Positions 1-64,000 of a stretch of 64,000 bases of DNA are shown in pieces. The notes beneath the pieces were generated by a model. That model was not told the DNA's origin, made no database searches, and was given only the letters and a program-made list of their open reading frames with translations. Location: positions 21,061 to 85,060 of IMG/VR virus record IMGVR_UViG_3300033148_000573, one strand, 5' to 3'. Every line of letters starts with the position of its first letter. Within the stretch, counting starts at the first letter, position 1. The DNA comes from a virus. Both the position numbers and the translations under genes were made by a program.

Positions 1-3000
1 CTTTGATATACATAATTAGAATTAGCATAAAATGCTTCTTCATTTCCGGTTGCTTTAGCCATTGTATATTTGAAACCTCCAACAAAAATCATTTCAAAAG
101 CTTCAGACATTTCACTTACTGATCTTGATGCAGCAATAGGTGAGTTAAACATTTGCTCTACCTGTTCAAACCCTGCAAAAGAAGGCATGAATAAAACAAG
201 TTCCTTATATACTCTATCTGCTTGATATCTTGTTAAATTTTTAAATCTCTTTTCAGTATCACTATCATCATCATCACCAGATAATAAATCATCAAATAGC
301 AAAGAAATAAACATAACACTAAACATGATACCTAAATCACCCATACTTCTATAGAAACCAAATAGTCTATTCTTAGCTCTTTGATCTATGTTACCCCCTC
401 CACCATAATCTCTTGCTTCTCCAAACTTTTCACTAGTATATGCTCTGACTTGTTGGTTTAGGTATTCTTTACCCATTGTTCTAAAGTTCATATTACCTTG
501 AGCCAACTCTTTTCTTGCAAAATTTAAGAATGATAAAGCAGATCTATATCTACCTTCCATCCATCCTAGATTTTCATCAAAGTATTCTCTTTGATACCTT
601 GCTCTAATTGCTGGAGCCAACCACTTTTTAAATTGAATAGCTAATGCACCAAGTGTATGTGACTGAAGAACAATTCTATCTTCCTTGGCATAGTTACCAT
701 GAATTTGTTTGTTAACTTCTCTAATCTCATTTCTAATTTCATATCTTATATCATCATTATAAGCTACTTCTTGTCCATTTCTTTTGATTACTATATCAAA
801 ACCATCTTTAATTTTATTCTTATGTGTTTTTGTATCGTATTCAAATGCATCATAAAATGACAGCTCTTCTCCTGTTTTACTATTTCTAATCATAGTGTCC
901 ATAAGTATAGCCATACCCACTTTGGTCTGTGAATTATATTCAGCAGCATCTTGCATCACGTAACCCCACTCAGTTGCTCTATCAAACCAACTCTTACCAT
1001 CTTCAGTAGCTCTACTTTGTTCACGTATATCAGACATACTATCCATCATTCTGAACATATCAACAAAAGCTTCATACTTACTATTAGGTAATTTTTTATC
1101 ATAGTCAGCTTTAGCTAATCCTGGTATAACACCTAATGTTACTACGTCAAGTAAATCTTCTGCACCACCATGTGCTGTTCTATTGACTAATCCTGGAATA
1201 GCTCTCTTATTAAATTCCCAGGTTGCTCTTTTAAATGCCTTTTGACTATAAAATCTACCACCAATAGATTCAATATTGTTATTTATTCTACCAATCAAGT
1301 AGTTATTAAAGTTACCAAATGGGTTAAACGCTACATATGATAAAGAAGACAACTGAATAAGACCATCTGCAATTTTATCTACAGCACCCTTAGTAATGTT
1401 TTCATTTTCATAATGAATCATAGACATAAACTTCTTTGCTCTACGTACTACATTTTTTTCTTGAGTACTTGTATTAGCTTTAGTACCTAAATTATCTACA
1501 ACTTTATCTTTTACTTTTGCTACTAGATTTAATCTCAATCCAGGAGCAGGAGTATATGTTCTGTTTTCAATTACCTTAACAAAAGCTTTTAAGGTATCAT
1601 CTACAGCGCCCATTGTTTCATAGTTTTGAGCCATTGCACTAAACTTAAGTAAACTAGATGCCATATCTGTGCTAATCTGTCCTCTACTTGGTGTTGCTCT
1701 GAGCCTTACCATTTTACCATTTAATACAGCTATTTGCTTTTTATACTGTTGATCTTGGATTTCATTCTTTTTATACTTTGATTTAAGAAGATCAATTTCT
1801 TTTTGTAAATCAGCCATATCAGTATCAAGCTTAGGTCTACCGGTATAGTAGATAGGCATTTGATCAATAATATAACCCTCATTATCTAGTATAACATTTT
1901 TTTGAGTAGAGGTTTGTTGAAACATATTCCAAGCCCTACTCTCTGTCATACTAGCATATAGCTTGGTAAACAAAGTTCCTTTCTCTTTTACATCAGACAT
2001 CAATCTATTCTGTACTAAAGGAACTCTACCCAACATTTGTGCACTTTGCCCAATAGGTATTTTCTTAAGCAAGTCATTCTCATACATATCTATGTATAAT
2101 TGATAAAACTCCCTTTGGGCTACAGATTTTGCGTCAGTACCGCTCATTATGGCATCATACTTGGCGTTTCTCATATTACGTCCATCAAGGGTAGTTTCTA
2201 GTATTTGTCTATACTCTGCTTTAGGCACCATCATATCTTGACGGTCTTCTATAATTTGTCCTGTTGCCTCTCCCTTTATTCTTACAGCTCTGGTATATTC
2301 AACCGGCTGATAATATTTTGCAACATAAGCTGCATAGTCTGCATCTGAAATATTTTTTTTCTTTTCCCAACTTCCTCTTTGATTAGTTTCAGCACCGGGT
2401 CTCCACACTTCATATTTATTTCTGATATCAATAAACTCTTGGGTGTACTTGTGATACATACCTGAAGGACGTAATGTACCATCATCTCTTTTTTGCTCAG
2501 CCATATAAAAATCTCCATATGCTTTCTTTTTAGCAGCTAGATCTTTATTGTATTCTATATCTTCCTGACTTGCTGTTTCTAAATCATAAACAGGTCTGTA
2601 TTGATATGGTGTACCTTCATTATCATAAAGTTGACTTCTGAGTTCATTTTGTATAGCCCAATATTGTTCTCCTATTTTTGTTACATATCTACCATTAAAA
2701 GTACCGTCTGCATCATACTCTAACATGAATTTATATAACTCGTCAAGTTTTAATTCAGGTGATAACTTTGCAAGCTTTTGTCCAGCCGTTCTTATAAGGT
2801 TTTCTCTTTGAGCCACAAGATCTAATAGCTTTTGATTTTGGGCTTTTCTTATTTTATCCATTGTAGCCAATAGTACATCTGGAGATGTTGCCATATCTTT
2901 AGTTTGATATTCAGTGTCACTGATATCTGCAGCTTTTTCCATCAAAAGCTCTAAGTCTTTTTCAGTATATAAACTATTTTCACCACCAAAATCTCTATTT

Positions 3001-5660
3001 GATTTTAGCCTCACCATTTCTTTAACATAGTCTTTTAGTGCTTCACCTACTATTCCTCCTGTGTCAGTGCCAGCACCACTAAGTAAATTAAGTTGTTGTT
3101 GTAATGATAAAATTAAATTCTTTTGAGTATTATTTAAACCTTTTAAATCTTTAAGTATAAAAAGCCCTTCAAACGTTTTCATATACTTATCAAAGTTTAA
3201 AACATAAGAAACATATTCAGGAGAATTTATATTCTTAGGATTTTCTACATAAGCTCTAAAATCTTTTATTTGAGATAAAGCATCAAGCAAAACTTCAGAC
3301 AAAGCTTTTGATTGGCCTTTAACACTACCAGCCATAGCTAAGTTTATATATGCTATTGTTTTAGATATTTGATCAATTTCATTTTCTTTTGTTGATTCCA
3401 TATATATATTAGACTTCAACAAAGGAATCATATCCCTTTTCTCAATAAGTGCTTTCTGATATGTATCTAGTAAACCAGCTGCAGCATTATATTCATCATA
3501 GTTTTCTGCTGCTTTTTTATCATCTTCAGTTGTTTCCTCTTTCTGGTCTTTACCATTCCATATTTTATTGTATGAACCTTCTTGATCTTTTTCTAATCTA
3601 CTTTTTTGATAGGAGTTTCTTACTTCTGGTACAAGAGCATCTACTAAATTAAGATTTTGACTTACAGGATGAGGGACCCATCTATCAAATTCAATTGATC
3701 CATCAAACACTTGATCAGATCCTGTTCCTTCTATACCAACTTTAAAGTGTATTGTAGAGGTGGCCCATTCATCATAAGATACTTCATACCCCATATTTTC
3801 AGCCATTCTTCTATATACATTAACTTGTAAGTTATGCTGTTGCTCTGTTGATAATTCTTTTGCTAATCCTTGTTGATATAACACTGAGTCTTGTTCTAAG
3901 GCGTAAAATCTTTCTTTATATTGATTTCCTATACGCTTTCCTTTTTTATCATTTAAAGCTACCTCTTTACTTAACTCATTTTTTGTAGTCTTAAGATCCA
4001 TGATGTTAATTCTACCATGTTGATCTATAATAAATACATCTGCAGTACCGGCCATCTTAGAAGCTTCATCAAACAAAACAACTTGAGATAACACAATTGC
4101 ACCTTTCATTTTTAAACTATCCATAATACTAGCAAGAGTATCAAAAGTATCTTTAGCTTTATCTTTAGATATGTTATTTGTCTCTAGTGCAGCATATGCA
4201 TCTTCAAAAGAAAGATTAGCAATAACACCATCTAATAGTGTGTCAACCTCATTACCAATATCCAAGTTAATCTTATGAGCAACTTGTTTATCTGGTGAAA
4301 GTTTTCCTTTTATAGCTGTGGTTACTGATGTATATACTTTATCAGAATCATTAGAATTTATATATGTATGATCTTCTTTATTAAGTGTTACAATTGAATC
4401 TCCAGCAGCTGCATCTTTTACTGACGCTGACAGAGAATCAACAAGACCAGAGTTTTCACTCTGTGCTACATTAAATAGCTGCATTATAATAGGCTTCTGC
4501 GTATCATTAGCTCTTTCTAGTGCATCTTTGATTTGTATTTCTTTAGATGGTGATAAACTATATCTTAATTTACCGTCAACTCTTTTTTCTAGTTTAAACT
4601 GAATACCTTCCGTATTAAGTAGTTTAGCAATATCACTTAGACTTGTACCCGGTTTAATAGCAGATACAGGTAACTCTCTACCAGTAATATATTTATTAAG
4701 GTTTTCAATTACTCCTTTAAACCACTCAAGAAGTTCTTTAACTTTTGCTAGGAATCCTTTTGTAGGTGTTGTTTCATATTCTTTTTTGAAGTGTCTTGAT
4801 AATGCTTGTGTTACAATTTCAAGATCTCTTTCTGTATCTGTAAAATTTCTTGTACTACTATTGTAAGCATCTTCAATTTCTGCTGATAGTTCTGGAAAAT
4901 TATTTACTGCTTCATCAAGAAGTGAGTTAAATAATTCTTCATTCTCCATCTTTACTGCATCTATAAAAGGATGCAACATTTCTTCAATTGCTATTTCATC
5001 TGTGACCCTACCTTTTATTAAGTAAGCTACACCATCCATATAAAAAGAATTTATCTCATTAAAAGGAACGTTATTGGTTTTAGTTTTTGGTAATGATTCA
5101 TACATTACTCTTGCTTGTGCAACAGATAACATTTTAACTTGTATCTGTGGAAACATTCTTTTAAGATGCATAACAACCGCTCTTGATCTATTGGTGTCCC
5201 ATGATCTTGAACTTTCAAGTATATCTCTAGCAGAGAACATATTATTGTTAGGTTCAATCTTATAGCTTTTTGGCGTTCTTGTTACTGTAAATGAATCTTT
5301 TGGTATGTTATTAATTTCTAAGTATCTGTAAAACCTTTTTAGATTACTTTGTAAAAAAGCTTCATCATATGATAATGTCTGAGGATTTGAATTATTAATT
5401 AAAAACTGCCCTGCTAAATTGCTACCTATTCTTTCTCTTCTTAAATTATTGAGCACGCTTTCTCCAAATGCTTTTCTTTTTAATGAGAATGCAATATCTT
5501 GGTCTTTAACCATAGTCTGAGCTTGGACAACACTAGGAAACGCATCAGAATCATTAACACGTTGCCAGTCACTAATAACTTTAGATGTTTTGATATCAGT
5601 ACCATATTCATCCTTTAATGCTTGGTATCCCGGATCATTTCTATTATAACATTTAGCCAT
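1..5660 (-). CDS. Giant virion/cargo-type protein, C-terminally cut by window edge: degenerate zincin site plus PD-(D/E)XK nuclease motif
   Basis: An uninterrupted reading frame starts at 5660 (MAKCYN...) and is still open at the left edge, giving at least 1886 residues. Around residues 226-230 it has EEMLH in a context (predicted strand, then a helix with HPF) that resembles the HExxH helix of zincins, but the first His is Glu, so the site looks inactive. At about residues 400-560 there is a PD-(D/E)XK nuclease pattern: a YTSVTT start, then Asp541 in GTADV, and Asp555-Leu-Lys557 in the motif IMDLKTTK. The rest is long and helical with many charged stretches. It is directly downstream of the 4607-aa RNA polymerase polyprotein (15-bp gap), so the two are probably co-transcribed. 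crAss-like phages are known to have chains of such giant proteins. The nuclease role is inferred from motifs; whether it acts in the virion or in the cell is unknown. Confidence 0.8.
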   Translation of the reverse strand, partial: MAKCYNRNDPGYQALKDEYGTDIKTSKVISDWQRVNDSDAFPSVVQAQTMVKDQDIAFSLKRKAFGESVLNNLRRERIGSNLAGQFLINNSNPQTLSYDEAFLQSNLKRFYRYLEINNIPKDSFTVTRTPKSYKIEPNNNMFSARDILESSRSWDTNRSRAVVMHLKRMFPQIQVKMLSVAQARVMYESLPKTKTNNVPFNEINSFYMDGVAYLIKGRVTDEIAIEEMLHPFIDAVKMENEELFNSLLDEAVNNFPELSAEIEDAYNSSTRNFTDTERDLEIVTQALSRHFKKEYETTPTKGFLAKVKELLEWFKGVIENLNKYITGRELPVSAIKPGTSLSDIAKLLNTEGIQFKLEKRVDGKLRYSLSPSKEIQIKDALERANDTQKPIIMQLFNVAQSENSGLVDSLSASVKDAAAGDSIVTLNKEDHTYINSNDSDKVYTSVTTAIKGKLSPDKQVAHKINLDIGNEVDTLLDGVIANLSFEDAYAALETNNISKDKAKDTFDTLASIMDSLKMKGAIVLSQVVLFDEASKMAGTADVFIIDQHGRINIMDLKTTKNELSKEVALNDKKGKRIGNQYKERFYALEQDSVLYQQGLAKELSTEQQHNLQVNVYRRMAENMGYEVSYDEWATSTIHFKVGIEGTGSDQVFDGSIEFDRWVPHPVSQNLNLVDALVPEVRNSYQKSRLEKDQEGSYNKIWNGKDQKEETTEDDKKAAENYDEYNAAAGLLDTYQKALIEKRDMIPLLKSNIYMESTKENEIDQISKTIAYINLAMAGSVKGQSKALSEVLLDALSQIKDFRAYVENPKNINSPEYVSYVLNFDKYMKTFEGLFILKDLKGLNNTQKNLILSLQQQLNLLSGAGTDTGGIVGEALKDYVKEMVRLKSNRDFGGENSLYTEKDLELLMEKAADISDTEYQTKDMATSPDVLLATMDKIRKAQNQKLLDLVAQRENLIRTAGQKLAKLSPELKLDELYKFMLEYDADGTFNGRYVTKIGEQYWAIQNELRSQLYDNEGTPYQYRPVYDLETASQEDIEYNKDLAAKKKAYGDFYMAEQKRDDGTLRPSGMYHKYTQEFIDIRNKYEVWRPGAETNQRGSWEKKKNISDADYAAYVAKYYQPVEYTRAVRIKGEATGQIIEDRQDMMVPKAEYRQILETTLDGRNMRNAKYDAIMSGTDAKSVAQREFYQLYIDMYENDLLKKIPIGQSAQMLGRVPLVQNRLMSDVKEKGTLFTKLYASMTESRAWNMFQQTSTQKNVILDNEGYIIDQMPIYYTGRPKLDTDMADLQKEIDLLKSKYKKNEIQDQQYKKQIAVLNGKMVRLRATPSRGQISTDMASSLLKFSAMAQNYETMGAVDDTLKAFVKVIENRTYTPAPGLRLNLVAKVKDKVVDNLGTKANTSTQEKNVVRRAKKFMSMIHYENENITKGAVDKIADGLIQLSSLSYVAFNPFGNFNNYLIGRINNNIESIGGRFYSQKAFKRATWEFNKRAIPGLVNRTAHGGAEDLLDVVTLGVIPGLAKADYDKKLPNSKYEAFVDMFRMMDSMSDIREQSRATEDGKSWFDRATEWGYVMQDAAEYNSQTKVGMAILMDTMIRNSKTGEELSFYDAFEYDTKTHKNKIKDGFDIVIKRNGQEVAYNDDIRYEIRNEIREVNKQIHGNYAKEDRIVLQSHTLGALAIQFKKWLAPAIRARYQREYFDENLGWMEGRYRSALSFLNFARKELAQGNMNFRTMGKEYLNQQVRAYTSEKFGEARDYGGGGNIDQRAKNRLFGFYRSMGDLGIMFSVMFISLLFDDLLSGDDDDSDTEKRFKNLTRYQADRVYKELVLFMPSFAGFEQVEQMFNSPIAASRSVSEMSEAFEMIFVGGFKYTMAKATGNEEAFYANSNYVYQ

Positions 5661-5675
5661 TTGATTATTGTTTAA

Positions 5676-8600
5676 TTATATAAGACATTTAAGTCTCTCA
5701 ATTATTTCTTGTTCTCCCTCTTCTGTTTGTGAAAATAAATCACCGTATAAAGCTATTGCATCATCAAGTGTTTTTATATTTTCTCCAGAAAGCTTTTCTA
5801 AAGCAGCACTATTACCTTCTACATTTGCATCCCACCATTCTACTAAACTTGAAGCTTCTGAAATTTCTTCTGAAGCAAAAAGATCAAGTTCTAGTTGTTC
5901 TTGCTCTTGTTGTTCAAGTTCTGTAGCTTCTGGAATGCTCATATCAGTATCTTCTATAATAGCATTTCCTGTCTCATCAAATATAGCACTATCTGTGTTA
6001 GCAGACAACTCAGCCATTATTTTTGCCATATCAGATATATTTGTTTCTGCTGCATCTATATCTGCTTTAACTGTTACAGAATCTGTAGTTTGATTAACTA
6101 TTGCTGAGTCAGAGTTTAATACTTCATTAACTTCTAGTATAGCTCCAAGATTAGTATCAACAGGATACTCAACCTCACTAGTTTGTTGTGCTGGTTGTTC
6201 TAGTTGTGCAGCTCTATCTTGAGGTAAACTATTTTGTGTAGTTCCTTTGCCTACATTTCTTGCTTGATCATATGTAAGTCTAGGTCCTCCTACAAAACCA
6301 CCACCAAATTGTTGATTAGAACCCATAGAAGGAACTTCTAAGTATTCAGTTACCTTTGCATTAGGATTATCTTTAGCAAGCAATCTAAACAAAACATAGA
6401 AATCTCTACCTTGTCTTTCAACTTTAACCCTTACAAACTCTTTTGCATTTACATGTTCAAAACTCTCAGAAGTAATAGTAAACTTATTAGGTCTAGAAAC
6501 TGGGTCAAAAGTAAAGCCTTCATCAAGACTAGAAGCATCATAAGTGACAAGCAATGGTCCTACAACATTAGATTGTAAGTATCCATATTTAAAATCTTTC
6601 ATCACTTCTTCTTTAGAGATACCAAAGACACTTTCAAATTCTACTTGTCCTTTAAGTGCAGCTTCTACAGAACCAACATTCTTAAGATATTTATTCATAA
6701 TAAAAGGACTCATTGCACTCATAAGACTTCCATACTTAAGCTGCAATCCATCTTTAACCATCATGTAATGCAGAATGTCTTCAGCTATTTCTCTTGTCTC
6801 AAGTGAACCATATAGTTTTGCAAAGGATGTTTGTAAATCAAGTTTATTAGATGCATTAAGTCTTCTCCATGTATCCGCTTTTACTAAATTCATTCCTGTG
6901 TTATTACCCTGAGTTCCGGCATATTGAGTACCTACAAAATTATCTAAGAAGTAATTAGGCTCTGCACCTTGTTCAGCTCTTAGCAATTGTAAATCTTCAA
7001 TTTTTTTAATCAATGATAAGTTAGTTGTACCTACAGGACCAGGATAAAGCAATGTGTTTTCTACAGAAGAATTACCAGAGCTATTATTAAGAAGATGTTG
7101 GTATGACTTAATTGTTAAATAAGATAATAGATCTTGTTCAATACCATTTTTTGCTACATTATCAAAACCTCTTGAGTCAACATTCATTTGATTATAAGTA
7201 GGCTCTAGTATATCATTAAAGTCCTGACTCATAGTTAAAATAGTGTTAGGTAAAAGATCATTATGTATTTGACCAAATATTTCTAAATAAGTACTCTGCC
7301 AAGTTTTGCTATTCTTACCATAAATAGGTCTGATATTCATAGGTGCTTCCTTATCAAACAAACTAGTAATTGTCTCAATAGCATCTTTCATTTCTGGTAT
7401 TGAACTAGGTAGACCTTGAGTAAGACTTGTTACTTTATTTATTTTACCTGTAAAGTTTTTAATGTTATTAAGTCTTTCAAATAAAAATAGTATTTGAAGT
7501 CTTTCATTATTAGTTAAATCTTCAGTGCTGTCTACAGCTGTCTCTAAAAACTCATCTGATAGTTTTACAAATGGTGGTTTATTGCCACCTTCTTTTTCCT
7601 TAGCAACTAATGAGGCTAAAGATCCAATACGTTTTGTTAAAAGAGTATCTAAACCTGCATCAAATTTGTCCTCTTTATTTAAAGCTTGATCATACAAGTC
7701 TCTTATTTCAGCAGAATTTACTAATAAAATTGAAGTTCTTAGTGGGATCCCCAATGAAACCATATTACCAACTAAACCAACAGCATGAATATTAAGTCCA
7801 AACTTTGCTATTAAACGTTCTTTAGCATTATCAGTTTCCATTGTTACTAGAGTAGAAATAATATCTTGTATTCTTTCACCATTTATTTTGTCTTTAGTAA
7901 ACCCATCATATGTATTATTATTAAATTTTATAGGTCTAGCTAATTTAATATTGTACTCACGCAATAAACTTAAAGCTAAATTAGGTTTAACAATAGCACC
8001 AATTGCAGCTCCTTTGTTTGCTTCAAAGGCTTTTATCATTCCATGAAGTGTGTCAATATCTACATCAGAATCCTTTCTGCTTGCAAATAATTCTATACCC
8101 TCAACATTAGAAAGCTCATCAAATAAATCCTCTAATATTTTTAAGTCAGCTGCTTGATAAGCAATAGGTAAATCAGACTTACCTTCACCAGCATCTTGAT
8201 CAATAGTCTTTAGTGTTTCACCTGTTACACCAGTATTACCTGCTAATACATATCTATAATCTAAAATGTTATTGTTTAAAACCGCCTCATTAGGTGATCC
8301 AAACTTTTTAGAATATTCTTCAAATTGTTTTTTAGTAACAGGAAGACCCAATATTAACATTGCTCTAAGAGCTTCTTCTGATATACTGTTTACACCTTGT
8401 TTATCTGTAACTCTATTTTGTTCAGAATCACTCAAAGAGTTTTCCCTTCTAATAGCCAAGGTTTCCTCCTTGTATAAAGAAGATGATGTACTATAAATAT
8501 TATTAGGTTCAGAAGCTTTTTGATTCATGTACTTTATATACTCAAAATAAGAATTACCAGAACCGTAAGCTTTAAATTCTTTATTGCTATCTAAATAGTA

Positions 8601-11600
8601 CTCTTTTGCCAATGCATATACTTTATCAATATCAAAATCCGCTCCTGATATTTCTACAAGTTCTTTTGGAAATATAGCTGTTGAACCATAATATACAGGC
8701 ATAAAATCAACAACTCTTATGTTTACAGCTGAATGTTTATCTTGTGTTGGTATACGTACTCCAAACAACTTGGCTACTGCATCTGGTATTGAAGCATTTG
8801 AATTTTCTTGAATTAACTCCATTACATTTCTATCCATAGGAGGCATAATAGTTTCACTATATCTTACTCCTGTAGGCTCCCCATTTACAACATCATCATT
8901 TTGGTATTCCATAACCCCTGTTCTAAGAACATCAAGAACAAGAATGCCATCATGTTTACCATCAACAAGATCATTTATATTTTCTAGGCTCTCTCCATTA
9001 TAAGAACTTTCTCTTACAATCTCAGATCTAATAGGCATACCGTTTTTCATTTCATATACACGTCTGTAAACCTTATGACCAAATGAAGATAGTAATGCAA
9101 CTGAAGTACCAGGTACTTTTTCTCTTAGTGTGCCTTTGCTAAAATAAGTCAAGAAAAGTTGTTCAAACTTTTTAGCTGTTACCGGACTGTTTAAATTATA
9201 CTTTTGAACACCATCTTCAACTCCAAAGAACTCAAGTAAGTTTGATGCAGCTCCTGAAGCCATAAGACCTTTTTGTGCTTCTAATAAAAATGCAGCAAGA
9301 TTTGGGGTAATGGCTCCTTTTTCTTTTGATAATTCTAACTCATCAAGTGCCGTGTCAAAACTAAATACTAAATTTCTTTTGTTTTTGTATTTTAAAGTTA
9401 CTCTTTCTCCTACTGCTTTGTTGTATGCGTCTCTTACTTTTCCTACAGTATTTAACTCAGGGCTTCCTTCTATAGTAATTTCTACATCATCACTTTGTTC
9501 AGAAGTTATAAGCTCCTTGATTTGGTTCATATCAGTTACTATAATCTTGTTAGAAGGGTTTACAACTTGAAGACCCAAGTAAGATGTGTCTAAATTAATA
9601 GATTGCAAATCTTGTGTTGTATCAAATACATTTGACTCAAGTAAATTAATCCCCTGTTTTAGCATTTTTATTGCTGAAACTGGAGCCGCCATTGCAAAGT
9701 TTTTATTTGCTTCTTCATTAGCTTCCATTTGTTCACGTAAATAATGAAGCTGTTGCATGTTAGGTTTAGCCTCCCACGTACCTGTTTTTTGATTATAGTT
9801 GGATGTATACTCTTTTGTTAAAACGGTAACTGACATTTTTAAAGCAGTTTTACCATCCATATATACAAACTTCTTAGAGTTTATAAAGTCCTGTTGCTTT
9901 GCTAAATTAATAGAGTTTTCAGCAGAACCCCATGCTCTATCAGCATTTATAGACTCACCCTTATCAATGCTATCTAGCATACTTGCCATTGCAGGACTTA
10001 ATCTACCAAATGCAAAAGTAGAATATCTTATACCTTTTGTAGTAATATAAACTTGAGCATCTGCTAATTCAATATCATTACCTGTAAAATCAGACTTAGC
10101 TGTTGGATCTTGGAAAGGATATAAATCAAAATTAGTACTAGAATGAGTAATACCTTTATTAAGATCCGTAATTTCACTATAGGCACTATAGTATGCGGCA
10201 TTCTGTAGTTTTGCTCTTTTAACTTTATCAACCATGTCTTTTAAAGATACAGCTTGATCACCAAGCAGTAAATCATTCATTGACTTAGAATTGATATAGT
10301 TGTTAAAAAATATTTGTTTTAAGTTATATGCTGAATCATTTGTAAGATTTAACTTAAGTTGTGATAATTCAACAGCACCTCTAGAAACACCAGATGCAAT
10401 AGTTAATCCGTTTAATACTTGCGTAGAAAGATTATCTTTTGCTTTTAATGATGTAATCACATCATCAAATTCTTTAAAGCTTTGCTCTAAGCTTTTATTA
10501 ACTTCTGATCTAATAGATGCATTTGTTACACCTACAGCTAGTGACACAGCTTGTTTAAAAGAAACCGTCTCTCCTTGTTTAGCTTTATCAATAGCAACTT
10601 GTATTAATGCTTTTTTGGTTGATTCAGAAAGCAATAATCCATTATTAGTAAATTTGAATGCTCTGCCTTTATCAGACCTATCACTTTTTTCATTATTAAA
10701 TCCTTGAATATCACCAGGTGCATTTTCAAATGCTAATGTTTCTTTGCTAATTCTATCAAACTCAGCCTCTATGCTATTTATAAATACATTAATAGCTTCT
10801 GGTGTAAGAACAACATTACCGTTAACTTCAGTAACTGCTTTAATAACAGGCAAACTTGTTAGGTCTCCAGTGTTAGCTGCTTCCATTACTCTTAAAAATA
10901 CAGGAGCCATTGCAACTTGTTGGCCGCCTTTTCCTTCTACAGTTTCAACTCTACCCGTTCTTCTGTTAAAATTAGAAACATAGTTGTTTATAATAGCTAT
11001 AGCAAACTCTTGTGGCGTAAACTCTCCAAAACTTTGTGTTGATTTATTTTTTGATATAGATTCATTTAATATATCTTCAACAGCTTGATCATTTTCAGCG
11101 TTTGTAATTTGCTCTTTAATTTTACTACCAGCAACTCTTATTACTTTTAGTCTATTCTGATCAGATAAGTTTAAAAATGCTTCACTATTAAGCAAATAAT
11201 TATTTGATAAAAAGTCTTCACTTTTTAATTGTTCAATTTTAGATCTGTTATTTAATGACCCAATGCTTTTTAAATGATATGTAGGTAATTGATGAGCATA
11301 TACAATATCACCATTAGGATTTATAAATGTTGATGATCCAATTGTTTCATCAAATGCAGCATTAGAAATACTAAGCTTAGTAAGTCTTGATGCCATACCA
11401 TCCTGTTTAGTGGAATATATATTTGCATTTGTACTAAACCCAGAATATAATTGATCTAATAAATCATTTGTTATTGGTTCCTCTGTATATCCATCTGACA
11501 ATGCTTTTAATTCAGGACTGTTTTTTAAGTCAGCTTCTGTTTTAGATTTAGCAATACTATATGCAATGTAGTTAGGGCTTAATCTAATACCTATTAGATC

Positions 11601-14600
11601 AAACATGCGTTGAGAAAACTCTCTAGACATTTGATATGCTAAAGATGTTGACTCTGGATATGAAGTCATTGCCTCTTTCATATCTTTAGTAAGGCTTAAG
11701 AATTGCTTTAATCTCTTAGGGTTAGCTGCAGCAAGTTTTCTTTTTGTTATGTATGCTTGAGCCCATTCATCTAACTGAGCATTAATATCATCTCTTTCAG
11801 ATGCAGTATATACTAATAAGTTACCATTACCATCTCTTTCATTAAATAGATAATCAACCTTGTAGTTTTCAAATCCTTTTAATATTGATATCAATAATGA
11901 ACCATCTTTAACATCTTTAAATGGTTGCTCTGATGTTAGACCTTCTATTGTTAATCCCGTATCATTAAATAATTTATCTACAACCGCCTTACCTTGTGGA
12001 TTTAATCTAGAATATGCATACATTCTTTTAAGCATAACTACAGGATCACTTTCATTTGAAACTGATTTTAATAAGCTAGTATATGCTTCTTGAAATTTAA
12101 CAGGAACAATCAATGCTTCACCCTCAGTTAATTCTGTCTTACCAAAGAAGTCAGTATCAACCATTGTTGTAGTAGCTATATATGATCTTACTTTATATGA
12201 TAAAGAGTTAAAACCACCTATCTCTGCTGCATCTTTATTAAAGTCACTTGTACTTCTTATACCTGAAGTCTCTTCAACATTTTCTATTTTTAATTGATTA
12301 GCCTGATCCATATCAGAAATAACATTAATCAAAGCAAACACTTCTTTTTTAATGTCTTCAGGATAATTTATAAATGCCATATCAATTTGTTCAAGATATG
12401 CTTTCTTTGTTCCAGAAAAACCTTTGTTGGCTTCTCCCTCTGGATCAAGCATAATCATGAAATCTGTTTCAAGATCATTATATACTTTTGTAGGGTTATA
12501 TGACTTCTCAGTTAATGATAATTCATTTACTCTATTTATAAACATACCAGCCATAGATCTAATTAAAGGATCTATTACATCTGAGTCAACATATAGCTCT
12601 CCTGCAGGCTCACCATTTTCTACAGCTTTAGATGCTGTGTCATATCTAACTAATGCATTGGCAATACTAAACGCACCGCTTAAAGAGTCATCAAGTTGTG
12701 TAAATTCATTAAGTTGTACAGGGGCATTTTTAAATTTACCTGAATCTATATTTTCATATAACGTTAGTAACTCTGTAGAAGAGTACTTAGAAAATACAGC
12801 TTTAATCCACTCTATTAACTTAGTAAAAAATGATTTTATTTCTGTATCTATTTTTGAGCTTCTTGGATTCATTTTGAATGCATCAAATTCATCCGCCATA
12901 TATTCTTCAGCAAACTCATTTTCTAACTCAAGTTGAGACATTTCTTTATATTGCTCAGCTGAATTCTTAAACTTTTCTAATTCTATTTTATACTTAGATC
13001 CATACTTGGCTTTTAATTCTTTTTTAGCAATGCTTCTATATCTATCAATCTGCCCTTGAGTAAGAACTGTTCTAAATATACTATGGAATGCCTCATGGTA
13101 TTTATAAGGGCTTAATGGGCTTGTATATATAATACCGTTTACATCTACTCCATTAGCTACCCTATCTAAATTTAATACAAAAGAACCTACTCTTTCATAT
13201 CCTTTAGAAATACCATTGTCAGCAAGAACCAAAAGATCTTCTACACCAATTATATCTGGTAAATTATCATTAGCCCAATCTAAAAACTCATTGTAGTCTT
13301 CTATACGCTCTACTTCTGATGTTGCTTGTACTAGCTTATTAGCTCCTCTTTCTAGTTTTTTTCTTTTAGCTAATAAATCTTGGTACTCCTTGCTTTCTTT
13401 AATAGCTTTTATTTTATCCTTCTTGGTAGTTAGGCCTTCTTCTAGCTTCTGCTTTAAAGCACTAAGCTCATTTTTTACACTATCAAGAGTAGTTTCTTTT
13501 TCTGATTTTTCTACAGCTAGTGCACCGGCTCCTCCACCTTTAATCACCATAAGGTTAACTAACTGTTTAAAGTTTGAGTCTTTCATTAACTCTTTTTCTC
13601 TTTCAGTTAATTCAATCCCTCTGAGTATTGCATTAGAAATGTGATCAATATTTTCTTGATATTCTCCAAAGTTATTATTAGATACATCATCTACCATTTT
13701 ATCAAACTCAGCTTCTTCCATATCAGATACGGAATCCTCTGCTTCTGCAGATGTAGGTCTATCTCTACCTACTGCTGATTCCATTTCTAACTCATTGCTT
13801 TTATCTGTATTAGGAATATATGCAATATCACGTGATAATTGTATAGAATCTGATGAAGCAGAAACTTCTGCTGTTTGATTTTTTACTACTTGTGGTAAAA
13901 CTTCAGTAGTACTATTTTCATATATTACATCAGGAGATACACCTGTTGCAAAAGATTTTCTAAAGTTTTTATTTTTTAATCCTGCATTTAAATCATCTAC
14001 TGTTTTATCTTGATTATACTTTGCAAGTAAGTCTTCAAATACATCTTTAGCAAACTCTTTTGCTTCAACTTCTTCTGGTTTTAGACCAACATTTAAACTT
14101 GTTTTAGTGCTTGTATTATCTAAAGAAATAAAAATAGATCCGTCAGGTCCTACATTTAACTCTATTAAGTTACCCGAATAACTACTTAAAAACAATCTTT
14201 CATTTAATTCTGCATTATACTTTGCAGCTTCTTCCATACTTTTTTCTGAATCTTTTATAGCACCTATTCTTTTAGCTGCCTCAACTACATCTACATATAA
14301 TTCTTGTAATTCAGTATTAGTATATTCAACCGGTTTTAAATTTACTTTTGCGTATGTACCATTTGGCAACCTAACCATAGCTAGATATCTGTCAGTACCC
14401 TTTCCTGCATCCAGTAAGTTATCCCACTGATTCTGCATTCTAAGTTGTTGCTCTATTGCTTCTTCTAAAGCCTCTCTTTCTTTACCTTTTAAATTAGTAG
14501 TAAAGTCATAAATTCTTTTACCTGTCTCTTTATCATATTTTAAATCAAATACAAATAAGTTACCTTCTTGATCTGCTGTATTGTACTGCAATGCATCCAT

Positions 14601-17600
14601 TGATATAGGATAAACCGTTTCTCTAGATTTAGCATATGCAACTTGACCACCCCCGGCTACTAAGTTTATATTAAAAGGAAGCTCCTTAGAGTCTGCCATA
14701 AAATATGAAGGCTCACTACCTATATTTAAATTATCAAATGTTTGTACAATTAATGCATTTATTGCAAACGCTCTGTGCACTTTCTCTAGTGCTTCAGCTT
14801 TTTGTTCTTTGTTTAATCCTTTTTCTGCTAGTATAACATTGCTTGCTTGTTCTCTAGTCATAGATCTAGGATCTATAGGACTGTTTGTACGTTGATCTCT
14901 AATTAAAAAAGATTCATTGTTTATATAAGCAAAAATTCCTTCCTCACTATTGGATGGTTCAATGCCCATCTCAACTAGTTTTATGTTAATACTATCACGT
15001 AAATCAGATGTAGCTGCTCTTATACCAATGACGTATTTACTTACTAATCTATCTATTAATGGGTTTGCTTCTTTATATATTTCACCATCTCTATTTTTAG
15101 CAACATAAGCACCTGTATTGTTACCGCCATCAGAAGTTCTCATAACAACCAATTGCAATCCTGCTATTTCTTCAGGAGAAAGCAAACTAAGAATAGCATT
15201 ATATCTTTCTATTGCTTTAGCATTATCAGTACCCACACCACCTTCAGTATAGTTTACATGAGGATAGAATGAAGTTAAATCTTTTAATTGAATCTTAGTT
15301 ACTGTATCCGGAATCAAGTTAAATGTAGTTTCTTCTAAAGTAAACTTGCCATTAAACTCACCTTGTGGAATAAACAAAAACTTTCTTTCTGAAATAGGAC
15401 CTGTATTATCAGATTCTTTAATTACTTTAAGCTTTTGATTTTCTCCATACTTTTTAGAAAACCTTGGATCTTGAACAACTATATATTTTACACCATCTTT
15501 GTATACTATTTGTCCATATGTTAATCCATCAACACCATCAAAACTAAATGGAGTTGTGGAGTCTACTAGATTTGCATTCAAAGATTCTAATGCTTGTTTA
15601 GCTGTTTTACCTTGTCCAGATAAAAATACTCCTTGTACTGATTTAAAATTTGTATCTATAAAGTCTAAGATATCATCTGATAACTCATTCCCTTTTTTAT
15701 CCAGGAGTTTATACATTTCAACAATTTCTCCTGTTTGGTTATCTACTACTGATATCTTATATATATCTGCAGTAACACCTTCTTTATAGAAAACTCTTTG
15801 AGGTGTATCTTCTAGCGCTTGCCCTTCTTCTAAACTAACATCCTTACTTTCAACAATATCAGACATTTCAACACCTGATTGATTTAGTATTGATGTTATA
15901 ACAGGGTTGTTAATTAAAACTTCAGGGTCTTGTAGAAACTCTTCAAATCCGGTATCATTTTTTATTACATCTTTTTCAAGCGGATTGATAAACTCTAATA
16001 TGCCCTCAACATTTACTTCAGGTTTTCCTGATGCCCAAACCTTTTTTATAGCATTAACAACATTTCTAATATTCACTGCTTCTGCAGTATTCATCCATTC
16101 AGTGCTATCTAAAATAGGCTGTCCTAATCTTGCTTGTTTTGCTCTATATTTATTATAACTTCTTTTTAAAGCATTGACTAATAAAGGGCTATTAACACTT
16201 ACATCAATTTTAATATCTATTCCCGCTTTATCTAAAAGCATATCTAGTGCAGATCTAGTTTCTTCACTTTCTTCAATAGATATTTCTTCTTCTGTTTTTA
16301 CTTCTTCAGGTTGAGTGCTTTCTGCTCTAGTTTCTTTATAAACGTTTAGGTGACTTTGAATTTGTTTAAATAATACTGAATGTACTTCTGGTACAACCTT
16401 ACCATTATCATCATAGAAGTCCTGTAAAAATGTTACATTACCTGTTTCCAAAAACATTTTTGTTTGTGAAATAGCCGGGTATACGCCCATTTTACCTAAC
16501 TGATTTATTAATTCATTTGCCTCAACAATACTTACATACTGCTTTAACATTGCTTCAGTTATCTTAGAACGCTGATTATAAATCTCTTTGTTTACTTCGT
16601 ATTGTCTTTGTTGAATCTCAGAAAACTTTTCTGGATTTTGCATGTATTGAATAGCTTTATCATATACACGTGCTCTTCCTTTTAAAGCACCGTAGTCAAC
16701 AATTTGCTCAAGAGCTGCATCTATTTTTGATTCATCAGCAAATGTACCAGCAGCAGATGCCATGAATCTTACATAGTTTCTAAATTCAGTTCTAAGCTTT
16801 CCTTTTAAAAGTTTGTTTCTTTTAAAGGTTCCATTCTTAAATCTATTCTTTGGATCAGTAATGATTTTTTGAATGGCTTTTAGTCTTTTTATTTTTTCTT
16901 TTTTTGTTTTATTAGATTCTCCAATACCTTTATCTGAACCTTCAGTTGCAATAATCTCAAGGTTAAGCATATCTATTTCATTCTGAATTGATTTTTCATC
17001 AAGCAAGTTTGTTATATCATTTGCTGACATTTTATCAAATAGCGGATCAGATTGTAATTTAGTGTAGATACTATCTGCTCTTTCTAATGCTCTTGTAAAT
17101 CCATCATTAGTAAACATATATAAATAACGCACATGTTCATATGCTTCTTCATTTAACATTTCTCTAATGTATTCTCTTTGTTGAGTCTTAGGATTAAATT
17201 TATTTTTGTTAAAAGGGTTTTTATATTTATCCTTGTTTAAATTATAAGACTCCTCCATCTTATCAATACCCACAAGCATATCATTAATACGTCCTCTTAG
17301 CTTACCATCTTTTTTATCTTTATTAGATACGCCTGGAAATGCTTGAGCTAACTCTTCATCTGTTAATTCTAAAAACCCTCTTAATTGATCTTTAAAGTGT
17401 TGTGACCCATTACCAGCAAACATTGTATAGTATTGTTGGAATTTAGCTCTATCAGCACTATCAACAAAATTAAATATATCAAGAGCACCCTTTATGTTTT
17501 CAGCTGCTTCTTTCTGAATCATAAAGTTTAATCTGTTTACATCAAATAAACTAGAAGGATCTATTGCTTGCGCATCCCAAGATTTATTATATGATTCTAC

Positions 17601-19499
17601 AACTTTTTGAATCATATTTTCTCTATTAGTCTTGTACTCTGTATATGCTTCCTTTTGAGACTTAGTTGCTAAACCTATACCTGCTTCCTGAAGACCATAG
17701 TTATATATAGAAGGTATACCTTGAAAGAATAACTTTTGAGGACCTTGCACTAAACCACCCATTAAAAAACCAGATAAAAACACACCTGCTCCCTCAGATG
17801 AAAACTGATCACCCATTGCTGATAGTATCATTTGATTTTTAAGTGCTTCACCACCTTGAGCTGGATTGTTAAGTACTTCTGTATAGTAACCTACTGTTGC
17901 TGCAGAAATAGCTTCCTGTCCAATTTCTTGTATACCTTCAGCAACATTGGCTGCAAAATAATCAAGCATAGCTATACCACCCGAACCAACAATACCTTTA
18001 AAACCTCCTGCTTTAACTTTTGCTAAAGTGTTTTTGAATCCACCACTTACATATTTAAATGGGCTTTTAATTACTTCACCTGCACCATTGATAACTTTTT
18101 TACCTGCGGTGTTAACAATATTTTTATTTATGCCTTTCTGAAATGTAGAACCCAAAGTCCTTTGTATTCCTCTTTGAAAACCACCCATAGCATTACCAAT
18201 AACAAACCAGTTACTAGCATATATAAGAGGTGCATTACCCAATAATGTTTTAAATGCAGCTTGATTAGCAGCATTAGATACATCTCTACCATCAGTAATA
18301 CCTTGTCCGCCACTAAAGTTATTAGCATCTGTAAGACCTTGCTTAAGAACCTTGTTGTAAACCATACCTGATTCCAATTTACTTTCAGCCATTGCTAAAT
18401 TTACAGCTCTAAGATCTCTATAGAAACCACCAAAGCCAGAACTCATTTTAGCAAGATTAGTCATGTTTTGCCCAGCATTTTGTGCTGTCTTCATGTTTTG
18501 GAATGCTTTTACTGTGTTTGGTGTAAACCCTTTTCCTAATGTATTAATCACCATTTTTCCACCTGTAACAGAAGCATTATAAAAATCTCTTGCTGTTTCA
18601 AGCTGTTTTGCTTTTTGAAGTATCTTTCTTGTTCTATCAAACAGTTTGCTAAAACTGTATATAGCTTTTCCTGCTTTAGCAACATTTGCAACAGTTTTTG
18701 CACCAGCAGCTGGAGCAAGGGTACCTCCAGATAAACCAGAAATACCAGCTAGGATAATTTCTTCAACAACAATAGAACTTAATATACCAAATGTATATGC
18801 AGAGTTAGCTGCTAAATTATTAAAGAAAGCACCAGCACCTCCTCTGGTTGATGAAGCAATTCCCATGGTATCTTCAAACTCAGTTGCAGATTCAAAATCA
18901 GGAGCTAAGTAATCTCCTCCTGTAGCAAACTCATATACAGAGTTTAAACCAGTGCCAGCAAGAGACATCCATTGACCTCTCATTCTAGCCATGTCATCCC
19001 AGATAGTAGAGTTTGCATTATAAAAGTTTTCCATATTAGAATATGGTGTATAACCTAACTTATCAAATTCAGGATGATTATAATATCTCAAAAATTGACC
19101 CTGCCTCATACCAGAAAAAACAGGAGTTATCTTGCTATCAACAAATGGTTTTGGATCTAAAGTTAATACGTTCTTAACTTTTGTATAGTCATTTTCTTTA
19201 GGTATATCTTGAGTTATTGGATTATATGTATCAGTTGCAAAACTAGGTACACCAACTCCTAATGAAGCCATAGCACCTATACCATACTTATCTATATCTG
19301 CTTTATATTCATTAACACCGGAAATATCATCTGCTGCTAAACCACTACTTAGCAAATAGTCATTAAAGTTTTCTTCAGGAGTTTCAAACATTTCTGCCAT
19401 AGGCTCAAAGCGGAACTGCCCTTCAGGTATAATGCTTGGGGCAGGTCTTTCTTGATTTCTAATCTCTTGCTGTAATGGCTTGTTAGATTCGTTTTCCAT
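5676..19499 (-). CDS. 4607-aa giant polyprotein with zincin motif and DxDxD virion RNA polymerase
   Basis: This is a single 4607-residue frame. Residues 3621-3625 are DFDID inside SGADFDIDKVYA. That is the metal-binding DxDxD loop of the double-psi beta-barrel RNA polymerase described for crAss-like phage phi14:2 gp66 (compare NADFDGD of cellular RNA polymerase). Residues 2135-2139 are HEAFH, followed about 60 residues later by a Glu-rich helix (NEFAEEYMA) that could give the third zinc ligand, as in gluzincins. The N-terminal ~600 residues hold two hydrophobic Gly/Ala-rich stretches (about 230-280 and 560-585), as expected for an ejected, membrane-interacting protein. The C-terminal ~200 residues are acidic and Gln/Glu-rich. 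phi14:2 gp66 is about 2200 aa, so here the polymerase appears fused behind an ejection-type and a protease-type module. It probably enters the host with the DNA and transcribes early genes. Self-processing by the zincin is inference. Confidence 0.85.
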   Translation of the reverse strand: MENESNKPLQQEIRNQERPAPSIIPEGQFRFEPMAEMFETPEENFNDYLLSSGLAADDISGVNEYKADIDKYGIGAMASLGVGVPSFATDTYNPITQDIPKENDYTKVKNVLTLDPKPFVDSKITPVFSGMRQGQFLRYYNHPEFDKLGYTPYSNMENFYNANSTIWDDMARMRGQWMSLAGTGLNSVYEFATGGDYLAPDFESATEFEDTMGIASSTRGGAGAFFNNLAANSAYTFGILSSIVVEEIILAGISGLSGGTLAPAAGAKTVANVAKAGKAIYSFSKLFDRTRKILQKAKQLETARDFYNASVTGGKMVINTLGKGFTPNTVKAFQNMKTAQNAGQNMTNLAKMSSGFGGFYRDLRAVNLAMAESKLESGMVYNKVLKQGLTDANNFSGGQGITDGRDVSNAANQAAFKTLLGNAPLIYASNWFVIGNAMGGFQRGIQRTLGSTFQKGINKNIVNTAGKKVINGAGEVIKSPFKYVSGGFKNTLAKVKAGGFKGIVGSGGIAMLDYFAANVAEGIQEIGQEAISAATVGYYTEVLNNPAQGGEALKNQMILSAMGDQFSSEGAGVFLSGFLMGGLVQGPQKLFFQGIPSIYNYGLQEAGIGLATKSQKEAYTEYKTNRENMIQKVVESYNKSWDAQAIDPSSLFDVNRLNFMIQKEAAENIKGALDIFNFVDSADRAKFQQYYTMFAGNGSQHFKDQLRGFLELTDEELAQAFPGVSNKDKKDGKLRGRINDMLVGIDKMEESYNLNKDKYKNPFNKNKFNPKTQQREYIREMLNEEAYEHVRYLYMFTNDGFTRALERADSIYTKLQSDPLFDKMSANDITNLLDEKSIQNEIDMLNLEIIATEGSDKGIGESNKTKKEKIKRLKAIQKIITDPKNRFKNGTFKRNKLLKGKLRTEFRNYVRFMASAAGTFADESKIDAALEQIVDYGALKGRARVYDKAIQYMQNPEKFSEIQQRQYEVNKEIYNQRSKITEAMLKQYVSIVEANELINQLGKMGVYPAISQTKMFLETGNVTFLQDFYDDNGKVVPEVHSVLFKQIQSHLNVYKETRAESTQPEEVKTEEEISIEESEETRSALDMLLDKAGIDIKIDVSVNSPLLVNALKRSYNKYRAKQARLGQPILDSTEWMNTAEAVNIRNVVNAIKKVWASGKPEVNVEGILEFINPLEKDVIKNDTGFEEFLQDPEVLINNPVITSILNQSGVEMSDIVESKDVSLEEGQALEDTPQRVFYKEGVTADIYKISVVDNQTGEIVEMYKLLDKKGNELSDDILDFIDTNFKSVQGVFLSGQGKTAKQALESLNANLVDSTTPFSFDGVDGLTYGQIVYKDGVKYIVVQDPRFSKKYGENQKLKVIKESDNTGPISERKFLFIPQGEFNGKFTLEETTFNLIPDTVTKIQLKDLTSFYPHVNYTEGGVGTDNAKAIERYNAILSLLSPEEIAGLQLVVMRTSDGGNNTGAYVAKNRDGEIYKEANPLIDRLVSKYVIGIRAATSDLRDSINIKLVEMGIEPSNSEEGIFAYINNESFLIRDQRTNSPIDPRSMTREQASNVILAEKGLNKEQKAEALEKVHRAFAINALIVQTFDNLNIGSEPSYFMADSKELPFNINLVAGGGQVAYAKSRETVYPISMDALQYNTADQEGNLFVFDLKYDKETGKRIYDFTTNLKGKEREALEEAIEQQLRMQNQWDNLLDAGKGTDRYLAMVRLPNGTYAKVNLKPVEYTNTELQELYVDVVEAAKRIGAIKDSEKSMEEAAKYNAELNERLFLSSYSGNLIELNVGPDGSIFISLDNTSTKTSLNVGLKPEEVEAKEFAKDVFEDLLAKYNQDKTVDDLNAGLKNKNFRKSFATGVSPDVIYENSTTEVLPQVVKNQTAEVSASSDSIQLSRDIAYIPNTDKSNELEMESAVGRDRPTSAEAEDSVSDMEEAEFDKMVDDVSNNNFGEYQENIDHISNAILRGIELTEREKELMKDSNFKQLVNLMVIKGGGAGALAVEKSEKETTLDSVKNELSALKQKLEEGLTTKKDKIKAIKESKEYQDLLAKRKKLERGANKLVQATSEVERIEDYNEFLDWANDNLPDIIGVEDLLVLADNGISKGYERVGSFVLNLDRVANGVDVNGIIYTSPLSPYKYHEAFHSIFRTVLTQGQIDRYRSIAKKELKAKYGSKYKIELEKFKNSAEQYKEMSQLELENEFAEEYMADEFDAFKMNPRSSKIDTEIKSFFTKLIEWIKAVFSKYSSTELLTLYENIDSGKFKNAPVQLNEFTQLDDSLSGAFSIANALVRYDTASKAVENGEPAGELYVDSDVIDPLIRSMAGMFINRVNELSLTEKSYNPTKVYNDLETDFMIMLDPEGEANKGFSGTKKAYLEQIDMAFINYPEDIKKEVFALINVISDMDQANQLKIENVEETSGIRSTSDFNKDAAEIGGFNSLSYKVRSYIATTTMVDTDFFGKTELTEGEALIVPVKFQEAYTSLLKSVSNESDPVVMLKRMYAYSRLNPQGKAVVDKLFNDTGLTIEGLTSEQPFKDVKDGSLLISILKGFENYKVDYLFNERDGNGNLLVYTASERDDINAQLDEWAQAYITKRKLAAANPKRLKQFLSLTKDMKEAMTSYPESTSLAYQMSREFSQRMFDLIGIRLSPNYIAYSIAKSKTEADLKNSPELKALSDGYTEEPITNDLLDQLYSGFSTNANIYSTKQDGMASRLTKLSISNAAFDETIGSSTFINPNGDIVYAHQLPTYHLKSIGSLNNRSKIEQLKSEDFLSNNYLLNSEAFLNLSDQNRLKVIRVAGSKIKEQITNAENDQAVEDILNESISKNKSTQSFGEFTPQEFAIAIINNYVSNFNRRTGRVETVEGKGGQQVAMAPVFLRVMEAANTGDLTSLPVIKAVTEVNGNVVLTPEAINVFINSIEAEFDRISKETLAFENAPGDIQGFNNEKSDRSDKGRAFKFTNNGLLLSESTKKALIQVAIDKAKQGETVSFKQAVSLAVGVTNASIRSEVNKSLEQSFKEFDDVITSLKAKDNLSTQVLNGLTIASGVSRGAVELSQLKLNLTNDSAYNLKQIFFNNYINSKSMNDLLLGDQAVSLKDMVDKVKRAKLQNAAYYSAYSEITDLNKGITHSSTNFDLYPFQDPTAKSDFTGNDIELADAQVYITTKGIRYSTFAFGRLSPAMASMLDSIDKGESINADRAWGSAENSINLAKQQDFINSKKFVYMDGKTALKMSVTVLTKEYTSNYNQKTGTWEAKPNMQQLHYLREQMEANEEANKNFAMAAPVSAIKMLKQGINLLESNVFDTTQDLQSINLDTSYLGLQVVNPSNKIIVTDMNQIKELITSEQSDDVEITIEGSPELNTVGKVRDAYNKAVGERVTLKYKNKRNLVFSFDTALDELELSKEKGAITPNLAAFLLEAQKGLMASGAASNLLEFFGVEDGVQKYNLNSPVTAKKFEQLFLTYFSKGTLREKVPGTSVALLSSFGHKVYRRVYEMKNGMPIRSEIVRESSYNGESLENINDLVDGKHDGILVLDVLRTGVMEYQNDDVVNGEPTGVRYSETIMPPMDRNVMELIQENSNASIPDAVAKLFGVRIPTQDKHSAVNIRVVDFMPVYYGSTAIFPKELVEISGADFDIDKVYALAKEYYLDSNKEFKAYGSGNSYFEYIKYMNQKASEPNNIYSTSSSLYKEETLAIRRENSLSDSEQNRVTDKQGVNSISEEALRAMLILGLPVTKKQFEEYSKKFGSPNEAVLNNNILDYRYVLAGNTGVTGETLKTIDQDAGEGKSDLPIAYQAADLKILEDLFDELSNVEGIELFASRKDSDVDIDTLHGMIKAFEANKGAAIGAIVKPNLALSLLREYNIKLARPIKFNNNTYDGFTKDKINGERIQDIISTLVTMETDNAKERLIAKFGLNIHAVGLVGNMVSLGIPLRTSILLVNSAEIRDLYDQALNKEDKFDAGLDTLLTKRIGSLASLVAKEKEGGNKPPFVKLSDEFLETAVDSTEDLTNNERLQILFLFERLNNIKNFTGKINKVTSLTQGLPSSIPEMKDAIETITSLFDKEAPMNIRPIYGKNSKTWQSTYLEIFGQIHNDLLPNTILTMSQDFNDILEPTYNQMNVDSRGFDNVAKNGIEQDLLSYLTIKSYQHLLNNSSGNSSVENTLLYPGPVGTTNLSLIKKIEDLQLLRAEQGAEPNYFLDNFVGTQYAGTQGNNTGMNLVKADTWRRLNASNKLDLQTSFAKLYGSLETREIAEDILHYMMVKDGLQLKYGSLMSAMSPFIMNKYLKNVGSVEAALKGQVEFESVFGISKEEVMKDFKYGYLQSNVVGPLLVTYDASSLDEGFTFDPVSRPNKFTITSESFEHVNAKEFVRVKVERQGRDFYVLFRLLAKDNPNAKVTEYLEVPSMGSNQQFGGGFVGGPRLTYDQARNVGKGTTQNSLPQDRAAQLEQPAQQTSEVEYPVDTNLGAILEVNEVLNSDSAIVNQTTDSVTVKADIDAAETNISDMAKIMAELSANTDSAIFDETGNAIIEDTDMSIPEATELEQQEQEQLELDLFASEEISEASSLVEWWDANVEGNSAALEKLSGENIKTLDDAIALYGDLFSQTEEGEQEIIERLKCLI

Positions 19500-19513
19500 C
19501 TAATTTTGATTTA

Positions 19514-22500
19514 TTATTTACCGTGTATAGCTTTATCTTTTTTCTGCAAAGCTCTATTATTAGTTCTAATATTTTCTAAGAGTTCCTGCATCTTCATTGT
19601 TTGCTGATCAATACCCATTAAACCTTGGCTAAAATCCATTTTCTCTGAGCCAGTTGAAGTTGTATATTCAGTCCAATTAGCTTGTTCAGCTGGATCTGTT
19701 GGCTTAGGATTATATCTATTAATTTCATATATCATATCATAGTCACCGGTTCCATTTTTAGTAATTCTAAAAGTACCTGTATTTGTAATTCCATCATCAT
19801 TAGGAACAACATAATCATGATAAGTACTATTATCTCCTCCTAATATATCCATTTCAGTAGAAGAAAAATAATCATTTTTTCTAGCTTTAGGGTTTAGATC
19901 ATACTTTTGATCAAAGACAAGAAATATACCCGTTCCTTGATCATCCTCACCGGCTCCTTTTAATAAAGCAATGTCATCAGTAGTTAATGCACCAAATTGT
20001 TTTGTAACGTCTGATGTTGGTCCTTTTACTTTTGAAGCTAACCATTCAGACATATTATCTATTTCAAAACCAGCATGCGTTTTGTCTGCCTTAGATGCTA
20101 TATCAAAAACAGATTTGTATGAAAGTCTAAATATAGGAGCAATTGCTGCTGTATTAGATCTTTTAGGATTATTAAGCCAAGTTTGTGTATCTTTTATTAA
20201 TAGATCCAAAACCTTAGTACCAAGACCATCTCTCTGTAGAAGTTGATCTTCATTTTTCAATGTACCAGTACCTATACCAAATGGAATACCGTTTTCTTTT
20301 AAGTACTTTAATTGACCAAGCATGTTTTGCATTTCTCCAAATGCATTGGGGCTTGGTGATAACGGATTAAATTCATATGTATATGTAGGATTATTTACTA
20401 TATCTGCATAGCCACCTTGGACACCATTCTTAATAGATTCAAATGAAGCTGACGCAGTGTTAGCATCTCTTTGATCTGTTAAAGCAGCATTTAATTCTAA
20501 TGCCAAAGCATCATAAACTTTGTTTGCCTCGTCTCTAATTTCTTCTTTGTTAATGCGTCTTGCAACGTGGGGTATGTTTATAGGTCTATCACCTCTTATT
20601 GCTTGTACAGCAGGTTTTCCTGTATTTTCTGTTGTAAACATTGTTCCATCTTGATCTGGACTATCTACATAGAACAAAGGCGTAGAACTATTAAAAGCCT
20701 CTCTAACTTTTACCATGTCATTTCTGCTCATTGTAAATTTGAACTTATAGTTTTTATCAGTACCGCCATCAACAACCCATGATTGATCTGTATTAATTAA
20801 CTCACCTGCTCTAGCCCTTTTTAAAGCTTCTTGATAATGAGCCTCTCTAGAACCATAAGGTACACCATTCTCATCAAACAAACCTGGCATACCAGCTTCT
20901 AACATGCCTTTTATATTTGTAGCTTCAGTAGACCCAGATGTAACAGTATTCAAAACATCATTGTTATCATAAGCCTCTTTATATGTTCTATATGCTTCTT
21001 GAATAATTATATCACCTGCTTTTGCTTTTGTATCTATACCATTAACCCCAACCATTCTATTATACAAAGCATCATATTGTGTTGACTGATCTTGAGTAGT
21101 AGGTATATTATCTTTAGTTACCTGTCTAGTATCTATAAATGCAGCTTTATTTGTATTATATAATTCTTTGATAGCATCTATATATTTTAACCCTCCAGTT
21201 CCATCTGAATTAGCAGGAGTACTTAATATTCTTCTTAAATCACTAATACTTCCATTTACTTCTCCTCTGCCTTTAATATTTATACTATAGGTTTGATCTT
21301 CAGCATTTGTATTTCCTTTAGGGTACATTAGCTGCAGCATTCCGCTTTGGTTATCTGTACCCAATATTGCTCCAACATAATCTACAGCAGTAGACTGTAA
21401 ATGTTCCGCATAAGCTTTTTGTGTAGTTCCTACAATATCTGAATTAGCCGTAAAATTACCATCTTCATCTACTGCACCAGTTATAGTATTTGCATCTGAA
21501 AGACTAAACACAGGTTCATTTAACATAGATGCTAAATCACCAAAAAAACCACCACCAGCAGCAGCAGATCCTTCAGCCCAAGGTAATGCAACAAGGTTTC
21601 CTTCCTTGTCATACTTATACCCTTTCTCTAATAAAGTATTATCATCTTTTCTATTTGCTTTATATGCTGCAAGGTTAAATTCATTAGTAGCACGTGCTTG
21701 AATTTCTGCCATGTTATATTTAAACTCCTTTTCCTTAACAGCAAATTCATTAGGTTTCATTTCAAAGATATAGTCTCTAGCACTCCATGCTTGAGCAGAT
21801 TCTTTCATATCATCTATAATGTTACTTTGCATATACAAGTTATATGCTTTATTTATAACATTCTGATTTGTAGGAGTAGGTCTATTGACTTCTTGTGCTA
21901 TTTGTTTTTTAGCTTCTATATCTAATTTATACTTTTCTATATCAGATAGTTGCTCTCTGTCTAGTTTATCAAGACCACTACCCGGTACAATACCATTTTT
22001 AGCTTTATAGTTAGACCATGTAACAGCAGAATTTTCTGCTTTACGTAATGCTTCTACATCATTATTTAACTCAGCAGAATTTCTAGCTTCTATTCTTCTA
22101 ATAGTTTCATTGGCCCACATTTCTTGACCGTTACTAAGAGATGCAGCTGCACCATTATTAACAGCATCAGTTGCAAAGTCCATCCCTGCAACATAAGCTT
22201 CCATTTGATAAGCTTTTTGTACAGAAGGATTATCTAATAGGTTATTTCTAATCTGTTGTAGTGCTGCACCAGTAACCAAAGAACCATTTTGTTCAGTAAT
22301 AATCCAATCAGTGTTGGCTATTTCTTTTCTATTTTCACGTGATACAGGTTTATTAGGATCAAAGTTTGGGTTTGGTACTTTAGCAAACCTATCCATTTTC
22401 ATTTTCAATGGTGGATCCATGTTAGCCAACATTTGCTGACTCATTTTAAATAAGTTAGCTTTAGGCACATAATCAGGCAAAGACATTCTTAATGCATCTT

Positions 22501-22972
22501 CTGGATCAGAATTAATAAACTCATCCATTTTATATTGCATGCCTCTCATTCCAACATCCCAGTATTTTTCTTGTACCGTTTGATCAGGAGAATTTAATAA
22601 GTTCTGTGCTCTTTGTGATTGATCTCTAAACCTTGAGGTATAGACCATATCCTTTACAGTAATATCATCTTCATAGAATGGTGCAAAAACACTTTTAGCC
22701 GCATCTACATTAGAAGCTAATGATAAATCTAATCCTGATATTTGTTCTATTTGAGGAGCAATTTGCTCAGCATATTGATCTCTCCTCTCTTTAGTATCTT
22801 CTCTTGATAAGTCTGCATAAACAACTTTATTATATAAGTCATTTGTAGCTTTGTAATTAGCATCATACTTATCAGTTCTAGTTTGTAGAACAGCAGACAA
22901 GAATTTATAATCCGGTGTAAACGGTTTAATGTCTGGTAAATAAGTATCTGCTCCTTTAACGTATGTTGCCAT
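19514..22972 (-). CDS. 1152-aa virion cargo/ejection-type protein
   Basis: The protein starts MATYVKGADTYLPDI. It has no signal peptide or clear membrane segment, is rich in helix-forming, Asn- and Asp-rich sequence, and has no catalytic motif I recognise. The N-terminal ~150 residues (PDYKFLSAVLQTR, YADLSRED, DLSLASNVDAAK) resemble, from memory, a conserved protein that sits just before the RNA polymerase giants in crAss-like phages; crAss001 virions carry several such cargo proteins. It lies between the 987-aa protein and the 4607-aa RNA polymerase protein, 14 bp from the latter, which suggests co-delivery or a role in packaging the polymerase in the virion. The biochemical function is unknown. 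Confidence 0.75.
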   Translation of the reverse strand: MATYVKGADTYLPDIKPFTPDYKFLSAVLQTRTDKYDANYKATNDLYNKVVYADLSREDTKERRDQYAEQIAPQIEQISGLDLSLASNVDAAKSVFAPFYEDDITVKDMVYTSRFRDQSQRAQNLLNSPDQTVQEKYWDVGMRGMQYKMDEFINSDPEDALRMSLPDYVPKANLFKMSQQMLANMDPPLKMKMDRFAKVPNPNFDPNKPVSRENRKEIANTDWIITEQNGSLVTGAALQQIRNNLLDNPSVQKAYQMEAYVAGMDFATDAVNNGAAASLSNGQEMWANETIRRIEARNSAELNNDVEALRKAENSAVTWSNYKAKNGIVPGSGLDKLDREQLSDIEKYKLDIEAKKQIAQEVNRPTPTNQNVINKAYNLYMQSNIIDDMKESAQAWSARDYIFEMKPNEFAVKEKEFKYNMAEIQARATNEFNLAAYKANRKDDNTLLEKGYKYDKEGNLVALPWAEGSAAAGGGFFGDLASMLNEPVFSLSDANTITGAVDEDGNFTANSDIVGTTQKAYAEHLQSTAVDYVGAILGTDNQSGMLQLMYPKGNTNAEDQTYSINIKGRGEVNGSISDLRRILSTPANSDGTGGLKYIDAIKELYNTNKAAFIDTRQVTKDNIPTTQDQSTQYDALYNRMVGVNGIDTKAKAGDIIIQEAYRTYKEAYDNNDVLNTVTSGSTEATNIKGMLEAGMPGLFDENGVPYGSREAHYQEALKRARAGELINTDQSWVVDGGTDKNYKFKFTMSRNDMVKVREAFNSSTPLFYVDSPDQDGTMFTTENTGKPAVQAIRGDRPINIPHVARRINKEEIRDEANKVYDALALELNAALTDQRDANTASASFESIKNGVQGGYADIVNNPTYTYEFNPLSPSPNAFGEMQNMLGQLKYLKENGIPFGIGTGTLKNEDQLLQRDGLGTKVLDLLIKDTQTWLNNPKRSNTAAIAPIFRLSYKSVFDIASKADKTHAGFEIDNMSEWLASKVKGPTSDVTKQFGALTTDDIALLKGAGEDDQGTGIFLVFDQKYDLNPKARKNDYFSSTEMDILGGDNSTYHDYVVPNDDGITNTGTFRITKNGTGDYDMIYEINRYNPKPTDPAEQANWTEYTTSTGSEKMDFSQGLMGIDQQTMKMQELLENIRTNNRALQKKDKAIHGK

Positions 22973-23031
22973 AATGTAAAATTAATATAATTATATAAGT
23001 TTACAAAGTGTTTTGTATAAACCCTTTAGGT

Positions 23032-25995
23032 TTACATTCCCATCTTACCACTGTAAAATGGTACTGCCCACTTTGATAACTTTTTTATTTCTTTTCCTTT
23101 TTGTGATCTAGTTATTGTATTCCTAGCTGCATCATATCCTACTGGTGCTCCTTGAGTGTTAAGTTCATTTTGACCATATGTTCTTTGAGTATTAGTAGAA
23201 GAACTTACAGGACCATATATTCTTTCCCACATGCTTTCTGTAACTTCCCTTTGATTACCCTTTTCATCTTTACCAACAAGTTCTTGCAGTCTTTGCCACT
23301 TTTCTATATTTGATTGAACTTGATCTCCTTGATTATCTTTCATTAATTTTTTGCCATTTGGACCAAATTCTACTATACCTGCTCTAGATGGATTAACATT
23401 ATAATAATCATACAGTTGATTCATATTATATGTATTAGCCATATTGGTAAGTCCTGCATTATATAACTCATTTGTTTTTGCAGTTTGCCAATTCTTAAAG
23501 TTATCGGCATTTTGCAATGCAGTAACTGTATCATCATATAGTTTTTTGGTTGTTGCATTATTTAACTGATCAACTTTCATGTCTAACTGAGGCTGCATAG
23601 TTGCAACTTGATTCATAGTTCTGACATTGTTCTGATTAACTTGATTAATAGCTTTAGCATTAGCATCTAAAGTTTTACCTTGAATGTTACTACGTGCAAT
23701 TGCCTGTGGACCATAAGCACCTAGTGCCTGCGCCATTGTATTTTGAGCAGCAAGATTAGCATTTACTCTACCAGTATAGTCATCTAATACATAATCAATT
23801 TTTTGATCCTCTAATACTGGAGCAAATGGAAGATATAGATTATCTTTTATATTATTTTGTGCAATAAGGTTATTTATATCTTGTTGCCACCATTGTGGAT
23901 CTACTTCTGGTTTAGGTTGTACTGCTGGTTTCTTTGTAATCTTTTCTGGATCATCTGGTAAATCCATAAACTTCTCATCTCTTGGTTGATAGTTCATATC
24001 AAAACCAGGAGCATTTACAGTATAACCACCTCTCTTACCATCAAATCTTCTTTTTTTCCATTCTTTATCTAGCTTACCATCTCCATCCTTATCATATGTA
24101 GCAGGATCATTTTTAAGTCTTTCTGCTAATACTTCATCTGTAAAGAAGTAAGGAATATATTGAACACCTTTTTTGTCAAAGTATTCTTTTCTTTTTTCTT
24201 CATATTTATTTTGAAATGTTCTCCAGTTTTTATCATAATCCGGATCTGACATTTTCATATTAAACTTAAAGTCAACCCCCTCTTCTTCTTTCATTGCATC
24301 AATGACTGCTTTATTTCTGTAATAAAAATCTTTTTCAGAATCCTCACTAGAAAAAACATTTGAACCATAGCCAAAATTATCTGTATTTACAGCTTGAACA
24401 TCAGGTAATTGATTACCAGAATACTTACCACTTATAAAAGTTGCTATATCACCTACATTAGGATCCTCATTTAATTCTTGCTGAGTTCTTATATCTGGTG
24501 TATATGTATCTGCAAGAGCTCCTGAACCTGCTATTTTATCTTGATCAAATACTTGTACTTTAGTGCCTTCTTTCATGGTTCTACCATCAACAGCTTCTCT
24601 TACAAAAGATATTTTGTTTTTACCATCTTTCTTTACTACAGTAGGAATATATCCATCTGCTATATATTGATCATATTGTTTAGCCTTTTCACTTCCTGCT
24701 GCATATGGATTTTTATTACCACCAGACTCTACAACAGTTTCTACTTGTTTGTCAGTAGCTCCTACTTGCTTATCAGTTGTTACAGCTTCTGCCTCAGTTT
24801 CTGTTACTGTCTCAGTTACATCTTCTGTAATTCTGTATTCTTCAGGTACTTGACCATTTTGAATTGCAGCAATAGCTTGTCTTCTCAATTCTGATTTAGG
24901 AATAGGATCAGAGCCATCTTCTAAATACCAAGCTTTACCATCCCAAGTAGCATCTTTCATGTTCTTAGGATAACCAAGATTTTTTCTTTTATAATACTGT
25001 CTAGCAGTTTCACCTTTCTTTTGATAGCTTTCTAGTTCTTTACCTTCTCCTGCTTTAATTAAAAAGTCACCCAGCTCAGTACCAAATTGAGCCATATTGC
25101 CAATCATAGCATTATTTTCCATAGCTAATCCTGGTTCACCTGCAGGTGGCATAAATGCATCCATTGGTGCAGGCATTCCTTGTTGTGGCATTTGTTGTTG
25201 AATATCTTGTTGTTGCATTTGTTGAGCCATCATTTCTTGCAACATCATTATTTGTTGCTGTTGCTCTAATGGTAATGATGCAAATGCTTTGGCTTCTGCT
25301 TCTTTTCTTGATATCTCTTCTACTTTAGCAGTAAACTCAATTGGGTCTTCGCCAATAGAAACCAAGTATGGATGAGATGCTAAAGGCACCCCATCTGAAA
25401 AATCTTTTTTAGCTTCTTGTATAAAGGCAAGTTTAGATAAATCATTCATATTTTTTTTAAGCATAAGCTCTGCACTTGTAGCAGAAATATTATCTGCATA
25501 TTGTGAATCTAATTCTGCATAATAATCTTGCAACCCAAACTTTTTAGAAATTTTAGCTGGGGTTTTTCTACTTCCTCCTAATCCAAACTCACTCATTTCA
25601 TCTTTTGAAAGTTTAAGTTTTCTTGTATCAGAAAAAATAAAAGATTGTTCTGGCAAAAACATTGGTACACCACCACTACTATGTCTTGGTCCTGTTATAT
25701 CATATAAACCAAATGTTCCATCATCATTTAAATCAGTTAATACTGTTTCTCCACCTTCTGCTTCTAAGTTAGCATCTTCTCTAGGTACACTAGATAAACT
25801 ATATCTAACAGATTCATCTTGTGAATTATTAAAGTTAGTGCTACCATAATATGCTTGTGGAGTTGTAACCAAACCATAATCAGCTTGATCACCTGTTGTC
25901 ATACCACCATCTCTCATAGACTTTGCATCTTCAACAACTTTTCCATTACGGATGCTGAAACCTTGCGGTAATTTGTTTATTTTAATTTTTGCCAT
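23032..25995 (-). CDS. 987-aa virion cargo-type protein with Gln/Met-rich segment and calcium-loop motifs
   Basis: It starts MAKIKINKLPQGF two bases after the stop of the upstream 933-aa gene, so translation is probably coupled. The N-terminal ~170 residues contain the pattern EGGETVLTDLNDDG...GPRHSSGGVPMFLPEQSFIFSDT, quoted here in parts; I recall it from Bacteroidota phages next to tail genes. About residues 240-290 form a Gln/Met-rich low-complexity run (repeated QQQ and MQQQ). About residue 634 there is DKDGDGKLDKEW, an EF-hand or dockerin-like calcium loop; a weaker LNDDG loop sits near residue 87. The C-terminal third is Asn/Gln-rich and helical. No enzyme motif was found. It probably forms part of the virion interior or the ejected set; this is inferred from position. 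Confidence 0.75.
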   Translation of the reverse strand: MAKIKINKLPQGFSIRNGKVVEDAKSMRDGGMTTGDQADYGLVTTPQAYYGSTNFNNSQDESVRYSLSSVPREDANLEAEGGETVLTDLNDDGTFGLYDITGPRHSSGGVPMFLPEQSFIFSDTRKLKLSKDEMSEFGLGGSRKTPAKISKKFGLQDYYAELDSQYADNISATSAELMLKKNMNDLSKLAFIQEAKKDFSDGVPLASHPYLVSIGEDPIEFTAKVEEISRKEAEAKAFASLPLEQQQQIMMLQEMMAQQMQQQDIQQQMPQQGMPAPMDAFMPPAGEPGLAMENNAMIGNMAQFGTELGDFLIKAGEGKELESYQKKGETARQYYKRKNLGYPKNMKDATWDGKAWYLEDGSDPIPKSELRRQAIAAIQNGQVPEEYRITEDVTETVTETEAEAVTTDKQVGATDKQVETVVESGGNKNPYAAGSEKAKQYDQYIADGYIPTVVKKDGKNKISFVREAVDGRTMKEGTKVQVFDQDKIAGSGALADTYTPDIRTQQELNEDPNVGDIATFISGKYSGNQLPDVQAVNTDNFGYGSNVFSSEDSEKDFYYRNKAVIDAMKEEEGVDFKFNMKMSDPDYDKNWRTFQNKYEEKRKEYFDKKGVQYIPYFFTDEVLAERLKNDPATYDKDGDGKLDKEWKKRRFDGKRGGYTVNAPGFDMNYQPRDEKFMDLPDDPEKITKKPAVQPKPEVDPQWWQQDINNLIAQNNIKDNLYLPFAPVLEDQKIDYVLDDYTGRVNANLAAQNTMAQALGAYGPQAIARSNIQGKTLDANAKAINQVNQNNVRTMNQVATMQPQLDMKVDQLNNATTKKLYDDTVTALQNADNFKNWQTAKTNELYNAGLTNMANTYNMNQLYDYYNVNPSRAGIVEFGPNGKKLMKDNQGDQVQSNIEKWQRLQELVGKDEKGNQREVTESMWERIYGPVSSSTNTQRTYGQNELNTQGAPVGYDAARNTITRSQKGKEIKKLSKWAVPFYSGKMGM

Positions 25996-25997
25996 AA

Positions 25998-28799
25998 TTA
26001 TAATTTTTCTATGTCAGCTCCAGCTGCAATTAGTTTTGCCAACATTCTTGAATCAACTTCTACAGTCTGCTCTCCTCCATTTTGTTTTTTTGATTTAATC
26101 AAATGAATGTAACCATTGTCATCATCATAATAATCAGCGGTCTTAAAATCATATGATCTACCATCTTCACTTGGATCTGAAGTATAATAAGGAGCTTTAT
26201 TTTTATAATTTACATTAACAGGTTGACCTGCATTATATGCTTCAGGATCAATTTGTGATGCTAAGTATTGTTGTAGTTTAAACTCAGGAAACATTCTAGC
26301 ACCACTTAAGTTATTGCTATTACCTATAAACAGTGTATCATTTTCAGTAACTCCCATTTGAGACATAATATCTTTTATAGCAGTTTTATCATTTTTGTTT
26401 TTATCTCTAAATAACTCTATATACTCTTGTAGATAATTATGATCATAGTTTTTAATTCTTTCTTTTCTTTCTTTTCTTGTTTCTCCAGCATCTTGAGCTT
26501 TAGCTAACTCTCTTTTAATAACTCTATCTCTATTTGCTAAGTATGCTTCTTCTCCTTTAGCTCCACCATATGCCATATTACTAAGTATGTTATGCTGTGC
26601 TTCTGGAGGCAATGCTTTAAAGCCAGGATTGTTTACACCACCACCTTCTTTACTCATATATAATCCTGTTGTTCTATCACCCTCACTACCCATTAGTCCG
26701 GTGTTTACATCAAAAGTCCCCCTCTTATTAAATGCATCAGTAGTAGTTCCATATAAATTATCTGCAACTACATCACCACGCATATCTGCATAAGCATTAT
26801 TCCATTCTTTTTGCTGGTAAATATCATTAAAAATATCAGCTGTTTGAACTGCTGCATTAGATAAATCACCAAATAATCTACCACCTATTGTATTTGGAAA
26901 TCTTAGTAAGCTATTATTAAAATTACTAAGTAAAGCATTAGGACTTTTATCCTTTTTGGCTGTAGGAAGATTTATATCTCCAAATAAATCTGCTGCTGTT
27001 CTTTGAGCAGGTTGACTATTTGTTTGATCTTCTGTTGGATTTGGATTAAAAGGATTATCAAACTGTTCTTCATATTCTGCATACAGCTGTTGAGCATTGG
27101 CACCACCTCTTGTAACAGGGTCTTGCACCACCCATTCCTTAAAGGTAAGCTTATCATTTGCTACCGGACCTCCAGCTGAACCTGCATACTGTTTAATAGG
27201 AAGCTCTGCTCCATACATAGCAAACATTTCTTGAAAGTCTGTAAGATAAGGAAGGCCTTTTTCAAACTTTGGGTCTAAAGGACCATCATAGTCTTTTGGT
27301 ATAAACATATCAAAATTCGGATCATTACCTTCAATAGCATCTTCACCAGGTCCTTGATTAAATTCAGGATCTAAATCTACTTCTTGTGGATCTTTCTTTT
27401 CAGTAGCAGGAAACCTACCTTCAGCAGACATTGGATCTACTTGATATTCAGTTGGTATTTCTTGTCCTTTCTTTTTTAATATAGATTCAATATATGCTTT
27501 TGTTTCTGCTGTTCCTGTTTGCCATTTCTTTAGCAGATCATCAGAGATTTTTTTTACTGCACTTGGAGCATTTACATCATCTAGTATTCTATCTGCTTCT
27601 GTTTTTATAATATTTCCTAATGCATCTTTCTGTTGATCTAGTTCTGGATTTTCAATTTTAAATTGTTCAAACCATTTAGCTGCAGCATTTTTATTTTCAT
27701 CACTTAAATCAAATTCAAATTTATATTTAGTATCTGCTGCTTTTTGTAATTGATTAGATATTCTTCTTCCTTTCCAATCTCTAAAACTGCCATCTTTTAC
27801 ACCATCACCATCTTCATCTTTACCGCTAAATAAATCTTTTCCTACTGAACTAATTGCATTAAGAGTTTTACCCAAATTTAAACCACTGCTTGTTTTAAAT
27901 AAAGCAGGATTAAACATAAAAGGATCTGGATTTATATATCCATTGTCATTTTGATCTACATAATCTTTAATTACATTTTTATCTTGATCAGTGACTTTTA
28001 CATTATTACCAGAAATATCTATATTACTATTCTTTGCAGCATTTGCAAAAGAATTCATCATGTCTAAGTTATCTGTGCCAGCAGAGTTTGATGTTTCTTT
28101 TCCTTCTTGTGCTTTAGGTGCATCATGAGTATATCCGGCTTTCTTTAATCTAAGGTGAGCTTCATGATCCCTTGCTCTAATCTTTCTATCACCTTTATAC
28201 ATAAAGTGTGGCTCAAATTCACCACCTTCTTCCTTCTTCCATCCAGCAGCATTCTTAGCAAAGTTTGCCATTTTTACTACTGATGGTGGATAATTATCCG
28301 TGTTACTCATAACTTTGTTATAAGCTTCAGATACTGACATACCTCTTGCTTTAGCCCATCTAGTAAACTTACCTTTATTTTCAGGTTTAATTTCTATACC
28401 AGATTTAGCTTGATCAATAGATGTAATATCCATATCCATAGCAGGAGCTTGTTCTTGCATTTCTTCTGCTCTTGCTAGTTGTTGAGGATTATTTGTTATT
28501 TCTTGAGGGCTGGGTTCTTTTGGTTGTTGCATCCTTTGAACTTCTTCAAACAATTGAATGATTGCTTCCTCTTCATAACCAAGTTGCATAAGTGCTTGAC
28601 CTATAAGATTTTGATCTACTTCTTGTTGCATTAATCCCATTAATACTTCTTGAGGTTGTCTACCCTCATCAATAGATGTAGAAAATATTTCAGTTATTTG
28701 CATAACTTGTGGATCAACTTGAGGCTGCTGTTGCATTCCAGGTTGACCAGGCATCATTGCACCTCCTTGTTGTTTTACACTTTTTTTGTTTAAATCCAC
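25998..28799 (-). CDS. 933-aa virion cargo-type protein with Gln-rich N-terminus
   Basis: It starts MDLNKKSVKQQGG. The first ~120 residues are rich in Met, Gln and Pro. Residues near 145-230 contain ARGMSVSEAYNKVMSN and KMANFAKNAAGWKKEEGG, followed by FEPHFMYKGDRKIRARD and HLRLKKAGYTHDAP, a combination I recall from Bacteroidota phage structural clusters. Around residue 326 DEDGDGVKDG resembles a calcium-binding loop. The protein ends with VEVDSRMLAKLIAAGADIEKL, a tail also seen, as I recall, in related phage proteins. A 60-bp spacer upstream carries a TGTATATT promoter candidate, so this gene may begin the transcript for the cargo and RNA polymerase genes. Function is unknown; an internal virion or ejection role is inferred. 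Confidence 0.75.
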   Translation of the reverse strand: MDLNKKSVKQQGGAMMPGQPGMQQQPQVDPQVMQITEIFSTSIDEGRQPQEVLMGLMQQEVDQNLIGQALMQLGYEEEAIIQLFEEVQRMQQPKEPSPQEITNNPQQLARAEEMQEQAPAMDMDITSIDQAKSGIEIKPENKGKFTRWAKARGMSVSEAYNKVMSNTDNYPPSVVKMANFAKNAAGWKKEEGGEFEPHFMYKGDRKIRARDHEAHLRLKKAGYTHDAPKAQEGKETSNSAGTDNLDMMNSFANAAKNSNIDISGNNVKVTDQDKNVIKDYVDQNDNGYINPDPFMFNPALFKTSSGLNLGKTLNAISSVGKDLFSGKDEDGDGVKDGSFRDWKGRRISNQLQKAADTKYKFEFDLSDENKNAAAKWFEQFKIENPELDQQKDALGNIIKTEADRILDDVNAPSAVKKISDDLLKKWQTGTAETKAYIESILKKKGQEIPTEYQVDPMSAEGRFPATEKKDPQEVDLDPEFNQGPGEDAIEGNDPNFDMFIPKDYDGPLDPKFEKGLPYLTDFQEMFAMYGAELPIKQYAGSAGGPVANDKLTFKEWVVQDPVTRGGANAQQLYAEYEEQFDNPFNPNPTEDQTNSQPAQRTAADLFGDINLPTAKKDKSPNALLSNFNNSLLRFPNTIGGRLFGDLSNAAVQTADIFNDIYQQKEWNNAYADMRGDVVADNLYGTTTDAFNKRGTFDVNTGLMGSEGDRTTGLYMSKEGGGVNNPGFKALPPEAQHNILSNMAYGGAKGEEAYLANRDRVIKRELAKAQDAGETRKERKERIKNYDHNYLQEYIELFRDKNKNDKTAIKDIMSQMGVTENDTLFIGNSNNLSGARMFPEFKLQQYLASQIDPEAYNAGQPVNVNYKNKAPYYTSDPSEDGRSYDFKTADYYDDDNGYIHLIKSKKQNGGEQTVEVDSRMLAKLIAAGADIEKL

Positions 28800-28809
28800 G
28801 TTGATAATA

Positions 28810-28830
28810 TTATATTATTAATATACAAAT
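28810..28830 (-). promoter_or_regulatory. Candidate promoter upstream of 933-aa cargo gene
   Basis: The minus strand reads ATTTGTATATTAATAATATAA, containing TGTATATTA as in the other late spacers. It would drive the 933-, 987-, 1152- and 4607-aa genes and the giant gene after them. Confidence 0.4.
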
Positions 28831-28859
28831 AATTAGGGAGATTCACTAATCTTTATGGT

Positions 28860-31800
28860 TTAAGCTTTATAAAGATGAGTCAAAATATAATTTGGTGGAG
28901 ACATGTTTCCTAACTCTTTTGCATCTTTATAATGTTTTCTATTTAATTTATCATATATACTTTTAGCTTTAGCTTCTTCATTAGTACCATCATATATTCC
29001 ATCCATATAATCTTTATACATCTGAAGCTTTTTCTTTTCTCCACCTATTTTATAATCTGGCATGTACTTACCCAATTGCTGAAATTTCAAATATTTAGCA
29101 TTTTTCTTAACTCCTTCAGTATATGTCTTACCGTCATCTTTGCTTGAACCACCCCAATGTTTAGGAAGAGTATTAAACAAATCATTTCTATCTACACCTT
29201 CTCTATTGTTAGCTAAAAATGCTAATCTTAACACAGTAGCAATTGCTGCTTTCTCAGGATCTAACAAATCTTTATTAGATGTTATTCCAAATTTCTTTAA
29301 AATATTTATTTGTTTTTTATTTTCTGGTAAGTTTTTATCTTCTTTAGCTATATTTTCCCATCTAAGCTGAGTTAACCCAACACTATTATAATCTTCTTGT
29401 GCACTTTTAGAATAAGTTGGTAAGTTAATATTTGATGATTGTGCTGCAATTGCTAATAAAGGAGAAACATTTGATAACTGATTAGTGGTATCTAATGTAA
29501 AACCTTCATATTTTTTAAACACATCAGGAGATGAAGTTACAGTAGGTAACAGATTAGTTGAACCTACTACTGGCAATTGACCTTTTTTATTTAGGTCAGC
29601 AACATATTTGTTGGCTCCTCTTAAAAGGTTACCTGATTTACTATGCGTGTCACCAAAATTAGATTCATTACCATAAATACCAAAAGCAATTCTAGCAATA
29701 TCATTATATACATCACTAGGTATACCTGCTTCTTGCATTATTTGTTTCTTGTTATTTACTAAAGCATTTATAAATGGCTTTGTTGAATTTTCTTGTTCTT
29801 CTTTATCTGATGTATCTGACGTAAAGAAATTACCAACAGATTTTAAACCTCCTGTTTCATTATACACATCTTCTTCAAAAGCCTGTTGATCAAACACTGG
29901 ACGTATAGGTTGATAGTTTAATGTGTTTACAGTATAGTTAGATCCTTGTTGAGTTTGCTCACTACCTTTAGAGTCAATATAATTAGATGCATATTTTTCT
30001 CTATTATCTTTAGACATTTTTAATACAGCTTGTCCATCAACCCATTGGAAATTATTACCTTCATCTTCTGGTAATATATATACTGCTGTACCTGCTGGCA
30101 TTCCTAAATCATATAATGCTTGCAAATCACTACATTGACCATTTACACAGCCATTACTTGCTCTATTATTATCTATATTACCATCATCAAATAAACCTTT
30201 TCTACCTTTTGTGGGTCCATGAATAGCTGTAGCTACATCTATATCAGTACCATCTGTATATAAATTAAATGAAGGAACACCTTTACCACCATATTTATCA
30301 GGTGAATCAGCATAACTTTCTTTTATATAATACTTACCAGCACCTGTATTTTTATTACCGGCACTCCAATTAGGAATCCACTTACCATTTCTTTTATCTT
30401 CATCTGTTATTTGTCCATCATTATTCAAATCCCACATTTTTGTTACAGTTAAAGCATCACCTTCATTAGCACCTGTAAGAACTTCAAAATCTAATACTGG
30501 TTTGCCACCCCTCCAAACTTCTAATCTTTTTGTTTTTTTGTTTACTATAACATAATGACCATTTGGATCATTAACCATTTGTGATTTTTTTATAATATCT
30601 TCATCAGATGAATCATTAATATTTCTTCTATCCTGATCCAACAGCTCAACATCTTGCCAAGTTTCTTCAATTTCATCTACTGGTTCATATGAATCTTGAG
30701 GTATCCTTAGTTCTTGATTAACAAAAATTTCATTAATATTAGATATATCATTTTCTTGTGCTAACTTTCTTACTGTTGTACCATATTTAGTTGCTATTCT
30801 TCCAAGAGTATCACCAGACTTTACATCATAAAAAGCATATTTAGTTTTACTCTTTGGTAATTTTATTTCTTGATTTATTGAAATCTTACTCGGATTAGCT
30901 ATATCATTTAACTCAGCTATCTCATCTACAGTAGTTCCATATTTATCTGCTATTCTAGTTAAGTTATCTCCAGACTTTACAGTGTATATATTTAATTCTT
31001 CTTTTGGTTTTTCATTTTGTTTTTCTGGTTCACGTAAAGGGCCAACAAAAGAAGAGTTTAATTCTGGAAGTTCTTCAACATAATTAGATGGCATCCATAA
31101 TTGACTATAGTCATAACCTTCTTGCTCATTTTCTCTCACAGGTCCAGCAAATTGTTTTTCAGGAAGATCATCTTGATATTTATATAATTGCTTATAGTAA
31201 TCATATGCTTCATCAGTAGTTGTCTTTAGAAAATTTTCCTGTACATTAGGTCTGCCTTCTGTATTTTTATCAAACAAAATCATATCAATATAATCTTGAG
31301 TTTCTTTAGGTAATCTAGAAACCCATTGAACATCATTATATATATCCAGACCTTCTTCTTTTAATTCATTTAGCAAATCTCTTGTATTACCTCTACCCCA
31401 GTTATATGCTGCTAGTGTTTTAATCAATCTTACATCTTGATCTTGATTTTCCTTATTTATAAATGATGAGTTATACAATTCATTCATAGACCATTCTTGG
31501 ACATCATGATTTTGTTCAGGATCATATGGATCTATTTCTTTAACATTTTTTGCTTTCTTATAATCTGCTATAAGACTATCTCCTATTTGACCAAGACCCA
31601 TATAACCTGCACTACTTTTAGCTTTTGGATTTAAGTTAGATTCAACAAAAGCTTGCTTATACAATAGATTAGGGTTAATACTATTTTTATTTTCTACCTT
31701 TTTATCAGAGTCTTTAGGGATATAGATTCTATCATAAAACTCATATGGTTTTATGGCTGCATTTGCTATACTGTTAAAATCATACTTATCATATATAGAA

Positions 31801-34800
31801 AGATATTTCTGATCTTTTGCTTTGTCATAACCTACCTCAACTTGAAAATTTTGTAATGGATCAATATTCATAAATTGTTCTGGTGTTACTTTACCATCAG
31901 AACCATCTTCAGTTTTACTCCAATAATCTTCTTTCATGTAACCCGCTAAGCCATCAACAGTTTCTTTATATCCTATAGGGAGATCTTTAAAGTCTGATAT
32001 CATACTTTCTCTATCAAGTATATCATCTGATATTTTATAATATTGCACTCCTTCCTCTTTTGAATTGGTTGGTGAATATTCTGTTTGCTTTTGTATATAT
32101 TTTTCTTTAGGATTAAGACCAAGCGCACGTGCCCATGCTTCTTCAGAAAAATCATAATCACCATCAGAATCAAACAAGGGTTTTGTTGGTTCTGTTATAC
32201 CCAGTGCATTACCTATTGCACCAAATGCTTCTTTAGTAATGCTGCCAAAACCAGGATAACTTTCAGGTCTTACTTCTTGAAATATTTTAAATCTAGTTTC
32301 AAGATCAAGTTCTGGATTAAGTATGTCCTTAGTTTTTTTACCTAACCAATCATTAAAGCTATCTGCTTTTTCAGCAGCACCTTTTAAAACTGGTATTACT
32401 GCATCATCTAATGTATTACCTCCTCTTTGGTAGAGTTTATTAATTCTTTGCTGTGTATCTATTTGTTTGCTATTGGGTTTCCATTTTGATGGACCATAAT
32501 AATCTATTATATCTTCATTGTCTACTCCGCTCATAGCAAGCTTAGCCTTTTCTTCAGAATCATATATTCCTATAGTTCCACCGGTACTTATATCACGCAC
32601 TATAATCCTTCCGTCACCTGTTTTTATAGATACTAATTGACTTTTAGATTTTTTTACAGGTTCTGAAAGTGGAGGCTTATCATTCATGTCAAAATCAGAC
32701 ATCAGCTTTTGTAAAGGTTTTAACTCTGGCTTTTCTATAAATTGATGTCCAAGTTCATACCATGCACTTTTAATAGTGTCATTATTTTTAATAGATGTAA
32801 AACTATCAATTTTGTTATTTTCAGCATAATCTGGATAATATTTGTTTATCCATTGTCTAAATACACTTTCATCTACATCAGATGGTAAGTCTGATAAATT
32901 ATATTTAATATCATGCGGTAATTTTAAAACAGGCATCTCAGGATATTGATCTGATAAATCAGCTGCTGGATCAAAGTATGGTATATGTTTTAAGTTACTT
33001 TTGTTGCTGACTCCAGGATTTGCACCTACTTTAGCTTTACCATACTTTCCTAATGTTTGTATTGCATTTTGCCAATCCGGATTATTCTCCTGCCAATTTT
33101 CTCTTTCTTTAACTGTATTAAAAGTTGTGTCTTTATATTGATTATACCAAACATCTTTATAAAGTTCTTTTGCTTTTTCTATATCTGCTATGCTTTGATT
33201 TCTTTTATTCAATTCTATCTGATAAGCCTTACGTGCTGCATCATTTTCTAATTGTTTTTCTCTTACTCTTGGGTCAAATATTGATTCATATACATCATCC
33301 TCATTATATCTAATGTTTACATTTTCATCCGGTGTATAAAATCTATTTAGCACTTCAAGACCAGATTGAGCATACCGTGATTTATCTTTGCTGTCATCTG
33401 CAGATGAAATCTCATTTAATTGATTAAAAATCTCATCATTACTATATACATCCTGTAATTGCATTAATGGATTGTAACCATCTGACTCTCCTCTGTTTAA
33501 CTCTGAAGTTCTATCAATTATTTGTTGAAATTTTTCTCTAGTTAATGGCTCAGTCATAGGATCATATATTCCTAGATCTTTTGCTGCTGACCTAATTGTA
33601 TTTAATCTAGTTCTAGCTTCAGTAGGATCAGAAACATAATCTCCCCAGGGGCTTCTCTCTATTTCTATCTGTCCTTCTTTTACAGACCCATCTCTATTAA
33701 AAGCTACTATGGGATTACCATCTGCATCATAGGTTCCATAGCTTGCTATATCAATATTATTTATTATAGGATTTCCATCATCATACCCCTCTATATTAAC
33801 CCTTTCGTCTTCAAATCTTTTAATAGTTTTTTGAGGTATAAGTCTATCTGAATTAAGGTTTTTATATATCTGTATAGCCCTATCTTCAAGATCGTTTGTT
33901 TCTTGGCCAGTAATATAATTATATGCTTGATTTGCCAAAGCAACATAGTTTGGTAAAACTACACTGCTTGGTCTAGTACTTAGTGAAGCATTTGCTAAAG
34001 CAATTTTATCTCCAATGCTTAAGTTATCTTTATATCTTTTTAATGTATCTTTTCCAACTCTATCTCCACTATGGCCTACTTCATGTTCAAAAGTGTTTTC
34101 ATAAACATGCCCTTCATGATCAGTATGTGATGGTTTAAAAAATTCAAGTTCACCATTCTTACTCCAAGATGTTGCACCTACACCTTCATCTTCGTGTGTA
34201 TTAGGATTTACTATTATAGGTACGTTTTGTAAATTACCTATTCTACTATTAGTTATAAATTCAGCATCATCATTTGGACCAACTTCATTTGCTAATATTT
34301 TTTTATACATGGGTGAATCTAACCATTGTCTTTGAAATGAATTATCAACACTTTCTTGATTAGGTACAACTCCTTTAATATCATTTACTTCACCCCTTAA
34401 CTGAAATTTAGGTTTCCAAGAACCTTCTCCAAACTTTATAGCAGCTTCTTTATCTGCTCCAAAGTCTATAAGCTCACCTCTTCTTTTAGCTTCTTCATAT
34501 GCTTCTTTCCAAGGTTTATTAGACATATCAACCCAAGTACCATCCGGATCTTGGAATAATGTTGGAAATGAAAACCAGTTCTTTCCATCTAAAGTTTCAG
34601 TAGCCATAAGGTGTGTTGACTCACTACCATCAGGATTTTTTCTAGCACCTTGTCTTTTAGGTACTTCAATACCATTTTGAGCCATAGGCGTTTCCATTAC
34701 CATATCACCTGGAAATTGATATTCATTTTCAGGCATCATCATTTGTGAATTACCAAGGTTATCTACACCCATAATAGGAAAGTCTACATCTTTCATGCTT

Positions 34801-34943
34801 ATGTTTCCTGACGGAATGAAATTAACCGGATTGGTTTTATCTGGGCTATCATTTCTATACCCATCTACAGATATATATTGTGTTATATCTATTAAGAACT
34901 CATTTGGTCCTCCTGGTAATCCTATGCTCTTTCTTTTTCCCAT
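28860..34943 (-). CDS. 2027-aa multidomain cell-wall enzyme: zinc motif, lytic transglycosylase, 2x LysM, YkuD L,D-transpeptidase, second lysozyme-like domain
   Basis: Domains in order: an N-terminal region with THLMATETLDGK and FPTLFQDPDG; a zinc-protease-like HEVGH at 287-291; an SLT-type lytic transglycosylase around 1090-1210 with catalytic Glu1101 (FVESNLNP), GYMGLGQI and AAYNWGRGN; two LysM repeats at about 1320-1362 and 1372-1414 (VKSGDNL and VKSGDTL); a dockerin-like DLNNDGQITDED near 1500; a YkuD domain with His1575 (AIHGP) and the nucleophile Cys1599 in SNGCVN; and a second lysozyme-like domain with GIYGNESNFGD (Glu1760) and VGLTQLRW. Its ATG overlaps the stop of the tail gene upstream (TAATG), so translation is coupled. 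Known families suggest peptidoglycan binding, glycan cleavage and cross-link chemistry during entry. Whether the YkuD site forms or breaks cross-links cannot be told from sequence. Confidence 0.87.
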   Translation of the reverse strand: MGKRKSIGLPGGPNEFLIDITQYISVDGYRNDSPDKTNPVNFIPSGNISMKDVDFPIMGVDNLGNSQMMMPENEYQFPGDMVMETPMAQNGIEVPKRQGARKNPDGSESTHLMATETLDGKNWFSFPTLFQDPDGTWVDMSNKPWKEAYEEAKRRGELIDFGADKEAAIKFGEGSWKPKFQLRGEVNDIKGVVPNQESVDNSFQRQWLDSPMYKKILANEVGPNDDAEFITNSRIGNLQNVPIIVNPNTHEDEGVGATSWSKNGELEFFKPSHTDHEGHVYENTFEHEVGHSGDRVGKDTLKRYKDNLSIGDKIALANASLSTRPSSVVLPNYVALANQAYNYITGQETNDLEDRAIQIYKNLNSDRLIPQKTIKRFEDERVNIEGYDDGNPIINNIDIASYGTYDADGNPIVAFNRDGSVKEGQIEIERSPWGDYVSDPTEARTRLNTIRSAAKDLGIYDPMTEPLTREKFQQIIDRTSELNRGESDGYNPLMQLQDVYSNDEIFNQLNEISSADDSKDKSRYAQSGLEVLNRFYTPDENVNIRYNEDDVYESIFDPRVREKQLENDAARKAYQIELNKRNQSIADIEKAKELYKDVWYNQYKDTTFNTVKERENWQENNPDWQNAIQTLGKYGKAKVGANPGVSNKSNLKHIPYFDPAADLSDQYPEMPVLKLPHDIKYNLSDLPSDVDESVFRQWINKYYPDYAENNKIDSFTSIKNNDTIKSAWYELGHQFIEKPELKPLQKLMSDFDMNDKPPLSEPVKKSKSQLVSIKTGDGRIIVRDISTGGTIGIYDSEEKAKLAMSGVDNEDIIDYYGPSKWKPNSKQIDTQQRINKLYQRGGNTLDDAVIPVLKGAAEKADSFNDWLGKKTKDILNPELDLETRFKIFQEVRPESYPGFGSITKEAFGAIGNALGITEPTKPLFDSDGDYDFSEEAWARALGLNPKEKYIQKQTEYSPTNSKEEGVQYYKISDDILDRESMISDFKDLPIGYKETVDGLAGYMKEDYWSKTEDGSDGKVTPEQFMNIDPLQNFQVEVGYDKAKDQKYLSIYDKYDFNSIANAAIKPYEFYDRIYIPKDSDKKVENKNSINPNLLYKQAFVESNLNPKAKSSAGYMGLGQIGDSLIADYKKAKNVKEIDPYDPEQNHDVQEWSMNELYNSSFINKENQDQDVRLIKTLAAYNWGRGNTRDLLNELKEEGLDIYNDVQWVSRLPKETQDYIDMILFDKNTEGRPNVQENFLKTTTDEAYDYYKQLYKYQDDLPEKQFAGPVRENEQEGYDYSQLWMPSNYVEELPELNSSFVGPLREPEKQNEKPKEELNIYTVKSGDNLTRIADKYGTTVDEIAELNDIANPSKISINQEIKLPKSKTKYAFYDVKSGDTLGRIATKYGTTVRKLAQENDISNINEIFVNQELRIPQDSYEPVDEIEETWQDVELLDQDRRNINDSSDEDIIKKSQMVNDPNGHYVIVNKKTKRLEVWRGGKPVLDFEVLTGANEGDALTVTKMWDLNNDGQITDEDKRNGKWIPNWSAGNKNTGAGKYYIKESYADSPDKYGGKGVPSFNLYTDGTDIDVATAIHGPTKGRKGLFDDGNIDNNRASNGCVNGQCSDLQALYDLGMPAGTAVYILPEDEGNNFQWVDGQAVLKMSKDNREKYASNYIDSKGSEQTQQGSNYTVNTLNYQPIRPVFDQQAFEEDVYNETGGLKSVGNFFTSDTSDKEEQENSTKPFINALVNNKKQIMQEAGIPSDVYNDIARIAFGIYGNESNFGDTHSKSGNLLRGANKYVADLNKKGQLPVVGSTNLLPTVTSSPDVFKKYEGFTLDTTNQLSNVSPLLAIAAQSSNINLPTYSKSAQEDYNSVGLTQLRWENIAKEDKNLPENKKQINILKKFGITSNKDLLDPEKAAIATVLRLAFLANNREGVDRNDLFNTLPKHWGGSSKDDGKTYTEGVKKNAKYLKFQQLGKYMPDYKIGGEKKKLQMYKDYMDGIYDGTNEEAKAKSIYDKLNRKHYKDAKELGNMSPPNYILTHLYKA

Positions 34944-37900
34944 TATCTTTGTGATAGTAAAAGTTTAGTATTATTAAGTCTAAGCAGCATTTTTCTGTTG
35001 CCTGATACATTCCTACGTAAAATAACATTATTAGAGTAGTGTCTAAACTTCTTACGTTCCGTTTGACTTTTACCGTAATTAATGTTAGTTTGATTTAAAG
35101 GTCTAATATATCCATTACATGATGTGTCAAATATTGGTTGTTCTGCATTTGTAAACTCACCTCTATCATTAGTCACATCCCAGAATTGATTAAATCTAAA
35201 TTTATGTTCTACTTTAGAAACTAGTATTTGTATACCATTAAATCCAATAGAAGGAAAATCTAAATTAGTCCAAGGGCTGTTAACCGGTTGTGGATTTAGT
35301 AATAGTAAACCTGATGTTTGATCATTATTATAAATAATAGAAGCATCAAAGTTAAAATCTAAATCTTCCCATTTATCTCCACCACACATGTTGTATTGTG
35401 GATCTCCTTTATATACATAAGTTTCTAATTGATATTCAAAACTTCTTATGGTATTAACCGCTTGTCCAGTATTAGATATCAAATCTATTTCCCATGGGTA
35501 GTCTTCACCATAATAATTTGCAAAAGAGTCACATCTTACATTGTGTCTCCAAAAACCACCCACTTTATAATTAGGCTGTAAAGAATCATAATAAAAATAG
35601 TTACACTGCTTAGGGTTTGATTGAACAAAATCTGGATTTCCAATCTGATAAAGTAAAGGTGGTGTATCTGGACATTCACCTGTCTCAGTTAAAACAGAAC
35701 CCGGTACAGTAGAAGGTGGACATTCACATGTAACTTTCCTACATATCGGTCTTTCATTTTCTAGATCACTACATGTTCCACTAGCCTGATCATATACATT
35801 TCCATTTGATGCATCTGGATAAACTAATGTATATCCTGTTGGACATTCACAAACAAAATCACTACCACATATACTTGATGTTATTTCTTGAGCAACAACA
35901 TCCCAATTAGAAATAGGATAATTTGCATTTATATTAGATTGAATCCCATATATATAAGCACTAGTTGTTGATCCAGCTGTACCACTAGTTATAGTAATAT
36001 TTTGACCATATTGACAAACTATATTGTTTAAAGCTGCACTTTGAGGTTGACCGGGTCCTCCTGGATAAGGTGAATTAACTCCACAAAATACAGTATACAT
36101 AAATTGAAAATTAGGAGCAGCATTACTTACTGTTTGAATTGTTGGAGATTGCAAATTACATTGAGGACCTGGGTTATTACCAGTATCTGTAACAGTAATA
36201 ACAATTCTTCTATAGCTTGGATCATTTTGTCTTGCTGGATAATTTGCTGCTAAACTTGATGATCCCGTTTGTTGAGCTAAACTAATTGCCTGGTTCATAC
36301 CTGCAGCTGTTGCAGTGTTACCACCATACCAATTATTTATGTACCAAGTTTGTACATTAGCAGAACTAACATTATCTGACATTGAAACAGGGCTAATAAA
36401 TGCTCCATTTCCAGTTGTCCAACTTCTTTGTTGATTATTACCAGACCAACTTGTAAAACCAATTTGCATAGAACCTCCGTTTAATGCATTTTGTATTTCT
36501 GGTTGATCAACAAAAGACATCACCCATTGTAACTGTGCAAAAGCTCTAGTCCCATTGTTTTGTGGGTTACCCGTACTACCAGAAGTATCCATTGCTACTA
36601 CAATATCAATAAGACATGCTTGAGGACCTCCCGATATAATTGAGTCACGGTTATCTACAATAACTTCTGCAAGTTCTGTTGTATTAATTCCTATTTCACA
36701 TAAACCTGTACTAGGATTAAAATTATAACCCGGAGGACATTGCGGAACAGTTGTCTCAACAGTCTTTGTAGTAAAGAAGTGATTTATACTTGGTAAAGCT
36801 AACTCAGGATGCCAATCATGAAAAGATATCCATGCTTTAGATTTTGGGTCATAACTAATAGTCCATGAACAATCATCAAAATATATTGGATCACCAATAT
36901 CAATACTTACTGGCACTCTTGCCTCACCTCTTATCTCTATTGGTCTAACTGGTCTATCAACAAATGTTGCTTGACCAATATAATCAGGTTTTAATTGATA
37001 ATCTTTTTTCATAAAGTAGACTACATCATCTACTGAATCATACATTACTTGACATCCTACTCCTGCTACAGGATTATCTGTCCATTGTGTATTTTCTGAA
37101 CTTGGAAATTGTTTTATAAATCTAGAAGGTAAATATTTAGCAAACCACCATTTCATTCCGTTATTAGATATAGGATCTAAACCTTTACCTCCATACTGAA
37201 ATATTTTACCTTGTTGTTGAGATATAAAGAATAATCCAAGTGGTGTATTAATAACACCTCTTAAACTCTCACATGAACCATATTCATTTGATATGTCTGC
37301 ATTAGCTACATTTTGAAACGGTTGACTAAATAAACCTCCATCACCTATAGTAAGCTTTGTATCTAATTGAGTTTTCAGTGTATCAAGACCCTGAAACATT
37401 TGTGGAGATAAGTATGGGAAAAATACTAATGCACCACTTTTGTTTATAGGTTTAATTACACTTACTTCATTTTTAAAATCTTTGTAATTGTTATTTAAAA
37501 ATACTCTCCAATAATCTCTTTTTGATTCTTCTTGCGCTTGTAATGAATAAATTAATCTTTTTGGATAACTAACAAAACAATTTGCTGCAACATAGGGATC
37601 ATAATCTCTAGGTTGAATTTGACCAAAAGATGACATTTGAGTAGGGAATCTACTTGGACTTAATGATTCATCATACTTGTAAAAATTATCATCTTTTTCT
37701 ATTCTTGCATGAAAGAGCTCATTTAAATCATTATAATCATATACATTATAGATTCTTTTTTTAGGTTCATCTTCCCAATCTCTTTGATCTAAATTTACTT
37801 CTGATTCAACATAAAAATCTAAGATTCCATTTACATGAGAATAAATATATGCAAATGCCATAGACAATGCAGGATTAGGATCACTACCATTATTAAATAT

Positions 37901-40900
37901 ACTACCCCAAGAGGTGTTTGTTGAATTACTTGTTCTATCTAAATAAAATAAATCATTTGGCATCAATGCTGTAGCAGCATTTGAACTACCTAATCCAAGA
38001 GTAACAAACTTTTGTGCTAAAGGTGTTAAATCAAATCTTTGTGAGTTTAACCAGTATCTTGGATATGGTATATTTACATATAATGAATAATCAAAAGTAT
38101 AACCATCAGGTTGACCTAATAAAAATCTTGTAAAAATAGGCATTATGGTTTTTTCAGTATATCTACCTATAAATGTGTCTCCACTAAAAATTGGATCACT
38201 AGTATACATATATTGATTTGGTAATGTTGAATCTAACAATTGAATGCAAGATCTCATTGGTATTTGTTTTATACCATCTAGTTGACCATACTGATTATCA
38301 AAATTAAATTTAAGAGCACCATAGTATGCAGATATATTACTTTTTCTTGCTTGTTTATATTTTTGAAAATATGAGTTACTATGTGGTGCAGGGTTTGAGT
38401 TTTGATATACTCCAGCTGAGCTTAATGATACATCTAATGATCCACCTATAGTATATCTTGATTTATCTTTTACATCAGGATCAGTAAGACTTTTTTCTAA
38501 ACTTACAGCTACTGTAGAAGGTCTAAATAAATTATTAATTTTATAGTTACCATTATCAAATGTCTGAAATGATTGTCCAATATAGTTAGAGTCTGAATTT
38601 TTAATTCTCCATAAACCATTTGTTTGCTTATTAAAATTACTAAAGAACCCAAATGAATTGTGTTTTAAGACAAAACTATTTGATGACTGCATGTTATATA
38701 TTAGCTCTAAAAACTCATTACCTCCAGCTGCTATATTAGCTTTAGAAGTTTGAGCTGACATCCATATTTTTAAAAATATAGGTATTGATGAAAAGTTGTT
38801 ATCTGATGTCCATGCTATTTCTTCACTACCACCACGCATACCTGGCAAATTACCTATAGCTTGTGATAAACCCATCTGAATTTTTTCAGTAGCATAATTA
38901 GCAGCACCACCCACCCATAAGTCTGCTACACCAGTAGCTGAATCTAATAAAGCTTCAAGAAGTACTGATATAACTGATTGACCAGTATTAGCAGCAACAT
39001 TTGCTAAAGAATATGCTGCTTGTGCAAAACCTGGTTGATTACCAATACCAGCTAATCCTCCAAAGGATCCTGACTGTGATGTCATATTACCAGCAGCACC
39101 AACCCTTCTAACATTTTTAGTACCCCTTACTTGTCTTATTGCATAACCTAATCCTATAACTCCAGATATTATAGCTGCACCATTTCTTAATAATTTAAAT
39201 TGAGGATGATCCTCGGATGGTTGAAATGTTCCACTTGCACTACCTGATAACTGACCGTATATTTTAGTTTCATATGCATTCAAAAAAGGTTTAGTAAACA
39301 TAAGCTCTGGTGAAGAAAAAGTAAAAACTTTTCTTGAATATCCACTTGGCTCACCATTAATATCTGGTTCATCTCCTAATGCTTTATAATCATCTAATGA
39401 TTCACCAAATGAATGAACACCGTCAGTTCTATTTAGTATATTATTTCCGCCTTTATGGAAATATACATCTGGTCTTAAATCATTATATGGATAATTAGGA
39501 TATAAACCTTGTACATCTCCACCAATTAAATTTTCTGCATTTGGTACAGTATACTTACGCATGTTTCTAAATAAACCTTTTCCTAAAATAGATTTTGCAC
39601 CTAATCTAGATCCACGTAGTATTTCATAACCAACTACATTTTCTATGTAAGATCCATCATTATATTTAGGTCTCCCAATATTGCTAAACTCAACCCCTAG
39701 TATATTTATTTCGTCTCCATTTGAGCTTGTTAAATGCAATGGAGAAGTATTACCTCCTATTGATTCATCAGGCATTTTATGATGCCTTATTGGTTTACCA
39801 CATAAGTCACCCCATATATCTGGTCTATTTGATGGATAAAGTTCTGTTGATTCCCAATACCCCATTTCACCTCTACCAGTAATTTTAGTTTCATCAGGTA
39901 AAGCGGTTATTGCAGTAGAAGTAATTGAAGCTGTATTGTATACTTTAAAAAGAGGATCTCCAGTTGGGTTTAGTACATTATTACCATTTATAATTTCGTT
40001 CTCCATTGTCCCATTATACATTTCAGGTGCTCTACCTGGTATATGATATGATGAAGATCTTTCTCCTGTGTTATATATCCATCTTATAAAGAATGCATAT
40101 TGTTCATCACGCAATAACCCTGTTCTATTACCGCCTTTAGAATAATATGTAGATGGTACAGAATTAATTACCCAATTTGTTTTTATTTCATTTGCAATAG
40201 GTTGATAATTAAAATCAAATTGTTCTGTTGGTCCTTGTCTTATTAACCAATCATTAACCACAAACATAGATTCAGACTTTTCATAAGCTGGACTTCTAAG
40301 AGGTATCAATTTTAAATCTATAGCTGATAATGACTCGTCTATAAAGTCAATGTTTATTGTGCTTACTTGAGTACTATATAAACCAATTCTTTTTGCTGAG
40401 GTTTGCCCTTGATTTCTTCTTAATATAACTAACTCAAAATAATCATAGTCTAAATCTAAATTAGAAAAATTTATGTCCAATGATCCTCCAGTTCCTTCAT
40501 GATTCCATAGTGTCTGAATATTAGATATACCTATATAATCAGTTACTCTTTGTTCATTTTCTGTATAGCCTACAAAAACTTGATAAGCACCATTAGCCAA
40601 CATTCCGCCATCAATAGACTTTTCTAAAGTAATGCAGGGTGTATCTAAAAGAGGTGCTAACCTTATTTGCTCACAGTCTAATGATTTTGGTTCAATAATT
40701 TCATATTCTACACAGTCAGAACCATCTATATCTGGACCAGATATTTGAATTTTTTTCCAAGGTATATCATCTATATTTAGAGCTCTTGATGGATTGTTTG
40801 CATCATCCCAATATACTTCCCATGTACAATCAAAATTTTCTTTTGCTGCACCAACAATTAAATGCTTTTTACTAAAGTTTAAACAAGGATCATTAACTAA

Positions 40901-41230
40901 TGTAGTATACTTACATTCGCTGTCATCAAATCTACCTATTTCAGAACTAACGTTATCTGTAGAAAATACAACCCATTCATCACCATATCTATGTATAGCA
41001 CCTATAACAGTATAAGGTATGACACCACATGATAAATTTGAAGGCTCATTACCAATCATTCCTAGATCACCATCTTCAGAATTATTAGCTGCATTTCTTG
41101 CATGCCACCATGCTTGTTGTCCTTCAAATGAAGGAGCAACATCTTTGTTCATCCCTTTAGTAAACGTATTTATATTTACTGATGATGAACCAGAACTTTG
41201 TGGTTGAGATGGATTTTTCTTTTTAGCCAT
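34943..41230 (-). CDS. 2095-aa tail hub/stabilisation-type protein with inserted von Willebrand A domain
   Basis: The N-terminus (INTFTKGMNKDVAPSFE, GDLGMIGNEPSN) matches the start of P22-gp10-like tail stabilisation proteins as found in crAss-like phages. The core runs to about residue 1488 (FHDWHPELALPSINHFFTT) and resumes at about 1860-1890 (GGFWRHNVRCDSFANYYG). Between the two parts sit a CPPGY...C element (about 1494-1509), a vWA domain (about 1540-1785) with the MIDAS motif DTSGS at 1548-1552, a Thr loop (GGNTATAAGMNQ) and a later Asp (VTVTDTG), then two more Cys-rich elements (CECPTGY and CECPP, about 1788-1851). The insertion into an otherwise continuous tail protein suggests a surface-exposed, metal-dependent adhesion module. 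It follows the 312-aa gene by 14 bp and overlaps the wall enzyme downstream by one base. Confidence 0.75.
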   Translation of the reverse strand: MAKKKNPSQPQSSGSSSVNINTFTKGMNKDVAPSFEGQQAWWHARNAANNSEDGDLGMIGNEPSNLSCGVIPYTVIGAIHRYGDEWVVFSTDNVSSEIGRFDDSECKYTTLVNDPCLNFSKKHLIVGAAKENFDCTWEVYWDDANNPSRALNIDDIPWKKIQISGPDIDGSDCVEYEIIEPKSLDCEQIRLAPLLDTPCITLEKSIDGGMLANGAYQVFVGYTENEQRVTDYIGISNIQTLWNHEGTGGSLDINFSNLDLDYDYFELVILRRNQGQTSAKRIGLYSTQVSTINIDFIDESLSAIDLKLIPLRSPAYEKSESMFVVNDWLIRQGPTEQFDFNYQPIANEIKTNWVINSVPSTYYSKGGNRTGLLRDEQYAFFIRWIYNTGERSSSYHIPGRAPEMYNGTMENEIINGNNVLNPTGDPLFKVYNTASITSTAITALPDETKITGRGEMGYWESTELYPSNRPDIWGDLCGKPIRHHKMPDESIGGNTSPLHLTSSNGDEINILGVEFSNIGRPKYNDGSYIENVVGYEILRGSRLGAKSILGKGLFRNMRKYTVPNAENLIGGDVQGLYPNYPYNDLRPDVYFHKGGNNILNRTDGVHSFGESLDDYKALGDEPDINGEPSGYSRKVFTFSSPELMFTKPFLNAYETKIYGQLSGSASGTFQPSEDHPQFKLLRNGAAIISGVIGLGYAIRQVRGTKNVRRVGAAGNMTSQSGSFGGLAGIGNQPGFAQAAYSLANVAANTGQSVISVLLEALLDSATGVADLWVGGAANYATEKIQMGLSQAIGNLPGMRGGSEEIAWTSDNNFSSIPIFLKIWMSAQTSKANIAAGGNEFLELIYNMQSSNSFVLKHNSFGFFSNFNKQTNGLWRIKNSDSNYIGQSFQTFDNGNYKINNLFRPSTVAVSLEKSLTDPDVKDKSRYTIGGSLDVSLSSAGVYQNSNPAPHSNSYFQKYKQARKSNISAYYGALKFNFDNQYGQLDGIKQIPMRSCIQLLDSTLPNQYMYTSDPIFSGDTFIGRYTEKTIMPIFTRFLLGQPDGYTFDYSLYVNIPYPRYWLNSQRFDLTPLAQKFVTLGLGSSNAATALMPNDLFYLDRTSNSTNTSWGSIFNNGSDPNPALSMAFAYIYSHVNGILDFYVESEVNLDQRDWEDEPKKRIYNVYDYNDLNELFHARIEKDDNFYKYDESLSPSRFPTQMSSFGQIQPRDYDPYVAANCFVSYPKRLIYSLQAQEESKRDYWRVFLNNNYKDFKNEVSVIKPINKSGALVFFPYLSPQMFQGLDTLKTQLDTKLTIGDGGLFSQPFQNVANADISNEYGSCESLRGVINTPLGLFFISQQQGKIFQYGGKGLDPISNNGMKWWFAKYLPSRFIKQFPSSENTQWTDNPVAGVGCQVMYDSVDDVVYFMKKDYQLKPDYIGQATFVDRPVRPIEIRGEARVPVSIDIGDPIYFDDCSWTISYDPKSKAWISFHDWHPELALPSINHFFTTKTVETTVPQCPPGYNFNPSTGLCEIGINTTELAEVIVDNRDSIISGGPQACLIDIVVAMDTSGSTGNPQNNGTRAFAQLQWVMSFVDQPEIQNALNGGSMQIGFTSWSGNNQQRSWTTGNGAFISPVSMSDNVSSANVQTWYINNWYGGNTATAAGMNQAISLAQQTGSSSLAANYPARQNDPSYRRIVITVTDTGNNPGPQCNLQSPTIQTVSNAAPNFQFMYTVFCGVNSPYPGGPGQPQSAALNNIVCQYGQNITITSGTAGSTTSAYIYGIQSNINANYPISNWDVVAQEITSSICGSDFVCECPTGYTLVYPDASNGNVYDQASGTCSDLENERPICRKVTCECPPSTVPGSVLTETGECPDTPPLLYQIGNPDFVQSNPKQCNYFYYDSLQPNYKVGGFWRHNVRCDSFANYYGEDYPWEIDLISNTGQAVNTIRSFEYQLETYVYKGDPQYNMCGGDKWEDLDFNFDASIIYNNDQTSGLLLLNPQPVNSPWTNLDFPSIGFNGIQILVSKVEHKFRFNQFWDVTNDRGEFTNAEQPIFDTSCNGYIRPLNQTNINYGKSQTERKKFRHYSNNVILRRNVSGNRKMLLRLNNTKLLLSQR

Positions 41231-41244
41231 AATATATTATCTAT

Positions 41245-42183
41245 TTAGCAAGTTGGGCATGAACTAGATGATGTAGTAGGCGCAGCTACTACTTGTGGAT
41301 TAGCTGGTGCATAACTTAAAAACATATTATAATAATTATGATATTGTGCTCTTCTATTCATATTCCACACTTTTCTCATTTCTTGGAAGTTTGGTGTATT
41401 AACAAATCCTAATGCATTATTTCTTGCACCTCTTAATCTGCCTTCTACAAGTTGCAACTGCTGAGATACATTTTCACCATTCCAAACCATATTTTCTAAT
41501 ATTCTTTGTTTTATTGCATACTCATAATATTCATTGCAATAGGGTTGATCTAAAACTAATAAATCTCCCTCTGCATTTTCCATAGCACCTTGATAACTTA
41601 AATACACTTTCCCTGTTGTAAAAGTAGTTACCAAAAACCCATCTTTTATTTCTGCTATATCTAATGCTTGTGCACCTAAACTTGGACAATAACAAACTTT
41701 ATCATTTACATCTTTTATTCTTAATTCAGTCCATGTTGTAAAACTTCTGAATTGTCCACCACCAATTCTTTGTACTAGTTGATATTCATTCTTATTATCA
41801 CATGTTTTAACTACACATACATCTTTACATGTATCACTGTCTTTACATGGTTCAGCATCATTAGGTGCTGGGACATAGGGTACATCATTAAAGGTTTCAA
41901 CGTGAGTACCAGATGGCATAGAGTTATTTACAGTATATTCCCCACATCTAAATGCATAATTTAAATATTGAAAATCAAAAGGTAATTGACCTCTTCCATG
42001 TTCTATATCTATAATAACTTCTTTAGTTCTATGAATGCGTAAACCTAAATCATAATTAACTCTTTGTGCAACTTTAATTAGTTGAGCAGGTTCTATCATT
42101 CCTTCTAACGCATACGTAGAAAAATCAATAGATACGTCTTCCATCAATTGACTAAATGTTCTATATTTTTGTGATACCCCCAT
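41245..42183 (-). CDS. 312-aa conserved structural protein (tail ring/adaptor type)
   Basis: It starts MGVSQKYRTFSQLMEDV. The motifs SQLMEDVSIDFSTY, GMIEPAQLIKVAQRVNYDLGL and IHRTKEVIIDIEHG recall a family next to tail genes in environmental crAss-like phages. Residues near 118-130 hold a short Cys cluster (CKDSDTCKDVC, then TC), probably an insertion. The C-terminal part is helical and ends SSSCPTC. It lies between the 224-aa protein and the 2095-aa tail protein with spacers of about 10-15 bp, so it is probably a component of the portal-tail connection. That role is inferred from position; no fold assignment was possible by eye. Confidence 0.7.
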   Translation of the reverse strand: MGVSQKYRTFSQLMEDVSIDFSTYALEGMIEPAQLIKVAQRVNYDLGLRIHRTKEVIIDIEHGRGQLPFDFQYLNYAFRCGEYTVNNSMPSGTHVETFNDVPYVPAPNDAEPCKDSDTCKDVCVVKTCDNKNEYQLVQRIGGGQFRSFTTWTELRIKDVNDKVCYCPSLGAQALDIAEIKDGFLVTTFTTGKVYLSYQGAMENAEGDLLVLDQPYCNEYYEYAIKQRILENMVWNGENVSQQLQLVEGRLRGARNNALGFVNTPNFQEMRKVWNMNRRAQYHNYYNMFLSYAPANPQVVAAPTTSSSSCPTC

Positions 42184-42194
42184 TATTATAATTT

Positions 42195-42869
42195 TTAAGT
42201 TCTTGCTAGATTGCGTTTATTATCTGAGTCTTCAGATGGTATTTTTAATGTACCTGACATAGTAGCAATAACTTGACTTTCTATTTCTGCAAACAATGCT
42301 TCTGGTATATATATTTCTTGTTCATATCTTGGAGTACAATCATCTTCAGTATCACAATTCCATTTTGTAATATCTGAATCAAATACACCTTCTACTTTTA
42401 TTGCATCCCACTCAATGTTTGGACAATAAATATATCCATCTAACCACCAAAAGTATTTTGTCTTATTATATTTAAATGAAGTTGATTTTGTTAATGAAGT
42501 ATATGTACCCGGTTGAGTTCCTTGTAATTCTTGTGATCCATCTATTGAACTAATAGTACGGATTAGTGGACCCCAATAGCCTTCAAACATTGACGGCAAT
42601 CTCACCTTTGTACGTTTTATTGTACATCCACTTTGTATACCAGCACAATGTGCTTCTACTTTATCTACATCTATTAATTCTACATATGGTAATGTTTTCC
42701 ATACTGAATTAAACTTTAATAACTTATTAGCATAGTCTTGTCTTCTCATTAAAAACTGAGCATATTTTTCTATTAAGCTGTATATATATCTATCAGTAAC
42801 AAAGGCATCTTGAACTCCTGCTTTTACTTGACCTCTTATTCTAGATATTGTTTCTGCTATTGTTGACAT
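42195..42869 (-). CDS. 224-aa conserved structural protein (tail ring/adaptor type)
   Basis: It begins MSTIAETISRIRGQVKAG. An N-terminal helical part (about 1-60, TDRYIYSLIEKYAQFLMRR) is followed by a beta-rich part with FEGYWGPLIRTISS and KYFWWLDGYIYCPN. This layout recalls proteins just upstream of the tail hub in crAss-like phages that build the ring below the portal. Cys occur in pairs near the end (WNCDTEDDCTPR). The gene sits five bases after the 188-aa gene and 11 bp before the 312-aa gene, in the same transcript. The ring role is inference. Confidence 0.7.
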   Translation of the reverse strand: MSTIAETISRIRGQVKAGVQDAFVTDRYIYSLIEKYAQFLMRRQDYANKLLKFNSVWKTLPYVELIDVDKVEAHCAGIQSGCTIKRTKVRLPSMFEGYWGPLIRTISSIDGSQELQGTQPGTYTSLTKSTSFKYNKTKYFWWLDGYIYCPNIEWDAIKVEGVFDSDITKWNCDTEDDCTPRYEQEIYIPEALFAEIESQVIATMSGTLKIPSEDSDNKRNLART

Positions 42870-42874
42870 GTCTT

Positions 42875-43441
42875 TTATTTTTCAAATTCATTATAATACT
42901 TTAATGCTTTGTTGGTTTCTTCTGGGTTTTCATCATAAAGATGAGCCACCTTATATTTATTTTTCATTACTACATATTTGGTCCAGTTGGTAGGGTAAGT
43001 TTTTGCAACAGATCTTTTAAAATCTCTACATGCTACAAATCTCCACAACTCTCTATTTTTAAATCTATATTTAGTTGAGTAATTTGTATAAAATATTTTA
43101 CCTAAATTTCCATCTGTTTCCCAATTTTTATTTTGTAATACTTTACCATATTGATTAGATAATGCATAGTTCGTGTTTACTGATTTTGAAGAAGGGCATG
43201 TACCTATAAATAAATACCCTAATGAATCAGGTAATTCTACACCATCTCTATTCTCTACTACAGCATTCCAAAGTCTAACATTGTATATCTTTATTATCTT
43301 TTTTAATTTAACGTTATCTATGTCTGAGTATAAAGGTTTTTTATCTTTAAACTCTTTGATTGTTTCTTCATTTAATAACCCCATTCTTTTCTCTCTATAT
43401 CTAGGAGCTTTTAAATCAGGTTTTTTGAAATTGTTGATCAT
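42875..43441 (-). CDS. 188-aa conserved phage structural-cluster protein
   Basis: It starts MINNFKKPDLKAPRYREKRM. It is a basic protein with the motifs DSLGYLFIGTCPSSK, WRFVACRDFKRS and YPTNWTKYVVMKNKY. I recall a similar small protein in the tail cluster of crAss-like phages, but I cannot name a function. It is the first gene after a strong terminator (43462-43500), so it probably opens the transcript that continues through the 224-, 312-, 2095- and 2027-aa genes. The spacer before it (TTTTGTAAATTATAAATAT on the minus strand) resembles the promoter candidate upstream of the 748-aa gene. Confidence 0.7.
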   Translation of the reverse strand: MINNFKKPDLKAPRYREKRMGLLNEETIKEFKDKKPLYSDIDNVKLKKIIKIYNVRLWNAVVENRDGVELPDSLGYLFIGTCPSSKSVNTNYALSNQYGKVLQNKNWETDGNLGKIFYTNYSTKYRFKNRELWRFVACRDFKRSVAKTYPTNWTKYVVMKNKYKVAHLYDENPEETNKALKYYNEFEK

Positions 43442-43461
43442 ACAGTTATATTTATAATTTA

Positions 43462-43500
43462 CAAAAAAAACCTCACTTAATGAAATTAAAAGTGAGGTCT
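43462..43500 (-). terminator. Intrinsic terminator after phosphoesterase gene
   Basis: On the minus strand CCTCACTT pairs with AAGTGAGG, an 8-bp stem around an AT-rich loop, followed by eight T. It sits immediately after the stop codon of the phosphoesterase gene. Confidence 0.87.
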
Positions 43501-44724
43501 TTACAAAGCTTGATAGGTTAATTCACATATATTACCCATTGTTGGGTGTTGTAATTCTAATTTACCAGATCTTCTATTACCCACATATTTGTTACTATAA
43601 TGATAATAATCTGTCTTACCTAAGCTGGGCAAAGTCTTTTCAATAAAACCCGCTGTTTCATTAGATGTCATATATTCTACTTTCCTATCTGTATGTATAT
43701 GACCTTTAAATAATGTTCTGTTAGTTGTAGCTCCCCATTCTTTTGGATACTCTGAGGCATATATCAATGGATTATTTTTACTTCTTTTATCTCCATGCTC
43801 AAAAGCATTAAAGTTGCTGTGCCATACATGAACTTTTCTTTCTTCATATTTAGTATCCCATGTAATTTCATCACTAATAATAGATTTAGACAACGCATGC
43901 ACTAAATGAAAAGAAGAAAGTCTATCATGATTTCCAGGTACATATACAATAACCAATTCTTTACAATAAGATTTAATATAATTTATAGCCCAATGCATTG
44001 CATCAAATGCTTGCATATAAGCCTCTGTAGCACTCATACAATTATCTAAAGGGGTACCACTAGTAGTAGTCCCAGAAAACGTATCCATGTTGATTAAATC
44101 ACCTCCTACAACAAAGTACATTCTTTCTATATAATTAACTGGAGCTGCTTTTTGTATTAAGTATGTTATTGTATCTTCAAAATCTTTATCTATAGTATCA
44201 TTACCTTCTTTTCCAAAATGAATATCTTGTAATGATATCACACCACAGACAGGATCATCTGATACAATATTTTTAAGATTTACTTTAGGAAGTTTGTAAG
44301 TTTTAGGTTCCCAGTTTTCCAATAACTCTTTAAAAAGTTTTTCTTCTGGGTTTTTAATTTGAGATACTAATGCTGACACTCTCCAGTGATCACCCATTTG
44401 TTTGTTCCAATACTGAGATAATTTCCATTTATCAGTATCTATTTTTAATAGCTCAATTATTTCTTCTGCACTTTTAGGTTCATGATCAAAAGTTCCTGAT
44501 ATCTTACCTTCTCCCTTTTCTAAATCAATAGCTTCTACTACTTGAGCATTTTCTGCTGCCTTACTAAAAAATATTGATTTCTTTTTTTTATTCTTTCTTT
44601 CAGCTAACAATTCATTTTTAATCTTCCGGTATTTTTCTTCACTGATACCTAATCTTGCACTACTGATAGAAGGATGTTTTTTCCACTTTAATGATTCTAA
44701 TACTCTTTGTTTTAAATTGTCCAT
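43501..44724 (-). CDS. Calcineurin-like metallophosphoesterase with basic N-terminus
   Basis: The metallophosphoesterase signature is complete in order: DIH (Asp167, His169), GGDLINMD, GNHD (264-267), a His in HGDKRS, and GHIH (341-344). These are the two-metal ligands of the calcineurin-like/Mre11-SbcD superfamily. The N-terminal ~60 residues (QRVLESLKWKKHPSISSARLGISEEKYRKIKNEL, split here from a longer run) look like a small helix-turn-helix followed by a Lys-rich linker. I chose the ATG at 44724 (MDNLKQ, 407 aa). An in-frame ATG at 44823 would place the start upstream of an intrinsic terminator and translate through it (MVVCWF...). The gene is a one-gene unit between two terminators, inside the late cluster. 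It could be a nuclease or phosphatase; substrate unknown. Confidence 0.87.
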   Translation of the reverse strand: MDNLKQRVLESLKWKKHPSISSARLGISEEKYRKIKNELLAERKNKKKKSIFFSKAAENAQVVEAIDLEKGEGKISGTFDHEPKSAEEIIELLKIDTDKWKLSQYWNKQMGDHWRVSALVSQIKNPEEKLFKELLENWEPKTYKLPKVNLKNIVSDDPVCGVISLQDIHFGKEGNDTIDKDFEDTITYLIQKAAPVNYIERMYFVVGGDLINMDTFSGTTTSGTPLDNCMSATEAYMQAFDAMHWAINYIKSYCKELVIVYVPGNHDRLSSFHLVHALSKSIISDEITWDTKYEERKVHVWHSNFNAFEHGDKRSKNNPLIYASEYPKEWGATTNRTLFKGHIHTDRKVEYMTSNETAGFIEKTLPSLGKTDYYHYSNKYVGNRRSGKLELQHPTMGNICELTYQAL

Positions 44725-44754
44725 AAAAATTTTTTTGATTATTGTAAAGATATG

Positions 44755-44788
44755 AAAAAAAAAGAGACTGGAATAAATCCAGCCTCTT
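44755..44788 (-). terminator. Intrinsic terminator before phosphoesterase gene
   Basis: On the minus strand GAGGCTGGA pairs with TCCAGTCTC (one G-U) around TTTAT, followed by nine T. It argues against a phosphoesterase start at 44823. A TATCTTTA element (one base off the -7 consensus) lies just downstream of it and may start the phosphoesterase transcript. Confidence 0.87.
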
Positions 44789-44835
44789 CCAACGTTTGTA
44801 GTAGAAAACCAACAAACCACCACTTGTTGTTTTTT

Positions 44836-45396
44836 TTATGCTGACAGGGTAGAAATAAGTATTTCAATTGGTTTACATCCTGTGTTACCAGCATCTACAA
44901 CTTTAACTTTATATGCTGTACTAGCAGTTAAATTTGTTATAGTAAAATTATTTACTGTAGGAACAATAGGTCCTAATGGATTAGCTAATGTCCATCCTAC
45001 AGGTGTTATTTGTTCATCAATATATACATTTAAACCAGTACTGTTACTCCATATACCATCCCATATAACTGAAATAGTACTACTTGTTACTGTACCTGCA
45101 TAAACATTGTATGGATCATGTTGTACATCATTTGAAGTACATGTTCCAAGGCCATTAGATAAAATCATAGAAAACTTTTGTATGATAGAATCTAATCTTT
45201 CACCAGAGGTTATAACTATTCGTTCACCAGCTTCACCTATTTGAAAAGATGTACCACAATAGCTTACACATGAAGCACACTGCACATCATCACATCTTTC
45301 ACTACCTGTACTACAATCAGTATAGGTACATGCGTTAGTTATTGCTGTGTCAGCACAACTACATTTTTGACTACATTTTGTACAATTACATGCCAT
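44836..45396 (-). CDS. 186-aa Cys-rich plus Fn3-like virion protein
   Basis: Residues 1-48 contain 11 Cys in a CxC-x2-C-x3-CxC pattern, then CxxxxC, CxxC and C. After a helical linker (GERLDSIIQKFSMILSNG), residues ~95-185 form a fibronectin-III-like repeat (TVTSSTISVIWDG ... ITNLTASTAYKVKVV). The layout suggests a small exposed decoration or fibre-tip protein, stabilised by disulfides or metal. It follows the 748-aa vWA/Fn3 protein by 26 bp and ends just before an intrinsic terminator, so the two are probably co-expressed. No match to a named family could be made by eye beyond the Fn3-type fold. Confidence 0.68.
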   Translation of the reverse strand: MACNCTKCSQKCSCADTAITNACTYTDCSTGSERCDDVQCASCVSYCGTSFQIGEAGERIVITSGERLDSIIQKFSMILSNGLGTCTSNDVQHDPYNVYAGTVTSSTISVIWDGIWSNSTGLNVYIDEQITPVGWTLANPLGPIVPTVNNFTITNLTASTAYKVKVVDAGNTGCKPIEILISTLSA

Positions 45397-45422
45397 TGTT
45401 TATTTTTTTATTTTTAATTATT

Positions 45423-47669
45423 TTAAGTTAGAGGTGTTGATCCACCACATCCAGCTACTATTTCACTTGATATTGTTGTTGGGTTAGGGTCAGAGTTATA
45501 TGAACCATTTGTTCCTGTTGCTAACTCTCTCCATGGATAAATAGTTTGACCTAAATCATCTATCCATACTCTATTTACACCAGCACCACAAACAAACACT
45601 TTAATTCCTTGTACACTACATGTAGTTATAAGATTTTGAATTCTAGCCCAAGATTGATTGTTCATTACATCTTCATCTCCACCTGGTAATTGATCTGTTA
45701 TTGCTATAACATATTTTGCTACACTAGATCTAAATGATCCTGTAAATGCTAAACTACTCACAATATTTTGAATAGCTATATCCATAGGTTCTGCAACACC
45801 ATTTCCTGCACCTAAATTCACACATGTTCCATCAACTCCTTTGTTTAATTTTGCAATTTGAGTTTGGAATGTTGAACCATTATTATTTTGGAACATTTCC
45901 CAAGCAGTATATACTTGATATGCTCCTGTTGGTCCTTGTTGAATTGATTTTTGTGATGCTGGTAAAGCTATGTAATCTGCACAATCTTTATAAGTAGGTT
46001 CACCACCTACATTAGATGCTGAATATTCATCTACTGTAGTTAAACTAATTCTATAGTTATTTGAACCAGATGATGTATCAATTGTATTTACTAAACCTGC
46101 AGCACCTGATTTAACTGTATCTATTACACCTCCCATTGATGATGTGTAATCAATAACAAATGCTACATCCATACCATTACTACATGGAGCGTCTCCATCT
46201 AATGTATTAAATGTTACAGTTGATAATGGACATAAATTTGTTGCACCAGCAAAGTTTACAGTAACTTGAACTTGATATGATGTGCTAGGTATTAACCCTG
46301 TAAATACAGCTGATACTGTAGGGCCAGGATTATTAACAGTTTGAGTTGCTGCTACAACACCCGTAGATGCATTAATTACATTAACTATATATGAGGCTGT
46401 AGTTCCTAAATTATTTGCAAAAGATACTGTCACACCGTCTTCTGTTATTGGATTAATTTGAAGTGATGGACAAGGAACAACACCGTTTAGTACACTTGAT
46501 AATACAGTTTCACATGTATCTGTTCCATTACTTACATTAAATTGAACACTGACATTTAAATCATTTGCAGTATTTAATCCAGCAGTATCAAATAATACTC
46601 CTGAAGTTGATTGTTCTACTTGAACGCTAAATATTTGATTAAGTGATACACCATTAATATCTGTTACAATAATTTTACTAAATCCAGTCACATCAGCAAA
46701 TCCTGTTGGTATTGTAGATCCTTGGAAATTAAAATTAATTCCTGTTACTAAACCTTGTGAATCAGTTACAACTTGTGCTACATAATCAAATATAACTGAA
46801 TCACATCCTGATGGACAACAGTTAGTTTGTATGTTACCTATAGCAGTATACAAATCATCTATTACAATCCAAGCATTTTGAACTGATTCTGCTAGTGTAC
46901 TTGCAGAATTATTCCATCCTGTTTTAGATCCATAAGATACAGATGATGAGGTTCTAGTTAATGATGAACCTGTTATTACTGATTGTGAAATTGCAGAATT
47001 AATAGCAGATGGAAAACCAACTGCGTTTCTTAATGAACAAAATGCAGTTTCTAATGCTAAAACAACTACTGAAACATTAGTTAATGTACCTACATTACTT
47101 ACACATGATGGTACAATTTGAGCTTCTACTACACCTCCTGAACAAGGTAAAACACATGCTTCTAATACATCTATTCTTGTATTAAGACTTGATAATGTAG
47201 AATTAATAGTATTAATACTTGCTAAATTATCACATACTTGATTTGCTATTAATGTAGCAAATTGATCTAAAGGAAGTTGAGTTACTGGGTTACCGCTTTT
47301 ATCATCATACTGCATACATGCAGGTAATGTCATTATAGGAAGAGAACTAGATTTTTCATTTCCACCACCACCACTATATGCATTTAAACATATTTGATTA
47401 ACCATTGCTTGTAATACTGGTACAAGCTCAGTTGGTGTTGCTCCTTTAACATTTAAACATGTAATATCTAATCCTTCTAAATTAGGATTAGCATCTACAC
47501 CACTTTCTAAAAGATCACATACTTTAGTTGCAAGCTTAAATACAACTTCACTAATTGAGTCACCGTTACATAGGTCTATACATGAAATATCTGGCCCTTG
47601 CCATATTACACAATTAGAAGATATATTATCACATCCATTTGTGGAGCCGCTTGAATTTGTTGGGATCAT
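45423..47669 (-). CDS. 748-aa virion surface protein with Fn3-like and von Willebrand A domains
   Basis: It starts MIPTNSSGSTNGC. The N-terminal part has the motif NCVIWQGPDISCIDLCNGDSI, which I recall from aquatic phage structural proteins, and regularly spaced Cys. A Fn3-like domain lies at about 398-490 (TVSFANNLGTTASYIVNV, GLIPSTSYQVQV). A vWA domain fills about 495-745, with the MIDAS-like DYTSS at 507-511 (Thr in place of the first Ser) and a later TDQLPGGDED. vWA domains bind proteins or glycans through a bound metal, so this looks like a host-attachment protein. It is the second vWA protein in the window. The 128-bp spacer upstream holds a 16-bp inverted repeat and a TGTATATT promoter candidate. 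Confidence 0.77.
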   Translation of the reverse strand: MIPTNSSGSTNGCDNISSNCVIWQGPDISCIDLCNGDSISEVVFKLATKVCDLLESGVDANPNLEGLDITCLNVKGATPTELVPVLQAMVNQICLNAYSGGGGNEKSSSLPIMTLPACMQYDDKSGNPVTQLPLDQFATLIANQVCDNLASINTINSTLSSLNTRIDVLEACVLPCSGGVVEAQIVPSCVSNVGTLTNVSVVVLALETAFCSLRNAVGFPSAINSAISQSVITGSSLTRTSSSVSYGSKTGWNNSASTLAESVQNAWIVIDDLYTAIGNIQTNCCPSGCDSVIFDYVAQVVTDSQGLVTGINFNFQGSTIPTGFADVTGFSKIIVTDINGVSLNQIFSVQVEQSTSGVLFDTAGLNTANDLNVSVQFNVSNGTDTCETVLSSVLNGVVPCPSLQINPITEDGVTVSFANNLGTTASYIVNVINASTGVVAATQTVNNPGPTVSAVFTGLIPSTSYQVQVTVNFAGATNLCPLSTVTFNTLDGDAPCSNGMDVAFVIDYTSSMGGVIDTVKSGAAGLVNTIDTSSGSNNYRISLTTVDEYSASNVGGEPTYKDCADYIALPASQKSIQQGPTGAYQVYTAWEMFQNNNGSTFQTQIAKLNKGVDGTCVNLGAGNGVAEPMDIAIQNIVSSLAFTGSFRSSVAKYVIAITDQLPGGDEDVMNNQSWARIQNLITTCSVQGIKVFVCGAGVNRVWIDDLGQTIYPWRELATGTNGSYNSDPNPTTISSEIVAGCGGSTPLT

Positions 47670-47706
47670 AAATGTTTTATTTTACTATAATGTACTGCTC
47701 TGTTGT

Positions 47707-47733
47707 AAACTATACATTTATAATATACAAAAT
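47707..47733 (-). promoter_or_regulatory. Candidate late promoter upstream of 748-aa gene (TGTATATT element)
   Basis: The minus strand reads TTTTGTATATTATAAATG then TATAGTTT, matching the element before the 191-aa and 401-aa genes. It overlaps the end of the 16-bp inverted repeat. Confidence 0.45.
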
Positions 47734-47776
47734 TTTTTAAAACCAAACAAGTTAATGCCAGTTTTAAAAAATTTTG
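47728..47776. repeat. Perfect 16-bp inverted repeat with 17-nt loop
   Basis: The arms CAAAATTTTTTAAAAC (47728-47743) and GTTTTAAAAAATTTTG (47761-47776) are exact reverse complements around 17 bases, in the spacer between the 86-aa and 748-aa genes. It may act as an AT-rich terminator for the fibre transcript. Its last bases run into the promoter candidate. Confidence 0.8.
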
Positions 47777-47798
47777 CAAACAGTTATGAAAGGAGGTA

Positions 47799-48059
47799 TT
47801 AAGCTTTCTTTAATGGCTCTTCTTCTGCTTCTATCTCAGAAATAGTTCCGTCTTCTAAACTTATATTAACTGAACCATATTTTTCTTCTAATGATTGACT
47901 TACTGCTTTCCATTGTACTTGCAGTTCAGCATGTGAAGATACTAGTTGATTTTTAACTAACTCAGCATTTCCAATATTCATTAGTAATGCATTTATTTGT
48001 TGTTGAAGTTCTTTAACTTCAGTCAATTCCTTTTTAGAAATCTTTTTTGATTTTGCCAT
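47799..48059 (-). CDS. 86-aa small coiled-coil protein
   Basis: It starts MAKSKKISKKELTEV. It is a Lys-rich N-terminus followed by a coiled-coil-like helix (residues ~12-60, LQQQINALLMNIGNAEL ... LEEKYG) and a short acidic tail (EIEAEEEPLKK). The shape is prefoldin-like, and I recall similar short proteins beside fibre genes in Bacteroidota phages, possibly as assembly factors. A TATCTTTG element 33 bases upstream of the start fits the Bacteroidota -7 consensus. Function is unknown. Confidence 0.65.
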   Translation of the reverse strand: MAKSKKISKKELTEVKELQQQINALLMNIGNAELVKNQLVSSHAELQVQWKAVSQSLEEKYGSVNISLEDGTISEIEAEEEPLKKA

Positions 48060-48091
48060 TATAATTGGTTTTTAAAAATTTGTATACTCTT

Positions 48092-48099
48092 CAAAGATA
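48092..48099 (-). promoter_or_regulatory. TATCTTTG, Bacteroidota -7 consensus upstream of 86-aa gene
   Basis: The minus strand matches TAnnTTTG exactly, 33 bases before the start codon, in a 55-bp spacer. A clear -33 TTTG is not seen (TTTA is near the expected spacing). Confidence 0.4.
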
Positions 48100-48114
48100 A
48101 TAATATTTTTTAAA

Positions 48115-48564
48115 CTACCAAGGCAGATCAACAACTAAATTTGTATCAGGTAATAGATCTTTCTTAATTATATTCTGCATTCCTGTTATATAATCATCCC
48201 GTAAATACTTTACTAAAAATGTTTTTACATCATTTTTAGATAATGATTTATAATCTCGTTCTGCTACAACTCCTTCATCAGTATCTTTTACAATGTATGA
48301 TCCGTGTACAGTAACACTCTTTTTTTCATATGTTGATTTTAATGACTTGGGTATTACTAATGAACCTGTATAAGTAAATACTATCTCCTTTATTAAAGAA
48401 TTGCCATCTGTAACTAAAGACTCAATATCAAAATAAAATCTTTGAGATAAGTGCTCTTTAACTACAGGTGCCTCTACTTTTTTAATAGTCTTCTTTTTTA
48501 CTACTTTTTTCTTAGTGGGTTTTTTAATTACTTTTTTGCTTGATGTTTTTTTCTTTTTTGCCAT
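48115..48564 (-). CDS. 149-aa protein with strongly Lys-rich N-terminus
   Basis: Residues 1-35 are almost all Lys, Val, Ser and Thr (repeated KKxxKK), a histone-H1-like tail likely to bind DNA or RNA non-specifically or to stay disordered. Residues ~40-149 look like a small alpha/beta domain (QRFYFDIESLVTDGNS, TYTGSLVIPKS, FLVKYLRDDYI). It lies 17 bp after the collagen fibre gene and 55 bp before the 86-aa gene. No family is recognised. It may be a virion DNA-associated protein or an assembly factor; both are inference. Confidence 0.65.
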   Translation of the reverse strand: MAKKKKTSSKKVIKKPTKKKVVKKKTIKKVEAPVVKEHLSQRFYFDIESLVTDGNSLIKEIVFTYTGSLVIPKSLKSTYEKKSVTVHGSYIVKDTDEGVVAERDYKSLSKNDVKTFLVKYLRDDYITGMQNIIKKDLLPDTNLVVDLPW

Positions 48565-48581
48565 AATAGTTAGTTTAAATA

Positions 48582-51572
48582 TTAAAATCTAGGGCAGTCT
48601 ACTGCACTAAAACAAAGAGTTGTTCCATCTTCCAGTCTTATCTGCATAATAGGAAATTTTTGTCCTTCCACAAAAAAGTCCATACTGGCAATTGCACTAG
48701 TTTTAAAGTCAAGTGAAACTGGAAAACTTGCACCATCTTTTCCGGCTGGCCCTTGCGGCCCTTGTGGTCCAGTTGCTCCTGTAGCACCTTTTGACCCTGC
48801 AGGGCCTTGTATTCCCTGTGGTCCTTGACTTCCCGTTGCACCTGTATTACCAGTAGGTCCTCTAGCACCAGTTGGTCCTTGACTACCAGTTGGTCCTTTA
48901 TCACCTTGTGGACCTTGCGGGCCTTGGCTACCTGTGGCTCCAGCTGCTCCGGTTGCACCTTTAGGTCCAGTAGGACCAGTTGCACCCCGTGCTCCATCAT
49001 TACCATCAGTACCATTAGTTCCTGCCGGTCCTTGAGCACCTGTATTTCCTTTAGCTCCAGCTGGTCCCTGGGCACCAGTAGCACCTTGTATACCCTGAAT
49101 ACCTTGAGACCCGGTGTCCCCTTTAGGTCCTTGTAGCCCAGTTGGTGAACCAACCCATTCACCTTTAACATTAATTACATCATTACCATTTATTCTAACG
49201 TATCCTACATCTGCAACTCCTTTAAGTTTTAAGTTACCTGAAGTAGTTAAAGACATAGCTCCATCAGTATTTGACTGACCTTCATATTTCCAAACCCATC
49301 CACGGTCTGCGTCATTATTCATTTGAAATACTGTAGCGTAGTCATTCAAATAACCATAGCTTTGACCAGATTGCATTCCTATACCATAAGTAGATGAGGT
49401 ACCCCAAAATCTATATTTACTTGGGTTATCACCTGAATTAGTATAATGATATGTCCCACCATTTGGTCCGGCTGGACCTTGTGAACCAGTATCACCTTTT
49501 GGACCTTGTGCACCAGTATCCCCCTTTGCTCCGGCTGCACCAGCTGCACCCGCTGGACCTCTTGCTCCAGTATCTCCCTTAGCTCCTGCGGCTCCCGGAT
49601 TACCTTGAATACCTTGTAAACCTTGAGGACCTCTGTCTCCAGTGTCACCCTTGGCACCCGCAGCTCCAGCGGCTCCTGCAGGTCCTCTTGCTCCTGTAGC
49701 TCCTGTATCACCTGTATCACCTTTTGCACCAGCTGATCCAGTTAATCCACGTATACCTTGTATACCTTGTGATCCTGTATCTCCCTTAACACCTTGAATA
49801 CCTTGAATACCTTGATCACCTTTAGGGCCTTGTGGTCCCGTATTAGTTGGCATTGTTACAGAGTTACCATCACTAATTGTAAGTGTTTGACCTACTACAG
49901 AAAGGGTTTGTTGATCTGCACAAATAGTAACAGTTCTTGATTCTTCATCAACTTCTACATTTGTTCCTTTACAACCTACTAAAGTTAAAGTATCATTATT
50001 GCTACCCGCTTTAATAAGACCTTTACCATTAGTTACGTTTTTAAATATATCTTGAGAAGAACCTCTATCTGTATTTGTAATAGTTATAGTACCTCCACTA
50101 GATGTAGAAGTCATTTCTGATTGTATACCACTACCTTGTGCTATTGTTACTGTTTCACCATTTGTAACAGTTGTACTTTCTGTTCCGTTTCCTTCTTTAA
50201 TAGTCCAAGAAGACATATTCCCAACTTGTGAGTTATCTACTTTTGTCCATGTTGTATTAGCAAATACAGCCCAATCACCTATTTGCCAATCTGTAATACC
50301 ATTTAAATTTGTACTACCTGCAACAGACACTATATAATAATCTCCTGATGTACCTACATTACTTGCAAGACTTGGTGAATTTGTACTAGCGTTCCATGTA
50401 CCTTCAAATTGTAATACTCCAGTTAAAGCATCATTAATAGCTTTTTGTATTTGAGCACCTGTTGCAAGATTGGAAGACGAAGAAGTTACAGCAGCAGTTT
50501 TTGGTGTTAGTGTTACTGATGTTGTACCAGTCTTAGTTAATGTATTTGTATTTCCAGATGCAACACTTGTTACACCTGAGCTTGAACTAGTACCTGCACC
50601 AATTAATGTTCTAACTTCTGCAGCACTAATTCCTGAATTAAGTGTAGGTGTAGTTCCATTTGAAAGTATTGCTGGTACACCACTATCTGTTACTTTTTTA
50701 GTATTATTTACAATAGCAGTTGCTTGTGTAGAAGTAATAGTTGTTGTATTACCTGCCATTGCAGTTGTTGCTGTTGTACCAATAACTAAGTTGGAAGAAC
50801 CAGTTCCTGCTCCTATAAGAGATCTTACCTCTGCTGCACTTATCCCTGTATTTAGAGTTGGACTTGTGCCATCAGATAATATTGCAGGTCTACCAGTATC
50901 TGGTAATGTATTAGTAATAGTTATAGTTCCACCACTACTTGTTGATGTCATCTCAGATGTAATACCTACACCCTGAGCAATAGTAAAAATCTCTCCATTA
51001 GATACTTTAGCTGTTTCGGTACCATTACCTTCTTTTATTGTCCAAGAGGTCATAGTTCCTGAACCAGTTCCAGCTCCAATTAATGTCCTTACTTCTGCTC
51101 CAGTTACTCCGGAGGCTAAAGTTGGTGTACCACCACCACTAAATATACCTGGCTCAGCATAAATAGTAGAACTATTAAATGCATTACTTCCATATGTATA
51201 TGTTTGATTTGTAGCACCACTAACGCTAAATGTAAGTGTGTTACCTGATTTAGTTATGCCATCAAGATAAAAGTTTGAAGCAGAGGTTAAATATCTACCA
51301 TCTAAATCTACTGTAAGATCTCCCAGACCTGAACGTGTTAATGTTAGAACTCCATTTGTTGTATTAAAACTTATACCTGATACATAGTTATTTGTACCTG
51401 TCTGATCATCAATCCATTTTACAGCTGTACCTGTAGTACTAAGAACTTGACCATTAGTACCAGCAGATCCACTACTATCTAATATTCTACCACCTGCCCC
51501 TAAAGAAACAGTAGTATCTACAGTGTTACCTTCTAAAGATAATAATCTTTGTGAGCCAGTTATTGTTGCCAT
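48582..51572 (-). CDS. 996-aa tail fibre with two collagen-like blocks
   Basis: The N-terminal half holds beta-rich phage-fibre repeats, including three copies of PTLxxGxxxAEVRxLIGAGT (about residues 147, 227 and 304) and two copies of a [10 protein letters not shown]...IAQG...EMTSTSSGG unit. Two Gly-X-Y blocks follow, about residues 575-705 and 809-949, separated by a ~100-residue non-collagen module (YHYTN...KGEWVGS). The C-terminal ~45 residues form a globular cap ([21 protein letters not shown]). Collagen-like triplets form trimeric rods in phage fibres, so this is probably a long trimeric fibre with a rigid shaft. It starts 1 bp after the 581-aa gene ends and is translated from the same transcript. 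Confidence 0.85.
48725..49145 (-). repeat. Collagen-like Gly-X-Y repeat, distal block
   Basis: This codes residues ~809-949 of the 996-aa fibre, almost uninterrupted Gly-X-Y with frequent GPQGP, GATGA and GSQGP units. The DNA is a degenerate 9-bp periodic repeat and is open in a second frame on the same strand. Confidence 0.85.
49455..49850 (-). repeat. Collagen-like Gly-X-Y repeat, proximal block
   Basis: This codes residues ~575-705 of the 996-aa fibre. The unit [19 protein letters not shown] occurs twice, indicating internal duplication. It ends at a ~100-residue non-collagen module. Confidence 0.85.
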
Positions 51573-51573
51573 A

Positions 51574-53319
51574 TTATTTCTTTTTTCCTCTTAATTTAAA
51601 CTTAGTCATTTTTTGTTTAATAGCAGGATCCATTTCTGATGCATACTTAGTTCCACACATCATAAAATCTTCTGAATCACTCATCTTATATGCATTTCTA
51701 GATATGTCACCTGATGCAGATAATTTTAACAAAAGTTTATTTCCTGGTTTTGAAAACGTATGTTCTCCAGTATCAGTACCGGAATATACTTCCCATGTTG
51801 CTCCATCATCATTAGACACATAATAACCCAATGTACAACCATTAGGAATAAAATAATCTACTCTATTCCAAAAAACAAAATCAACAGAAGCTGAGTTATC
51901 TAATATATAAGGTCCATATACTATTTCCCAATTAGGTATAAAATGATTAGCATATTTTGCATCCCATATTCTAAAACCATGTCCATCATATCCATAACCC
52001 ATCTGAATCCACCATTCTACACCGCCTGTAGAATACATTCTAGTAATGTTACATCCATAATCAGCTCTATAAGATCTTCCTCTTCCACCAGTTGTTGTAT
52101 CTTCAACAACTGTATCATGTCTACGTAAAGCAACATATCTATCATTATCTTGATCTAAGAATCCTGATATCATAGCTCCACCTCTATCTGCTGCAGTAGG
52201 AATAAAATTAGGATGACCTACCATTCTATCAGTTGGTTTACCACCTTGAGCATCTTGATACTTTACTCCAGCTCTAAATAAAATACCATAGTTATTACCT
52301 GGATTAGTAGCACCTTCATATGTAATTTGCAAAACAGTGGCTTTATTACCAGTAAAACATGGAGTCACATCAAGTTTAGTATGTCTACCAGACGCACCAA
52401 CCCAAAATATATTAGGTTCATTTATTGGATCGGGTATAAACCATCCTTGTTCATAACCATCATCTCCCTGACCTATATCTCCCATATCTACATAAACTGA
52501 TTTAGGTTTGGCTGTAGATGCATCTAATATTAGAGAAAAGTTTGCATTATGGTAATAAGCATATAATATTCTGTCATTAATTTCATCATACATAATCCAA
52601 CCTCTGTATCCATTTCTATCTACAGGTTCGGAGCCTTCAAACATTATATTTCCTGCTGTGGCATCCATATATAATCTTTCTTCAACACCAGTTTTCATGT
52701 TTCTACGCATACATCTTTTATAATGTCTTGCATCATAGTCACTTGCATATGCCCATTCTCCTGCTGCACACAAGCCTCCTACATAATATAGACCTGTGCT
52801 TTCTACATAACCTCCACCAGTATCTTGTGATCCTATATATATTTGAGGATTACTGTGTGTTGGTCTTGGATCTTTAACAAAGGTTGATCCTCCATTCATA
52901 AGACCACTGTAGTCAAATGTAGTATAGCCATTAACATTATAAGTCATAACTACACCTTTCTTGTTTATTTTATCAATACAAATAGATTGTATATGGTTGT
53001 ATGTAGATGTTGTATCTCTCCATAAAAAGTTACTGTCAAAAAATAACCTTGTCATAGTACCATCATCATTTAGTCTACGTACAGCAAAACCATCACCCCA
53101 ACCAACTGTAAAAAGTAAGTCACCATCTATTTCAAAAGCAGTTGTATAACCAATAAGTCTGTCACCACCATCATATTCACCACTACCAGAAGACACAGTA
53201 ACATTACTCATACCTCTTTTAGTTACAGGTACAATAGCTACTTGCCCACCATAATTATTAGAGGCACATCCTACAATGGATTTTATATCACTTTTACTTA
53301 CGTTAGTTGCTTTAAACAT
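51574..53319 (-). CDS. 581-aa beta-rich virion protein, possibly propeller-like
   Basis: It begins [14 protein letters not shown]. The middle consists of repeating beta-rich stretches with Trp/Tyr and Gly ([51 protein letters not shown]), a pattern like beta-propeller blades. The C-terminal part has a carbohydrate-domain-like look ([17 protein letters not shown]) and ends with a basic tail. It starts inside the end of the 60-aa gene (22-bp overlap) and lies between fibre genes, so a receptor-binding or fibre-associated role is likely. The fold is a guess by eye; no enzyme motif was found. Confidence 0.7.
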
Positions 53320-53480
53320 TCTTGTATTTCAAATTGTAACATTTTAATCATACTATCATTAGAACCTGCTGGAGCTACATTTACCATGTTTAACTCTTCA
53401 GCCAATGCTTCTTCAAATTCAGCTAGACAATCTAACCAATATTGTCTGTCATCTGTTATTTCAGTTCCTCTTTCTGACAT
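53298..53480 (-). CDS. 60-aa small helical protein overlapping the 581-aa gene
   Basis: It starts MSERGTEITDDRQYW, one base after the stop of the 497-aa gene, and ends inside the next gene with a 22-bp overlap. It is an acidic helical protein (LAEFEEALAEELNMVN ... [11 protein letters not shown]). The stop-start spacing and the overlap fit a real, translationally coupled gene in this compact operon. It is possibly a fibre chaperone or adaptor; this is not supported beyond position. Confidence 0.65.
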   Translation of the reverse strand: MSERGTEITDDRQYWLDCLAEFEEALAEELNMVNVAPAGSNDSMIKMLQFEIQECLKQLT

Positions 53481-53481
53481 C

Positions 53482-54975
53482 TTATGTTGTTATTACTTCT
53501 ACCCAAAACTGGTGAAAATTCCTACTTGCTCCTACACTATGCATATAAGATGAATTCATTCCGCTATAAACCAATGACGCATTAGATCTTGATAATGCAC
53601 CTTGAGTTGTTGCTGAATCCATGTATATTTCTATGTGGTCTATAAATCTTGACAAAGGCAAATCATATTGAACATAATATGCAGAAGGTAATTCTATTAC
53701 TGACATATTAATAACAGACAACGCACCTGCTGTATAAACTTGACTTACTAATGAAGGACTTGAATATACACCTTCTTTAACGGCATATATTCTATATGAC
53801 ATTGTACCACTAGTATTAAATGTAGTATCCACAATAGTCATTGTGCCAGAAAAATCATCTATTGGTACTTGACCTATAATACCAAAGTCTGCACCATCAT
53901 CTGATGACCAAACTTGATAGTAATCTATATTATTTGAACTTGATTTACCAAATACAACCTCTATTGTTTGACCAACCACTGAAGCTGATACATTAGTAGG
54001 AGCACCTGGAGCTGCAGGTCTATGATTGCTTATAGCATTATCTACATATGTTTTATTTGTTGCATCTGTACCAGATGAAACTGTATCTACCCCTTGTATT
54101 CTACCAGTTCCCCCAAGGGTAATATTACCACCAGAAACTGTTATATTATTAGCAAAAGTAGAATTACCACTTGAATCATTTATTGTTGATGTTTTTCTAC
54201 CTGCCCAGCTACTACTCCAATTATCAGGGGAAGAGTTTATCTGTATTCCTGCTTGATTAGTTCTTAATCCATCTGCATTACTAAAATCAGCTCTACTTGA
54301 AAATGTTTTTACATCACCAATAGTTTGTGCACCTGAAGTTCTTACTACTGTGCTATCTAATTGAATAGTACCTGTACTTGTTATAGTACCTCCTGTAATA
54401 CCATTTGTTGTAGCTATAGATGTTACACCTGAGCTTGTAGCATATCTTCCGTCAAGATCAACCGTTACTGCACTAAGACCTGATCTATTAAGTGTTAATA
54501 CACCATTACTTGTATCAAAAGATGCAGAACTTAAATAATAGTTTGTTGTTGTATCCTTAGATGTAATCTCAATAGTATCTGTACTTGCATCAGTCTTTAT
54601 TGTAATATTACTACCTGCTTTAAATGTAAGTGTATCATTATTATTATCTGCAACAATGTTAGATTGACCAGCTGCTGCAATATTTTTAAATATGTTTTGA
54701 GCTGAACCTCTATCACTATTTGATAAGGTTATTGTACCACTTGATGTTATTGTACCTGTACCAGATAAACCATTAGAACCTGTAACAGTAACTGAAGTCA
54801 CAGTCCCTGTTCCTGAACCTGCACCAATATCTGATAAAAGTTGAGCTTTAGTTCTGTACTTCAATCCTGAACCATCCCATACTAATATACCAGTATATGT
54901 ACTGTTATCATTCGCTATACTAGTTACAGTACATGATCCGTCTATTTCTATTGAAGATAAAAAACTTATAGCCAT
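53482..54975 (-). CDS. 497-aa tail fibre protein
   Basis: It starts MAISFLSSIEIDGSC. The N-terminal half shares modules with the 996-aa fibre: [26 protein letters not shown] and SDRGSAQNIFKNIAA...NNNDTLTF. The centre has typical fibre text (DGLRTNQAGIQINS, NITLGGTGRIQGVDTV, TDATNKTYVDNAIS). The C-terminal ~180 residues are Fn3-like (PGAPTNVSASVVGQTIEVVFGKSS, YQVWSSDDGADF), probably the distal recognition part. A terminator and a TGTATATT element lie in the 97-bp spacer upstream, so this gene starts a new transcript that continues through the 60-, 581-, 996-, 149- and 86-aa genes. Confidence 0.8.
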   Translation of the reverse strand: MAISFLSSIEIDGSCTVTSIANDNSTYTGILVWDGSGLKYRTKAQLLSDIGAGSGTGTVTSVTVTGSNGLSGTGTITSSGTITLSNSDRGSAQNIFKNIAAAGQSNIVADNNNDTLTFKAGSNITIKTDASTDTIEITSKDTTTNYYLSSASFDTSNGVLTLNRSGLSAVTVDLDGRYATSSGVTSIATTNGITGGTITSTGTIQLDSTVVRTSGAQTIGDVKTFSSRADFSNADGLRTNQAGIQINSSPDNWSSSWAGRKTSTINDSSGNSTFANNITVSGGNITLGGTGRIQGVDTVSSGTDATNKTYVDNAISNHRPAAPGAPTNVSASVVGQTIEVVFGKSSSNNIDYYQVWSSDDGADFGIIGQVPIDDFSGTMTIVDTTFNTSGTMSYRIYAVKEGVYSSPSLVSQVYTAGALSVINMSVIELPSAYYVQYDLPLSRFIDHIEIYMDSATTQGALSRSNASLVYSGMNSSYMHSVGASRNFHQFWVEVITT

Positions 54976-54990
54976 GACATTTTATTCTTT

Positions 54991-55010
54991 GTTTGCAATA
55001 TACATATTTT
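54991..55010 (-). promoter_or_regulatory. Candidate promoter upstream of 497-aa fibre gene
   Basis: The minus strand reads AAAATATGTATATTGCAAAC, which contains the shared TGTATATT core, directly after a terminator and about 15-35 bases before the start. Confidence 0.35.
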
Positions 55011-55060
55011 AAAAAAAAGGGGAAACACTAAATTCTAGATTTAAATGCTCCCCCTTTAAA
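55011..55060 (-). terminator. Intrinsic terminator after 801-aa gene
   Basis: On the minus strand AAAGGGG pairs with CCCCTTT around a long AT-rich loop that can form a further TAAAT/ATTTA pairing. A run of eight T follows. Confidence 0.75.
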
Positions 55061-55072
55061 TTCTACTTTTTA

Positions 55073-57478
55073 TTATCCTACAAGCTGCATTACTACTGTA
55101 ATGTTATTTGCACCTAAATTAGAAGATGCAGTAAATGTTACAGTTCCTGTAGCTGTATTCGCAACAACATCCATAAATACTTGATTTCCTTTAGAATCAT
55201 AAGTTTGAATAATCCAAGGTCCATTAGCTAATCCATGAACACCAGTAGCAATACTAAAGGTGTTTGTAGTAGTTGCTGGATAAGTACCTGTGTATGATCT
55301 TTTAGATTGAGCACTTGCCAATGTTGCTGGAGTTACATATCTAAATGTATCTGTTCCCGCATCTACTTCAGCTTGTGTTGCTATCTCTGTAACACCAACT
55401 GATCCTGTTGCAGCATTAGGCAATGTTCTTTTACTCATTGATGTAATAACACCATCAGTAACATTAATTTGATCTACAACGTCTACATCACTTGTATCAA
55501 GATCTGTACTAGTACCAATCTGTTTGTTAAATGTACTTGCTAATTGTGCATCACTAATTCCACCTGCTTTAACAGTAATAAATCCAGTTGCTGTACCAGC
55601 AAAAGTTGCACTACTAAATCCAGCAACACCTTTTTCAGTTGCTCCATCTGTAGCACCTACTCCTGCAATGTTTTGATCTTGAATAACAATAGCATAATCT
55701 GAAGCTGGAGGATTAGAACTTGCTGCAATTGCTTGATTAGCATAAATTGTATCTCCAACCTCTACATCTACAGTACTTCCATTAAATGATATAGTACCAT
55801 CTTTAGTAACAACAAAGAAATCCCCGGTTGTTAGTGCAATGTTACTTGCTCCTGCTATTGCTGGTGAGTTTGCTGATGCATCATATCCACCTTGGAATAC
55901 ACCAACTCCGGCTACAAGTGCTTGCACTTGCCCTAAGTTAACTGCATCTTTTGATGCTGTACCATTTGCTAAAGTTGTAAGTTTGAAATTTCCAAAACTT
56001 AAATCAGCAGAAGGTGCATCAAATACAGATAATGAAACTTTACCAAGCGGTTGTTTAACTGTTTCTCCTTTACCACTTGCTGCATCTTGTATTAATATAA
56101 GGTCATCAGTCAGTGGAACTTGTGCCATTAATGGAGCATCTTCTATAAGACCAGTTATACCATAATCAACTTCAACTGTACCTGTAGATGTTATTGTTCC
56201 ACCTTTAAGACCTGCTCCTGTAGCAACACTTTTTACTGTACCAGTTGTATAAGTACCTAAAGTTAAATCACCAAGTATTACTTGACTTGATGAACCTGCT
56301 CCTGCAATGTTTATTGTACCTGAAGTAGTAATTGGTCCACCTGTAATTGTTAATGCATTACCTGTTTCTGTTATTTCAATACTTGTTACACCTGAACCAG
56401 AATCATTAACCCACTCTACTACACCTGTTGAAGAAACAGCAAGTCTTTGCCCATTTCCACCAATTGCTAATGTAGCTAATGAATTTGCACCGTCTGCAAA
56501 TAATATATCTCCTTTGGTATATGATGCTAATCCTGTACCTCCATTTACTACGTTTAATGTACCAGCTAAAGTAATTGTTCCACTACTTGTAATTGGACCA
56601 CCACTTGTTGTTAAACCAGTAAGTCCACCACTAACATCAACAGAAGTTACAGAACCTGCACCTGCATTAATATAAGTTGCTACTTGAGATAAGTTTGCAA
56701 ATTTAGCATTGCTATCTGAATCATCAGAAAATAAAACTTTATCATCCGCAAGTAAAGTAACAGCTGTTCCATCAGCAGCTGCTAATACAACGTTATCTGT
56801 TCCTGCATAATCTACTGCTAGTGTTCCTGCTGCAGTAATTGCACCACCTGTTAAACCTGCTCCAGATCCTACAGAAGTAACTGTACCATCTTTACCAAAA
56901 CCTGGCATTTTATTAAGAGGGGTCTTGTAGATATTATTATCGTCTGCAGCTGAAAACCATAGATAATCTTCTGATTTAATAACTGAATCACCAGCTGTTA
57001 AGATTGCATTATCTACACCGTTATAATCAATATTTACAGTTGGGTTTACAGTTGACGTACCTGTAATACTAATTCCTTTACCTTCACTTACATCTGTTAC
57101 TGTACCAACGTATTGATCAGCTGAATTAATAGTGAATGTAGAACCGGCACGTGTTACTGTAGTTGTACCAGAACCTGTATATACTATTGAATCAGTACTA
57201 GCTGGATTTGAAGCAACTAAATTTAATGTTGCTGTTCCGTTACCAGATCCTGTTGCTGTTAAGTCATAAGTTGTGTTACCATCTGTACCTGTTGTTATAT
57301 CTACCCAAGCAGAACCATCATATAATTTTAGTTTATTTGTACTAGAGTTATAATAGATTTTACCTGCAATTCCTGACGGGTCAGCGCCAAGAGGCTGAAT
57401 AATAACATTTTGTATTTGGTTATTATTCAGGTTTAAATTTCCTTGGACATCTAGTCCTGTTAAAAATTGTACTGCCAT
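55073..57478 (-). CDS. 801-aa tail fibre protein
   Basis: It starts MAVQFLTGLDVQGNLNLNNN, with NQIQNVIIQPLG and KIYYNSSTNKLKLYDGSAW, a common N-terminal text of phage fibres and of proteins with repeated beta modules. It is low in Cys, Met and His, and rich in Gly, Thr, Ser, Val and Ala, with repeated GxGLTGG, TSxGTIxxAG and VxVDYG units. The C-terminal region (SVGVTEIATQAEVDAGTDTF) is typical of fibre or tail-tip proteins. It ends before a terminator at 55011-55060. It is very probably a trimeric fibre or spike; attachment point and receptor are unknown. Confidence 0.8.
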   Translation of the reverse strand: MAVQFLTGLDVQGNLNLNNNQIQNVIIQPLGADPSGIAGKIYYNSSTNKLKLYDGSAWVDITTGTDGNTTYDLTATGSGNGTATLNLVASNPASTDSIVYTGSGTTTVTRAGSTFTINSADQYVGTVTDVSEGKGISITGTSTVNPTVNIDYNGVDNAILTAGDSVIKSEDYLWFSAADDNNIYKTPLNKMPGFGKDGTVTSVGSGAGLTGGAITAAGTLAVDYAGTDNVVLAAADGTAVTLLADDKVLFSDDSDSNAKFANLSQVATYINAGAGSVTSVDVSGGLTGLTTSGGPITSSGTITLAGTLNVVNGGTGLASYTKGDILFADGANSLATLAIGGNGQRLAVSSTGVVEWVNDSGSGVTSIEITETGNALTITGGPITTSGTINIAGAGSSSQVILGDLTLGTYTTGTVKSVATGAGLKGGTITSTGTVEVDYGITGLIEDAPLMAQVPLTDDLILIQDAASGKGETVKQPLGKVSLSVFDAPSADLSFGNFKLTTLANGTASKDAVNLGQVQALVAGVGVFQGGYDASANSPAIAGASNIALTTGDFFVVTKDGTISFNGSTVDVEVGDTIYANQAIAASSNPPASDYAIVIQDQNIAGVGATDGATEKGVAGFSSATFAGTATGFITVKAGGISDAQLASTFNKQIGTSTDLDTSDVDVVDQINVTDGVITSMSKRTLPNAATGSVGVTEIATQAEVDAGTDTFRYVTPATLASAQSKRSYTGTYPATTTNTFSIATGVHGLANGPWIIQTYDSKGNQVFMDVVANTATGTVTFTASSNLGANNITVVMQLVG

Positions 57479-57512
57479 TTTGTTTTATTTATTTGTTATT
57501 TATTTTAGTTAT

Positions 57513-58055
57513 TTAATTTAAAAAGACGCACCCTGAAAAAGAGGCTGCAAATGTTATTCTTAATTGTTGTGAACTTATATATTCTACATTACCTACTACT
57601 ACTGTATTTCCACTATCTATTACTGTAACAGAAGGATACTCTCCTAAATTATGTGTAACAGTCCAAACAGATGAAGCTACTTCAAAACATTCCGTATATG
57701 TACCTTGGTCTGCTACTACACCTTCTAAATCAAGAACTGTACAAACACTACTTGGTGTTTCAGGACAACTCATGCTGGCCTTTAAATTTATTTCTGCTAA
57801 TGGTTCAACAAATACACCTGGTGTTTCTGTTGCTGCTATAACTTTATTACTAGCTGAATTCTGCCAATCACATAAATCTTTTCTTAATACTGCTAATTCC
57901 ATATCAGTATAACAACAAGCATCTATTCCAAATCTAATAGACTGAAAATTTGCATATACTTGTTTAGCAAAAGTTTGTTCAACTTTTATTCTTTTAAGTA
58001 ATGCAAGTTCTTTTGCCTTTTCACTATTAGAGAATGATCTTATTGCTTTACCCAT
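57513..58055 (-). CDS. 180-aa structural protein, N-terminal helix plus beta domain
   Basis: It starts MGKAIRSFSNSEKAKEL one base after the stop of the 59-aa zinc-ribbon gene. The first ~75 residues are helical (LLKRIKVEQTFAKQVYANFQS, split here). Residues ~115-180 are beta-rich: VWTVTHNLGEYPSVTVIDSGN and VEYISSQQLRITFAASFSG, a small domain common at the end of phage tail and fibre proteins. It may be a fibre-attachment or baseplate-type protein. It is followed by the 801-aa fibre gene after 34 bp. Confidence 0.65.
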   Translation of the reverse strand: MGKAIRSFSNSEKAKELALLKRIKVEQTFAKQVYANFQSIRFGIDACCYTDMELAVLRKDLCDWQNSASNKVIAATETPGVFVEPLAEINLKASMSCPETPSSVCTVLDLEGVVADQGTYTECFEVASSVWTVTHNLGEYPSVTVIDSGNTVVVGNVEYISSQQLRITFAASFSGCVFLN

Positions 58056-58056
58056 G

Positions 58057-58236
58057 TTATTTATTTCTTAAATCTTGTATCTGCTGTCTAGCTAATTCTC
58101 TATTCAAATTACTTGATGTAGAAACATCAGCATCAACTTTTGCTTTACATTGCTTGCATACTATTACTCCATTACCTAATGAAGCTTTTTGACATCCGCA
58201 AGTAAATTGCTTATTACAGTGTGCACAATTTGCCAT
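58057..58236 (-). CDS. 59-aa zinc-ribbon protein
   Basis: Reading the minus strand from ATG at 58234-58236 to TAA at 58057-58059 gives a 59-residue protein. Cys at positions 4, 7, 27 and 30 (CAHC and CKQC) form two CxxC knuckles 19 residues apart, a zinc-ribbon arrangement; two further Cys (13, 15) sit between them in CGC. Residues ~35-59 form a helical tail (NLNRELARQQIQDLRNK). The A-rich leader fits the other genes here. It fills an otherwise empty 194-bp gap and is coupled to the 180-aa gene by a 1-bp spacing. Role unknown; a small assembly or nucleic-acid-binding protein is possible. Confidence 0.75.
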   Translation of the reverse strand: MANCAHCNKQFTCGCQKASLGNGVIVCKQCKAKVDADVSTSSNLNRELARQQIQDLRNK

Positions 58237-58249
58237 TTTTTTTTTGGTT

Positions 58250-58825
58250 TTAAATTAAATATTGAGAACTTGATCCGCAGTTTCCTGATGGACAAGCTAT
58301 TTTATTTAGTCTATTTTTAGCATAATTATATAATTGCATTCCATGTGCTGCAGATTGACAATATTCTACATTAGCAACAGCCGCATCAATTACTGTTCTT
58401 ATATAACTCATTTCTGCTAACAATGATTGTTTTTCTGAATCTGGTTGGCATGCTTGCACTTCTAAATCACATAGTACTTCATAATAAGTAGTAAGTAATC
58501 TAGTTACTCTAAGATGATTGTATTCTACATATACTTTAGAGTTTGGTGATACACTATATTTAATAATATAAACACCATCTGGAATTTTTTCCTGTGTTGT
58601 ACCACAGTCTGATTTTTGTATTGCCAGTGTACAAGCTGTAAGACACATATCAAAATCTTTGTCAACTTTTATAAGTACTGGTACAGAAAAACCTGGAAGA
58701 GTGATTAATAATTCTTCACAATCTACAGCAAGTTCTGAACTGTATTGACTTGTATCTTTAATACACAATAAATCACAGTTAGATACTGTGGGTATTTCTA
58801 AACTTAATATATGTTTGCTTGCCAT
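58250..58825 (-). CDS. 191-aa Cys-containing structural protein
   Basis: It starts MASKHILSLEIPTVSNCDL. The N-terminal ~100 residues look like a beta-sandwich with Cys at regular places (NCDLLCIKDTSQY, FDMCLTACTLAI, KSDCGTTQEKI) and end VYVEYNHLRVTRLLTTYYEV. The C-terminal part is helical (LLAEMSYIRTVIDAAVAN) and ends in a CPSGNCGSSSQ tail. I recall similar proteins in aquatic crAss-like phage clusters, without a function. It is the first gene after the terminator that follows the 401-aa gene and has a TGTATATT promoter candidate about 36 bp upstream. Confidence 0.65.
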   Translation of the reverse strand: MASKHILSLEIPTVSNCDLLCIKDTSQYSSELAVDCEELLITLPGFSVPVLIKVDKDFDMCLTACTLAIQKSDCGTTQEKIPDGVYIIKYSVSPNSKVYVEYNHLRVTRLLTTYYEVLCDLEVQACQPDSEKQSLLAEMSYIRTVIDAAVANVEYCQSAAHGMQLYNYAKNRLNKIACPSGNCGSSSQYLI

Positions 58826-58840
58826 TTTTTAGTACTTTAT

Positions 58841-58866
58841 TACACTATATAGATAATATACAAAAA
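58841..58866 (-). promoter_or_regulatory. Candidate late promoter upstream of 191-aa gene (TGTATATT element)
   Basis: The minus strand reads TTTTTTGTATATTATC followed by TATATAGTGTA. It lies just downstream of the terminator and shares its core with the sites upstream of the 401-, 748-, 933- and 497-aa genes. Confidence 0.45.
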
Positions 58867-58885
58867 ATTACAGACAATATAAAAT

Positions 58886-58914
58886 AAAAAGAGCAGGAGA
58901 TTTCTCCCCTGCCC
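58886..58914 (-). terminator. Intrinsic terminator after 401-aa gene
   Basis: On the minus strand GGGCAGGGGA pairs with TCTCCTGCTC (two G-U pairs) around a GAAA tetraloop, followed by TTTTTATTTT. It lies 26 bases past the stop of the 401-aa gene. Confidence 0.87.
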
Positions 58915-58939
58915 TAATATTTAAAATAGAGTTCTCAGA

Positions 58940-60145
58940 TTATACTGCGTCTATATCTTGCTCATAAGGAACAAAATTACCAGCTGAATCTGCCCATGTT
59001 GCTAAAGCAGTCATAAGTTTTTCAACTTCTGCTTGAGCACCTGCATCAGAACATTTTACAAAAATCTTATATACATACTGATCATTATCAAACACTCCAG
59101 ATGGATTGTTGAATCTTGGCACAGAATGCTGAATATAATATGCTTTGTAAGTTGCACTTCTGTCAACAGCAGATAGTAATTCATCAGACATTTCAATTTC
59201 TCTGAATCTTGCACTATCAGCATTTCCTTGATTGTAAGGAGACTGACGGTATCTTTCAGACATAATTAAATCTCTAATTACTTCTTCACCTTGAGTTTGT
59301 TGCATCATACCAGGAGTTCTTGAAGCAACTCCACAGTCATTACATACTTCACCTGTTTCATCTAATTGAGAAACAATAATTTCTACAGGCTCAGCATTAA
59401 AGTGATCTCTTGTATCAAAAGAACAGTTACCAAATACAGTGTCTACATAAGCACCAACAAAGTTAGCAGCAGCACTTACTTGATCAGCAACTGGATCAGT
59501 TGAAGGTACGTAAGTTCCGTCTAATGCTTGTTCAATAGTGTATGTTGTAGAAACACCTGCTACTGTAGCAACAATACCACCACCACTAGCTTCAGCTACA
59601 AAAGGCTTAATTAATGGATCAGCTAGAGCCATTTTTGCCATAGTTGCTAATACTAATACTGGATCAATGTACTCTTGTCCATCTACACAGCAAATGTTTG
59701 CTGAATCAGCAATTGCATATGCATTGTGATTTAAGAATCTTAATGCTGGTGAACCTTTTACATCAATTCTTAGAAATTGTGTTTTACCACATGGTGCACA
59801 ATCAGAAGCTAAAGATAAGCTTGCTGTAGCTTGTACAGCTGATTGACATGTTGCATCCCATAATCTTGTAATATATCTTGGGTTAATCCCTTTAGATTTT
59901 ACAGATTCTTTGTACCCTCCGTGACCTGGATTGTTTCCAATAGTATCTTTAGAGTAGAATGAACCTTGAACTACGTAGCCAAGTGCTCCCTTTGCAGGTG
60001 CTCCTGGTAATGCTACTGATGCCCAAGTTGCATCACTTACTAAAGCTACTTGACCAGCAGTAAGAGCACTTGTTGCAGTACCCGCTGTATCTAGCGTGCT
60101 ATCTGCAATAAACGTCTTGTTAAACGCATGATTAAAATAAGCCAT
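58940..60145 (-). CDS. 401-aa, probably abundant, virion structural protein
   Basis: It starts MAYFNHAFNKTFIA. It is rich in Ala, Gly, Val, Thr and Asp, unlike its Lys/Asn-rich neighbours, as is common for highly expressed capsid or tail-sheath subunits. Motifs include GSFYSKDTIGNNPGHGGYKES, SERYRQSPYNQGNADSARF and YKAYYIQHSVPRFNNP (all quoted separately). A C-terminal helix (QAEVEKLMTALATWADSAG) ends the protein. It has a dedicated ~126-nt structured leader and a strong terminator on its other side, so it is a one-gene transcription unit. It could be an auxiliary capsid protein or a major tail protein. I cannot decide between these from sequence. Confidence 0.72.
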   Translation of the reverse strand: MAYFNHAFNKTFIADSTLDTAGTATSALTAGQVALVSDATWASVALPGAPAKGALGYVVQGSFYSKDTIGNNPGHGGYKESVKSKGINPRYITRLWDATCQSAVQATASLSLASDCAPCGKTQFLRIDVKGSPALRFLNHNAYAIADSANICCVDGQEYIDPVLVLATMAKMALADPLIKPFVAEASGGGIVATVAGVSTTYTIEQALDGTYVPSTDPVADQVSAAANFVGAYVDTVFGNCSFDTRDHFNAEPVEIIVSQLDETGEVCNDCGVASRTPGMMQQTQGEEVIRDLIMSERYRQSPYNQGNADSARFREIEMSDELLSAVDRSATYKAYYIQHSVPRFNNPSGVFDNDQYVYKIFVKCSDAGAQAEVEKLMTALATWADSAGNFVPYEQDIDAV

Positions 60146-60230
60146 AATTATTAATTTTGTGTGAGGACCATTACCCTCACTGGTTATAAATAAATGATTT
60201 TACCAGTTTACTCTGTCCGTAACTTCCTTG
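60146..60230 (-). promoter_or_regulatory. Structured leader of the 401-aa gene
   Basis: The 5' leader holds a GTGAGG/CCTCAC hairpin (60161-60180) ending 15 bases before the ATG, an ACTGGT/ACCAGT pair (60179-60207) and a GTAAC/GTTAC pair (60219-60234) at its upstream end. The first two overlap by two bases, so they may be alternatives. A stabilising 5' stem or a translational control element is plausible. Confidence 0.45.
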
Positions 60231-60250
60231 TTACTATAATAATATACACA
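60231..60250 (-). promoter_or_regulatory. Candidate late promoter upstream of 401-aa gene (TGTATATT element)
   Basis: The minus strand reads TGTGTATATTATTATAGTAA. It shares TGTATATTAT and a nearby TATAG with the spacers before the 191-aa and 748-aa genes. Confidence 0.45.
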
Positions 60251-60271
60251 TTTTTTGTTTAAAATCATATA

Positions 60272-60976
60272 TTAATTATTTCTTTCTGCAGCTTGAGTAC
60301 CTCTTTGTTGTTGAAACATATTTTCTATATCTCCTGCAATCAATGCAGCTGTATCATCTAAAATTACTTCAACAAGATCATCTTTAAATTGACAGTTTAC
60401 ATTTGTAGTACTCAATATACCGGTATAAGGATCAATACAACCCTCTACCTGAATAAGCACAGGTTTTTCATAATAAGTCAATATAGGATTAACAATGTTA
60501 AAACTGCTATTCCTATATATTCTTATTGTATTTCCCAGCATTGTACAAAATGTTTCTCCCCAGTCAAAGTCTGGATTTTTTAAAGGATCCCTTAATAACA
60601 ATGATACATTAGCTTCTTCTGCTAAATAAACTGTCATTGACCTAGGTGTACAACAATCATCTTTTGCTTGAGTGGTTACTTTTTTAAATTCTAAATATGT
60701 ATCTATTGGAAAATTGTTTGATTCAAAATAATCATTTGTCTCAGCTCCAGTAAGAGATAACTCTCTAAGTAAAGGCTGTAAATCATCTATTCTTTTTTTA
60801 GATAGTTCATCACCTTCCTTATACATGTTACCTCCATGAAGATTTCTTCTACACCACTCTATCTGTGCTTTATTAAAAGCCTCAACAAATTGCCAACATT
60901 CTATATTATCATAGTCTTGACTATCAAGCTTATTTAGCCTTTGTTTTAATTTAATTAAGAGTGTACTATTTTCCAT
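60272..60976 (-). CDS. 234-aa crAss-like structural protein (portal-tail ring type)
   Basis: It starts MENSTLLIKLKQRLNKL. The motif SQDYDNIECWQFVEAFNKAQIEWCRR recalls a family conserved in crAss-like phages next to the capsid genes. A helical N-terminal part (1-90) is followed by a beta-rich part (PRSMTVYLAEEANVSLLL, TIRIYRNSSFNIVNPILTYYEKP) and an acidic helix with EVILDDTAALIAGDIEN. This layout fits head-tail connector or ring proteins. It follows the 339-aa gene by 12 bp. Its exact position in the particle is unknown. Confidence 0.7.
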   Translation of the reverse strand: MENSTLLIKLKQRLNKLDSQDYDNIECWQFVEAFNKAQIEWCRRNLHGGNMYKEGDELSKKRIDDLQPLLRELSLTGAETNDYFESNNFPIDTYLEFKKVTTQAKDDCCTPRSMTVYLAEEANVSLLLRDPLKNPDFDWGETFCTMLGNTIRIYRNSSFNIVNPILTYYEKPVLIQVEGCIDPYTGILSTTNVNCQFKDDLVEVILDDTAALIAGDIENMFQQQRGTQAAERNN

Positions 60977-60988
60977 TAGTAATAATAT

Positions 60989-62008
60989 TTATGAGTTCCA
61001 ATATGGTTCTACTTTTTCCATCAATGAAAGAAGCTGTTCTTCATTATCAGGTTTCATTAAGAACTCAAGCACTTCTGCTGGTCTTTTACCCATTCTAATA
61101 CCACTATCAATAGGTTCAATCCAACCACCTGCTTTTGTTGTTATGAATCTGTAATACAGACCGTCTTTAATTAATGCTCTAATTTTTAATTCTTCCATTC
61201 CTAATTTTGAAACTTCTAAGAATTGACTTGCAGCTCTTTTCTTATTTGACTCTCCACCATTACCGTTTATATATGTATCCATATTTTCATACATAATATC
61301 ATTAGGAGTGTTCTTAGTATACTGCACACTATCTACATCAGTTACTTTAGCCACATACATTAACTTTGTAGGGTTTGTGTCATATAAACTTTGTAATGCT
61401 GATAACGCTTTATTTTTTAATTTTGTTAATTCAGTTCTTGTTGTAAGAGTTTCTTCAACAGTATCTAAATAAAATTTAGGATTATTTTGTGCTCTTTTTG
61501 CTTCTTTTAATGACGCAGCAACAATAGAAAATCCTCCTGCTTTTATTGCATGTAATTTTATTCTGTCATATGGATCTACCTCAGCATCTAAAAATACTGG
61601 ATCATTTCCACATCTTAATTGTATCTTATCCCAAAATTTAGAATTATCAGGTTTCATTATAGTAAGTTTATTCCAAAATTCTTTATCATCTGGATCAACT
61701 AAATTAGCCGCTAATTCTGCTTCTAGTTCAGAAACAACTTTTCTGATTTCAGCAATTTTCTTTTTCTTTTCTTTTGGAGGTAGCATTTTTACTTCAGGAG
61801 CAAACTCATTTAATCCTGTAACATATCTTTTTACACCATTCATTTCTAAACATGCTAAAGACTCTTGATGAAATACTCCATCATGTAATGCTAATCCATA
61901 TTGTTCTAAACCCATATTTTCCTTGTTTGGATTAAAATAAGGTCTTATAGCAATAGTGCTACTTTTTTTTGTTTGTTGATACTTTTCAACAATTGTGTAA
62001 TCTTCCAT
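60989..62008 (-). CDS. 339-aa conserved structural or assembly protein
   Basis: It starts MEDYTIVEKYQQTKK. It is mixed alpha/beta and charged, with a Lys-rich helix (residues ~78-100, EKKKKIAEIRKVVSELEAEL) and a later coiled stretch (LTKLKNKALSALQSL). The C-terminal part (KLGMEELKIRALIKDGLYYRF, MGKRPAEVLEFLMKP) looks like a compact helical domain. It sits between the capsid cluster and the ring-type gene. A scaffold, capsid-linked or connector role is possible but not shown by any motif I know. The spacer upstream holds a 16-bp dyad (62052-62067). Confidence 0.6.
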   Translation of the reverse strand: MEDYTIVEKYQQTKKSSTIAIRPYFNPNKENMGLEQYGLALHDGVFHQESLACLEMNGVKRYVTGLNEFAPEVKMLPPKEKKKKIAEIRKVVSELEAELAANLVDPDDKEFWNKLTIMKPDNSKFWDKIQLRCGNDPVFLDAEVDPYDRIKLHAIKAGGFSIVAASLKEAKRAQNNPKFYLDTVEETLTTRTELTKLKNKALSALQSLYDTNPTKLMYVAKVTDVDSVQYTKNTPNDIMYENMDTYINGNGGESNKKRAASQFLEVSKLGMEELKIRALIKDGLYYRFITTKAGGWIEPIDSGIRMGKRPAEVLEFLMKPDNEEQLLSLMEKVEPYWNS

Positions 62009-62051
62009 TTTGGTTTTTTTAAAAATTAATAATTATTACTCTAGTCAAATT

Positions 62052-62067
62052 GTATACTGTAGTATAC
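62052..62067. promoter_or_regulatory. GTATACT-GT-AGTATAC dyad, possible operator
   Basis: There are perfect 7-bp inverted arms with a 2-bp spacer in the 118-bp gap upstream of the 339-aa gene. The size fits a dimeric repressor or activator site; no binding protein is identified here. Confidence 0.35.
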
Positions 62068-62084
62068 GCATCTATTATTACTAA

Positions 62085-62113
62085 TATTTCTAAAGCAAGG
62101 TTTTACCCTTGCT
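62085..62113 (-). terminator. Possible weak terminator after 87-aa gene
   Basis: On the minus strand AGCAAGG pairs with CCTTGCT around GTAAAA, followed by TTTAGAAAT. The stem is 7 bp and the U tract is broken, so read-through is likely. Confidence 0.5.
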
Positions 62114-62126
62114 AAAGTTTTTGACT

Positions 62127-62390
62127 TTATTGTTGCTCAACTACTGGAATAACAATTTTTAATATGCCTTCTGTATGATATATATCTCCTGTTTTTAAAC
62201 CAGCTGCAATTGCTGCAGCATTATCTAAATAAGAACTTGAAACAGCTACATCACGTACCCAAGAAATTACTTCATTTACATGCAGTAGTCTTGCGTTTCC
62301 TGTTTCTGCTCTTGATACACCTTCATAAGCAGGGCTCTCAAATTGTTGCTTCAACTTAGTTATTTGTTTTGGTGCTGCCATGATTGCCAT
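62127..62390 (-). CDS. 87-aa small head/decoration-type protein
   Basis: It starts MAIMAAPKQITKLKQQ. The end of the protein (LDNAAAIAAGLKTGDIYHTEGILKIVIP) matches the short C-terminal motif of head-fibre or decoration proteins, AAxAAGLxxGDxYxTxGxLxxV, that I recall from many Bacteroidota phages. An alternative in-frame Met at residue 4 could be the start. It is the first gene after the capsid gene and is bracketed by terminators on both sides. The decoration role is inferred. Confidence 0.7.
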   Translation of the reverse strand: MAIMAAPKQITKLKQQFESPAYEGVSRAETGNARLLHVNEVISWVRDVAVSSSYLDNAAAIAAGLKTGDIYHTEGILKIVIPVVEQQ

Positions 62391-62409
62391 ATTTATTAGT
62401 TAAAAAATA

Positions 62410-62445
62410 AAAAAAGGGAGGAGGCATAAACCACCTCCCCTTTTA
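62410..62445 (-). terminator. Intrinsic terminator after capsid gene
   Basis: On the minus strand a GC-rich stem (GGGAGGTGG paired with CCTCCTCCC, one mismatch) around a TTTATG loop is followed by a run of T. It lies directly after the stop of the capsid gene. Confidence 0.85.
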
Positions 62446-62457
62446 ATTAAATAGTTC

Positions 62458-64000
62458 TTAGAATGATCCTCCTGTTACAGGGTTTCTCATTACAATTTTA
62501 AGAACTTTAGTTGGATCCTTAACCCATATAGCTGGCATGGTCTGAGTCATATAAACTCTATATCCATTGAACTGACCAGTAGAAGCAAATCCTTGAGTTC
62601 TTCCCATGTAGTCCATAGTACCATTTTGGTAGAACCACTTAAGTTGATTATCCCAAGAAAGTTTCAACAAGTGAATGTTGTCATTTCCTTCATCAGTTAC
62701 ATCAAAGATAATAAAGCTAAATGAACTTAGAGGTCTACCATCAATTAATGGATTCTCAATGTCATTTGTATTTAAGTTATCAAATGCTGGATTCAATACA
62801 AACTTAACGTTAGCTAAGAAAGGAATAGTAAAGCTTGTGTAAGCAAAACCATAATCTAAATCCATACCAGAACCTTTAACAGCTCCTATGTCAGATGCAT
62901 TTTGAACTAAACCAGAACCATACACTTCATCAGCAATTGCTTTGTTGATTAATTGCATACCACCAATACCTGTTTGTACAACAAGTGATCTTTGTGGGTC
63001 CGGTCCTTTAAATTCAACTTTACCTTGGTAGAAGTTGTAAAGCTCAGACTTAAACATGTCAAGAGTAAATGAAGACTTGTTATATACTCTTTTGAAAGAG
63101 TTATCTAACTGTGCCCATAAACCTACAGATAATCTAATATCATCTGGTCCATCTTGCTTAATTCTACCACCTTTACCCCACATTAGGTAAGTTTCAATAT
63201 CTGTTGCAATTTTAGATAAATGTGCAGCTTCCATATTTGTAATGAAAGTACGTGTAAGAGTTCCATTTTCAAATGCTTCTCTTGCACCAGCTTTACCCAT
63301 GTTTGCAACTAATCCTTCAATACTAGGTACAGATGGATTGTTAGCGTCTGTGTTAAAGTTTCTCCAGATTTCAGTTACAGGCACTGTACCATCAGCGTTT
63401 AATCCGCCTTTGATCATTAAGTCTGCTCTTGAAGAAATTGAATAGTGTACGTGAGCTTCTGCACCTCCTACAAAGTTGTAGAATTCACGGAAACCAGAAC
63501 CTGTTTCAATATCAGAGAATCTTTCACCGTACTCGCCTCTTGCAGAACCTTTTCTGAAGAATTTAGTACCTTTAGCTAAATACTTGTTATCCAAGATAGC
63601 CGAGTTGTTGTTGTTAACTAATTGAACAGTATAAACAAAACCGTCACCTGCTGGGATAATATCATCAGCTGTGATGTAAAGTTCAAGTCCATTATACTTG
63701 TCATAAGTAATAATGTCACCATGTCCAAAAGTTCTTTTGTTAACTTTGATCTTAAATGTTGTACCATCTACACCTTTGTTTGCGTTACCTGGTTCAATAT
63801 CCGCTACAATGTAGGGAAGATCTTGTGCAATAGGAGTTTGCCACTTGTACTCACCTCTAGCGTTATCCACCATGATAGTATTCTTTCCACCAAAAGAAGC
63901 CATTTGATACAAAGGCATTTCTACCTTTTGGGTCATAGCCCAAAGATCAATTGGTCCCATATCCATAGGCTCAGGATTACCAAGCATTTGGGTAAGGTGA
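62458..64000 (-). CDS. Probable major capsid protein, N-terminal end cut by window edge
   Basis: The visible frame encodes at least 513 residues: 509 from the Met at 63987 plus an in-frame upstream HLTQ that runs to the edge. The gene therefore probably starts beyond the window, and MLGNPEP is likely internal. Length, lack of Cys-rich or fibre motifs, and the text PIDLWAMTQKVEMPLYQM, AHVHYSISSRADLMIKGG, FTLDMFKSELYNFYQG and MDYMGRTQGFASTGQFNGYRV fit a large-phage HK97-type major capsid protein; crAss-like capsid proteins are about 490-510 aa. Its position beside small head genes and ahead of the connector and tail genes supports this. It ends at a strong terminator, as expected for an abundant protein. 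The fold itself cannot be verified by eye. Confidence 0.72.
   Translation of the reverse strand, partial: HLTQMLGNPEPMDMGPIDLWAMTQKVEMPLYQMASFGGKNTIMVDNARGEYKWQTPIAQDLPYIVADIEPGNANKGVDGTTFKIKVNKRTFGHGDIITYDKYNGLELYITADDIIPAGDGFVYTVQLVNNNNSAILDNKYLAKGTKFFRKGSARGEYGERFSDIETGSGFREFYNFVGGAEAHVHYSISSRADLMIKGGLNADGTVPVTEIWRNFNTDANNPSVPSIEGLVANMGKAGAREAFENGTLTRTFITNMEAAHLSKIATDIETYLMWGKGGRIKQDGPDDIRLSVGLWAQLDNSFKRVYNKSSFTLDMFKSELYNFYQGKVEFKGPDPQRSLVVQTGIGGMQLINKAIADEVYGSGLVQNASDIGAVKGSGMDLDYGFAYTSFTIPFLANVKFVLNPAFDNLNTNDIENPLIDGRPLSSFSFIIFDVTDEGNDNIHLLKLSWDNQLKWFYQNGTMDYMGRTQGFASTGQFNGYRVYMTQTMPAIWVKDPTKVLKIVMRNPVTGGSF

Follow-up and report, generated by a model that had tools for sequence, protein, structure and literature searches.

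Background

Presence of an RNA polymerase in the virion, and its part in early transcription, are known for the crAss-like phages phi14:2 and crAss001 (PMC10136315, PMC10172136). In phi14:2 the polymerase, gp66 (PDB 6VR4; Phi14:2_gp077 in the record), is a separate protein of 2180 aa; the protein encoded upstream has no HExxH motif, and the HExxH of the block lies in gp076. Virions of crAss001 (Steigviridae) hold gp47, gp49 and gp50 (PMC10172136) as three separate proteins, with gp49 and gp50 encoded on the opposite strand; the channel-type cargo proteins of this phage are thought to be gp45 and gp46 (PMC10172136). In crAssphage (Intestiviridae), gp45 is recorded as 'putative RNAP associated protein fused to zincin protease' and gp44 as an RNAP catalytic subunit.

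The N4 virion RNA polymerase (vRNAP) of the Schitoviridae is likewise joined to a zincin-type HExxH domain, C1, and to other large domains (PMC5512222, PMC12633501), although it is an unrelated polymerase of the T7 type. In N4-type vRNAPs a fused zincin domain is always present, the zincin region is needed for encapsidation, and Iyer et al. offer autoproteolysis or host-directed proteolysis as options for these zincins (PMC5512222). Thermus phage P23-45 gp96 is a 5002-aa virion protein that holds a DPBB virion RNAP and also a metallopeptidase domain (PMC10770324), but there the polymerase is N-terminal and part of the tail tape-measure protein of a long-tailed phage.

Here a locus is described from a 64,000-nucleotide stretch of the IMG/VR virus record IMGVR_UViG_3300033148_000573 (hereafter the window), in which the counterparts of crAss001 gp47 and gp50 occur in one reading frame.

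Results

Organisation of the 4607-residue chain

The first-pass annotation of the window had described one uninterrupted reading frame of 4607 aa with HEAFH at residues 2135-2139 and DFDID at residues 3621-3625, and this was borne out on the minus strand. The features of the locus are as follows, modules A, B and C being named for their counterparts in other crAss-like phages.

5676..19499, minus strand: single ORF of 4607 aa (ATG start, no internal stop), a gp47-like cargo module with a zincin-type domain plus a virion RNA polymerase (A+B)
12714..19499, minus strand: module A, residues 1-2262, homologous to the crAss001 gp47-type virion cargo protein
12714..13382, minus strand: zincin-type domain, residues 2040-2262, among the most conserved parts of the chain
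13083..13097, minus strand: HEAFH, residues 2135-2139, from motif scan and conservation
12903..12908, minus strand: invariant Glu pair E2198-E2199 in EEY[ML]ADxF, candidate third zinc ligand
12600..12713, minus strand: residues 2263-2300, a gappy and poorly conserved linker that joins the zincin-type domain to the polymerase module
6300..12602, minus strand: module B, virion RNA polymerase, residues ~2300-4400, from profile alignments to gp50 and gp66
8625..8639, minus strand: DFDID catalytic Asp triad, residues 3621-3625, from the motif and alignment with 6VR4
1..5660, minus strand, extending 117 nt past the low end of the window (L003:2943-8720): module C, the next gene, 1925 aa, from gp49 homology
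4971..4985, minus strand: EEMLH, residues 226-230 of module C, a degenerate HExxH (EE[MIV]LH in 63/63 distinct homologues)

HEAFH is the sole HExxH in the chain. By chance, a chain of this composition would hold 0.009 HExxH and 0.003 DFDID motifs. The generic pattern DxDxD is expected about 1.1 times and occurs twice (DFDID at 3621, DSDVD at 3810), so that this pattern by itself is no evidence. The motifs were taken as real because of their conservation and homology: none of 59 distinct homologues above 4250 aa in length departs from H-E-x-F-H, from E2198/E2199 or from the three catalytic Asp residues (59/59 invariant), and all five HEAFH codons vary synonymously. The whole chain found no useful match in PHROGs, in Pfam or, as a single sequence, in the PDB, and was therefore identified through its relatives.

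The C-terminal half belongs to the phi14:2 gp66 family

With residues 2600-4100 as the query, tblastn hit 111 phage records. Most of them are crAss-like, some bear the annotation RNAP catalytic subunit, and the best matches fall around residues 3400-3660. A family profile built from 17 fused homologues placed residues 2385-4397 against Steigviridae gp50 (E=3e-26) and residues 2877-4105 against residues 665-1837 of phi14:2 gp66, DFDID included (E=6e-21), and matched crAssphage gp44 (E=1e-27). In the PDB, the polymerase profile had one convincing match, 6VR4 (E=2.9e-25), which aligns over two colinear segments, DFDID among the aligned residues. Homology to gp66 thus extends across the catalytic core with the DFD[IV]D triad in register, and the assignment of residues ~2300-4400 to the crAss-type virion RNA polymerases, which had been proposed from DFDID, is well supported by these alignments.

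The AlphaFold model of the RNAP region was weak (mean pLDDT 61.5, pTM 0.38), with low pLDDT around DFDID. A structural comparison with gp66 had been suggested for this region: Foldseek returned 6VR4 as the one significant match (E=6e-18), but double-psi beta-barrels were not visible in the low-pLDDT model. The presence of two such barrels in the chain is putative.

The N-terminal half resembles the gp47 cargo protein

No phage matched residues 1-2000 in tblastn, and the link to gp47 surfaced by profiles alone. Local profile matches to the crAss001 gp47-type protein were found at residues 126-189, 506-721 (with a larger profile) and 2066-2261. Module A is also colinear with a 1552-aa protein of Leptolyngbya phage Lbo-JY46 at residues 362-762 and, weakly, at 1526-1887 (E=2e-4). 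Since the polymerase profile finds no vRNAP in Lbo-JY46, module A may stand without a polymerase. The N-terminal and zincin-region homology, together with a position between channel-type cargo genes and the RNAP, is that of Crassvirales gp47-type cargo, and sequence comparison supports the correspondence of residues ~1-2262 to crAss001 gp47, a virion cargo protein with a C-terminal HEAFH domain. The chain had earlier been read as an ejection module, a protease and a polymerase in one polypeptide. The polymerase and the zincin-type motif stand, while the N-terminal ~2000 residues are gp47-like cargo and not a channel of the gp45/gp46 type; the likely counterparts of gp45/gp46 are, by position alone, the genes upstream of the chain. 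The hydrophobic, ejection-like segments that had been described at the N-terminus are weak, amounting to a single marginal stretch (residues 238-256, KD 1.76) that reaches 1.6 in only 32/59 homologues.

The zincin-type domain

The profile of 17 homologues relates residues 2066-2260 to the C-terminal end of Steigviridae gp47 (E=3e-10). In crAss001 the copy of the domain is located in gp47 itself. The crAssphage counterpart gave a weak SprT-like match (E=0.01) and is too diverged for a profile match to the window domain. Conservation over residues 2100-2250 is among the highest in the chain, also where relatives share 22-30% identity. In the model of the region (mean pLDDT 56), the HExxH and E2198/E2199 both lie on well-formed predicted helices (pLDDT about 75-94; about 80 for the Glu helix), and the strand region falls below pLDDT 50. 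An HExxH followed by a candidate zinc-ligand Glu on the next helix is the predicted motif of a zincin-like metallopeptidase, and the downstream Glu helix that had been noted beside HEAFH in the polymerase frame is upheld by this prediction and by the invariance of the pair. The invariance of HExxH and of the Glu pair in 59/59 homologues argues for kept metal binding or catalysis.

Profile searches for zincins on the HEAFH region, an earlier recommendation, found no family or structure matching at significance in Pfam, PHROGs or the PDB; a fold search with the low-pLDDT model returned no match, and no homology to the HExxH domain of the N4 vRNAP was detected by profile comparison. The AlphaFold models being poor, neither the zincin fold nor the double-psi barrels are seen directly.

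Fusion states differ between lineages

Module C matched Steigviridae gp49 (E=1e-29), the C-terminal part of crAssphage gp44 (E=1.5e-15) and phi14:2 gp076 (E=8e-12). Judged by homology, the 4607-aa chain is gp47 and gp50 in one polypeptide with the equivalent of gp49 as the next gene: its two halves align with the C-terminal HEAFH domain of gp47 and with gp50, both proven virion proteins of crAss001 (PMC10172136). A search of viral_contigs gave the best 80 of 311 encoding stretches. Among 78 IMG/VR loci, A and B share a single ORF (4.4-5.1 kaa) that carries both motifs in nearly all complete cases, and C (~1.9 kaa) comes next. Two apparently split ORFs were rejected as natural: one (L033) has a 79-nt deletion relative to the near-identical intact L037, and the other (L053) a small rearrangement relative to the near-identical intact L051. 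From these comparisons the A+B fusion is real and old.

The same single-ORF fusion of A and B, with C separate, occurs in five published Suoliviridae (cr50_1, cr125_1, cr1_1, cr60_1 and cr113_1). It is thus not unique to the window clade, nor as unusual as the first-pass annotation had implied. The giant Suoliviridae ORF (cr50_1 QOR58058.1, 4774 aa; cr125_1 YP_010113174.1, 4502 aa) has the order of the window chain: a cargo part, HEAFH or HEAWH with a downstream Glu, and DFD[IV]D ~1440-1540 residues further on. A separate gp49-like gene comes next, and the profile match covers residues 2074-3678 at low identity. The Suoliviridae differ in that some members read TAG as an amino acid and in forming a separate clade on the RNAP tree. 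Elsewhere, A is separate with B and C fused (Intestiviridae), A is separate with B and C on the opposite strand (Steigviridae), or all three are separate (phi14:2). Chains of all three modules were found at 5143 aa in a Zeaxanthinibacter contig and at 5.2-5.6 kaa in five other loci (L221, L224, L228, L243 and L248). The modules, their homology, the conserved fusion and the motif are all established here by sequence comparison.

In a tree of the RNAP core, which contains long branches, the window and 31 relatives formed one clade (100/100) that grouped with none of the Steigviridae, Intestiviridae or Suoliviridae. The clade is one of deep, uncultivated, mostly environmental crAss-like phages, the window being from a marine or environmental one, and a well-supported relative of known systems, not a new kind of system. 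The major capsid protein (MCP; window 62458-63987, minus strand) is nearest to that of Lbo-JY46 (29%), then to csAssE-Sib (epsilon crAss) and phi17:2, in none of which did the polymerase profile find a vRNAP; the MCP thus sides with these three phages, whereas the vRNAP block matches Crassvirales.

The Zeaxanthinibacter sp. PT1 contig (1.61 Mb) carries the 5143-aa ORF joining A, B and C at L159:3902-19333. A distant MCP-like ORF lies ~27 kb upstream of it, with more window-like ORFs nearby, and an integrase domain was found at about 997 kb of the contig. The locus resembles a crAss-like provirus residing in a marine flavobacterium.

Two places for a zincin-type site

The site in module C reads EE[MIV]LH in all 63 distinct proteins of the window clade and EEFAH in Steigviridae gp49; the Lbo-JY46 homologue has an intact HEFMH (region E=1.3e-12). 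Across lineages the zincin-type domain is found at the C-end of A, within AB or at the N-end of B, and a possibly related HExxH at the N-end of C. Under a strict distance rule, 137 loci covering both places divide into 78 with the A-type HExxH only, 26 with the C-type only, 11 with both and 22 with neither; these counts come from related loci and so lack independence, and several of the 'neither' class have a C-type motif outside the distance limits. The C-type motifs were found by pattern and distance, with mutual homology confirmed solely for the window clade and Lbo-JY46. Four of the 11 double loci pair a chance HExxH with a dead EExLH, which leaves at least seven true doubles. Six loci (L202, L206, L207, L227, L239 and L240) have one HExxH upstream of the polymerase and one in or beyond the module C region. 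A rule of exactly one intact zincin per block was rejected in view of the doubles and of several empty cases, and holds as a tendency only.

As a tentative reading, these phages may carry a string of three modules (cargo with zincin, polymerase, gp49-like) whose boundaries are freely redrawn, from three separate proteins through either pairwise fusion to a single chain, and in which one intact zincin tends to survive at one or other of two places, the second site being lost or a dead EExxH. Selection would then act on a zincin function of the whole block, not on cis-cleavage of the polymerase.

Discussion

The comparisons are probably best explained by a cargo-polymerase chain that is packaged and ejected together, with a zincin-type domain serving in packaging or entry or in proteolysis in trans. 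The gene would encode the virion-packaged RNA polymerase of a deep crAss-like clade, in which gp47, with its C-terminal zincin-type domain, and the two-barrel polymerase gp50, separate in crAss001, appear joined in one polypeptide. By analogy with the phi14:2 and crAss001 homologues, the chain would be packaged in the capsid and pass through the tail into the host in a partly unfolded state, either together with the DNA or before it; its C-terminal half would then transcribe early genes independently of the host RNAP. Fusion would set a 1:1 stoichiometry and bring cargo and polymerase in together. The zincin-type domain most likely either serves in packaging or entry or is an injected peptidase whose targets are host or virion proteins. 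For the window clade we infer the virion location, ejection and transcriptional role, as well as any activity of the zincin.

It had been proposed earlier that the chain is possibly self-cleaved after entry or during assembly. In such a polyprotein the zincin-type domain would cut near the 2263-2300 linker, at either stage, so that the gp50-like polymerase is freed from a gp47-like cargo protein. The domain does lie at the exact border of A and B, ahead of a variable and gappy linker, but no conserved cleavage site was seen there in the homologue alignment. A cut in the linker would recreate the two separate proteins of the Steigviridae; these phages, however, keep the domain even though gp47 and gp50 are encoded apart, one on each strand. 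While the catalytic-type residues are invariant in the 59 homologues, phi14:2 and its relatives have no HExxH in module A and carry one in C instead, the Zeaxanthinibacter provirus chain shows the same pattern, and the chains of 5.5 kaa in L221, L224, L228 and L243 lack any HExxH. For the zincins of phage polyvalent proteins, Iyer et al. (2017) suggest autoproteolysis, with the processing of P1 DdrB as a cited case (PMC5512222), yet the N4 vRNAP is packaged unprocessed (PMC5512222), and the crAss001 virion gel bands of 150, 270 and >300 kDa fit, in our reading, uncut gp49, gp47 and gp50 (PMC6235969, PMC10172136). The comparison between lineages thus speaks against the self-cleavage model: gp47 is a separate virion protein in crAss001, several vRNAPs have no HExxH, and the earlier proposal is unsupported. 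We regard self-processing as improbable, and its obligatory form as a minority hypothesis that nothing seen here requires. Internal initiation as a means of freeing the polymerase was rejected, since Met 2316 and Met 2319 are present in only 31 and 36 of the 59 homologues, respectively, and no internal start is conserved.

Two other views concern what the domain does within a co-ejected chain. It is possible, if short of probable, that it is an injected peptidase acting in trans on host or virion proteins, independently of the polymerase. Such a role is consistent with its changing position among lineages (reaching perhaps to the N-end of C), with the excess of loci having only one type of site beside the fixed EExLH of the window clade, and with zincins being the commonest domain of injected polyvalent proteins (PMC5512222); the doubles, the loci with neither site, the relatedness of the loci and the narrow range over which C-type homology is confirmed count against it. 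That the domain is mainly structural, a zincin-derived packaging or RNAP-docking element whose catalysis is secondary or lost in some lineages, is similarly possible but no more probable; the invariance of HExxH and the Glu pair points instead to kept metal binding or catalysis. This second view draws on N4, where the region with the HExxH domain is required to encapsidate a vRNAP that stays uncut (PMC5512222) and where C1 forms part of a compact CTD beside the polymerase (PMC12633501). In addition, L228 has a region matching the zincin-type domain without HExxH, and a degenerate EExxH is kept in module C of the window clade and in Steigviridae gp49.

These comparisons carry the crAss-like virion RNA polymerase into a deep environmental clade, dozens of whose relatives occur among public viral contigs. 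They also show cargo, zincin-type domain and polymerase to be modules whose fusion state differs by lineage. Linkage to a metallopeptidase-like domain appears as a recurrent theme among the unrelated virion RNAPs of the N4, P23-45 and crAss types.

Other large proteins in the window

A 2027-aa protein (28860-34943, minus strand) contains an SLT transglycosylase, LysM and a YkuD L,D-transpeptidase, with HEVGH nearer its N-terminus, and is a candidate multi-enzyme wall-degrading virion protein. Stretches resembling von Willebrand A (DxSxS...) were seen by eye in a muzzle/stabilization-like protein (34943-41230, minus strand) and in a tail-region protein (45423-47669, minus strand).
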